This document shows positions 1-64,000 of a stretch of DNA of 64,000 bases, piece after piece. The translations under genes were made by a program, and so were the position numbers. The notes below the pieces were generated by a model. It saw only the letters and a program-made list of their open reading frames with translations. It did not search any database and had not been told where the DNA came from. Source of the stretch: Warburgia ugandensis (lineage: Eukaryota > Streptophyta > Magnoliopsida > Canellales > Canellaceae); NCBI GenBank assembly GCA_035236585.1, contig CP141131.1, positions 19,071,103 through 19,135,102 on the forward strand, written 5' to 3'. The stretch's first letter is position 1, and each line of letters begins with the position of its first letter.

Positions 1-1455
1 TGGTGCTGTTATGGGGTTTGAGGACAGAGCTGATGGAACTGTGGATATTCGGTTGCCTGAAGAGGAGAGCTTGATCAGCGTTGGAGATCCTGGGAACCAT
101 GAAACCTCCAAGTTCGTGCCTTCAGGAAATGCAGTTACAATAGAGGAGCTCTTGTCCTTGAAGCCATCAGTTGAGATTGTTGATAAACTGGCAGCCCTGA
201 ATGGCATCCTTAAAGATCAAAGATCTGCAATACCTGGTTTTGAAGGTCCTTCTATTCTCCATGGTCCTTGTGATCCTGTGGAGTCAGAGCTTTCTCATCA
301 ATATCTACATGGGCGGCCTGCTTCTCCCCAGTTTCATCATCATCATGTGAATCAGATGAGACCTTCCGTCCATTCACTAGATCAACATGTTCAGGGGAAT
401 TCTCAGATCCAGTTTCTTGGTGCAGAAAACATCCATCATGATCCACACCATCCTTTTCCTCCAAATATCATTCACCATCTAATCCATGGCCCTGGTGGGC
501 CCAGATTTGATCCCACTCATCATTCAGTTCTGCAGCAGATGCACATGCAGGGCAATTTTCAACCTCCTCACCAACTCCAAGGACTACCAAGAGGTGTACC
601 TCCTCCACATCCCATTAATCACTTGGCTGGTTACATGCCAGAGCTGAACCCCCTACAAAGTTTTCCTCTGAATCATCACAGACCTAATTATGGTGGTTTT
701 GGCATGGGTATGCCAGGTAATTTTTTTCATTTTTATGTGCTTGATATCTTAGGATTCATTTTTGTTGACTTGCTGAATAATTATCTGCTTAAACTTTTTT
801 CTGATAGTTAAACTCACACGCAGACACATGCATGCACAGCCTCAAACCCAGTCACCCAAGCAAGAGATTGTGTTAGCTGCTTTTTAACATTTACTAGTAA
901 AAGCTTGAACTTTTCCAGGAGAACAAAGACCCTCTAAATTATTTCAAAAACTTTTGACCAAATTTAGGACTGTTTCTTTACATCCTTTCTCCAAGTGAGA
1001 GGGTTGGATATCTGATCAACATTACACTTCTCTTTATTCTACTTCTTTTTAAATGTAAAACCCAGAACTCCTTGCTTGTGAGAACAAGGCATCTAATCAA
1101 TTCAGCAGTGCTCCATGATAGGTTATTTTATAACGTCTGGGGGCTGGGAATATGTGTTTTCACCCTATTTCCATAAACAATTTTCAGAAGTCTAGAATCC
1201 TTGATGCCATTTGCAGTTCTTGGAGACTCTATTACTTTCCTCATCTGGATCTATTTCATGATTCTTTTGTCTATGTTTTTCTTCCTATGACCTTTTTCAG
1301 GGTCTGGTGTTGGCAGCAGTAATCACTCAGAAGCATTGGAAAGATTGATAGAGATGGAGCAGAGAGGAAATTCCAAGCAAATACCACCTATTGCGGCTGG
1401 CCCTACTCCTGGGATCTATGGTCCTGAGCTTGACATGGGTTTCAGGTACAGATAA
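1..1455 (+). CDS. Last two coding exons of an At4g01290-like (CBE1/RIMB3-type) eIF4E-binding protein, 5' partial
   Basis: The reading frame is already open at base 2, so the gene starts outside the window. Exon A runs from the edge to 716, ending CCAG|GTAATT. Exon B runs 1301-1455 after a TTTTTCAG acceptor, and the phases fit. Exon A encodes a low-complexity, His/Pro/Gln/Asn-rich tail with a segment beginning TIEELLSLKPSVEIVDKLAA. Exon B encodes a conserved-looking end (SEALERLIEMEQR, then GPELDMGFRYR and stop). From memory, this layout matches the C-terminus of the plant protein At4g01290, reported as an eIF4E-interacting, cap-complex protein. The family name rests on recall and is the uncertain part; the exon structure is clear. 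The catalytic or eIF4E-binding part is not in the window. An alternative donor at 1446 could swap the last residues (see findings). Confidence 0.65.
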
Positions 1456-2270
1456 TGTTGATGATAGAAATTGTTTCTTTCCAATGAATCTCAAATCCTT
1501 GTGGCAAGGGACGTTTTCCTATTGGAAAAGGAGGGATGTCCCTGTGGTGATGGTGTATTATATGAATTTCGCTTTAAATGGCAGCTGGTTGAGACTTGGG
1601 TTATCCCATGTTTCTCTTTGATTCAGTAAAGGCTAAAACAACCAAATACTTGAAATGAAAAGATCCACAGAAAGCATTTCTGATGTGAGCTGGGAATTTT
1701 CATCTTTGGTTTAGTTTGGTGAATGGTGACTTTTCTCCGAAGCTTGACTGTAGCTTCAAAAGGACGAGCTACTCGCTAAATAGATCTTTAGCGTCATGGG
1801 CGAACATGCCAAAGTTGCTTTCTTCTGGACATTTTCTATTTCAATATTGCTTTAGACATGGTTTCTTTCGGAATTTCTCTTCTTTGTGCATAAGTATGTG
1901 CTATTAAGCTGGAGTTTGGAGCTCTGGTTTCTTGGATCCCGGGTATTGAGTTCACTTGCAGGATGAAATATTGATTGGAATTGTGGCTCGTCGAGCTTCG
2001 ATTAGATTGCATCCTATGTTTCCATATTTGCAAGTCTATATTTTGAACTATTGACCTCGGCTGTTACAGCCTCGTGCGAGTTATCGAAACCCAGATGAAA
2101 CACGGCTTGGAGCTGTCCTATCCCTTCAAGACTGCCCTTGAAACTTGTACCCAGTTCCATCATTCTTCATGAGTCCTCTCCCTGCATGTATATTTGCTTT
2201 TGTCTTAAACTCAATGCGTCTTTAGCAAATATTTTATTTTAACTCCAAAGATCAAGGGTAATAAAATTCG
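1456..2270 (+). other. 3' UTR and downstream flank of the At4g01290-like gene
   Basis: There are no long open frames after the stop at 1453-1455. The sequence has a gene-like, balanced composition up to about 2.2 kb and contains a possible poly(A) signal (AATAAA at about 2260). A consensus-like acceptor (TTACAG, ending 2069) precedes a short open segment, so a spliced 3' UTR is possible. The true 3' end cannot be fixed from sequence alone. Confidence 0.4.
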
Positions 2271-5040
2271 CTTATCCAGATCAACTAAGGAACAGAGCAA
2301 GAACTACAGTTTGTCTGGGAGTGCATAGGGTATCATTTAGAACATTTTATCGTTCTTAAACCTGGGTCACATAATACACAGCGTGTGGGATCTTGACTGT
2401 TCACTTGACTTGAGATAGATTACTGGGACAGATAAATGGTGGAGTTCCTTTTGTAATCTGTACATAACCGGATGTAGTCAATTCCAATCCGGCTTGGAAT
2501 TCCCAAAATTTTAGTTCTGGAACGGAAAATACAACAGACTTGAGCTTAGAACTTCCCCTTAAGTTCTGGTCAATTCTATCCCTTTCAGGCCTTTTTGGGA
2601 CATTTTAGTCTAGAAATGCGGCAAATTCCTTTCCTTTTTCCCGAACGACAATCACCCCCCCATTCCTTTAAGGTCAAATTTCCACTGGAACAGTGGACTG
2701 AATGAAGTATCAGGATTCGGTGAAAGGAGAAAATAGTTGAAATTTTGGTTGGTAATGGTGGTATCAGTTACGCGAAACATTTTCCTCTTCATTCTGGCAT
2801 TGGCAGTTTGCTCTATTGCTCTGTCGAGGGTAATAAACCAGCGGTCATGCTCACAATATGATTGTCTTCTTCAATCACATTTGAAATAGCTCCGCCCTGG
2901 TAATACGCAAAAATCTAGTAACTTAGTGCTGTAAAACTATAGGCTGACGTAGATAAACTTATCAATGGATGGCCATCTTATCTCTTCTTATTAGCAGTCT
3001 CTCTACATGATAGGTTTCGACGAACTTCGTGCTGTAAAACTACTTGTTGACATGTCTTTTTATGTGATTTAAGGCTGTAAATAGCAGGTGGCAAATACTA
3101 CCCGTGGATATGTTAAACCGGAAACTTTCTCTTGCCAAGACAACCCTTATATCTTAGTTTTGTTGTTGTTGTTAGATTGCCCTTGTTGATTAGGTTTGCT
3201 AAGTTGTATGAAGGTGGCAGATCTCTTACCGGCAAAAATGCTCAATTGAGAAGCTGATAAAAACATTATAAGATAAAAACCCAAATGCATTTTTGAAAAG
3301 ATTGTCTGTAGGATGATAGTAATATCCTTTTACTCGCGTCAAATTATGTTGAAATCTACCCTGTTTACCGGTTAAGAGAATACTGCCCAAGTAGTCAAAT
3401 AGTGAATCCACAAAGAGGCCAGGAAGATTCCTCACTCAAGTCCATGCCCCTTTTATTCTTACGTGCTGATTTCTTTTTCCTATTTCCTATTTCTTACTTA
3501 CTTTCCTTTTTGTTTTGTGATTAATCAATTCATCATGATATAGAGAAAACAAGCATTTGGATGATCATAGCTAATTGTTTTTGGTCTTTGTAAAAATGAA
3601 TAGTCATAATTTTTTACTTGAAAAAAGATAAGCTAAAAGCATACAATAGGCACGGAATTTGATCCATACCCTTTTTATTCCATTCTAAACATGATGAGTG
3701 GTTTAGATCATAGAGAAAAAAAATTGAACATGTATGGAAGAAACCAAAAAGAGTTGTGGACTTCTTCTATTCTTTTGAGCATGCACTCCTGTCGGGACTT
3801 CCTCGACAAGTACTTAAATCAGTTGGAGTTTGACCACTTAGCTCAGTTAAGTTGCCTATATCACAATTAGACATTGTGGACCCAAATCCATTCACCATTT
3901 TAGAAAAAATAAAAATAAAATAAATAAAAGCACAAAAATAATTTATTTAATTGTCAAATGACTGACATCATATGTAATTTATTTGTCATAAGCTCTATTT
4001 TGATTTGTGTAAATATATTCAAAGCTAAGAAAGTATATAATGCTTATCAACAATCAAATGTGAATTTTAGATTCAGATGGTTGGTGGTTCAAATCATTAA
4101 TCTTTAAGGGCCATGTGTCAAAAATCTTTTATCAATTCATTAAAGTAGTTGCTATATGTTCAGTAAAAAGTTAATCCTTTCTACTTCTCTATTGAAAAGG
4201 ATAAAATTTTAGTCAATATGTCTCTGTTGCTAGAAGCTTGGAGATCAGAATAGTCTTCTTATGGGCCAAATCTTAGATATAAGATGTTTGGTGGTAAATC
4301 TATTTATTATATGGTCTATATATTTTGTATTGCCTTTTTTTTTTTTTTTTTCAACAAGCGAAGAATTAAAAAGCAAATCATACACACTCCTAAATCTAAT
4401 TCCTGGTCAAACACGAAAGCAGTGACTCGAACCTATACCCAAGCATACTTTTGGTTAGAAAGTTAACCATAACTTGTTATGATTTTAAAGGGAAGTCAAA
4501 CTCATCCAGTTAAAGCAAATTATCAACATAATTCATTAAACATGCTTCTACAAGTAATATTATAGTAAAAATGATACAAAAATTAATAAGAAATTTATCA
4601 CTACCACCCATAGCTATTAGTTTTAATCCAGAGAATGTTTTGTTTTGTCTAATGTAACAAAATATACTAGTGTTATAGTTGTTTTGGCGTTTTATTTTGA
4701 AATTTTTTTCCAAAATATAAATTTCATAAGAAAAGGTGTAAATATCAATTTTTATGCAATTTAAGTTACATGTTATGAATGTTTTTATCATTTAGTAGAG
4801 TTGCGAAACAAATAAATAAAGGCAAAAGTAATATAAAGTAAGAAGAAAGAAGATTTCCATCTTTTTGAATTTATCATTGATATATCATATATGTCATGAT
4901 GTATTACTATAATATCATCAAAATATCCCCCGCATACCACCGAATATTCAAACTACAATAGAGTGTTTTAATCACATTTTCATTTTGTTAGATTGGAATG
5001 GAACAATCCCCTTTGAGATGCATAAGTGAAATTATACAGT

Positions 5041-5043
<3 letters not shown>
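2271..5043. other. Intergenic, no gene seen
   Basis: Short ORFs only, none with recognisable protein features. AT content rises after about 3.5 kb. No SINE, LINE or LTR termini are visible. Confidence 0.5.

Positions 5044-5125
<82 letters not shown>
5044..5125 (+). repeat. (GA)n microsatellite, 82 bp
   Basis: Uninterrupted GA dinucleotide run, first of several long GA/CT tracts in the window. Confidence 0.98.
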
Positions 5126-5129
<4 letters not shown>

Positions 5130-5649
5130 TTTTTTAATGAGTCTCGATAGGAGTCCATGCTTAAATCATGTGTAAAGAAGTTGGCATCACCTAAAAGCAG
5201 AACCTGTCCTATTTAACTCCGAGTGAGTAAAGAACTCCACTTTTTTTACTATTTTATTTTCATTATTTATACCTACAACATGCTTTCTAGTGTCTATTTG
5301 GTTGGAAGGAATTGGAAAAAAACTTATTTCATGGAAAAAGAATTCTCCATGGGAAATGCTTTACCATTTTATAATCATTTATCCTATGAGAGAAAACCCA
5401 AATATCATACATGATTTTGTTGGTCTTTGGCAAAGTTCAATTTGAAGCATAAAATGCTTACCATTTAGGATTCCTTATTTCATGGAAATCTATATCCATC
5501 AATTTCCTCTAACCTAACAAGTAAGAGAAAGAGGAAGGGAAAGGGAATTTCAAGTCCCCGCTCTCCTACCTTCTAAAGACCCTAACTAAAGAGAAGCAAT
5601 CCATTTTCATTGTTGTCATTCCTTTACAAAAATATAAAATACATCTCTA
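5126..5649. other. Intergenic, no gene seen
   Basis: AT-rich sequence between the microsatellite and the 5'-truncated end of the first RTE LINE copy. Nothing recognisable. Confidence 0.5.
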
Positions 5650-5672
5650 ATATGGTACATGGAGGGTATGGT

Positions 5673-5800
5673 ATTGGAAAAAGAAATGAGATGGGAGAAG
5701 CTATCTTTGATTTTGCTTTAGCATATAACTTAGATTATTGGAGAAAAAAATGAGATGAAGGAAGCTATCCGTGATTTTGCTTTAGCATATAACTTTGTTA
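5673..5800 (+). repeat. 64-bp tandem duplication inside RTE copy 1
   Basis: Two adjacent copies of the endonuclease segment, starting ATTGGA at 5673 and 5737, differ at several positions, so the duplication is not recent. Confidence 0.8.
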
Positions 5801-5972
5801 TAGCAAACAACTACTTTAAGAGGAAGGATAGACACTTACTAACAATTAAAGATGGACCATATTAAAGACAAATAGACTTTTTTATACTTAAGAATATCAA
5901 AATAAATGTGTAAGGTATGTGAGGTGGTACCTCGAGAGAGTCTAACCTCACTACATAAGTTAATGGTTATGA

Positions 5973-6102
5973 ACATCTACATTAAAATATGAAATAAATG
6001 AAATAAACGTACTAGGTGTCTAGAAAATAAGTGGAGGACATCTACATTAAAATATGAAATAAATGAAATAAACGTACTAGGTGTCTAGAAAATAAGTGGA
6101 GG
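5973..6102 (+). repeat. Perfect 65-bp tandem duplication inside RTE copy 1
   Basis: Units 5973-6037 and 6038-6102 look identical base for base (start ACATCTACATTAAAA). In an otherwise heavily decayed LINE this points to a recent duplication. Confidence 0.92.
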
Positions 6103-8093
6103 AATTTAAAAGGAGAGAAGATAGCATCATTTATAAAGAAGTTGATGGTAGAAGGAAATTAAAATAATGAAACATAACTAAACACCATGTGGACTAACAT
6201 GACCGAGTCCATTAAGAAAGTACAAAAGATGTCCTAAGAGTATCTCAAAGTATAAGAGAACTAGTAAAGGAAACTTGGTGGTGGAGTGAAAAAGAGTAAA
6301 ACATTATTAAAGAGAAACGGGTGTATTTTAAAGCATGCTAGAGGACTAAAAATAATGAAAACTTTGAGTAATATATGAATGTTAATAAGTAAAGCTAAAT
6401 TCAAGGCATATAATGATCTCTATAATAGGTTATAATCAAGAGAAGGTGAGAAAGATGTATTTAAACTCTCAAAAGTAAGAGAAAAGAAAAGTAAGGACTT
6501 GGACTACTTTAAGTGCATTAGAAGTGATGACCAAAGGGTATTAGTCAAAGATGATGAGATCAAACAAAGGTGGAAAGTTACTTGTAAGAATTGCTAAATG
6601 AGAATCACCTTTGGAATATAGGGATTGAAAGTACCTTAAACTCAAATACATTGGACATTGTAGATACGATTGTAGGATTAAAGTACCTGAAGTGAATGAG
6701 GGCCTTGAAAAGATAAAATCTGAAAAGGCTTTGGGGCTCGATGGTATACCAATAAAGGTTTGAAAGCATATGGGGGATATTGGAATAGTTTGGTTGACAA
6801 AGTTATTTAACAAGATTGTGAAAGTAAAGAAAATGACAGATGAATGTGGGAAGAGCTATATTGTACCAATTTATAAGAATAAAGGAGAGAGATAGAGTTG
6901 CACTAATTATCATGGGATCAAACTTATTAGCCATACCGTAAACATTTTGAAAGAGTGATTAAGAAAAGGCTACTATGGAAGCTTTTTTCCTACTGAGACA
7001 ATTGATACAGAAATATAGGAAGAGGAGAAAGGACCTCCATATGGTCTTTATTGGCTTAGAAAAAACTTATGATAAGGTCTGAGAGAGTTAACGTGGGAGA
7101 TGTTGAAAAGAGTTTCATGGGGGTATATAGACACTATGAAGGATATATATTAGGGAGTGGTAACAAAAGTTGGGACTATTAGCAAAGAGACTATTTATTT
7201 ATTTATTTTATCACTATATGATTGCTCTAAGGATTGGCAATTGAACCAATATCTTTTCACGTTGATTGTGGATGACTTAACAAAACATCTTCAAGAGGTG
7301 ATTATGTGGTGCATGTTATTTGTAGATAATATAGTTTTGATTGATAAGACAATGGAGGGTATAAACACAAAGTTGGAGATATGAAGAGATGCATTAAAAT
7401 CTAAAGGATTTAAAATTAGTTGAACTAAGATACAGTATATGGAATGCTTTTAGCAAAAAGAGGAGCAAAAGTAGAGCACTAGTAAGGATAAGTCCCCCTA
7501 AAAGAATACTTCCGATACTTGGGATAGATAATTCAAGAGAGCAAAGATATTGAGAGGGAGGTTACCTAAAAACTTCAAGCGAGTTGGAATAAATGGATAT
7601 GTGTCTCTAGAGTTTTGTGTGATAGCCAGGTGTCCCTCAAACTGAAATAAAAATCTCTATAGGATAGCTATAATGTTGGTCATGCTATATGGATCAAAGT
7701 GCTAGCACTTAAGGAACTACATGCATGAAGGATAAGCATCGCTAAAATGAGAATGTTAAGACTAATGAGTGACAGGATAAGAAAGGATAGAATAAAAAAC
7801 AAAAACACTAGAGGAAACTTAGGAGTAGCACTAATAGGCAATAAGATGAGGGAGATTACACTTAGATGGTCTAAACATGTCAAATGACACATGTTAGAAG
7901 GAGTAAGGTGATCTAAGTCAAAAGTACTAAAAGGGCAAGGGGAAGCCCCAAAAGAACGTGGATATAAGTGGTGAGAAAAGATTTAAAAATATGAGGACTA
8001 AATGAAGCCATGACACTTAATAGAGGGGGATGGAGGAACAAGATTCATGTGGCCAACCCCTAATTGGGATAAGGTCTTCATGATGGTGATGTT

Positions 8094-8514
8094 GGTCTTT
8101 CTAGATTTGAGAAAATTAAAAACAAAAATGTGAACTTTTTATTGTTCAATCCCCAAATCCTTCCATTTTTAAGTTTCTTTAACCTTTTACAATTGTATGC
8201 TTTTATGATTTTTTTTCTTTTACAAATTTTCATCTTCAACCTCTTATTTTATGACTTTCCATTGATAGTTCAACCCTAGGCTTCAAGTCTATTAGCCCCA
8301 CAACTCTTGTCAAAGACTCTATTTCTTTTCTTTTTATTTATTTATGTTTTTATATTTTTAGCTCTAATTATTTGCTCTTCTACTTTTTTCAACTCTAAAC
8401 TTGTAACTTTGTATGAGAGTTTAGACATTATGTTTAATTTTGTTTATAGTAATATCTTTCTACTTGAGAAGGTGTTAAGTAGATTGTATATTTACTTCTT
8501 CTTCTTTTTTTTTT
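8094..8514. other. T-rich spacer between two RTE copies, no gene
   Basis: Runs of T and TTTATT. Open frames here encode only Phe/Leu-rich low-complexity text. Confidence 0.5.
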
Positions 8515-9782
8515 AATAATTATCGAGGGATCAAACTTATGAGTCATATCATGAAAATATTTTGAAATAATGATTCAGGAGAGGCTTCGACATGAGAAGA
8601 GTCTATTGAAGAACCAGTTTGGCCACATGCTTGGGATGTCTACCATGAAAGCTATTTTTCTATTTAGATAATTGATAGCAAAATATTAGAAAAGGAGCAA
8701 GATCTCCACATGGTATTTGTTAACTTAGAAAAAGCTTATGATAGGATCCTTATAGAGTCATATGGTGGGAGTTGGGAGAGAAAGGGGTTTCAAGGGGGTA
8801 TATGGACATAATTAAGGATATATGTGAGGGAGTAGTAACCAACATTAGGACAACTAGTAGAGAGACCGGTGATTTTTCTATCACGATAAAATTGCACCAA
8901 AGATTGGCATTGAGCCGGTACCTTTTCATGTTGGTTATTGATGAGTTAATAAAACATCTACATAAGGAGATTTTATGGTGTCACTATTTGCTAATGATAT
9001 ATTTTTTATTGATAAGACAAGGACGGCATAAACACTAAGCTAGAGTTATGGAGAGATGGATTAGAATCTAAAAGATTTAAATTTAGTCAAACAAAGGTAG
9101 AGTATATGGAATGCAATTTTGTGAGGAGACGAAAAGAAGTAGAACACTAGTAAAGATTGATAACCAAGAAGTCTCCTAAAAGAACACTTTTGCTACTTGG
9201 GATAGATAATTCATGAGAGCAGAGAAATCAAGAGGAGGTTACCTAGTGAATTCAAGCATGTTGAAGCAAATGGAGATGCCCCTCTAGAGTTTTGTGTGAT
9301 CAGTGGCTAATACTTAAACTGAAAGAAAAATTCTATAAGATGATTGTAAGGCTGGGCAAGCTTTATGTATCAAAGTGTTGGCAGTTAAGGAACACCATGT
9401 ACGTAGGATGAGCATCATTGAAATACAGATGTTGAGATGGATGGGTAGAAAGCAAAGAAATAATAAAACTAGAAATGAAAACATTAGAGGAAACTTATGA
9501 GTAGAACTAATTGATAATAAGATAAGAGAGATTAGATTTAGATGATTCGAACATGTCCAATGGAGACTGAAAATGGCACCGACTAGGAGTGAGTAAATCT
9601 AAGTTGAAGGTTCTAAAAGGGCATGGGAAAAGCCCAAAAGGACGTGGATAGAAGTGGTAAGAAAAGATTTAAAAACTTTTAAACTAAATAAGGCCATGAC
9701 CATTGATAGTGGGAAATGAAGAAACGAGATCAATGTAGCCTAACCCTATTCGGAATAAAGCTTTGATGATGATGATGATGAA
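8515..9782 (+). mobile_element. RTE-clade LINE, copy 2, RT-to-3' end fragment
   Basis: Starts at the NYRGIKLMSH block of RT (8518 onwards) and continues with DLHMVFVNLEKAYDR (about 8700-8750), LALSRYLFMLVIDELIKHL (about 8907-8963) and the degenerate catalytic-box region near 8990. The 3' part parallels copy 1, and the copy ends in a (GATGAT)n run at about 9765-9782, the simple-repeat tail typical of RTE elements. Several stops and frameshifts make it non-functional. Same orientation as copy 1 and only 0.4 kb away. Confidence 0.85.
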
Positions 9783-12700
9783 AAAAAGTTTTAACTTTTT
9801 GCATTTCTTTTCCAAAATTTTTGAATTTTTTCCTTCCCTAACATTTAAAAAATCTCTTGATCCTTTAAAAAAAAAAAAACTTCTCTTTTTGAAATATTCT
9901 AAAGTTTTTCAAATTTTATGACTTTTTTCTTTGCTAATTTTTTTTTTGAAATTTGAACTTTGTGATTATGGTTGTAGTTCCAAGGTTGGCTCCTCTTTGG
10001 GGTTAAAACTTTGTCTTGTTTCAATTCTTCTCGACTTTATTTTTCAAAAAGAAGAAATTCTTCTTAAATGTTGCAAATGTTTCAACTCATTTATTTCTTT
10101 CTTTTCCCTCACTGAGCTTATTTTATTTTTTTCCAATTTATTTGGTTGGGTTTGTCCTTTTAATCTACTATTGAATGACTCTTTTTTTTTTTTTTTTTTA
10201 AATTTGTAAGGAAAATGTAATTTGATTTGTTCTTTTGATGATATCTTTGAATTATATTTTTAAGAAATTATACAATGCAACCGATCTCATCACGATTGCG
10301 TCATAGGCATATAAAAGTGGATAATGTGCCCATTTTGTGCTCTTGTTTCCATGATCTAAATTGTTTATCTAATATGGATCATCTCATATGGCCTAAATAC
10401 AAAATCTCACATGTATTGGGCATATCTAGCCAAGACATTTTGAAGATAGAAAAATAGATGGTATAAAATAGGAAAGACCCATAACGAAGGACACTATTTG
10501 TTTTTTGGTTTCAAAAGTCCACAAATGAAGGGCTTAGATGCATCCAACGCATGTCAAATTTTCTAGCTAGGCCATGCAAGATGAGGTGATTTAGAAGAAC
10601 AATTTGGATCTTGGAAGGATACAAAATGTGGAGTCGTTATCCACTTTCTTGTATGCTTTGATGCAATCGTAATGAGACCAATTTCATTATATAATACCTC
10701 TAAATTTCCAAATCATTCACGAGAAAGGTGAAATAGAAGAATATGAAATACATCAAACTCAAAACTCTCAATGAGAAATGGTTGCCAACTGCCCGGAAAC
10801 TTTGCTCTGTATGGTTATTTAGGAAAAGTGAGGAAGCCGTGAGAAAAAACCCAAAACCCTCATTAAGAATCTGGAGCAATTTTCTGTGCGTGTGTTCTTT
10901 GATAACTAGTTCCAATTATTCGATCTCCCACACAGGGGAGAAGTAGATTCTGGGGTAAATTGAGTCAGCAAATGGAAAATGTTCACGAAGATAACTTTGA
11001 CTCAAAATGATCGGATTGAACCTCTAGAGATGGTTATTTTCTAGGCCAAAATAATTCCTTGTTTCGGGTTCGGGCATAATCCAAATTCTAAATTGCGCTG
11101 GATTCAAATATAGAGCAGTACTTTAGATGGTAGAGACTACACTGAACATGTTCTCTCCCATGTCTTTCAGAAGAAAGACTAAATCGAAACACACAAAATG
11201 GCAATGGTTTGATAGCAACCCATGCGCAGGGCACACTCGAAATTATATACCCATTTTATGCCGTTATCATAAGGCTTAATTGTAAGGAAACATTAATTAA
11301 TTGATTTTTTTTGTATTTGTTTATCTTAGGATTTATTTTTCCTTTTTATTTATTTATTATTATTAGATGAATGACTTAGATCAGTAAAATGAGGTTTGCC
11401 TATTTGATAAGCATTTATTTTCTCTTAGGATTTCTTTGTTTGTATAAGAGGTTTATTTGTTGAGGAATGCTAGGCGGAAGGCCCTGAAGCACCTCTCATT
11501 TAACATGAGTTGGGTCATTTAACATGAAGTAGCCCATGATGATACAACCCATGCATTCATCTAAATGCTCCTGCTTTGGATATATGACAAACAAAAAATT
11601 ACAAGGTCAAGATGATTCTAGCATATTAAAAGTCATGTTTTGGGGAGTTGAATAAGCCATTGCTTGTACAAGTTTTCTATCTATCCATTTGTTATGATAG
11701 AAAACTACATTTCTTTTCAGATTTTAGAGTCGTCCATTTCACATGTTGTTTCAACCACAAAATATCCAAAACTAGAACAATGACATGATCGGGTTCAGAT
11801 CGTCTATAGGTTAGTCCAGTTCATTCTAAAATGAGGGGCGCTTGTACGGGCTTTGCGTATGCCTCTTGAGTGTGTGGCGTTGAACGATGCCTCCATTTAC
11901 TGAGCTCTCTTTCCAATCGCTGATGTGCTGTCTACTCAACTTTATCGTATGACAATCAGTGATAATCTCTTGGTTCTTCCTCACAAAGACTCTTCATTGT
12001 CTTAATTCAGCCAACTAATGGTCGTCTTTGTTGAAAGCTTGTTCTTATATGCCTTTCTCACTGCCTACTAGTGTGTCTCTCGCATACCTACTCATTATTT
12101 ATTTCGTCCATATCGGGCAGTACTAGACCTTTGATCATGAAATATTGATTGATTGTTATACCTTTTAGATCACGTGAAAGTGATACTCCAAAAAGTTCTA
12201 TGCTCTTGCCCCTTGGTGTAGATAAATGTAAGTAAAAGATCGCACATTATATTAATGTAGTATAGACATTCGAAATTCACAAATAATTGAAAATATTAAG
12301 TGTGATTATCATATAAAAAATAACACAGTTGAAATCTTGAATTCTTCACTATTTCATAATCCAGGAGTTATAATGCATATTCGAATTATAAATAAAAACT
12401 GTACGTTTATTCAACTAAGCCTCGATCATTCTCGTCTAGAAGTTACAGTAAGTAGCAAGAATTGTAGTCTGATTTGGAATATCAGGCGACTGAAAAAGAC
12501 AGTGTTGTCGATGAATAAAAATGTGCAGGGAACAGACATAAAAGAAAGAAAAGCACAAAGGGGTGTTTCTTTACTTGATCATGTCTACTATAAATTTACA
12601 AGATGCCCAGCTCATGATTAGAGAGGTTTGTGAAATTTTCAGCATTATAGTCGGTTCTGGTTATGTTTCGGGTCCTACAGCCATGTCCAGATTATCTCCA

Positions 12701-12873
12701 ACCAAGAACCGGATTCTGTGATATGGATTCAGTCGGGTTCTTTTTTATGACAAATTGTGGTCCATGTTCTCTGTTGATTGGCTCCGATCTATATGATGGT
12801 GGGAGACATCCCATAAAATTGGAATGATATAGAGCATGGCTACTGCACAAGGATGACACATACAAATGGTCAT
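9783..12873. other. Intergenic, no gene seen
   Basis: T/A-rich at first (several poly-T runs to 10200), then mixed sequence. Short ORFs on both strands show no recognisable domain. No element termini identified. Confidence 0.45.
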
Positions 12874-13047
12874 TGTAACAGCCGAGGTCCAACAATGACG
12901 ATATTGTCTGTTTTGGCTGTTTATACTGCCTCACGGCTTTGCTCTTTTTTATGAGGAAAATGTATCATGACAGTTAGAGTTGCACGCATGAACTGTTATA
13001 GCTGGCCCAATTCCTTCTCCCTGAATAATGTGGAACTAACTCTTAAA
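12874..13047 (+). mobile_element. Small solo LTR (TRIM-like), ~174 bp
   Basis: Begins TGTAACAGCCGAGGTCC followed by an ACGATATTGTC block, a layout I recall from short LTR-type repeats widespread in plants. Flanked by GTCAT (12869-12873) and GTCAC (13048-13052), a 5-bp target duplication with one change. The right terminus is worn. No internal region or second LTR is seen. Confidence 0.5.
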
Positions 13048-13431
13048 GTCACTCATAGCAGACACCCGTGAGCGATGTCCCCTAGTAGACCACTCAACAA
13101 GGCGCACAGGCCCCTCTGCCCTAGTCTGTATCTTTTAATCGGTACTGGTGCAGCAAAGATGCAGATACGAACCTGTTTTTGGTGCAACTATCCAGAAAAA
13201 ATTCCCTGTTCTTAGATTCCCTTCGGCTAATAATCATACTAAAATGTTCTTAGTGGGTACTCTTTTCCAAATCATCATCCTGAAGTGCGTAAAGTGACCA
13301 TGAAAGTTCAATGTTACGTGACCTTTTTCTAATATGCATGTGTTTGATTGGAAAGATGGAATTAACAGTCAAAAAGAATAATGCAAAATATCATTGACAA
13401 AAACGAGGCGGCCACGACTTTTTGTGGTAGT

Positions 13432-13784
13432 AACGTGATGTGTGAACATTCAGTTACACTCCTAGTAACATACATGCACGAACCAAAGCATTGAGCTAAA
13501 CACCAACGAAAAAACAACGCATAATTGAGCTAAGCACCAATGAAAAAAGAACGCATAATTGAGCTAAACACCAATGAAAAAAGAACGCATAATTGAGCTA
13601 AACTATCTAGTATGCCCTGTAGAAGAACGTGATGTGTGAACATTCAGTTACACTCCTAGTAACATACATGCACGAACCAAAGCATTGAGCTAAACACCAA
13701 CGAAAAAAGAACGCATAATTGAGCTAAACACCAATGAAAAAAGAACGCATAATTGAGCTAAACTATCTAGTATGCCCTGTAGAA
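13432..13784 (+). repeat. Nested tandem repeat: two ~160-194 bp units carrying a ~35-bp minisatellite
   Basis: The block starting AACGTGATGTGTGAACATTC occurs at 13432 and 13626. Within each block a ~35-bp motif (TTGAGCTAAACACCAATGAA and following) is repeated, three times in the first block and twice in the second. That accounts for their 35-bp length difference. The block ends directly at an Au SINE. Confidence 0.92.
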
Positions 13785-13960
13785 GGAGAGTCTTGGCGCA
13801 ACGGTAGAGTGTTCTTATGTGATCTTGAGGTCACGGGTTTAAAGTATGAAAACAGCCTCTTGCAAAATGCAAAGTAAGACTGGGTACTACTAACCTTTGT
13901 GATCTTACCCTTTTCCGGATTCTGCATATGCAAGAGCTTCGTGCTTCGGAACTGCCTTTT
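13785..13960 (+). mobile_element. Au SINE copy 1
   Basis: tRNA-derived SINE with pol III A box (TGGCGCAACGGTA) and B box (GGTCACGGGTTTAAA), the AACAGCCTCTTGCAAAATGC body and an ACTGCCTTTT end, all matching the plant Au family. The target duplication is not clear because the left flank is the tandem repeat. Confidence 0.88.
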
Positions 13961-14340
13961 GCAGTGTGCACCGGAATTAAGCATTATATGGTGATTGAAT
14001 AGTTGTTATCCGGCGGACACCCGTATTCTTCCAAAAAATGAGAATAATAAGCAGATGGCATTGGTCTCGTTTTGCCTGGGGCTCCCATGATTGCATCAAT
14101 ATTCGTCATCATTCGACTTTTATGCCGGAGCCCAAATATAACAAAGAAGTGATCATAATTCACTAGCGAGGTTTACATAGATCAGAGGCTTAGCGTGTGT
14201 CTGGGGAACTTGTTTTTATTGCATTCATTCTAATTTTCTACTTTGAAATATAGTGAATACAATAAAAAAATAAAAAACAAGTGTCCCAAGCACAGTCACA
14301 TCATCATAATGAAAAATTAGTTTCATTACACGCTTTGAAG

Positions 14341-14520
14341 GGGAGCCTTGGAGTAACGGTAAAAGTTGTCATCATGTGACCTTGAGGTTACGGGGTTCAA
14401 GACGTGGAAACAGCCTCTTGCAAATGTAAGGTAAGGCTGCGTACTTTAGGTCTTTGTGGTCTGCCCCTTCCCTAAACCCTGCATAGGCGGGAGCTTCATG
14501 CAGTGGGGCTGCCCTTTTTT
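14341..14520 (+). mobile_element. Au SINE copy 2
   Basis: GGGAGCCTTGG start, A and B boxes, the AACAGCCTCTTGCAAATG body and a GGCTGCCCTTTTTT end. Flanks TTACACGCTTTGAAG and TTACTCGCTTTAGCATGAAG form an imperfect target duplication. Confidence 0.92.
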
Positions 14521-14929
14521 ACTCGCTTTAGCATGAAGTTCTTGCATAACTGCACAGGAGGACCTGTTAATCGGTGCTTCAACTACTCAGTGTTTGACTA
14601 ATAAAATATGCCCTTGGATCACATAGCAGCCTCTCAATAGACATGGTGGGAAGTGGGCCTTCAAATCTTCTCAAGGTTTTCCTTTGATCAGACTTTTCAT
14701 TTTTTTTTTGGTCAATGCAATGCAGTGCAGACTGAGGAAATGTCTTGAGCTCTCGTGCTAACCGTCAAACGCTCTGCATCAGTCATTCTCCTAAATCTAA
14801 TTTCCTACTGAAGGGCAAGCAAAGACACATTTACAGTCAAGCATATTTCAAGGAAGATGCCAAGTTGTCTTCGACCAACTTTGCCAGGCATTTGTTGGCA
14901 AGAAATTTTTTTATTTACTAATAGAATAC

Positions 14930-15090
14930 TGTTCCATCTGTGTCGGCACTCATGTGCCTACAAAATTTTCATGAAGATTTTGACATATCAGGGAACGAGC
15001 GTCATGCCAAACGTTACAAGCTCTAGTAGATGCCGTCTTAGAGGCAAGCTTATCAGCTGCCTTGTTTCCTTTCTGAAGAGTGGGTGAGAT
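14930..15090 (-). mobile_element. L1-type LINE remnant: RNase H C-terminus and 3' tail
   Basis: On the minus strand, about 15065 to 14950 reads KAADKLASKTASTRACNVWH and then ends FHEDFVGT-stop. This is the usual ending of the RNase H domain in plant L1 LINEs (HVxREGNxxADxLA followed by a short tail). A frameshift separates it from FRKE just upstream, and further sequence up to about 15200 is too worn to read. An A/T-rich 3' tail follows the stop. Confidence 0.5.
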
Positions 15091-15571
15091 AGGGCATGTT
15101 GAAAATTGCCAGAGCAACCACATGCACTACCTGTTAGTAAGCCAGCATGTAGTCGGTTTCAGTATCAAAAGAAGCTGCTCGTCTTACTCTGTCACAGGCG
15201 GTCTATACTTGAATAGTTTTGGAGTTGGAAACTGTATGTTAAGCTAGGCTATGTTTCCATTGCAAACTTTAGATCGTGGCACAGTCTGCGGTCAAAATCC
15301 AGAAGATGAAAAACAAGCCACCTCCTCTGTAGGTACTTGACCTAAGCAAGTCTGCTTGGGTGATCTGGCTAGCTACCCAACCAACTTTCAATAGCTTGTA
15401 GAAGAGAGAGTCTGAGACGTAGCAATTAAGAAGGGCAGATGAAGGTATTTAAAGTAAAAAACATCAATTCGACCTTCTTTACAAAACACTGAGTTGTAGT
15501 TCGCTACCGTTCATGTCATCATCAAGATCGCACAAAGGATAAAAATGCTCACGTAATTTTACGTACCAAAT

Positions 15572-15574
<3 letters not shown>

Positions 15575-15626
<52 letters not shown>
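15575..15626 (+). repeat. (TC)n microsatellite, 52 bp, in the MYB promoter
   Basis: Uninterrupted TC run ending about 100 bp before the candidate TATA box of the MYB gene. Confidence 0.97.
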
Positions 15627-15630
<4 letters not shown>

Positions 15631-15728
15631 TTCGCATGCTACCAGAGTCTCCTATAGAGATATTTCTTTCTGGAAGACTTAGCTTTCAATCGGGTACAGG
15701 TCCTAGTAACAAAATGTGCAAGTGTAGC

Positions 15729-15736
15729 TATAAGAA
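15729..15736 (+). promoter_or_regulatory. Candidate TATA box of the MYB gene
   Basis: TATAAGAA lies 119 bp before the MYB start codon. Transcription about 30 bp downstream would begin near the CTCAACATTC context at about 15760, a typical plant initiator with an A after a pyrimidine. The leader would be about 90 nt. Two ACGT cores (15553 and 15562, a palindrome-like ACGTAATTTTACGT) lie further upstream and could bind bZIP or bHLH factors. This is inference. Confidence 0.45.
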
Positions 15737-15847
15737 GCTCTCTCCATGTCTCTCTCCTTCTCAACATTCACAGCGAGCGTATAGGCCGCGAAGCAAGAGA
15801 GAATTGAGGTATACACACCTACTTTGAAACAAAAAGGGTTGTCTGTG

Positions 15848-17246
15848 ATGGGCAGAAAGCCTTGCTGCTCTAAGGTGGGTCTCAATAGAGGCGCTTGGAC
15901 TGCTACCGAAGACAAAATTCTTACTGATTACATTAAAGTCCATGGTGAAGGTAAATGGAGAGAACTGCCCAAGAGTGCAGGTGAGGAAAGAAGAATTGAT
16001 TTCTTTTTAGTTAAACCTCAATAGATTGACAGTATCTCGACCAAAATTTTCCTATTAAACTAGCAAGGCATTATTTAGAAAGAGTCTTCGATGAATCAAT
16101 ATGATATGGGGCACGTATCATATCTGTCACCTCAACGAGTTTTTACTTTCAACAGCCTATGATTTATACTACTTTTAATGAGGCTGGAGCAATGCACTTT
16201 TCTGCGTATTAACTTATGTAATCAGTGCGGCCTTCTAGTGCTGTATGTGCTAGATCACGGGTCGAGGCGGCTCATGGGTACGTGTGTTCAATATTCTAAG
16301 GTAAAATAGACTTATGATTATTAATTTATGGGTTATGCAGGGCTCAGACGATGTGGGAAGAGCTGCAGGCTGAGATGGCTGAATTACCTAAGACCGGACA
16401 TTAAGAGGGGTAATATATCCGATCAAGAAGAGGACCTCATCATCAGACTCCACAGACTCCTCGGCAACAGGTGCAGTTCTTTTGTTTTTTTCTAAATTTG
16501 TTAACACCCTTTTATTAGCTTCTCTCTGGCTTTTGCAGCATGATATTGCTGTAAGTCTACGGATGGCACTTTTTAAGATAACTAGAATATAAAGAATACA
16601 TACTGAATGCTCTGGAACCTTTTCTCGCAGATGGTCCTTAATAGCTGGAAGACTTCCTGGCCGAACAGACAATGAAATTAAGAACTATTGGAACACCAAT
16701 TTGAGGAAGAAAGTGTACGGCCAATCCTCAGAAGCAGCTAACATTAAGTTATCGGAGAAAAAGGCATGCAATGAGTCGTGTGTAATTCGAACCAAGGCAC
16801 TGAGGTGTAGTAAATGTTTGTTTGTTCCACGAGAAACCGACGTCGCAGATTCAAAAGAAAATATGGGTGCAGACATGGCTATGGCCGAAGACTTCCTGTC
16901 CAAGAAAGGAATGGCGTTAGAATCATCTCAAGTCCAATCATTACGAATACCTCAGGAAGACGATTTGGCGAATTCTCTGATGGATTTTGATGTCTCTGAT
17001 CCTGCCCTACCTGAACTTCTCGGTTCTGACATGTTAGAACTGTGTGATGGTGGGCACGAAGACCTTGATAATGTGATAAACAGAGATGGCAACAAGAGCA
17101 ACTCATCGCCGTTGGATATTCCCATCTTGTTCGATGAAGAAAATCTCTTGGAATGGGCGGGGAGAGATTGTGATCAACCTGATGCAGCCTCTGATTTTCA
17201 GTCCTTGGCTTCGTTTCTCGATTCAGAACAATGGTTCTCAACCTAG
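15848..17246 (+). CDS. TT2-like: R2R3-MYB transcription factor, TT2 / proanthocyanidin type (subgroup 5-like), complete, 3 exons
   Basis: Exons 15848-15980 (133 bp), 16341-16470 (130 bp) and 16631-17246 encode 292 aa. These first two exon sizes are the usual R2R3-MYB pattern, and all splice sites are GT/AG. The ATG at 15848 is chosen over 15824 because it gives the conserved MGRKPCC start. R2 Trp residues are 17, 37 and 57; R3 has Ile70, Trp89 and Trp108. The bHLH-contact motif [DE]Lx2Rx3Lx6Lx3R is intact (Asp76, Leu77, Arg80, Leu84, Leu91, Arg95). DNEI at 101-104 and [11 protein letters not shown] at 139-149 are marks of TT2-type proanthocyanidin activators. The C-terminus is acidic and ends [10 protein letters not shown], a likely activation region. 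Family members act in the nucleus with a bHLH and a WD40 partner to switch on late flavonoid genes such as ANR. That role is inferred from the motifs. Confidence 0.93.
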
Positions 17247-17566
17247 CTTTTGGTTGTGGCCCCTCCCCATAATCAATGTCAGCATCTTCTGCTGTCGGCT
17301 TGTATTTAGTGCTCTAGACTAGGACTGTGATTGATAGAGCAGAGCCCTCCTTTAATCTTTTCTTTTTTTCCTACCGTTTTGTAAAGTATACCCTAGTGGC
17401 AGTGCAAATAGATGAGTTATTTTTCAGGGAATTCACGTTTAGAATCCGTTTATACAATATGAAGAGAGGCTGGCGGCCTACTTTGTAGGGGTAGCTTCAA
17501 ATGTTGAAACAAAGTTTTATTTTTGTAAAAAATTCTGTGGCAATATTTTTTCTCCTTTAATATGAT

Positions 17567-17568
<2 letters not shown>
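17247..17568 (+). other. 3' UTR region of the MYB gene
   Basis: Non-coding, T-rich after 17340, with no canonical AATAAA. The 3' end probably lies between about 17320 and 17460. Confidence 0.4.

Positions 17569-17630
<62 letters not shown>
17569..17630 (+). repeat. (CT)n microsatellite, 62 bp, downstream of the MYB gene
   Basis: Uninterrupted CT run on the same strand as the promoter tract at 15575, so the MYB gene is bracketed by two such tracts. Confidence 0.97.
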
Positions 17631-17632
<2 letters not shown>

Positions 17633-17672
17633 GCAGTGGACCGTTCCGAGTTTTGGTCCATGTATATGTTAT

Positions 17673-18111
17673 TCAAGCATTCACAAGTAGCCGAAGAATA
17701 GTAATGGGAATATTGTTTACAGTATCACTTCTTGAAAGCTTGATAATGGGAGATAATTCTACGATAGACTGACCTGCATGAACTCTTTTCCGAATTTCAT
17801 TGGTAGCTGGACGGGTTTGCAATGTGAATGCTTTGAATGTCATCACCCAAAAGGTTGGTGCCACATTGGCTGTTCGGAGAAGAAATAAGTCCAAGTCAAG
17901 TACAAGAGTTATCATTTCAGTTACTGTTGCTCCAGTAGTCGAACTGGTTTGGCAAAGTTTTGGAAGAATTGGCCGGAAAAGACCTGTAGGAACAATGCAT
18001 GTATACGACATATATGGTGGATCAGGTAGATCCAAACTCTCCAATCCATTAAATCCCATCAATAAGGTTTTGATCCAGGGCCAGAACCTTTTTTTCTTCC
18101 TGAATGCATAA
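17673..18111 (-). other. Unidentified open stretch, possible gene fragment
   Basis: On the minus strand 18062-17673 is open for 129 codons (starting MMGFNGLESLDLPDPPYMSY, ending PITILRLLVNA), and the plus strand 17800-18111 is open for 103 codons. GC content and codon use look more gene-like than the flanks. I do not recognise either product and see no domain motif. It may be a captured or relict exon, or chance openness in a balanced-composition segment. Confidence 0.22.
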
Positions 18112-18500
18112 GGACCATTGGCAGAGCGTCATTGAAGTTAACAAATTGTGAAATTATGAATGTGTTATATATGCAATGAGAACACACCAAAACATTAACT
18201 CAGGGTGAATCTAGAGGAGAACCAACAACGTCTAGTCCGATCATGTTCATTGTTGTTTGGCGAACATAATTCAGTCATTGGATAATGAATCTTTCCATCC
18301 AGTTTGTGATTCTCATTGTTCCGACACGATGCTTGTGGCTGGTGTCCAAGTACTTCTCGGGCAGCGAAGCTTCATGCACCACTTTCTGCTTCCGCGAAGG
18401 AAGCATGCAAATTACCCCATTTTGCTCCGAGGCTACGTGTGGGGCAAGTAAATACCGGCTTCAGATGATATCAAGGGTTGGGGGTGAAAGAAAGGCATGA
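18112..18500. other. Intergenic, no gene seen
   Basis: Two overlapping short ORFs (18257-18500) without recognisable features. Composition is balanced, unlike the LTR region to the right. Confidence 0.4.
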
Positions 18501-18668
18501 AACAGCCTTGGCATAGAGGTAAATTTGGCAAATGTGTGACTTGAGGTTATGCATTCAAGGCATGTTCTTGCAAAAATGCAAGATAAGGCTGTATACTATT
18601 GATCTTTGTGGCACACCCCTTTTTCAGATCCCACATGTGGAAGCTTTGTATATTGGACTGCCCTTTTA
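18501..18668 (+). mobile_element. Au SINE copy 3
   Basis: Diverged copy with CAGCCTTGGCATAGAGGTA (A box), a worn B box and an ACTGCCCTTTTA end. Flanked by a 13-bp exact target duplication GGTGAAAGAAAGG (18483-18495 and 18669-18681). Confidence 0.9.
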
Positions 18669-18681
18669 GGTGAAAGAAAGG

Positions 18682-19698
18682 AGTGAATATTGAATATATC
18701 AGCATCCTCAATATAATATTTGAAGATGAAGAATGATAGGATGGTGCGCAACGCTACAGTGTATTCGTGCAGAGTCGCCCACTTTGAGTAATATGCCCAC
18801 CTCTGATTGATCAGACCCGTGCATTCTGATTATAATACCTGATGGTCAAAGACATTGTCTATGGATCTACGAGTAAGAAGCATTGTTTCTGGATGTTACA
18901 ATCATTCAATGACCTCGATCTTGGGACACAAGATATCCAGAGGCAGAGGAATCAAAAGATCTAATCAACCAGATGTGGATCCCATCGTCAGAAGTGGGGC
19001 AACATTCCACTAGCTTGTTGTAGTGCCCCGTGCTATGCGACCATTCCTCTTTGAAGACACCGTAGCGTCGTAGTGCATTGGTGATTTATTTGCTCAGTCC
19101 AAAATAAAAATTATTTCGGTCTTATCACGATTGCTGCTAGGCATTTCGTGATCTGAACCGATCATTTGATTTGGCTCATTTTAGATGGCCTAGGCATGGA
19201 ATTATTTATATATTTCACAACTTTAAGCTTTTTACTTTAAAATATTCAAAAACCAAGAACTTGGAGATATATATATATATATATATATATAAGCCATCTA
19301 CGATGAGGCCAATCAGACGATGAGAAAAATTATAAAAATTAGAGTTGCACCTACTTTTAAAGACACGTATGATGCATTCGTGATGAGACTTTGGGCCCAA
19401 ATCTTCTCACGTGCATATAAGTCAACCGTAATAAAGGATTATCAAATCAAGTCAGTCTTACAATTCTGATGCTATAGACAACCAGTACGCATAGTTACAT
19501 CTGCACACAGTTACATCTAGGACCTCTGTAATTGGTGATCCAAAACGTCCATATCCTGGGTCTTCTCTGCTCTATCCCTGGTTTTGTACATTCTCAGCCG
19601 TTCATTTCTCGCATAAACAGTTAATGGTCATGGCAGTCAGATAGAGAAAATTTGTTGTGATATAATTTGTCGCCTAGAAGATGAGTTGTTTGGAATAA
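18682..19698. other. Intergenic, no gene seen
   Basis: Mixed sequence with a (TA)n tract at 19267-19292. No gene or element end recognised. Confidence 0.45.
19267..19292. repeat. (TA)n microsatellite
   Basis: 26-bp alternating TA run. Confidence 0.95.
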
Positions 19699-19877
19699 GG
19701 GAGCCTTGGTACAACGGTAAAAGTTGTCGTCGTGTGACCTTGAAGTCACGAGTTTAAAGCGTGAAATCAACTTCTTGCAAAATGCAAGATAAGGCTGCCT
19801 GCTATAAGTCCTTGTGGTCCACCCCTTTCCCGAACCCCGCATAGGCGAGAGCTTCGTGCATAGGAACTGCCCTTTAA
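19699..19877 (+). mobile_element. Au SINE copy 4
   Basis: GGGAGCCTTGGTACAACGGTA start, B box GTCACGAGTTTAAA and an ACTGCCCTTTAA end. Near-matching target duplications GATGAGTTGTTTGGAATA (19680) and GACGAGTTGTTCGGAAATA (19878) give exact limits. The left part of a 146-codon open frame (19814-20254) lies in this SINE, so that frame is not treated as a gene. Confidence 0.93.
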
Positions 19878-19896
19878 GACGAGTTGTTCGGAAATA

Positions 19897-20419
19897 CCTC
19901 TCCCGACGACAAAAATGGGATCAACGTCGGACATCCCTCCTCTCCTTTGTGTGTTTTAGATGTCGAATTTCTGTAATTCATACAATAATTGCGGACAACA
20001 AACCAGCAGAAGTCAATTTCATATATGATACATCAAATTACAGTAAGTTTCGTGTTTCCCCAATCATTGCCCCTACCAGGTATATAATTGGTGCGTGTCA
20101 TTCTCATATTTTGAAATCAAGTAAAAATGGAATCCGCCTGTTCCATCGGCGGATACTTGATTTGATCTTAATTGAGATTAGTCAACCATTATATTCATAT
20201 ATAAATATTCGTAATCACCTGAAAGGTAAGTCAGTTCTCCTCTTTTTGAATTAAATTCTAAACGTGCAATTTTTTTGCTCTAAATGACTAAAAGCTAAGA
20301 GTTAACTGTTTACTCATCTCTAAAGATGGCTGAAAGGAGTTTCAATCCAAAACGCATGCCATTTTTTTACAAGTAACATAGAACGTGAACTTAGTCTTAC
20401 GGGTGATCGTTGTGAACTT
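19897..20419. other. Intergenic with one hairpin-forming segment
   Basis: Contains ATCCGCC (20132-20138) and GGCGGAT (20148-20154) flanked by AAATCAAGT and ACTTGATTT, so an imperfect stem of about 16 bp with a one-sided bulge can form. No gene seen. Confidence 0.4.
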
Positions 20420-23330
20420 GGTCTCAAACTTCACCATCATCCTTAGCATCAAGAGCTTATCCCAATAAGATATCAGCCATATGAATCTGGTTCTTTATTC
20501 TCCTCTATTAAGTATCATGGCTTTATTTAGTCCCAAAGTTTTTAAATCTTTTCTCACCACTTTTATCTACTTGCTTTCGGGCCTTCCCCTTGCCCTTTTA
20601 GAAGCCTCTACTTGCATTGCCTCACTCCTTCTAAGTGGTGTCATTTTTTGTCTTCATTGGAGATGTCCAAACTATTTAAGTTTAATCTCTCTCATCTTGT
20701 TACCTATTGGTGTTATTCCTAAGTTTCTTCTAATGTTTTCATTTCTACTTCTATCCTTTCTTATCTTGCCACTCATACATCTCAACATCCTCATTCCTGC
20801 TATGCTCATCCTATTAACATGATCTTCTTTAACTACCCAACACTCTGATCCATAGAGCATGACCGTCCTTATAATCATCTTATAGAATTTTTCTTTTAGT
20901 TTGAGTGGCACTCGCCAATCACACAGAACTCTAGAGGCACATCTCCATTTGTTCTAACCCGCTTGGATTCTCTAGGTAACCTCCATCTCGATCTCTCCAC
21001 TCTCATGAATCATCAATCCTAAGTACCAAAAGTAGTCTTTTACAGGGACTTCTTAGTTATCAATCTTTACTGGTGTTCCACTTGCACTCCTATCATTGCT
21101 AAAATTGCATTCTATACATTCTGTCTTAATTTGGCTGATTTTAAATCCTTTAGGTTCTCATGCTTCTCTCTATAAATCTAACTTTGTATTTACGCCCTCC
21201 TTTGTCTCATCAATTAAAACTATATCATCTATAAATAGCATGCACTATGGAATCTCCTCGTGCAAATGTTTTGTTAATTCATCCATAATCAATGTAAAAA
21301 GGAATGGGCTCAATGCTGATCCTTGATGCAATCCTACGGTAATAGAAAAATTACCACTCTCTAATAGTAGTCTTAACATTTGTTACCACTCCTTCATACA
21401 TGTCTTTAATTATGTCCATATATCATCGTGAAACCCCTTTCTCGCCCAGCATCGTTCATATTAATTCTCTTGGGACCCTATCTAAGCTTTTCCTAAGTCA
21501 ATAAAGACCATGTTGATGTCCTTCCTCCTTTTTCTATATTTCTCTATCAATTGTCTTAGTAGAAAAATCACTTCATGGTAGACCTCTTAGGCATAAAACC
21601 AAACTTTGTCTCCAATATACTTGTCTCATACCATAACATTTTCTCAATCACTCTTTCAAAAAGTTTCATAGTATGGCTCATAAGTTTAATCTCTCGATAA
21701 TTAGTGCAACTCTGTATATTTCCTTTATTCTTATAAATTGGTACATTAGAGCTCTTCCTTCATTCATCTGGCATTTTCTTTAATTTTATAATTTTATTAA
21801 ACAACTTGGTCAACCAAACTACTCTAGTATCTCTCATATGCTTCTAAACCTCTATTGGCGTACCATCAGGGCCCATGGCCTTTTATAATTTCATTTTTTC
21901 AATGCTTCTTTAACTTCAGGCATTATAATCCTATGGTCATATATATAATTTCCAATGTTATTTAGGTTTACAATACCTTCAATCCTTATATTCTCAAGAC
22001 AATTGTCATTTAGCGATTTTTGAAAGTAACTTTCCCACCTTGTCTGATCTCATCATCTTTAACTAGTACCCTTTGATCATTATTTCTGGTCTAAGTCCTT
22101 ACCCTTCTATTATCTTATATTTTCAAGTTTAAACACATCTTTCCCACTTTCTCTTGACCTTAGTATATTATAGAGATCATTATATGCCTTGAGTTTGACC
22201 TCACTTACTATTCTCTTAACAACCTTTTTAGCATTTTTATACTATTCATAATTTTTAGTTTTCTGCCATGATTTAAAACATACACGTTTTTCTTTAATAA
22301 CTTTTTACATTGTTTTACTCCACCAAGTTTTCTTTACTAATTGTCTTTTACCTTTAGATATTCCTAAGACATCTTTTGCCACATTCTTAATGGACTAACC
22401 ATATTAATACACATGGTGTTTATTTTTGTTTCATTATTATAGTTTCCTTCTACTATCAACTTATATGTAAGTAAAGTTATTTTCTCACCTTTTAAGTTCT
22501 ACTACTTAGTTTTTGGATATCTATTAAATTTATTTCATTTCTTCCTTCTTTTAATGTAGATATCCATAAGCATTAACCTATGTTGTGAGGTTAAACTCTC
22601 ACCAAGTATCACCTTTCAATCCTTACACATTGATCTATTGATATTCCTATGTAAAAGAAAGTCCATTTGGCTTTTATGAAGTTTACTTTTAAAGGTTATT
22701 AAGCGTTCATCCCCCATCTTAAAGAATGTGTTTGCAAGGGTCATGTTATATGACAAAGTAAAATCAAGGATAGCTTTCCCCATCTCATTTCGTTCTCCAA
22801 TACCATACCCTCCATGTACCATGTCATATCCTTTTTCTTTTTCTTTTTCTAAATAACCATTTAAATCTGTTCCTATAAATATCCCCTCTGTGTTGGGAAT
22901 ATCTTGCATGGCTCCCTCTATATCTTTCCAAAATTGTCTCTTGATTATATTTTCTAACGTACTTGTGGTTCGTATGCACTTATAACATTTATGATCTGCT
23001 CTCGTAGAACAAGTTTTATTATTATAATTCAATCACTGATTTTTTTAATGTTTACAACTTTATCCTTTATTTCTTTATCTACCACTATTCTTATGTCATT
23101 TCAGTTATTTCAACGTATCAAAGCTTATACCCATCGATTTCTCTAGTTTTAGCCTCTTTACACTTGGTTTCTTAGATGCAAGTGATGTTGACTCTCCTGC
23201 ATTTCCTCATATCCACTAACTCTAAACTCTTACCTGTCAATGTTCTTATATTCCATGTGGCGATATGAATCTTATGCTTTTGAGATAGCCTAATTACACA
23301 CACAATTCTCGACTCCCTTGACATGAACTC
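20420..23330 (-). mobile_element. RTE-clade LINE, copy 3, near full length but decayed
   Basis: Reading the minus strand from the right: an endonuclease start IHIATWNIRTLTGKSLELVD (about 23265-23200), ETKCKEAKTREIDGYKL, GIFIGTDLNGYLEKEK and HGGYGIGERNEMGKAILDF (22865-22740), and RLITFKSKLHKSQMDFLLHR (about 22705-22650). RT-region blocks follow, then the C-terminal MPLKLKEKFYKMIIRTVMLYGSECW segment (20911-20830) and RKDRSRNENIRRNLGITPIG. The 3' end is near 20420-20435, with a short ATGATGGTGA tail. Endonuclease, RT and C-terminal parts are all present in order, so only the extreme 5' end is uncertain. Many stops and indels make it inactive. It belongs to the same family as copies 1 and 2 but is longer. 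Confidence 0.88.
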
Positions 23331-23670
23331 ATGCCTTCTTTTCATTGCACTTGAGTTGTTATGTAGTGCGTCACTTCCAAAGGACGTTCTAGCAGCCCTT
23401 GCCCATTTTCCATTATACTCGGGATCCTATGTGGTGCTTCACTTTTGGGGGAACACCCTAGCAACCCCTTGCCTATTTTTCACTACACTCAACGAGGGAT
23501 GCCCTAGCTTGAGGGAATGTTAGTGATTGATTCATGTCACGTTAGGGGTCTGCATTCACTATTAAGCTTATGCCCGTCCATTCCTTTCAAGCGCCCTTAG
23601 ACTTGTGACGCTTAACGACTAAACTCCTTGGCTCTGTGCTCTATTCGGTTGGAACCCGGTTCGATACTTT

Positions 23671-23784
23671 GAAGAAGCTGAAGATGATTTTCATTATCTT
23701 CTCTTCTTACTTACAAACTAGTATACATATGCATATTCATTTGCAAGTAAGAGATAAAATAATAAAATCATCTTCAACTTCTTC
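23671..23784. other. Long imperfect foldback (miRNA-precursor-like or small foldback element)
   Basis: A left arm of about 47 nt starting GAAGAAGCTGAAGATGATTT (23671) pairs with the right arm ending ATCATCTTCAACTTCTTC (23784), with a loop of about 22 nt around ACTAGTATACATATGC. About 39 of 47 arm positions pair, with scattered mismatches and small bulges, in the size range of plant miRNA hairpins. It could also be a small foldback transposon or a worn inverted duplication. Confidence 0.5.
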
Positions 23785-23948
23785 AAAAAGGTTTTGCTTA
23801 CCGGTTGGCACCTGACACAAACCTCCTTTTTTTATCCAAGCTTGGGACTGGCATTGGCAAAGCTAACTTGGTCTCAGGCTTGCTTAGTCTTAATAACTCT
23901 GTAGCTATCTTTTGATTTCTTTTTCTAGATATTCTCTATCATTAAATC

Positions 23949-24279
23949 GAGAAATGATAAACTGAGGCATCATTTTAGTCATGCCAAGGCATGTTTTCTG
24001 GAAGCCTATTCATCTTGATACCCTTCCATGTTTAGTCTACGTAGGAAAAATCATGCCAATCAAATCATTCTAACTCCTTTTTCCACTTTAGTTCTATTAT
24101 CAAACGGTTGTGATTTTCATCCAACGTAACATTGGTTATGATAATCCAATGTGTGTAGTTTTTTTTCCGGTGATAGCCCATCTAAGGGAGGGAGAACAAG
24201 ATGAACCTCACGGATTGACAAAACATGTCTAAGCACGCCTAGAATGGTGCCTCACTCCTGCCTCAGTTTATCATTTCTC
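23949..24279. mobile_element. MITE-like element with long terminal inverted repeats, 331 bp
   Basis: 21-bp perfect inverted repeats start GAGAAATGATAAACTGAGG at 23949 and mirror at 24259-24279. Similarity continues inward for about 50 bp more on each side (shared GCATGTTTT and TTCATCTTG blocks). No open frame inside. No clear target duplication, so the superfamily is undecided. Confidence 0.6.
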
Positions 24280-25759
24280 CCATAGAGAAATAAAAAAAGG
24301 CGTAATCAAATATCATATTAAATTAAGCATGGACCACAAAAGAATAATAAACCAGTATACATCAAAGAGAAGCCCAAGAAACTATTACGCCCTTTCATAG
24401 AAGTCCAAAGAGAAATATTTATAATAAAAAAGAGCACGAAAAGTGACGATTGAAAGCAGCAATCAAACAAAAGACACAAGTTCACGTGCTCTTATGCCAT
24501 ATTTTTAGTTGCTGTTAGGTTTATGAGCAATGAGTTTAGATTGTTTTCATTTTTAATGTTTGTACGTACTAGCCTATCGAGCGTTATCGGCGTGATTGTT
24601 AGGTAGGTAATCGTGACAGCATATTTACTGCAAGGAATGCTAGGAAATAGAGAGTCCTATTTTCCCGGTTGATTGACCAGGCTCTCTCTGTTCTTTTCTG
24701 TAACACACTGATATTTCATGGTATATCCTGTGGTTACTACGAGCTGATCGCCATGAGACTAATAATATGAGAGTGACTCTTTGATAGAATTTGAGTTCTG
24801 TTGACAGCGTCACTCATAAGTGTTCTTTTCTTACTGGATTAATTGAGTTACTACAACCCAGTCTGATAATTACACAACATACAGACAACCCCAGTGAAGA
24901 AACCAAACAATAATATGGACGCTTTCATCAAATATGAGCTTCAAATTCAGAATAAACCATCTAAGTAAGCATGCTACGAAAAGATTTCTAACCTCATTGG
25001 ATGCGTTACAGCAAGCAACAGTGCAATAACTCTTCTCCAAAAAAAAAAACTCGCAACTGTCTTGCTCTCTTCTAATTTAGTGTTTGTTTTATAAGAAAGA
25101 ATTGGTGCAAATAACCTCTATGGCGATGAGTTGTATTGCATCTATATGCATAAGTTACACAAGATAAGCATAAAAGATATGGTGTATATATCCATGTGAA
25201 ATAGCTGCCATAACTACAAGAACCAACCAATAAAATAATAAAAGCAATCCCAAATTACGTAGGTAACTTACTATTTTTTACACCCCATCAAGCGAAACGG
25301 GATAGAATTGAGACTGAGCATGGATGAGAGTGCGAAAACGGTCATGTGTCATTCTTATGGTAAATATATATATACTAGTAATTTGTCTCATGAGATGCAC
25401 GAAGTGACCCATTTGTTTATTAATCCAAACAACTATTCAATTGGGACCGGCATCTTTGAAAAATAAGCACTGATCAATTAGGTTCCATTACTTTAAAAAT
25501 AAAAGAGTAAATACATAACTTATAAGTCATAAAAGGTTATCTGACTAATGTGTATGATACTAGCATCTGCATGAACAATGATTATTTTAAGAGTTTCATG
25601 ACTACTATATTTGATTCACTGGTTTAATGTATTTTCCGAGATCTTCGTATATGGATCTATTGTTGATCATATTTATATTATTAAATACTAGCTTATGAGA
25701 AAGGATTTCATGCTCGAAATTGCATCAATAAGCTTATGTTTTATGCATAACTATGAATG
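24280..25759. other. Intergenic, no gene seen
   Basis: AT-rich with short ORFs only. A segment at 24513-24875 loosely resembles a Copia LTR but lacks flanking support (see rejected). Confidence 0.4.
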
Positions 25760-25955
25760 CTCCAAAGAAACTCATTTTAGTTAAATTGTAGGATTGATCC
25801 AGTGGTTCACATACACATGCCCTTTATTACATCTTATTTTCAAAATACACAAATCAAAATAAAATACAATCCTTTCACAAATGTACATAATCTTGATCAA
25901 TAGTATGGTCTTCGTATTCCCTTGTCGTATCCCTTCAGTCCTTCCTTTCTGTATA

Positions 25956-25993
25956 TGAGATATTGTAAACATTCAAACATTTACAATATCTCA
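25956..25993. other. LTR1 hairpin, 14-bp perfect arms
   Basis: Arms TGAGATATTGTAAA and TTTACAATATCTCA with a 10-nt loop. The same structure occurs at the same place in all related LTRs in the window. Confidence 0.85.
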
Positions 25994-28299
25994 ACAAGCT
26001 ATGCTTGATAGGGGATTTAAGAACATATGGAATCGTATAATTCAAAAGTACAGTATTCAAGTTCATCCTATTCCATATGAGTAACATCATTCAATTTCCG
26101 TGAACCATACCATATATGATCTATCATATAATTTATCATGTATCATCTACTACGGTAATTCCAAACCACTCACCACTATATTGTACATATATATATATAT
26201 ATATAGTAAAAAATCATGAAAAATAGTCATATCTCAAACATCAATAATCATACTCAAACATACTGAGTTGATAAGTCGTTTAGACTTTTGCTGGAAAAAT
26301 ACTCCCTTATTAGGGCAGTATCAGCATATCATTATGCCATGCATTATAATGCGAAATACTCAAGGACTACCATGATGTAGTCTAATCCATACTAGTGCAC
26401 TTGGATAACTGCCCTATTCAACATTGATACCACTGTGGAAAATATTGTGTCACTGCTTGTATGGGGAGACAGGACTTTCACAGTGGGGCCTTCCCATAAT
26501 TGCCCCACCTAACTTTTAGCCTCTCTTTGGGCAAGGTATCATAATATCATCAAATTTCAGGAAGCGGGTGCAAACCCTCATAACTTCCCTAACATAGCAT
26601 CCCCAGGCTTATGCCTGTTTAAAGCAAAACCACAAGCCTCTATGCTTGCATCTAAAATACTTCTTGTGCATCTCAGACGATCTATCTATTTATATTATCA
26701 TCTTTGTATTCAATATCCTCTTACTAAGGATATAATTTCATTTCTAGATTTAGGGATCCTCATTCATAATGAATGAAACCCATGCTCATATAAGTTTAGG
26801 ATTTAATCATTTATTATAAATGATCGCCATTTCCTTTAATTTGGTATTCATATACCAAATGTTATTAATTGTAAGGATACTCATTTGATACAAATGATAT
26901 CCATTATTATTATGTTCTTATCTAAGTTCAGGGGTAATCATAAATGATACCCCGGTATTTATTATGTATTTTATCTAATTTCAATAGTTATTTCTACCTC
27001 ATATACATGAATTATGATTCAAATGCAACTAAGCATATTATCATTCTTAAGCATTATAATTTCTATGTATAATAACAATTTCATAGACAATAGATCTGGT
27101 ATTCTTAAAGTTCCACCTACCTTCATGAAGTGATCCATCCCTTCATATCCTCCATGACTGACATATGTAATCTGTAAATACATACATACTGTCATTATTT
27201 GTACAATTTTGGATAATCTCCTATTTATATTCCTTATCTAATCCTGTCCTTTGATATAAAGGATTTAGATCTATCTTGTGTTCCTATCATCCATACAATT
27301 TATCTTCCTCAGATAGTGTTTATCCTATTGATCAATAGATTTGATAGTTAGAATGATCTTCTAATCTTTCAAATCTAAGTATTTTCTATCTTTAAGTCTT
27401 TGTGTGCCCATCTCTTTGATCTTGATCTTTCATAGATCCTTCGATCAACAATTTATACTTGTTGATAAAGATCAAGGGCCTAGATCTTCTATCATCTAGT
27501 TCTTCTTTGATCTAAGTTAAGTTGTTTGATCATCCCTAAGGAGGAGGATCCTGGTTCTTTTCCTTGAATCATGTTTGATTAAGGGTTTGTATTATCTAAT
27601 CTAATGACCTAGATTTGACCTACAACATACATACTAATAAACATGCATACTAAGTACAATACATTGTTATTAACTAGTTAATGTTTTACTGGTTGAAGAT
27701 AGCTTATTTCATCCTAAGTCTAGACTGCTCATCTTTATGTCAAAATTGACCAATGCTTACCAGTTAATGTCTACTCAAAGAGTGGTTAATACAACCCTCA
27801 TGTAAGGAGGCGTTTAGACCTCAACTTACGTCAATAGGAGGCGAGGGAAAAGCACTTGGCTCTTGTATACCTCCTATAACCACAATGTTCAAAGTCCACT
27901 GGGGTGACACTAGTTCAACCTTTAACAAGATTCCTATGGTCATTTTAACCCTAAGTACTCTTTCTAATTGATTTTAATTAAATCCATGAACATTTAAAAT
28001 ATCATTCATGGGGTTTATTATTCTCCTAATTTGGGCCAAGGATTTGATAATCCTTTTATTGTCCTACTAAATATAGCCCTTAACTATGCTTAAGTACATG
28101 TCCTTTTTTTATTGTAAATGTCCATTAATATCTACATTTCATTAATTACATTTTCCATGTAATTTACATAATATAAACATTAAAGCATAAATAAAAAATA
28201 AGTAAATCTAACAATTAAATCTACCAAGCAATAAAATTCATTCACAATAACATTAATAATTCAAATAAATACATTTAACACATCATCATGATCCAATGG

Positions 28300-29270
28300 T
28301 CATCTTTCATCCTATTTAGGATTTAGATCTTGATCTTTTATTTTTATCAGATCTACACATTTTCTCAAAGTGATCACATCACTAGATCATTGATATCATC
28401 TTATCACATGATCTGATCCTTCTTAATCTAACCGATCAAGAAGATCTTAAGCCATTTTAGCTAATTTAAGGGCATAGATCTCAATCTATCCCAAATTATC
28501 AACATTAAGCCATTAATTTCTTATGATCTTATGATTAGATCATTATCCTCACTTATTCATAGTCTCTGATCATCCTTGATCAATCTAATCAAGAAGATCT
28601 CATGCATTTTTATTGATTTTACTAGTTTTGATGGTCAAGATCTTAAGATCAGGAAAATAAATTACATCCAACCATTTACTTATTGTAATTATGCATTTAG
28701 ATCATCATATAAACTATTTTGAAAGGTCTAATCATGCTTGATTAATCAGATCATGAAGATATATGCTCATTTTTATGAATTTTCTTCTTTTAAGGCTAGG
28801 TTTCTTAATTAACCACAGATCAGTCACTTATAACCATTGATTCCATGTTCTATAATTACAAGATCATCATTGGATCAGGATTATAAAGTCTGATCATTCC
28901 AAATTTCATTGATCAAGGATGTTCGTACCATTATCTCTTTAAAAACAAAAATTTTCATGAATTGAATTTATTATTTTATTGGTTCAGTGGGTTCTCCTCA
29001 TCAAGAGGAATCCAATCCAACTTTTCTATCTCAATTTGGAGTTAAATTAAGATCAGAACTTGGATTTTAAGATTTCATCTAGTTTTAATGGCTGATATTG
29101 ATCTTTACTATTTCTATTCAATTACTTGATCTAGAGATCCATAAATTTTATTATGATCATGGTCTATAGGGTTTTGGGACCTCTTGAATCTATCCATCAA
29201 CTCCTATTTCCATTTTAAAGTCATTTTGATCATGATCCATTATTGTTGGAATGGGTTTCAGTGATTATCA
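28300..29270. other. GATC-dense AT-rich tract within LTR1
   Basis: The tetranucleotide GATC and the words AAGATC, GATCTT and TGATC recur every few tens of bases across about 1 kb. The tract is a shared property of this LTR family, also seen at 30.9-31.3 and 53.6-53.9 kb. Confidence 0.6.
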
Positions 29271-29443
29271 CAAGTAAATACAATTAAAAACATAAATCTA
29301 ATGTCTCCATTAGATTCTAAAAAATATCAGAAATTCATAGCAACTTTCCAATCTAAAATCAGGGCCAAAATGAGCTCTCAATTGAAGAAACAAGATTTCA
29401 GTAAAAAAAAATCAAAAGCCTGGATTTGATCTGGCCATTAGAA

Positions 29444-32400
29444 TGTGTTTTAGACAATCTGGTAATGTATTTTGAAAGGCAGGGCCCTTAATCATGTAAA
29501 AAATTTTGCAAAACAAAGCAGTGATAAATTCTTTTCTTTAGAACTTGTTTTATAAAAACCAAGTCATCACTTCATACATAACATAAGTAGAGTTTTGTAC
29601 AAGATAAAATTCCATTGAAGGAATAGACTTTCATTAAATTCCAGAATCCATTCAGTGGTTCACAGTACAGCCAAATCCATTACAATACTTGTCCAAATTA
29701 CATAATCCAAACTCATATCTCACCATACAGCAAAACTCTCATTATAATACAACACTCTCAAACAAAGAAAAATACATGTCTTCAAGGGTATACCTTGAAG
29801 ATTATTCTTTTCAAGTCTTCTATCGTCTTGAGCTCCTAACTCTCCTTCCTTGTATCTGAGATATTGCAACATTTACAATATCTCAACAAGCAATGCTTGG
29901 TAGGGGATTTAAGAAGCATAATAATTGACAATGTAATTCCAATACATCATAATCCCATTATCGCTAAACATATTCATGTCTTTACCCTTTACTTTGTAAG
30001 TTATGTACATCCATATACATACATATTATACATGGGTAAATCAGTTAAATTTATGAAACTAGTCAAATATCATTCCCAACTAATATAATCAATTCTCTCC
30101 ATTATGAGAATTTAGTATTTCAGCTAATCTTACACTGAAAATTTCCCTTCTTGGGAAATATTGGTAATATACAATTACCTAGCATTTCATTATGCTAAAA
30201 CAAAAGGCATTTCACTATGCCTATTCTCATATGCATCATAGTGCAACATAATCAAAAGGGCTATCATGCTGCAGTTTGATCTGTACTAGCGCACTCGGAT
30301 AACTGCCCTGTTCACCACTGATACCACGGTGAAAAATATTATGTCACTACCCATATGGGGGGACAGGACTTTCACAGTGCTGGCCTTCCCATAATTACCC
30401 AACCCGACTTTTAGCCTCTCATAGGGCAAGGTATCATCAAATCATCAAATTTAAAGGAGCGGGTGGCCAAACCTTTATAACTCCTCTAGCATAGCATCCC
30501 CCTAGGCTTATTCCTATTAAAACAAACTCACAAGCCTCCAAGCATGTATGTCAAATAGATTTCATACATATCAAACCATCTGTCTGTTTACTTAGGGGTA
30601 AAATATCTTCCAGTTCCCTATTCACTTATAGTTTAGTCCTTAACCATCTTATATGTGTTTGGTTGGATCATAAGGTTTTCAAGGGATTTAATACAAGTAT
30701 TAACAATTACTCTTGTCAACATAAGGTCATGGGTTCAATCATTTTCATCCCATGTAAATGCATTCATCAAATCCTCCTACCTTCAAGGAGTGATCCCCTT
30801 TCCCAAATCTTCCATGATCCTGACTGATGTATGAAATCTGTACATCCATATATATTGTCAATATATATAACTTATGAGCAAATCCTATTGATCACTAGAT
30901 CTAATGTTTAGAATGATCTTTAAATCATTCATATCTAAGTATTTTCTATCTCTAAGTCTTTGTGTGTCCATCTCCTTGATCTTGATCTTTCATAGATCCA
31001 TTGATTGACAATCTACACATGTTGATAAAGATCAAGGTCCTAGATCTTTTATCATCTAGTTCTTCTTTGATCTAAGTTTAGTTATGGGATTATCCCTGAG
31101 GATAATGATATTGTTTTCCTTCCTTGAATCATCTTTGATCAAGGGTTTGGATTATCTAATCTAATGAACTATAACATGCATACTAAGTACAATATAATAT
31201 TCTTATTCTTATTGTTCTTGATCATCCAAGATCTAATGGATCTTGTCTGATCATCCTTATCTTACTTACAGTTTTTATTAGGGGTAGATAATTTACTAAC
31301 CATTTATGCTCTTACTATTATTATTCAACCAGTTAATGTTTTGCTGGTTAAAGGTAACTTATTTAAGCCTAAGCCTAGACTGCTCCTCTTATTTCCAGTT
31401 GTCTAAGGCTTACTAGCCGAATGGGTGAACACAAAGTGGTTACTTCAATCCTCATGTAAGGAGGCGTTTAGACCTCACAAACGTCAACAGAAGATAGGGG
31501 AAGAGCGAGGCTCTATTAGATAACCCCCTTAATCACTATGTTCAACATTCACTAGAGTGACCATAGCTCAACCTTTCATAAGGTTCCTATAAGCATGTTG
31601 ACCCTAAGTACCCTTTCGAATAGATTTTAATTAAGCCTATAAACATTTACAATGTCATTCATGGGGTTTATTATTGTCCTAATTTGGGCTAAAGATTTGA
31701 TAATCCTTATATTGTCCTACTAACTGTAGCCCTCACTAAGTCAAAGTCATTCCTTCCTCTTATGTGTTCATGAAACTCTATATTCCAATTAGATTACATT
31801 TTGGTGACTTATGTTCATTATATCTCAACAACTACTTAACATTTGAATCTACTAATAAAATTTGACAACAATTAAATCATAAACTTTAAAGCATGAGTCC
31901 AATATAAATTTAACAAACATTTATACTAACATGCTCCCTATGAATGTAACTCAACCTAATGGAATGAAACTATACTTAAACTAGCATGATCCTAAGTTAC
32001 AATGGCATGAAATCATACTAAAGTGCCCCTAAGATAATTAAATCTGGCACCTTATGATAACAATATAATCACATATCATGCTAAAGTCTAAAAGTTACAT
32101 TAGCATGCTTTATAACATAAATCATATTTAAGATGCTATTATCAATTAATAGAAAATGAAAATGATTATATTAATATTTTTAGAAACCTTCACTTATGAT
32201 CTAACCATTAGATCTTAGATATTTTCCTTTTTATTAAGGGTTTTAGCTATATTTAGGGGGTTTTCTTTATTAAGGTCCTCAGATCATATTGACTTGTTTT
32301 TGTCATAATCCACCATGATCTTCTTGTATTTCATCATATGAACATCCATTCCATCCATCCATAGGATTTGATCACACTTGATCTTATTGATCAAGTGGGT

Positions 32401-34157
32401 CCCTTAGTAATTTTTAGGGCTTTTCCCTTAATATCTATTAGATCTGTCCAAATAAACCATTTATATAGCTTAATTTCAATATTATATCATTATTAAGACA
32501 TATCTACAAGATTTGATCATCTCATATCTTGACGATCTTGGCAATTGAAAACTTGTTTCCTAAATACAGAAAGTTTTATTACATATTTTCTGCATTTTAT
32601 CAGTTTATAAGAAAATAGAGGTTGTAAGCTTTCCATAGCTTCTTTCTAATCTCAATTTGGAGTTCATATGACTCAAGAATCAGACCTAGAAGTTCACAGT
32701 CCATTCCTAAGGCCTAGATCTGATCTGGGCCCATTGGAATGGACGGCCCAGATTAGTCGGGTGGAATGCTCGGTTTGTCGCGCGTGTCCGTCGCAGACGA
32801 GATACGGAAGCTCCCGCCCTGGAACTCCACTGATGCACGCAGGACAACGTCGTACACCCTGTACGGCCGCGCGGGCTGCATCTCGCATGCTGTCCATGGG
32901 AATGGGTCCGATCGGGAGATCGGACAATCCATTCCGATTGTCCAATCAATACCTTCTCAATTGAAGGCCCAAAACTCCATAAAATATAGTGAAATTTTAC
33001 CCTAGGGGTTTTGGACCCTTCTGGATCGATTGGTAAGGTCAGATTTTTCATCTGAGCCTTCAATCGTCTTGAATTTAAGGTTCTGTTATTTACTTTATTT
33101 TTATCATTTTTCACCCAATTAAAATTACAGTAAAGTATAAATTTCATCAAACAATAATAACAATGTCCAGGAAGTAGTTTCACCTACCTAATTGGAGAAA
33201 AATGTAGGTTATATGGTCCAATTTAAAAGAATACCCGATTTGATGATAATATAGCCAAAGATCCACCTTTATTGCGATTTCTGTTGTTTGAACTGTTGGA
33301 TCTCAAAATTTCTTTGGGGTTTTTGTAGCTAAGGTATGGTAGGAAGTTTTTGATGGTGGGATTTGTGATATTGGATCTAGAATAGAGTGCCTAATTGAAT
33401 TTAGGTCTCTTGTTCCAATCTAGAGAGAAAAGGAAAATGAAAATAGGGAGATTGCTTGAGAGTTTTGGGTTTTTGGGGATGGATCTAAGTCTAAATTTGC
33501 AGGGAAAGTGAAGACAATTTTGTGGGAATTTTATGAACATTTTTGGAGGATTTTTGGGGTTGTATTTATAGGCATTTTGGGTCTTCTTTCGTGATGATGT
33601 GTAATGATGATGGTTAATTTATTATTATTAATTTAGCATTGGATTCTCCCATTCTCCACTTTCTTCCCCAAGACCAGCTGGTAGGGTTTGACCATGAATT
33701 CATGTGGGCTGGTCATAGGATTCGTTTTTGGGTTCTTTGTGGGCACCATGTGGGCCCCACATGGTGTAAAAAGACCATTTTGCCCTTTATATATAAAAAA
33801 TTAGGGTTTATTCCCATGATCTCGGAATTGAGCGTACTTAGTGGCGTTGGATTCATATTTCTCAGAAAATTCTAAATTTTGATGTCTCAGAGTTTGATTT
33901 TTGGGTAAAATTACTATTTTAGCCTTTTGTCCAAAAATGAAGAAAATTAAAGATTTTTCATCCGAATTCAGAATTTGTCGTGCTTACAGTCATTCTGAAG
34001 AGTTTGCTAAGTTTAATTTCAATTGTACATGTCTTATTCCTTAATTATACTTTTATAAGAAGTATATTCTAAATAACCCTAATATTTCAGCCCAAAATTT
34101 CTGAAACTCAAATTTTATTGATTTTCTCAATCAATTACTAAATTTGGGGTTATTACA
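29444..34157 (-). repeat. 3' LTR (LTR A) of the TR-GAG-type element, ~4.7 kb
   Basis: On the minus strand it starts TGTAATAACCCC (34157) next to the polypurine tract. It is collinear with LTR B for nearly its whole length. The outermost ~20 bases at 29444 do not match the outer end of LTR B. Contains the family hairpin (29857-29885), a GC-rich segment (32750-32935) and a TATAAATA box (33563-33570, minus). Confidence 0.88.
33563..33570 (-). promoter_or_regulatory. LTR A TATA box
   Basis: TATAAATA on the minus strand, about 590 bp inside the LTR start. The same octamer lies at the corresponding place in LTR B (42537-42544) and LTR2 (45399-45406). Confidence 0.6.
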
Positions 34158-34170
34158 ATCTTCCCCCCTT
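34158..34170 (-). other. Polypurine tract of the TR-GAG-type element
   Basis: On the minus strand AAGGGGGGAAGA ends just before the TGTAATAACC start of LTR A and is preceded by AATTTCGAGGACAAAATT. That lead-in is common just before the 3' LTR of plant chromovirus (Tekay-like) elements. Confidence 0.85.
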
Positions 34171-37045
34171 ACAATAATTTTGTCCTCGAAATTTGTAATA
34201 CAACTCACTTAGGATTTTTCACTATTCTTTCATAGCCTTACACATGTGGCCTTGCCACTTATGGAAATCCTATTTCCTTTCATTCCTTTCTCATACTACC
34301 TCCTTCTCAAAGGTTAAAATGCTCATCCATGACTAACCTTACTAATGCACTATATACTAAAGCTAGTTCTTGCTAGAATTTTCGAAAAAGGGTTAATAAC
34401 TCTTATTGAGTTATCCCTTTTGTTTCAAAACCTTCCATTTCACTTGGTAGTAATTTTCACCAATCTTTCCATACTTCACAATTTTCCATTATACCTTCTA
34501 TTGCTCATACTCATTCTTTTTCAACATATAAAGTTTTGACATAGCTTTCCTACTATGTATAGTCCTTAGACTACCTACAATAATATATTGATTAGATTCT
34601 ATAACTTCAACTATTGTTCTTTGTAACAACCTTCCAATCTTTGGAAGTAATTTTCTCTTTCCTTATTCTTCCATTATTTGGAAGTGAAATACTTTATTTC
34701 TTCTCTACAGTTCATACTTCTTTACTATTTCCTTCTATTGACAACTTCTTTTCAAATCCTGTCATTGAATAATAGTTTCCTTGTAATGACTCTTTCCTCA
34801 TTCCTATCCATTGTTTTTGTAACACTCTTTGAGTGCCATTTTATTCATAATACTTGACTTTCTACATTTTTCCTTCCAAGATAGTGTCATTTAAATCTAC
34901 ATATATATTCCTGATCCTCTTTTCTTATCTCTTTCTCATATTCAGAACATTCTTACAATCTATGATAATATTTATCTCTTTTCCTTTCATATATATATTT
35001 ATATGTCATAGGCTTCAAAATTTCTAGATTTTGTATTTCCTCATGCTTTTTTCAAGCATACCTCATAGCCTCTATCATATCATACTAACCCTTTATTTGC
35101 AATATTCTTGATAATTCCAATTAAAAGAGTCCATATTGACTTTGTAATCATCCCTTCTCAAGTCTTTACAAACTCCATAATTTATCATCTATTTTTCAAT
35201 TATCAACAATCTCTTATCAACTCATTTAGGATTTATGTAACCAATGGCAAAATTTCACTAAAAGAATGTCCTTATGTTATAAAATCAGTAAGAGATATAT
35301 TTCTCTAATTGTCATTGTCATTTCATATTTTGATCTCATATTCCACCTTTGTTGGGGTCAAATTCCGTGCTATCCTTAAAATTTATATAACCTAAACTTT
35401 GCTTTCTTCAATCACATGTACATTTATAAGACAAGTTTTGTAAGTGTCTAACATATATCCCATGAATGCTCTTGATTTCTTGAAATCTATTTCCATATAT
35501 CATTACCCATCCAATATATCAACTTCATGAACATCTGTTATCTAACTCATAGAACTTCAAAATTTGTTTTGGTTTTATACTTTGATTTTGCATTTCCAAT
35601 TCCCAATTAATAATAAATTTGAAAATGCTCATCCTTATAGAGAAAAAGGATACTTAATTTCCTCAAAATCATTTATGTTTAATGCATCCTTATATTGATT
35701 CTTCATTTTTCTTTTCCTAAAGGAAATTTGTTACTTTCATAATGTAAATTGCTATAATCACTCCATATCCTTAAAATTTGTTCTTTCAACTCATTCAAAT
35801 AATTTGATGTTATTTTCCTCAACTATTATAGATATTTTCTCATTCAATCTCATATAAGATTGAAAATCTTCAAACTATCTTAAAATTTTTGACCACTTAT
35901 TTCTCCAACAATTTGGATTCATAACTCATTCACAATCATCTTTAAACTTAAATTTAACAACCAATATTTGTTTTCATTTCTCATGTTTTATTTCACCTTT
36001 CCTCCAAAAATATATTTCCCCTTACTATATTTCTTAAATCTTTCAATATCACCAACTCCATCATGTAAGTGGAATTAATATCTCTATTCATATTTAGCTC
36101 TTCACTTGCCTTGATCAATAAGATGTACTCCTCTTCATGATAATCAATGACTATATTTTCCTAATCAATGTCACCATCTAATACCAAACGTACTTCTCTT
36201 TACGATAGTCCCAAAATTATTTTCAATAGTACCAAAGTTATCATGTCTCTAATCCTTGAAAATCCTCTAGTACTAATTTCCACGATGATTTGTCATACCT
36301 TTATAATTTCTAACTTGGTGATTTCATAATTGTTGTACTATATATAGGGCTATAATTTATTTGTTAACCATATATTCTCATGGTTTAATTGTCTTTCTTA
36401 ATAAGTTTGGGATCATATTTTTGTCCCTTTAACATATCTAACTCTCTTTTTCCATGTCCTTTTATTCTAATTTCAAAGATCATCTCTTCATGTTCTAAAA
36501 TTTTATCATTTCTCCACTAAATCCTTTGCCTCACTAATTTTGGAGAAAAATACTTGCTTAACTCCTTACTCATATTTATTTCAAACTATTCTCATTTACA
36601 AAATTTGAAATTTCTCACCTATCTCCTTAAATTTCTTTCAAGTCATATCCTCACTATTTTGATGATTACTTCCTTTTGACTAATTTTCATAATACTTATA
36701 TATGTAGCAATTATAACTCTTACACTTGTATTTATTTATATATTTATTATACATTTTGATTTTTTATTATTATCATATTTTCTAATTTATCACTTCTTTC
36801 TCTTTATCTCCATTCCTTACATACTTCACTTAGTAATGGTTATATACATACTTCACTTAATAATGGTTATATACATATTAGTATTAGTGTACTTTGTTTA
36901 TACATATGTATGTTTACTCAGGATTTTAGGTTTGACCTGAACATCATACCTTACATCTATTGAAATTTTTCCTTATTGATTTCTATATCTTACTATTCCC
37001 TCTATTGGAATTCTTACTTACTAAGTAGTATTTCTAGTCCTTTCA
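34171..37045 (-). other. AT-rich internal region, no recognisable pol
   Basis: About 2.9 kb, very AT-rich on both strands, with only short open frames. No protease, RT, RNase H or integrase motif is recognisable. Either pol was lost and replaced or it has decayed beyond reading by eye. Confidence 0.6.
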
Positions 37046-38193
37046 CTAAGTAATACCTTCAATCACCGCATTGGATGGTCCAACTTGGCCGTCAGTGATG
37101 GCGAATACCCTTCCTTGGTGTCGAGGGGCAATTTCTAGTTTTGCCTTTGTGACCGCCAATGGTTTGGTACAGTAGGTGGTGGTATGTCCATACTCCCCAC
37201 AATTATGGCACTTGATTGGAAACCGTTGTGGTTGTTGTTGCATAGGTCGAGGGCAGATATTGCCTTGGTGGAATTTTCTGCATCTTGGACATGATTGTCA
37301 ATTTTGCCTTGGTGCATTGTTCCTTTGATTTCCTTGGGGCTTAAAATTGTTCCAAGGCCTTTTATTCTTCTAGAAAGGCCTTGGGTTATTGTTTCCTCCT
37401 CCACTGAACTTGGTAGTTTGACCTTTTTGTATTCTTCTTCAAACTTGGAAGCCATTTCCACACATTTTGGTAAGGTAGTGGGTTTAGTACCCAGCACCTT
37501 TATTTTCAGCCCTGGGTGCAGCCCTTCTATGAATCGATTCACAGTATGTGTTTCTGTGTTACACACATGAGTCACGAATCTCCTTAATTGTGTGAACTTG
37601 TTATCATAGTCCACCACCGACATATTCCTTTGCCTTAGGTCCAAAAACTCTATCAACTTGCTTTCTTGTACATGAGAAGGGAAATATTTATGGTTAAATA
37701 CTTCCTTAAATTCCTCCCGTGTAGTATCTTCAGAATTTGAGAAGGTGTTGTTAGCTGATCTCCACCAAAACACAGCTTCTTGTTTGAATAAGTAGGTTGC
37801 AAATTTCACCTTCAACTCTGGAGGAGTACGTAGTGCACCAAAAGTCCTTTCTACTTCATATATCCACTCCTCTGCCTTCTCAGCTTCACCCTTGCCATTA
37901 TACATTGTAGTCATCTTTTGAAATCTCTTCATCATTTTATCAACTTTTTCTGGTGCTAATGGAGATTTTTCAACTTCTTCACTTGGAACAAGGGAAGATT
38001 GCCCTTGTACTAGTGTGGGAGTAGCTGGTGTTGGTGTTGGTGTTGTATGTCTCACTTCAGGCTGAGCTTGAGCCTGTGTACTTGGTATTTCTACAAGAGG
38101 TGATGAACCTTGGGTTTGTTGCAGGTGAGGGAGGAGGTTCCTCAACACCCTTGTCATCATTTCTTCCACATTGCCCATGGTTACTCTCTTCAT
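37046..38193 (-). pseudogene. gag region of the TR-GAG-type element
   Basis: Encodes a Gypsy-type gag: a Pro/Gln/Thr-rich N-terminal part, a Retrotrans_gag domain (AEEWIYEVERTFGAL, FKQEAVFWW, LRQRNMSVVDYDNKFTQL, FIEGLHPGLK) and a CCHC zinc knuckle (CHNCGEYGHTTTYC). In living relatives gag forms the virus-like particle and the knuckle binds the RNA. This copy is close to whole, with about one break. The element has no visible pol, so it would have depended on partner elements. The family call rests on the gag domain, knuckle, primer site and polypurine context. Confidence 0.88.
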
Positions 38194-38362
38194 ATTGTCC
38201 TCTAGAGTATTTTGAGCTGCCTACCTTGAGGCTCTCTTTGGTGGCATCTGCTCATAAACCAAAATTTCTATCAATCCTCTATACAACTACTTCTATCTTA
38301 ATCTATAGTTGGATTATAATCTCTCTTTTGGACATATTTATACTGTACTGTGATTGGATGAA

Positions 38363-38376
38363 TGGCTCTGACACCA
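38363..38376 (-). other. Primer-binding site, tRNA-iMet type
   Basis: On the minus strand TGGTGTCAGAGCCA follows the LTR B end (TTATCACA) after two bases and matches the usual initiator-Met primer site TGGTATCAGAGCCA at 13 of 14 positions. It sets the element's orientation. Confidence 0.88.
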
Positions 38377-38378
38377 AC

Positions 38379-41300
38379 TGTGATAACCTGGGTTTTTGTA
38401 ACACGTTTTGTAATGTATTTTGAAAGGCAAGGCCCTTAATCATGTAAAATTTTTTGCAAAACAAAGCAGCGAAAATTATTTTCTTTAGAACTTGTTTTAT
38501 AAAACCCAAGTCATCACTTCATATATAACATAAGTAGTGTTTTGTACAAGATAAAATTCCATTGAAGGAATAGACTTTCATTAAATTCCAGAATCCATCC
38601 AGTGGTTCACAGTACAGCCAAATCCATTACAATACTTGTCCAAATTACATAATCCAAACTCATATCTCACCATACAACAAAACTCTCATTATAATACAAC
38701 ACTCTCAAACAAAGAAAAATATATGTCTTCAAGGGTATACCTTGAAGATTATTCTCTTCAAGTCTTCTATCGTCTTGATCTCCTAACTCTCCTTCCCTGT
38801 ATCTGAGATATTGCAACATTTACAATATCTCAGCAAGCAATGCTTGGTAGGGGATTCAAGAAGCATAATAATTGACAATGTAATTCCAATACATCATAAT
38901 CCCATTATCGCTAAACATATTCATGTCTTTACCCTTTACTTTGTAAGTTATGTACATCCATATACATACATATTATACATGGGTAAATTAGTTAAATTTA
39001 TGAAACTAATCAAATATCGTTCCCAACTAAGATAATCAATTCTCTCCATTATGAGAATTTAGTATTTCAGCTAATCTTACACTGAAAATTTCCCTTCTTG
39101 GAAAATATTGGTAATATACAATTACCTAGCATTTCATTATGCTAAAACACAAGGCATTTCACTATGCCTATTCTCATATGCATCATAGTGCAAAATAATC
39201 AAAAGGGCTACCATGCTGCAGTTTGATCTGTATTAGCACACTCGGATAACTGCCCTATTCACCACTGATACCACGGTGGAAAATATTATGTCACTGCCCA
39301 TATGGGGGGATAGGACTTTCACAGTGGTGGCCTTACCATAATTGCCCCACCCGACTTTTAGCCTCTCATAGGGCAAGGTATCATCAAATCATCAAATTTA
39401 AAGGAGCGGGTGGCCAAATCCTTATAACTCCTCTAGCATAGCATCCCCCTAGGCTTATTCCTATTAAAACAAATACACAAGCCTCCAAGCTTGCATGTAA
39501 AATAGATTTCATACATATCAGACTATCTGTCTATTTACATAGGGCTGAAATATCTTCTAGTTCCCTATTCACTTACAATCTAGTCCTTAACCATCTTATA
39601 TGGGTTTGGTTGGATCATAAGGTTTTCAAGGGATTTAATACAAGTATTAACAATTACTCTTGTCAACATAAGGTCATGGGTTCAATCATTTTCATCCCAT
39701 GTAAATGCATTCATCAAATCCTCCTACCTTCAAGGAGTGATCCCCTTTCCCAAATCTTCCATGATCCTAGCTGATGTATGAAATATGTACATTCATACAT
39801 ATTGTCAATATATATAACTTATGAGCAAATCCTATTGATCACTAGATCTGATGTTTAGAATGATCTTTAAATCATTCATATCTAAGTATTTTCTATCTCT
39901 AAGTCTTTGTGTGTCCATCTCCTTGATCTTGATCTTTCATAGATCCATTGATTGACAATCTACACATGTTGATAAAGATCAAGGTCCTAGATCTTTTATC
40001 ATCTAGCTCTTCTTTGATCTAAGTTCATTTATTGGATTATCCCTAAGGAGAATGATCTTGTTTTCCTTCCTTGAATCATCTTTGATCAAGTGTTTGGATT
40101 ATCTAATCTAATGAACTATAACATGCATACTAAGTACAATATAATATTCTTATTCTTATTGTTCTTGATCATCCAAGATTTAATGGATCTTGTTTGATCA
40201 TCCTTATCTTACTTACAGTTTTTATTAGGGGTAGGTAATTTACTAACCATTTATGCTCTTACTATTATTATTCAACCAGTTAATGTTTTGTTGGTTGAAG
40301 GTAACTTATTTAAGCCTAAGTCTAGACTGCTCCTCTTATTTCCAGTTGTCTAAGGCTTACTAGTTGAATGGGTGAACACAAAGTGGTTACTTCAATCCTC
40401 ATGTAAGGAGGCATTTAGACCTCACAAACATCAACAAAAGGTAGGGGAAGAGCGAGGCTCTATTAGATAACCCCCTTAACCACCATGTTCAACATTCACT
40501 AGAGTGATCATAGCTTAACCTTTCATAAGGTTCCTATAAGCATGTTGACCCTAAGTACTCTTTCTAATAGATTTTAATTAAGTCCATGAACATTTAGAAT
40601 GTCATTCATGGGGTTTATTATTGTCCTAATTTGGGCTAAGGATTTGATAATCCTTATAGTGTCCTACTAATTATAGCCCTTACTAATGTTAAGTCAAAGT
40701 CATTCCTTCCTCTTATGTGTTCATGAAACTCTAATTTCCAAATAGATTACATTTTGGTGACTTATGCTCATTATATCTCAACAACTACTTAACATTTGAA
40801 TCTACTAATAAAATTTGACAACAATTAAATCATAAACTTTAAAGCATGAGTTCAATATAAATTTAACAAACATTTATACTAACATGCTCCTTATGAATGT
40901 AACTCAACCTAATAGAATAAAACTATACTTAAACTAGCATGATCCTAAGTTACAATGGCATGAAATCATACTAAAGTGCCCCTAAGATAATTAAATCTAG
41001 CACCCTATGATAACAATATAATCACATATCATGCTAAAGTCTAAAAGTTACACTAGCATGCTTTACAACATAAATCATATTTAAAATGCTATTATTGATT
41101 AATAGAAAATAAAAATGATTATATTAATATTTTTAGAAATCTTCACTTATGATCCAACCATTAGATCTTAGATATTTTCCTTTTTATTAAGGGTTTTAGC
41201 TATATTTAGGGGGTTTTCTTTATTAAGGTCCAAAGATCATATTGACTTGTTTTTGTCATAATCCATCCATGATCTTCTTGTATTTCATCATATCAACATC

Positions 41301-43131
41301 CATTCCGTCCATCCATAGGATCCGATCACACTTGATCTTATTGATCAAGTGGGTCCCTTTGTAATTTTTAGGGCTTTTCCACCATAGTGGGTAAATCCCT
41401 TAATATCTATTAGATCTGTCCAAATAAACCATTTATATAACTTAATTTCAATATTATATCATTATTAAGACATATCTACAAGATCTGGTCATCTCATATC
41501 TTGAAGATCTTGGCAATTGGAAACTTGTTTCCTAAATACAGAAAGTTTTATTATATATTTTCTCTATTTTATCATTTCATAAGAAAATAGAGGTTGTAAG
41601 CTTTCCATAGCCTCTTTCTGATCTCAATTTGGAGTTCATATGTCTCCAGAATCAGATCTGGAAGTTCACAGTCCATTCCTAAGGCCTAGATATGATCTTG
41701 GCCCATTGGAATGGACGACCCAGATTAGTCAGGCGAAACGCTTAGTTTGTTACGCGCGTCTGTTGCTGATGAGATCGGAAGCTCCCACCTAAGACGTCCA
41801 GGGACGTGTGCGGGACAACGTAGCACACACTGCGCGGGCGCGCGTGTGGTGTCTCGCATGCCGTCCATGGGACTGGGTCTGATCGGGAGATCGGACGGTC
41901 CATTTGGACTGTCCCATCAATCCCTTCTTACTTGAAGGCCCAAAACTCCATAAAATATAGTGAAAACTTTACCCTAGGGATTTTGGACCCTTCTAGATCG
42001 ATTGGTAAGGTCAGATTTTTCATCTGAGCCTTCAATCGTCCTGAATTTAAGGTTCTGTTATTTACTTTATTTTTATCATTTTTCACCCAATTAAAATTAC
42101 AGTAAAGTATAAATTTCATCAAACAATAATAACAATGTCCAAGAAGTAGTTTCACCTACCTGATTGGAGAAAAATGTAGGTTATAAGGTCCAATTTAAAA
42201 GAATACCTGATTTGATGATAATATAGCCAAAGATTCACCTTTCTTGGGATTTCCGTTGTTTGAACCGTTGAATCTCAAAATTTCTTTAGGGGTTTTGTAG
42301 CTAAGGTATAGTAGGAAGTTTTTGACGGTAGGATTTGTGATGTTGGATTTGGAACAAAGTACCTAATTGAATTTAGGTCTCTTGTTCCAATTTAGAGAGA
42401 GAAAAAGAAAATGAAAAGAGGGATATTTCTTGAAAGTTTTGGGTTTTCGGGGATGGATCTAGGTCTAAATTTGTAGGGAAAGTGAAGATAATTTTTTGAA
42501 AATTTTATGAACATTTTTGGAGGATTTTTGGGGTTGTATTTATAGGCATTTTGGGTCTTCTTTCATGCTGATGTGTAATGATGTTGGTTAATTTTTTTAT
42601 TATTAATTTAGCATTGGATTCTCCCATTCTTCACTTTCTTCCCCAAGACCAGCTAGTATGGTTTGACCCATGACTTCACGTGGTCTGGTTATAGGATTCG
42701 TTTTTGGGTCCCTTGTGGGCCCTATGTGGGCCCCACATGGTGTAAAAATATCATTTTGCCCTTTATATATAAAAATTAGTGTTTATTCCCTTGATCTCGA
42801 AATTGAGCGTACTTAGTGGTATTGGATTTGTATTTCTCAGCACATTCTAAATTTTGATGTCTTAGATTTTGATTTTTGGGTAAAATTACTATTTTACCCT
42901 TTTGTCCAAAAATGAAGAAAATTAAGGATTTTCATCCGTATTCAGAATTTGTCATGCTTATAGTCATTTTGAAGTGTATGCCAAGTTTAATTTCAATTGT
43001 ATATGTCTTATTCCTTGATTATACTTTTATAAGAAATATATTCTAAATAACCCTAATATTTCAGCCCAAAATTTCTGAAACTCAAATTTTTTTAATTTTC
43101 TCAATTAATTACTAAAATTGGGGTTGTTACA
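38379..43131 (-). repeat. 5' LTR (LTR B) of the TR-GAG-type element, 4753 bp
   Basis: On the plus strand it runs TGTGATAACC to GTTGTTACA, the TG...CA termini expected of an LTR read on the minus strand. Contains the family hairpin (38804-38832), a GC-rich segment (41725-41925) and TATAAATA (42537-42544, minus). Confidence 0.92.
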
Positions 43132-44815
<1,684 letters not shown>

Positions 44816-45398
44816 ATAATAGTGTAATAATCTCAATTTTTGTAATTGATTGAGAAAATCAATAAAGTTTGAGTTTCAAAAAATTTGGGCTGAAATATTA
44901 GGACTATTTAGAATGTACTTCTTATAGAAGTATAATCAAGGGATAAGACATGTATAATTGAAATTAAACTTAGCGAACCCTTCAGAACGATTATAAGCAC
45001 GACAAATTCTAAATTCGGATAAAAAATCCTTAATTTTCTTTATTTTATGGACAAAAGGGTAAAATAGTAATTTTACCCATAATCAAGATTTGAGACATCA
45101 AAATTTAGAATGTACTAAGAAATACGAATCCAATGCCACTATGTACTCTCAATTCCGAGATCATGGGAATAAACCGTAATTTTTATACATAAAGGCCAAA
45201 ATGGTCTTTTTACACTATGTGGGGCCCACAAGGGACCTAAAAAGGAATCCAATGACCAACCCATGTGAAATCATGGGTGAAACCACTACTAGCTGGTAGT
45301 GGAGAAAAAGGTGGTGGTGGAGAATCCAAAGCTAATTGAATAATAAAAAGAATAAACCATAATCATTACACATAATCATGAAAAATACCCAAAATGCC

Positions 45399-45406
45399 TA
45401 TAAATA
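45399..45406 (+). promoter_or_regulatory. LTR2 TATA box
   Basis: TATAAATA in the context ATGCCTATAAATACACCCC, conserved with LTR A and B. LTR3 inserted about 60 bp downstream, near the expected transcript start. Confidence 0.55.
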
Positions 45407-45460
45407 CACCCCAAAAAATCTTCTAAAATTGTCCATAAAATTCTCACAAAATTATCTTGG

Positions 45461-45465
45461 CTTCC
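45461..45465. repeat. Left target-site duplication of LTR3
   Basis: CTTCC here and at 51140-51144, exact, bracketing TGTGATGACC...GTCATTACA. Confidence 0.9.
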
Positions 45466-45817
45466 TGTGATGACCTGGGTTTTATATGATGCAAATTTGA
45501 TAATAAGGCGAGATATCTTGTTTTATAAATACGAAATGCATGAAAATCTTTTTCGTTTTGGAAAACAAGCTTTTCCATAAAACCCCGAGTGTCAAAACAC
45601 ATTTTTCCAATTATCTAGCCATGGCAAAGTTTTAAATCAAAATTATTCCCAAGAAAGTGTTAGTCACAACCTCAGCTATAGAGAGTAACTACAATCAAGT
45701 AACATTGAAAGATAAGGTAGGGGTTTACTTACTTGTACTTAGTCTAGGTGTCTTCTGTCACAGGCGTACCTTGTCCTAAAGTGTTTACTTTGTGTCCGAA
45801 AAATGTTGAGGATTGGG

Positions 45818-45836
45818 TGAGTATATACTATACTCA
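45818..45836. other. LTR3 hairpin
   Basis: Arms TGAGTATA and TATACTCA with a 3-nt loop, in the same relative position as the hairpin of the other LTRs but with a different sequence. Confidence 0.7.
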
Positions 45837-46212
45837 GTAGGAGTCCATCACTACTAGTTTTACAATGCATGCTATGTTTAAAATCATATGCTCTTTCAAA
45901 ACATGTGCATGGTTGAACACTCATGTTCAAGATCGGAATTAAAAACCATTGTCAAACTGAAATACTAACGACTTAAAGGATCACATAATCCAAATCGAAA
46001 GTATCATATATATTATAAACATAATGATATGCATAAGATGCTCAACTGAATCCAACTCATGGGTATCTAGTATGATATGGTCGACCAACCTCATATCATG
46101 CCATATGCAATGCAAGTAAGTCCACGAAACCATAGGGCCCAACTATGGCAACGACCTCGCCACCGTGTGGTCCCCGGGTGCCTTAGGACACAACGTCATA
46201 GCCTCCACGGGG

Positions 46213-49200
46213 CATATGACACATCGACCCAGTGCCGTGACACCAGTGGTAGCCCCCTATACCACATGCAGTCAACGTAGGGACATGCCCTTTTTGGGCG
46301 TGGTACCCATTCCACCTAGTAGTGGTAGAGGCTGGGTGGCCAACCCAGACCCCTCGGCATAGCGCTCACGAGCTTACTAGCCCAAATCATATAAGATCAA
46401 ACAAGCGAAAAACCTCTTTTTCAAAACCTGTCCTCTTTGGGTCCCTCACAACTGCCTACCCAGCGTCTTTCGGGAACTCCAGCGTCTTTTGGTAACCCTC
46501 AAGGACATGCAACTTTTCAAGAACTCAATGTTCACAAATCATGCGAGATATGCAATTGTTTGTAAAACATGTATATGCATAATGTATTTGTCATATGCAT
46601 GCTGAATTCGTTCATAAGCTAATCAAGTCATAAAATAAGTCATGCTACACATCAACCCAGTGCCGTGACACAAGTGGTAGCCCCCTGTACCACATGCAGT
46701 CGACGTAGGGACATGCCCTTTTTGGGCGTGGTACCCATTCCACCTAGTAGTGGTAGAGGCTGGGTGGCCAACCCAGACCCTCGGCATAGCACCCACGAGT
46801 TTACTAGCCCAAATCATATAAGATCAAACAAGCGAAAAACCTCTTTTTCAAAACCTGTCCTCTTTGGGTCCCTCACAACCGCACAGCCCTCACAACTGCC
46901 TACCCAGCGTCTTTTGGGAACTCCAGCGTCTTTTGGTAACCCTCAAGGACATGCAATTTTTCAAGAACTCAATGTTCACAAATCATGCGAGATATGCAAT
47001 TGTTTGCAAAACATGTATATGCATAATGTATTTGTCATATGCATGCTGAATTTGTTCATAAGCTAATCAAGTCATAAAATAAGTCATGCTACACATCAAC
47101 CTAGTGCCGTGACACAAGTGGTAGCCCCCTGTACCACATGTAGTCGACGTAGGGACATGCCCTTTTTGGGCTTGGTACCCATTCCACCTAGTAGTGGTAG
47201 AGGCTGGGTGGCCAACCCAGACCCCTCGGCATAGCGCCCACGAGCTTACTAGCCCAAATCATATAAGATCAAACAAGCGAAAAACCTCTTTTTCAAAACC
47301 TGTCCTCTTTGGGTCCCTCACAACTGCACGACCCTCACAACTGCCTACCCAGCGTCTTTTGGGAACTCTAGCGTCTTTTGGTAACCCTCAAGGACATGCA
47401 ACTTTTCAAGAACTAAATGTTCACAAATCATGCGAGATATGCAATTGTTTGCAAAACATTTATATGCATAATGCATTTGTCATATGCATGCTGAATTCGT
47501 TCATAAGCTAATCAAGTCATAAAATAAGTCATGCTACACATCAACCCAGTGCCGTGACACAAGTGGTAGTCCCCTGTACCACATGCAGTCGACGTAGGGA
47601 CATGCTCTTTTTGGGCGTGGTACCCATTCCACCTAGTAGTGGTAGAGGCTGGGTGGCGAACCCAGACCCCTCGGCATAGCACCCACGAGCTTACTAGCCC
47701 AAATCATATAAGATCAAACAAGCGAAAAACCTCTTTTTCAAAACCTGTCCTCTTTGGGTCCCTCACAACTGCCCGAGCCTCACAACTACCTACCCAGCGT
47801 CTTTTGGGAACTCCAGTGTCTTTTGGTAACCCTCAAGGACATGCAACTTTTCAAGAACTCAATGTTCACAAATCATGTGAGATATGCAATTGTTTGCCAA
47901 ACATGTATATGCATAATGTATTTGTCATATGCATGCTGAATTCGTTCATAAGCTAATCAAGTCATAAAATAAGTCATGCTACACATCAACCCAGTGCCGT
48001 GACACAAGTGGTAGCCCCCTGTACCACATGCAGTCGACGTAGGGACATGCCCTTTTTGGGCGTGGTACCCATTCCACCTAGTAGTGGTAGAGGCTGGGTG
48101 GCCAACCCAGACCCTCGGCATAGCACCCACGAGTTTACTAGCCCAAATCATATAAGATCAAACAAGCGAAAAACCTCTTTTTCAAAACCTGTCCTCTTTG
48201 GGTCCCTCACAACTGCCTGGCCCTCACAACTGCCTACCCAGCGTCTTTTGGGAACTCCAGCGTCTTTTGGTAACCCTCAAGGACATGCAATTTTTCAAGA
48301 ACTCAATGTTCACAAATCATGCGAGATATGCAATTGTTTGCCAAACATGTATATGCATAATGTATTTGTCATATGCATGCTGAATTTGTTCATAAGCTAA
48401 TCAAGTCATAAAATAAGTCATGCTACACATCGACCCAGTGCCGTGACACAAGTGGTAGCCCCCTGTACCACATGTAGTCGACGTAGGGACATGCCCTTTT
48501 TGGGCTTGGTACCAATTCCACCTAGTAGTGGTAGAGGCTGGGTGGCCAACCCAGACCCCTCGGCATAGCGCCCACGAGCTTACTAGCCCAAATCATATAA
48601 GATCAAACAAGCGAAAAACCTCTTTTTCAAAACCTGTCCTCTTTGGGTCCCTCACAACTGCACGACCCTCACAACTGCCTACCCAACGTCTTTTGGGAAC
48701 TCCAGCGTCTTTTGGTAACCCTCAAGGACATGCAACTTTTCAAGAACTCAATGTTCACAAATCATGCGAGATATGCAATTGTTTGCCAAACATGTATATG
48801 CATAATGTATTTGTCATATGCATGCTGAATTCGTTCATAAGCTAATCAAGTCATAAAATAAGTCATGCTACACATCAACCCAGTGCCGTGACACCAGTGG
48901 TAGTCCCCTGTACCACATGCAGTCGACGTAGGGACATGCTCTTTTTGGGCGTGGTACCCATTCCACCTAGTAGTGGTAGAGGCTAGGTGGCGAACCCAGA
49001 CCCCTCGACATAGCACCCACGAGCTTACTAGCCCAAATCATATAAGATCAAACAAGCGAAAAACCTCTTTTTCAAAACCTGTCCTCTTTGGGTCCCTCAC
49101 AACTGCCCGAGCCTCACAACTGCCTACCCAACGTCTTTTGGGAACTCCAGCGTCTTTTGGTAACCCTCAAGGACATGCAACTTTTCAAGAACTCAATGTT

Positions 49201-49753
49201 CACAAATCATGCGAGATATGCAATTGTTTGCCAAACATGTATATGCATAATGTATTTGTCATATGCATGCTAAATTCGTTCATAAGCTAATCAAGTCATA
49301 AAATAAGTCATGCTACACATCAACCCAGTGCCGTGACACCAGTGGTAGCCCCCTGTACCACATGTAGTCGACGTAGGGACATGCTCTTTTTGGGCGTGGT
49401 ACCCATTCCACCTAGTAGTGGTAGAGGCTGGGTGGCGAACCCAGACCCCTCGACATAGCACCCACGAGTTTACTAGCCCAAATCATATAAGATCAAACAA
49501 GCGAAAAACCTCTTTTTCAAAACCTGTCCTCCTTGGGTCCCTCACAACTGCCTGGCCCTCACAACTGCCTACCCAGCGTCTTTTGGGAACTCCAGTGTCT
49601 TTTGGTAACCCTCAAGGACATGCAATTTTTCAAGAACTCAATGTTCACAAATCATGCGAGATATGCAATTGTTTGCAAAACATGTATATGCATAATGTAT
49701 TTGTCATATGCATGCTGAATTCGTTCATAAGCTAATCAAGTCATAAAATAAGT
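46213..49753 (+). repeat. Tandem array of eight ~445-bp repeats with trimer higher-order structure
   Basis: Unit starts are 46213 (428 bp), 46641 (444), 47085 (445), 47530 (445), 47975 (444), 48419 (445), 48864 (445) and 49309 (445). Shared variants pair unit 2 with 5, 3 with 6 and 4 with 7, so a 1334-bp trimer was duplicated. The last unit is a hybrid. The recurrent 105- and 133-codon open frames are repeats of the same segment and are not treated as genes. Confidence 0.96.
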
Positions 49754-50229
49754 CATGCTAGACAAATTAGATAACTTATACTTTAAAGCATGCAGTCTCA
49801 AAACAATCAAGGCTCTTTTTAAAAGTCTAGTAGCGATAGAGCACCTACCTGGCTAGGTCGAGCTAATCCCCTTGTCCTCGTATGCTCCTGAATATGGTTT
49901 GGGGAATCAAGGTTAGTTTGGCCCATCTTTCATAGGTTTTAGAGTGGTTGGTCTTACTACTTAGGCATTAAGGTTTCATCCCCATGCCTATGGGTGTCCT
50001 AAAGTCCTACTTGGGCCTTTGTATCATCAGTTTTCCAAAGGTCTAGTAGCCACGCACCACCATCCCATTCTAAGGGTTGTGCCTACCTTATATTGGGCCT
50101 TGATAAGGGATTTTATAGTTTGGGTGTGTCCACGTCGTCGATACAGACACAATGCCTTTCACGGCGCCTCAATCAGAGCCCTAGATCTCAAGTTATAAGC
50201 TTTTTAGTATCACATGTACATAAAGGCCT

Positions 50230-50520
50230 TTAAGAGGTGGAATCCCAGAACGCTAACGCGTTGCGCGTCAGCGGCATGTGCCCCAGCGGGCGCATTTGCA
50301 AACGCGCTGGATTCGCGCCCGTCCTTTTCATTTGCGGGTGCGTCCACGGACGCGCCCGCTAGTTTCTCTCGAATGCGAACGATGTGTTTCATCCAGTGGG
50401 GAGTGTCTTATTCGTTGGGGGACCGGGGCGTCCCAAGGACGCCCTGGTTCGACCCTGTCGAACCAGTGCGGCCCAGGGATCGTCCCTGAGTCCTTTGTGA
50501 CTCTCCAGGGCCCGTTTTTG
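50230..50520. other. CpG-rich segment of LTR3
   Basis: Dense in CG (AACGCGTTGCGCGTCAGCG, GGACGCGCCCGC) in an otherwise AT-rich region, just downstream of the minus-strand TATA box. Confidence 0.75.
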
Positions 50521-50704
50521 CATGAATTTTCATGCAAAAACTTAGGGAAACTTAGCCTAGGACTAATGGGAAGACAGGTTTGGAGGGATCTTGGGCATAC
50601 CTGGCTCATTGTTGGGTTTTTCTCCACGTTTCTCCTCTTGGTTGCTTCTCCAAAACGGGTTTTTCCCAAGCTTTCTGGCTGCCATTAGAGGCACCCAAGA
50701 GCTC

Positions 50705-50712
50705 TATTTATA
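50705..50712 (-). promoter_or_regulatory. LTR3 TATA box
   Basis: TATAAATA on the minus strand (CTCTATAAATAGAGC), about 430 bp inside the LTR start. Confidence 0.5.
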
Positions 50713-51144
50713 GAGCTATAAGAGGGTTCTCGAGGGGCTCTCACCGCCCTTGAATGGCGGTGGAGAAACCTCCAGAATGGTGGTGATTTCTCCTCCAAAC
50801 ACCGCCATTCTAGAACCCTCTAGGAGGTTGAAGAAAGGGGGTGCCTGTATCAAAATGGGCCCCTGTGTTTTTCAGGCTAAATCTGTTTTTTAGTAAAAAT
50901 TACATTTTTGCCCCTGAACTTCAAAGGGCCATAACTTGCTCATTTGAACTCTGTTTTGGGTGATTTTGGTCTTGTTGGATTCCTTTTTCCTATACACACC
51001 TAATGGTACCATTTTCAGGACCAAATTTTTGGGTTCAGTCAAGGTGAATAGTGAAATGACCAAAATACCCTTATTTCCAAAAAGTGAACTTTTCATTGCT
51101 AACTTGGGATTTCAATGTTACAAAATTGGAGTCATTACACTTCC

Positions 51145-54100
51145 CCTGAAAAACTAGGCATAGATCCATTCCCAAAATCCCAAAACTCCTAAAAGATCCC
51201 TTTCTTTCATTTTCTCTCTCCTCTCTCTAGATTGGAACAAGAGACCTAAATTCAATTAGGCACTCTGCTCCAGATCAAATATCACATATCACACTGTATA
51301 AAATTTCCTACCACACGTTAGCTACAAAACGCCTAAAGAAATTTCAAGATCCAACGGCTCAAACAACGAAAATCACAAGACAAGTGGATCTTGTGCTATC
51401 TTATCATCAAATTGGTATTCTCTTAATTTGGACTATATAACCAATGTTTTTCTCCAATCAGGTAGGTGGAACTACTTCCTAGACACATTTTTTGTTGTTT
51501 AATGAAAATTTTATTTTACTATAATTTGATTTGGGTGAAAAATTGTAAAAATAGAGTAAAGATCAAAACCTTCAATTAATGACGATTGAGGGCTCAGATG
51601 AAAAATCTGACCCTTCCAATCGATCTGAAAGGGTCCAAAACCCCTAGGGTAAAATTTTCACGAAATTATATTAAGTTTTGGAACCTCAATTGAGAGGGAT
51701 TGATTGGACAGTCCAGAACAAACCGTCTGATCTCCCGATCGAATCAGGTTCCCTAGGACAGCGTGCAAAATGCCACATAGAAACGTGGCACGCAAAAGCA
51801 TTTTTGCAAGCGTGCCGCGTGTACGATATCATCCCAACGGGACGACTACGCTTGAGCGCTGGTTATAGGGCGAGCGTGTCACGCGTTCGTCCTGGTGACA
51901 TAGGCGCCACCCTACTAGTTCTGCCTGAACGATCTAGGCCGTCCGTTCCGATGGGCCCAGATCATATTTAGACCCTAGGAATGCACTGTGAACTTTTGAA
52001 CTCAATTCAGGAGTCATATGGACTCCAAATTGAGATCAGAAAGAAGCTATGGAAATTGTACAACCTCTAGTTTCTTATGAAATGATAAAATGGAGAAAAT
52101 ATCGTATGAAACTTTCTGTATTTAGGAAATAAGTTTTCAATTTCCAAGATCTTCAAGATATGAGGTGATCAGATCTTAGTAATCTGTTTTACTAATGACA
52201 TACTATTGAAATAAAGTGATATATATGGTTTATTTGGACATATCTGAGATATGTTAAGGGATCTACCTATTATGGTAGAAAAACCCTAAAAATACAAAGG
52301 GACCCACTTGATCAATGAGATCAAGTGTGATCAGATCCTTGGGATGGATTGAATGAATGTTAATATAATGAAATCCAAGGAGATCATGGATTGAATATTA
52401 CAACAACAAAGCAAAATGATCTTTGGACCTTAATGAAGAAAAACCCCTAAATGTAATTAAAACCCTTAATTAAAAGGAAAAGATCTAAGATCTAATGGTT
52501 GGATCATAAGAAAAGGTTTCTAAAAATATTAATGTAATTAGTTTCATTTTCTATTATTTGATAATGGCATTTTAAATGTGATTTATGTTATAAAGCATGC
52601 TAGTGCGACTTTTAGACTTTAGCATGATATGTGATTAGATTGTTATAATAGGTTGCTATATTTAATTATCCTAGGGGCATGTTAGTGTGATTTTATAGAA
52701 ATGTAACTTAGGACCAAGTTAGTATGATTTCATGCTATTATAACTTAGGACCATGCTATGATTTCATGTAAGATTATACTATAGTATGAGATTGTACCTT
52801 AGGTCCATGTTAGTTTAAATTGAGTTATTAAGGTATATTAGTTGAAAATCATACTAGTGTAATTTTAAGTACCTTATATCATTATCATTAAGTTGTTCAA
52901 TTATGTAGTTTTATGCTTTTAATTTATAATTCATTTATGGTTAAATTTCATTAGTAGATCTACTTGTTATGAGATGAAGAGCATAAAACACCAAAATTGG
53001 AATCTAATGAGAAAGTAGAGTTTCATGACATAAATAAGAGTGGATTATTTTGAACTTAATTAGTAAGGGCTATAGTTAGTAGGACAATATAAGGATTATC
53101 AAATCCTTAGCCCAAACTAGGAGAATAATAAACCCCATGAATGACATTGTAAATGTTCATAGACTTAATTAAAATCAAGTAGAAAGAGTACTTAGGGTCA
53201 ATATGCTTGTAGGAACCTTATGAAAGGTTGAACTAAGGTCACTCTAGTGAATGTTGAACATAGTGGTTGAGGAGGGTTGTCTAATAGAGCCTCGCTCTTC
53301 CCCTACCTTCCGTTGACATTTGTGAGGTCTAAACACCTCCTTACATGAGGATTAAAGTAACCACTTTATGTTCACCCATTTAGCTAGTAAGCCTTAGCCA
53401 ATTGAAAATAAGAGGAGCAGTCTAGACTTAGGCTGAAATAAGTTACCTTCAACCAGTAAAACATTAACTGGTTGAATAATAATAGTAAGAGCATAAAAGG
53501 TTAGTAAATTATTTAACCTTAATAAAAACTGTAAGTTAGATAAGGATGATCAAACAAGATCCATTAGATCTTGAATGATCAAGAATAATAAGAATAAGAA
53601 TATTGTATTGTATTTAGTATGCATATTTATTAGTATGCATGTTATAGATCAAATCTAGTTCATTAGATTAGATAATCCAAACCCTTGATCAAAGATGATT
53701 CAAGGAAGAAAACCAAGATCATCCTCCTTAGGGATGATCCAAGAACTGAACTTAGATCAAAGAAGAACTAGATGATAAAAGATCTAGGACCTTGATCTTT
53801 ATCAATAAGTGTAGATTGTCGATCAAAGGATCTATGAAAGATCAAGATCAAGGAGATGGACACACAAAGACTTAGAGATAGAAAATACTTAGATATGAAT
53901 GATTTAAAGATCATTCTAAACATCAAATCTAGTGATCAATAGGATTGTTCATAATTTATATATATTGATAGTATGTATGGATGTACAGATTACATACATT
54001 AGTTAGGATCATGGAAGATCTGGCAAAAGGGATCACTACTTGAAGGTAGGAGGATTTGATGAATGCATTTACATGAGATGTACATGATTGAACCCATGAC

Positions 54101-55403
54101 CTTATGTTGACAAGAGTAATGTTAATACTTGTATTAAATCCCTTGAAACCCTTATGATCCAACCAAACACATATAAAATGGTTAAAGACTAGACTCTAAG
54201 TGAATAGGAAACTAGAAGATATTTCAGCCCTAAGTAAACAAATAGATTGTCTGGTATGTATGAAATCTATTTTACATGCAAGCTTGGAGGCTTGTGACTT
54301 TGTTTTAATTGGCATAAGCCTGGGGGATGCTATGCTAGAGGAGTTATGAGGGTTTGGCCACATGCTTCTTGAAATTTGATGATTTGATGATACCTTGCCC
54401 TATGAGAGGCTAAAAGTCGGGTGGGGCAATTATGGGAAGGCCACCACTGTGAAAGTCCTGTCTCCCCATATGGGTAGTGACATAATATTTTCCACCATGG
54501 TATCAATGGTGAGTAGGGCAGTTATCCGAGCGCACTAGTACGGATCGAGGCAAAGATGGTAGCCCTTTGATTATTTTGCACTATGATGCATATGAGAGTA
54601 GGCATAGTAAAATGCCTTATGTTTTAGCATAATGAAATGCTAGGTAATTATATATTACCAATATTTCCCTAGAAGGAAAATTTCCAGTGTAGGATTAACT
54701 GAAATATTGAATTCTCATAATGGAGAGAATTGATCAGCTTAGTTGGGAATGATATTTGACTACTTTCATAAATTTAACTTATTTACCCATGTATAGTATG
54801 TATGTATATGGATGTACATATATTACAAAGTAAAGAGTAGAGACATGAATATGTTTAGGGATAACGGGATTATGAAGTATTAGAATTATATTGTCAATTA
54901 TTATGCTTCTTGAATCCCCTACCAAGCATTGATTGCTGAGATATTGTAAATGTTGCAATGTTTACAATATCTCACATACAAGGAAGGAGAGTTAAGGAGC
55001 TCATGACGATAGAAGACTTGAGGAGAATAATCTTCAGGGTATACCCCTTGACGACATGTATTTTGCTTTGTTTGACAGTATTGTATTGTAATGAGAGTTT
55101 CATTGTATGGTGCGCTTTGAGTTTTGTATTATGTAATTTGGACAAGTATTGTAATGGATTTGGCTGTATTGTGAACCACTAGATAGATTTTGGAATTTAA
55201 TAAAAGAATATTCTTTCAATGGAATTTTATCTTGTACAAAATTCTATTTATGTTATGTATGAAGTGATGACTTGGGTTTTACAAAATAAGTTCTAAAGAA
55301 AAGAATTTTTGCTGCTTTGTTTTTGCCAATTTTTTTTACTATTGAGGGCCCTGCCTTTTAAAAATATATTACAAAATGTGTTACAAAAACCTAGGTCATC
55401 ACA
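51145..55403 (+). mobile_element. Solo LTR (LTR2), right part
   Basis: Resumes directly after the CTTCC duplication (CCTGAAAAACTAGGC, then the CTAGATTGGAACAAGAGACC block) and runs as the reverse complement of LTR A/B to CCTAGGTCATCACA at 55403. Contains the GC-rich segment (about 51700-51960) and the hairpin (54937-54974). No coding parts. Confidence 0.85.
54937..54974. other. LTR2 hairpin, 14-bp perfect arms
   Basis: TGAGATATTGTAAA and TTTACAATATCTCA with a 10-nt loop that differs in sequence from the LTR1 loop. Confidence 0.85.
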
Positions 55404-55408
55404 ATTAG

Positions 55409-58309
<2,901 letters not shown>

Positions 58310-58867
58310 CTTGCATGAAATGACTAAGGAGTCTCTTGGAGAGAGGGTACTTGGTGATTGGTTCTTTAGAGTTATTTATCTTTTAAAGGGATTGTTCAAG
58401 ATCTTCTAAAGGCTGGTTGGACAACTTGAGAGGGATGCACTTTATCTAAATGGGTGGGACCCCCTCAACATGAAGAAAACATCCTTCCTTGGGACTTGGA
58501 TTTGAAATGGGTTAGGACTCTCTTGGAGAGAGTCCTTTACCTTTCTCACTCCTAGTTCTCCACTATGACTAAGATTCCTCTTAGACCACTTAATTAAGCC
58601 TCACTTGTCTAAAAAGTTGCAGCCCAAATAAATAGGTGGATAAATTGACGAAGAGAAAAAAAAAACGTTACGTGGGGTGTTGTTAGTTAGGAAAATATTA
58701 AGATTCTTGTAGAGTCCTTAATGTTTTTCTACCGAACCTTTTCCTCTTCCTAATGCTATTTTAAATTATCTAGAAAACTTAAAAGGGAACCACTTTATTT
58801 GTGAGTGGAGCCCATTAACATGCAAAGAAAAATAGCACCCATGGGAGGCTCCTTAGTTAAAATATTT

Positions 58868-58914
<47 letters not shown>

Positions 58915-59515
58915 CACTTTAAATCATCTAGAAGACCTATAATGAGGTCCACCTTGTTGTAGGTGGGACCGCCTAAGCTCCCCTTATTACAAAAAATAAA
59001 ATTCCAAGAAGGGCTCCTAATTTCTAAAATATTTTGGACACTCTCATGGAGATAGAAGTCCTTAATGAGACCATCTTGTTTACAAGTGGGAACCCCATTA
59101 TCATTGGAAAAAAAGTGCCCGTAAGGCTCTTTATTTTCCTAAAAAATTAGGAGTTTCCTATGAAGAGAGAGTTCTTTATGTTGGGTCTTCTAGCAAGCTT
59201 AAAATGGAATCCATCTTGGTCATAGGTAGGACCCATTTTCATTCAAACAAAAAAACCTACAAGAGCTTTTTACTTCCAAAATAGTGAGGACTCTCCTAAG
59301 AGAGAGATGTTTGTACTTTTTAAGTTTTCTAAGGAACATAAAATGGGATCCACTTGGCCATAGGTGGAACCCATTTACATTAAAAAGAAAATGTCCATTA
59401 AACCCATTTACATTAAAAAGAAAATGTCCATTAAAGGACTTTTATCTTTTAAAGAAACACTTAGTCTTTCCCATGGAGAGTATTCTATGTTTGAGTTTTC
59501 TAGCAAGCCTCAAAT
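58310..59515. repeat. Decayed tandem repeat, ~165-bp period
   Basis: The same ordered blocks recur about seven times: a GACTCTC..GAGAGAG block, TTTTCTAG.AAGCTTAAAATGG, TCCACCTTG..CATAGGTGGGACCC, CATTAAAAAGAAAATG and AAGGGCTTTTTA. Spacing is irregular because of indels. The last part also holds a recent 33-bp duplication (59369 and 59402). Confidence 0.7.
58872..58912 (+). repeat. (GA)n microsatellite, 41 bp, within the 165-bp repeat
   Basis: Sits where other units have a short GAGAGAG, so it grew from that motif. Confidence 0.95.
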
Positions 59516-59519
59516 AATG

Positions 59520-59633
<114 letters not shown>

Positions 59634-59664
59634 TTCTTTTTTTCCTAGTTAGAGTGGGACACAT

Positions 59665-61184
59665 CGTAATATCCCTAAATTTTGTAAAATTTTAATGAAA
59701 AATTGTGCTAAAAAAAATGGAATCCAACGACACTAATAATGCTAAAATTAGAGTCAAAACAAAAAATGTCCATTGAGACCATTACTCATCATGCATACCT
59801 AGTGTATTATACCATTGCCTTAACTACATGTTTTGTTTAGAGAAATGATTTTGTAAATTTTGAGATAATATGCCAATTTGTTTTATCTAACAATTTTCAT
59901 ATTTCACAAATTTATAACAAGTGTTTCTACCTGGTGTATTCCATCCTCTGACTTTGTGAGATGATTAGACACTCGTCCCATAGAAGGGAAAATGTGTATG
60001 GAGTGGTATCATGGGTAGCCCAGTATATGCATCCGGTTAGTTTACCATGCATGACAGACACTTAGTCTCCCATTTTGGTGTTGGTAGGAAGCAGTAGTTG
60101 GTAAACTAAGGAGTTGGTTACCACTGAATCATGGCAATCCATACTCTTCTTTTGTGTTTCTCATTAGCATTATAAGCATATTGGGATCGATGTATCCTGA
60201 TGTACCCATGACATGACATGTGTGGAGGATTGGTATAAGTACTCATGACTTGATGTGAGAGTGCGAGATGCACTAACAGGACCCATCTGTGTTGGGTGCC
60301 TTTTTATTTATGACATACTTTGCATTTTGTTATGATGGGATTATATAATTTTAGCGCTTTTAGTTTGTGAACCATGATCATTCTATGACGTGCATGCTGT
60401 GCTGATTTGACTTCATGGGATTATCATTATTTATTCGATGTTAGATATTTTGTTTTAGATTTTACTTGATACGAATCATCTAATTTCTATGGCAATTGAG
60501 TATGGGACATGCTTATTCAATTTTCATGCCTCTATTTTATTCATGGGATTTTATTATGAGATTTTGATATTACTTGTCACACCACCTACATGTATACTTT
60601 AAATATTAAATGTCTATGTGCCTACACAAGCAATAGCTTAGTGAGGTATTGCTTTAATTTGCAATGCTTCATATATTGAGCGAGATAGTAGTAAAGGCAA
60701 ATGGGTGGAAGGCCAGTGAAGGCAGCGAGGACCATCAACTTAGGAGAGATCGACATTTTGATATATGTAGCCGACCATATTTCACTTTGAATATGTACTT
60801 GGGCTGTATATATATCCACTTAGACCTTATCTTTGACACTAGAACTTGTGGACATATTATTTTGCCTTGAGTGTAATGTTATGATGGATAAACCTTGGGC
60901 CATATTATTTCTGTTTTCTTGACTCTATTATCGTTGTTTACATCAACGGAGACCTTAGTTTGATTTCACCAATCATGCAATGTATTTTGTCCTTATATTT
61001 GATTTCATTGTATTCTTATGGGTCAAATGACTCCTGAAATTTTGAAAATGTGATGCCTTAGTAAAGGATATATATTAGTTTAAATAAAAAGTAAACTTCT
61101 TGATTTTAGGGACCCTACCTATTTTACTAATACCATTATTGTTATTACGTATTTATTTATGTTAATAAAACCCAGGGTGTTACA
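59665..61184 (+). mobile_element. Probable solo LTR (LTR4), ~1.5 kb, Gypsy type
   Basis: Left end CGTAATATCCCTAAATTTTG (TG worn to CG) and right end CCCAGGGTGTTACA give LTR-type inverted termini. Flanks CACAT (59660) and CCCAT (61185) form a 5-bp duplication with one change. The body has the AATCCAACGACACTAATAATG block also seen near 56660. No coding part; orientation is tentative. Confidence 0.6.
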
Positions 61185-62880
61185 CCCATATCCCACTCTC
61201 TCCTACTTCTTATATATCTCTTTTTTTTCAAGCCCAAGAGAGATTCATTTCTTAGACTCCTCTTCCTCACGTGTTCTCTCCCACCTTAAGTGGCACCCAT
61301 TTCACTCTCTTTTCTCTCCAAGTCCATGTCTCTCTTCCTTCCTATCTCTATCACGTTCTCCCACTCCTCTACTCTCTATTCTTTTAAAATCCCATAGCTA
61401 TCAACTTAGAAAATCCTATAAATACCCCTCCTACCTAGACTCAACACACAAAAATTTGGAGAGAAACTTAAAGAAAGAGAGAAACATAGAGAGAGCCATT
61501 CATCTTGGAGTTTTTACTAGCAATCAAGGTAATTCTCCTTTTCTATTGCTAATTCTCTATCTCATGGATCGAGCTTGCTATGTCTATATGCTAAATCTTT
61601 GATTGGTCTACTATTGAGAAGCATCATGCAAAGACCATACTAGATACCTCTTAAGTTTATTGACAAATTTAAATCATATTAAACCTAGGAAATGATAGAG
61701 GTCATTCTTGATTAACATATAGCCTTTTGCATACCTTAAGTTATTTTTTGCTGATTAACCTATTCAGCCTTTACCTTATAGCCTTTTCTTATGATCCACT
61801 TAACCATTACCCATTCTAACCCTTAATATATCCATTACCAATTCTGTTTCAACAATATGTGGAAATGGTTGGAATTATCTTGATGAATTAGTTTGAATAA
61901 TATAAGTTTAGGAGATGAACATCAAAATAGTCTAAAGTGTAATACTTCAAAAGTGAAAAAATGCTATTGTCAATATTAGAGGATGAAAAAAAATAAAAAT
62001 AAATTAAAAATGAAAAAGAAAGAAAAAGCCAATGAAAAGAAGAAGTTCACTATCATATGTGAAAAAAAGATTATGAATACTTCAATAGAATACCTTTACA
62101 TATTGTTCAAAACAATTACTTTACCCATGTACCACTTTCTTTGATAACCTTGTCCTAAGGTTTACATTTCATCCTAGTAAAGAACGACCTTGATCTTAGG
62201 TGTAGTATGACTTGGATGTGAAAATGAATTATTAGGGATTATTGTAAAGTATAATATTCTTAATAGTCCATCAGTTTCCTTCCTATTAGATTGTTATCAT
62301 TTCTTAACTTACCATTCTTTATTCTAAAATTTGTGAGAAAATTTTCCTTTGATACACATTATTCTACTCACTTATTAATGAGAATATTATTATCTATTTC
62401 ATAGTAGCTTCTTTCTTAATTTTGACTATATCTTATGAGATTTGAAGTCAAAGTGTATTTTTGCATGAAAATTTAGGTTGTAGCTTAGAGATTGAGAATT
62501 ATGTATATATTGGCTATTCTCACACACACATTCCAAAATTTGAGTACTAATGGAATAGTTCTAGCATAAGAGTAGAATTTTGAATTATTGTTCATCTTTA
62601 TTAGCTTGCTAAAATTGAACATATAATGTACACTAAATGATAAACAATTATTCGAGAGAAATGACAGAATTACCGTCCAAGTTTTCTATTTTAATGCTTA
62701 TGAGTATCATATATGAAAACCTTTACTAGACTACAACTTATCTATAATGTGTAACCTAGGGGTTTAAAGGCTTTTTGCATAAGCTAAATGCAGATGATAG
62801 CACCTACAAAAGTAACTAGGATTTTTAACATTTTCTACTTTTGTATTTTTGCTCGAGGACTAGAAAAATATAAGTAGAGG
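61185..62880 (+). other. Repeat-derived DNA with a promoter-like block, no gene
   Basis: TATAAATA at 61417-61424 follows pyrimidine-rich sequence and precedes a purine-rich leader ending CAAGGTAATTCTCC, resembling an LTR promoter. From about 61.6 kb the sequence looks like the 3' non-coding part of a Tat-type Gypsy element whose LTR starts at about 62.89 kb. No open frame of interest. Confidence 0.4.
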
Positions 62881-63450
62881 GTATTTGATATATATATATA
62901 TATATATAATTATTAAAATTAATAACCTTAGAAATTGCATTTATAAACTCTTGAATCACTCAATTTATTATTAATTAGGTTTATTTTTATTTTATAAGAT
63001 TTGAGTTGAAAGGAGCAAACTGTGTATTTTAGCCAATTGAGACCCTATAAAGAAGCTAGTTCATCATCCAAGTAAAACCACAAGCCCACATTTTGAAAGC
63101 CAAGAGCAAAAGAGTTCAAAGCATAGTGGGAGTGCTCATATCACTTCAAAGCAATTAGAAATCTCATGTATGTGACCACCTTTATCCATACAAAATTGAT
63201 TGTCATTATAAAAAAAAAAGAAGAAGAAAAAAGGTGAGATATTCCTCACATGCACGTATGCATTCACCATCATATAAAAGCTTCTTAGTGAAGCTATGCA
63301 AACCCACAAATGGAGTTGCATGTTTTCCACTATTTTTGAGTTTAGAAGTGATGTACCATTGGGTTCACATATAGATTACTTATTCTCTTTTTCACTCTCT
63401 GTCTCATCCTCACATGGTCCACATAAGACTATATTTTCTCTATTATATTT
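62820..63450 (+). mobile_element. 3' end of a Tat-lineage-like Gypsy element: polypurine context and LTR start
   Basis: TTTTGCTCGAGGACTAG (62848) followed by AAGTAGAGGGTATTTGATA (62871) is the usual lead-in to the 3' LTR of plant Tat-type Gypsy elements. The following sequence (TAGGTTTATTTTTATTTTATAAG, TTTTAGCCAATTGAGACC) fits such an LTR. The right end is not identified, and the element's coding part is not seen here. Fossil. Confidence 0.5.
62887..62908. repeat. (TA)n microsatellite at the start of the Tat-like LTR
   Basis: 22-bp alternating TA run. Confidence 0.95.
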
Positions 63451-64000
63451 TATCTGAAGAAAACATGTTTTTCAAAGTGGAGAAAATATGTTTATATGGA
63501 GGAAAAAATAAGAAGCACAAAAATGTCTTATGTTGGAGTGTAAAAATAGGAAATCCATAACTGAGAATGTACAAGATATAGAGAAATCAAGGGTCAAGAT
63601 TGACTACCAAGCTTCCAAAAGTAGATGTCTTTAACAAGGAAAGGATTGGCCTAACTAGATAGAGAGATTCATAAAATATGAAAGAGAGGAACATTCTAGG
63701 TTGCCAAAGCAAAACCTATTTTTCTTGGGGAAGATGTTGTGGAGAAAGGGAGTACAACTTGATATGAAATAGTTATAGAAAATGGGAAAGGAGTGGGATG
63801 TGTTTCTCTTAGGAAGACTTTTTCTTGGAAGGAAAAGGTTTTTATTTGGAAAGAAGAGGATGGTTTTTAGAGGAAGCCCACTTAAAAGTGAAGACATTTT
63901 TTTTAAAAGAGACATATGACATGTCGCAACTTAGGAGTGCAAGGTACATTTAACAAAGGGACAATTTCTATTGTTGGATGCCTTAACTTAGAAGAAAAAA
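63451..64000. other. A/G-rich sequence to window edge, no gene seen
   Basis: Purine-rich with short frames only. May be more LTR or internal sequence of the Tat-like element. Confidence 0.35.

Follow-up and report, generated by a model that had tools for sequence, protein, structure and literature searches.

A solo LTR of a Ty3/gypsy element in the genome of Warburgia ugandensis contains eight tandem repeats of about 445 bp, three of which have been duplicated as a block, and the same insertion carries five such repeats in a segmental duplicate of the locus. In our best reading, which we consider very probable, the array would have originated by tandem duplication within the LTR, would then have grown and been reshuffled where it lay through unequal recombination and conversion, and would later have been copied together with its surroundings. 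The features discussed below belong to one stretch of 64,000 nucleotides, hereafter called the window, and are collected in table 1.

Table 1. Position of the array, its units and the surrounding features (window coordinates unless contig C6 is given)
Feature	Position	Strand	Remarks
Window	C6:19071103-19135102		Genome of 1,122,538,268 bases, 14 contigs
Segmental duplication	25761..57635	.	Other copy C6:65908525-65938838, holding the five-unit array
Older repeat copy hosting the LTR insertion	44823..55406	-	Related stretches without insertion: 29462-34159, 38410-43133
Target-site duplication CTTCC, left copy	45461..45465	.	
Solo LTR, 5,674 bp	45466..51139	-	Family labelled, with caution, chromovirus-type Ty3/gypsy; ends and length, sense from full-length relative L021
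Tandem array, eight units	46219..49753	.	Wholly inside the solo LTR, 3.5 kb
Unit 1	46219..46640	.	Without 17-bp block (derived deletion); pairs with sister unit 1
First trimer, units 2-3-4 (types A-B-C)	46641..47974	.	444+445+445 bp
Second trimer, units 5-6-7 (types A-B-C)	47975..49308	.	444+445+445 bp; 22 differences from first trimer
Unit 8	49309..49753	.	Nearest unit 7 on the left, unit 5 on the right
TATA-box-like word TATAAAT	50706..50712	-	427 bp into the LTR; longer word in the LTR at 6/6 loci viewed
Target-site duplication CTTCC, right copy	51140..51144	.	CCTCC in sister locus

The insertion had been taken for a solo LTR in the preliminary description, and its ends and surroundings bear this out. 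Since it has TG...CA ends, is bordered on both sides by the 5-bp duplication CTTCC and is missing from two paralogous stretches of the window, in which the joined flanks align at 84% (251/300) and 83% (246/296), it is a solo LTR, without internal region, nested in an older repeat. The element sense corresponds to the minus strand, with the LTR starting with TGTAATGACTCC at 51139 and ending with GGTCATCACA at 45466. The two insertion-free stretches are direct copies of 4.7 kb that are 94% alike and flank a stretch with a gag-like frame of 361 aa (37135-38220, minus strand); the pair may represent the very long LTRs of a Ty3/gypsy element. A comparison of the window with Rfam gave no match at gathering score.

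Relatives of this LTR in the same genome are about 2.57 kb long and contain one unit each. One pair of such single-unit LTRs (L021/L022) encloses 4,595 bp with pieces of gag, protease, reverse transcriptase, RNase H and integrase, and the window LTR is thus homologous to LTRs that flank a gag-pol region. Read in element sense, the internal part begins with GATGGTATCAAAGC, which we take to be the usual initiator-methionine primer site, and has a purine-rich stretch at its end. Gag (PF03732), protease (PF08284), reverse transcriptase (PF00078), RNase H (PF17917) and the integrase zinc domain (PF17921) were recognised above cut-off in separate pieces; the integrase core reached 24.6 bits in the L021 internal pieces, below its cut-off of 32.6, and a chromodomain match (PF00385) in the final piece of one L021 element scored 24.5 bits (cut-off 25.1, E 2.6e-5). 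As these two domains are sub-cut-off, the family is labelled chromovirus-type with caution; its lineage is presumably Tekay-like. Two single-unit copies, L010 and L016, also resemble solo LTRs; their target duplications, read by eye, are CCACT and GATTC, respectively.

The units of the array follow one another with start spacings of 444/445/445/444/445/445/445, and TRF delineates a 445-bp array of 7.5 copies with 96% matches at 46443-49764; both agree with the eight repeats of about 445 bp described previously within one LTR, save that unit homology begins at 46219 instead of 46213. Of the 1,334 sites of the trimer, 22 (1.65%) differ between its two copies, none of them among the first 239 bases. 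At a lag of three, units 2 and 5 show 5 differences, units 3 and 6 show 9, units 4 and 7 show 8 and units 5 and 8 show 10 (units 1 and 4, 19), whereas units 2-8 average 14.2 differences between direct neighbours (lag 1) and 15.6 at lag 2. A lag-3 mean as low or lower is found in 16 of the 5,040 orders of units 2-8, a permutation from which unit 1 was omitted after it had been viewed, and in 176 of the 40,320 orders of all eight units; if any of lags 1-4 is counted, the proportion becomes 64 of the 5,040 orders of units 2-8. Phylogenetic support is 98/97 for units 4+7 and 90/73 for units 3+6, while units 2+5 do not resolve as a pair. Unit lengths show the same phase, since one 1-bp deletion is common to units 2 and 5. 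The proposal that a 1334-bp trimer was duplicated as a block is upheld by the permutations, the tree and the periodicity of the pairwise matrix, even if the duplication is real but modest, with 98.3% identity between trimers versus about 97% between units. The block copies resemble each other more than adjacent units do, as expected of a higher-order repeat; there being only two of them, they represent one block duplication rather than a propagated higher-order array.

It is improbable that no real trimer exists and that a few units came to resemble one another by chance through independent homogenisation. The permutation value is moderate once corrected and one of the three pairs does not resolve in the tree, but all three successive pairs, and units 5 and 8 as well, are closest at lag 3, units 4+7 are strongly supported, and the lengths are in phase (though two units of the sister array described below have the same 1-bp deletion). 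Variant words by which paired units had been recognised are indeed present in those units, but unit 8 also holds words of units 4/7 and 2/5. One of these words, AATTTTTCAAG, had been regarded as a private variant; being the state of all nine aligned single-unit copies, it is a shared retention. In the 22-row alignment, C at column 371 occurs only in units 4-7 (47530-49308), across the trimer phase; this looks like conversion between neighbours, and requires either conversion or recurrent mutation.

The sister array, at C6:65.93 Mb, consists of five units of 421, 444, 445, 444 and 445 bp (S1-S5, those of the window being W1-W8). It lies in a segment of about 30.3 kb on the same contig, some 47 Mb from the window, the ends given in table 1 being approximate. 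The sister locus (C6:65925000-65934900) aligns with the window throughout and shows the same insertion, which shares its flanks and left target site with that in the window and has one change in the right target site; for the stretch 65913501-65924999 we infer collinearity with the window. Searched with up to 3 mismatches, a 32-mer of the insertion edge occurs at two places in the assembly, the window and the sister locus. The sister array is hence the same insertion, carried by a segmental duplication of about 30 kb. An independent insertion that inherited its array was considered as well and ruled out, since insertion edge and flanks are shared. Sequences beyond both segment ends are unrelated, and probes placed there matched nothing or repeats only. 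The ends are blunt and do not coincide with repeat ends; a check for target duplications and inverted ends found none beyond 4-bp matches. Outside the insert the two copies differ by 0.6-1.5% substitutions, and the LTR part diverges more, by 1.7-3.3%.

Divergence of 1-3% can occur between alleles of an outcrossing plant, and the distance between the two loci falls within that range; the second trimer or the second locus could then be an assembly duplicate or a misplaced allele. We judge such an artefact very improbable, as the sister segment lies far away on the same contig and continues into different sequence past both ends. An assembly error in the trimer duplication itself also appears unlikely, given the differences between the trimers and the related array that was assembled elsewhere.

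A 34-base probe of the family, allowing up to 3 mismatches, found 2,388 places in the genome (1,188 + 1,200, array units included; controls 0). All 22 of the other unit copies inspected are single and lie between the same LTR flanks, in 19 fetched loci from the 51 best matches (40 of 4,778 candidates scored), a sample weighted towards close relatives of the array. All 13 array units have three states in common, none of them the majority state among nine single copies, and they separate from these nine with 95/87 support in the tree, so the array probably derives from one LTR copy. A 32-mer spanning the junction between units, also with up to 3 mismatches, gave 11 matches, 7 in the window and 4 in the sister array (0 reverse, 0 control). 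Two spaced-word tests for neighbours 421-451 bp apart, which need exact words, were consistent with this distribution: all 7 matches of the first fell in the window array, the word being mutated in the sister array, which it misses, and all 9 of the second in the two arrays (7 window, 2 sister, the latter representing 2 of the 4 sister neighbour pairs). These three pattern searches found no free array in the 1.12-Gb assembly; they would miss arrays that are collapsed, strongly divergent, or built with another junction or spacing. Satellite DNA is taken here to mean long free arrays, of tens of kb or more, that are independent of their source element; this array is not satellite DNA by that definition, because it measures 3.5 kb, lies wholly inside an LTR and has its junction at two assembly places only. 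It is a local, minisatellite-like expansion in immobile DNA, with no sign of function.

Growth of tandem arrays inside Ty3/gypsy elements into satellites is reported in PMC7004042, PMC3648361, PMC9659126 and PMC12477314. Tandem duplication and in-place growth inside an LTR is a known process. Like the window array, the Ogre arrays of Lathyrus sativus are short and lie inside dispersed Ty3/gypsy elements, where some have expanded; they occupy, however, the 3' untranslated region of numerous Ogre copies, and nine of them gave rise to satellites (PMC7004042), whereas here the LTR of one insertion is involved and no free array was found. Maize CRM1TR and CRM4TR resemble our arrays in consisting wholly of a retrotransposon LTR region and in showing local homogenisation that differs between loci, for which gene conversion and unequal exchange have been proposed; their monomers of about 700-1,400 nt span LTR and UTR, are pericentromeric and number 187 and 39 at full length (PMC3648361), as opposed to the present units of 445 bp, which lie within the LTR and number 8 and 5. 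Potato Sobo, likewise a tandem repeat derived from an LTR, that of Sore1, is a satellite (PMC9659126), while the window array is short and confined to one insertion and its duplicate. Literature searches on repeats inside LTRs returned mainly work on animal retroviruses; among the papers retrieved in these and other searches we recognised none as describing this array, a negative result of little weight.

Such precedents, namely the LTR-derived satellites of potato (Sobo, and the St3 and St18 repeats; PMC9659126) and the CRM-derived arrays of maize (PMC3648361), lend some plausibility to the notion that a real satellite exists elsewhere in the genome, with this array as its seed or as an outlier of it. 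Even though assemblies can collapse or omit satellites, the restriction of all pattern matches to two copies of one insertion makes this the least credible of the alternatives, and we would give it hardly any weight. The earlier suggestion that this is the step by which an LTR can seed a satellite describes something possible in principle, but no free array was found in the assembly; the genome-wide search that had been proposed returned the junction only at the two copies of the insertion.

The first unit of the window array had been considered ancestral for want of a 17-bp block. This block is present in 21 of the 22 single-unit LTR copies (L024b being the exception), and the first units of both arrays lack it and have two derived states in common; its loss is thus derived and preceded the separation of the two loci, and the ancestral status of unit 1 was ruled out. 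In the exceptional single-unit copy (L024 8722-9129), the same block appears to have been lost independently. The hybrid nature of unit 8, also proposed previously, is suggestive only: unit 8 is closest to unit 7 on the left (3 differences in columns 1-157) and to unit 5 on the right (4 differences), but its best chimera, which reduces the differences from 10 to 7, is equalled in 1,666 of 5,000 permutations. The same applies to S5 at the end of the sister array (15 to 12 differences, equalled in 1,159 of 5,000 permutations); neither end unit is significant in this test.

Window and sister array share unit types, with W1+S1 supported at 95/93 and W3+W6+S3 at 88/88, S5 remaining unplaced, and the deletion at column 138 is common to W2, W5, S2 and S4. 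Types 1, A and B would consequently predate the segmental duplication. Type C is known only from the window array; because it resembles A on the left (4 differences between units 4 and 5) and B on the right (6 differences between units 4 and 6), it may have arisen when a B unit converted part of an A unit. The two loci differ at 153 of 13,642 sites (1.12%) outside the insert and at 58 of 2,132 (2.72%) in the LTR outside the array; lying between these values, the divergence of the trimers suggests that the trimer step took place at about the time of the segmental duplication. Divergences and Fisher tests do not cleanly order the two events, the trimers differing from the LTR outside the array at p 0.048 and from the rest of the segment, in the opposite direction, at p 0.107.

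We infer the following history, including its recombination mechanism, the order of its events and an ancestral array of five units. An element of the family with single-unit LTRs of about 2.5 kb would have inserted into the older repeat and become a solo LTR. A piece of about 440 bp would then have been tandemly duplicated within it: single copies have the left edge ...CATATG/ACACATC and the right edge ...CATGCT/AAACAAAT, the array junction reads CATGCT/ACACATC, and as the joined ends share about 1 bp, the joining was probably illegitimate. Unequal homologous recombination and gene conversion would have enlarged and reordered the array at its site, until the locus, by then with several units (types 1, A and B), was carried by segmental duplication to another place on the same chromosome. 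In the simplest order, the ancestor was 1-A-B-A-E, its fourth unit was converted to C in the window copy, and a single duplication of the block A-B-C then raised the number of units in that copy from five to eight; the unit counts of the sister loci do differ by exactly three. Points against this reading are the modest trimer signal, the C at column 371 and the non-significant chimeric end units, and the five-unit model in particular has against it that unit 8 and S5, its counterparts, differ at 17 sites.

The sister array may have a phase of its own, of two units (1-A-B-A-B'), which is based on S2/S4, with 10 differences and two exclusive sites, and, weakly, on S3/S5 (15 differences, with one site that is shared only within the arrays, yet also present in some single copies). 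Perhaps, then, the two arrays gained their block structure separately, with a three-unit phase in the window (A-B-C twice), a proposal that we put forward tentatively and would not prefer. Its joint corollary, that arrays of only five to eight units outside any satellite acquire higher-order structure independently and rapidly, is to be read with the same reserve.

The array could also have been made before insertion. In that event it would have been born in reverse transcription, by strand slippage or template switching between packaged RNAs, and inserted with several units, later changes being chromosomal; such a source of tandem repeats is discussed for Ogre elements in PMC7004042. The array is older than the segmental duplication, which would suit this origin, and the conserved TATA word lies about 960 bp upstream in element sense, so that the unit would be in genomic RNA; if the word is a promoter, the array presumably belongs to the transcribed R/U5 part. 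No other insertion bearing an array was found, yet a lone progeny copy would leave none, and the presence of 8 versus 5 units at copies of one insertion implies that at least the later change was chromosomal. We therefore regard an origin in reverse transcription as unlikely, though less so than the other alternatives to tandem duplication and growth within the resident LTR.

Short arrays inside mobile elements are regarded as a stage in the origin of satellites. The value of this locus is that of a small natural experiment: one genome holds the insertion, its segmental copy and thousands of single-unit relatives, so that the steps by which an array is born and first grows can be polarised and put in order. 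The locus shows block duplication beginning in arrays of five to eight units, and shows that an array of this kind need not yield a satellite.

Other repeats in the window include a perfect tandem duplication of 65 bp at 5973-6103 (TRF, 100% matches) and, at 13432-13785, 34-bp repeats in two arrays that form a duplicated block (13432-13569 and 13626-13763, 98.6% alike). Inverted, decayed copies at 5736-9780 and 20433-22802, which are 74-76% alike, read like possible remains of a LINE reverse transcriptase.
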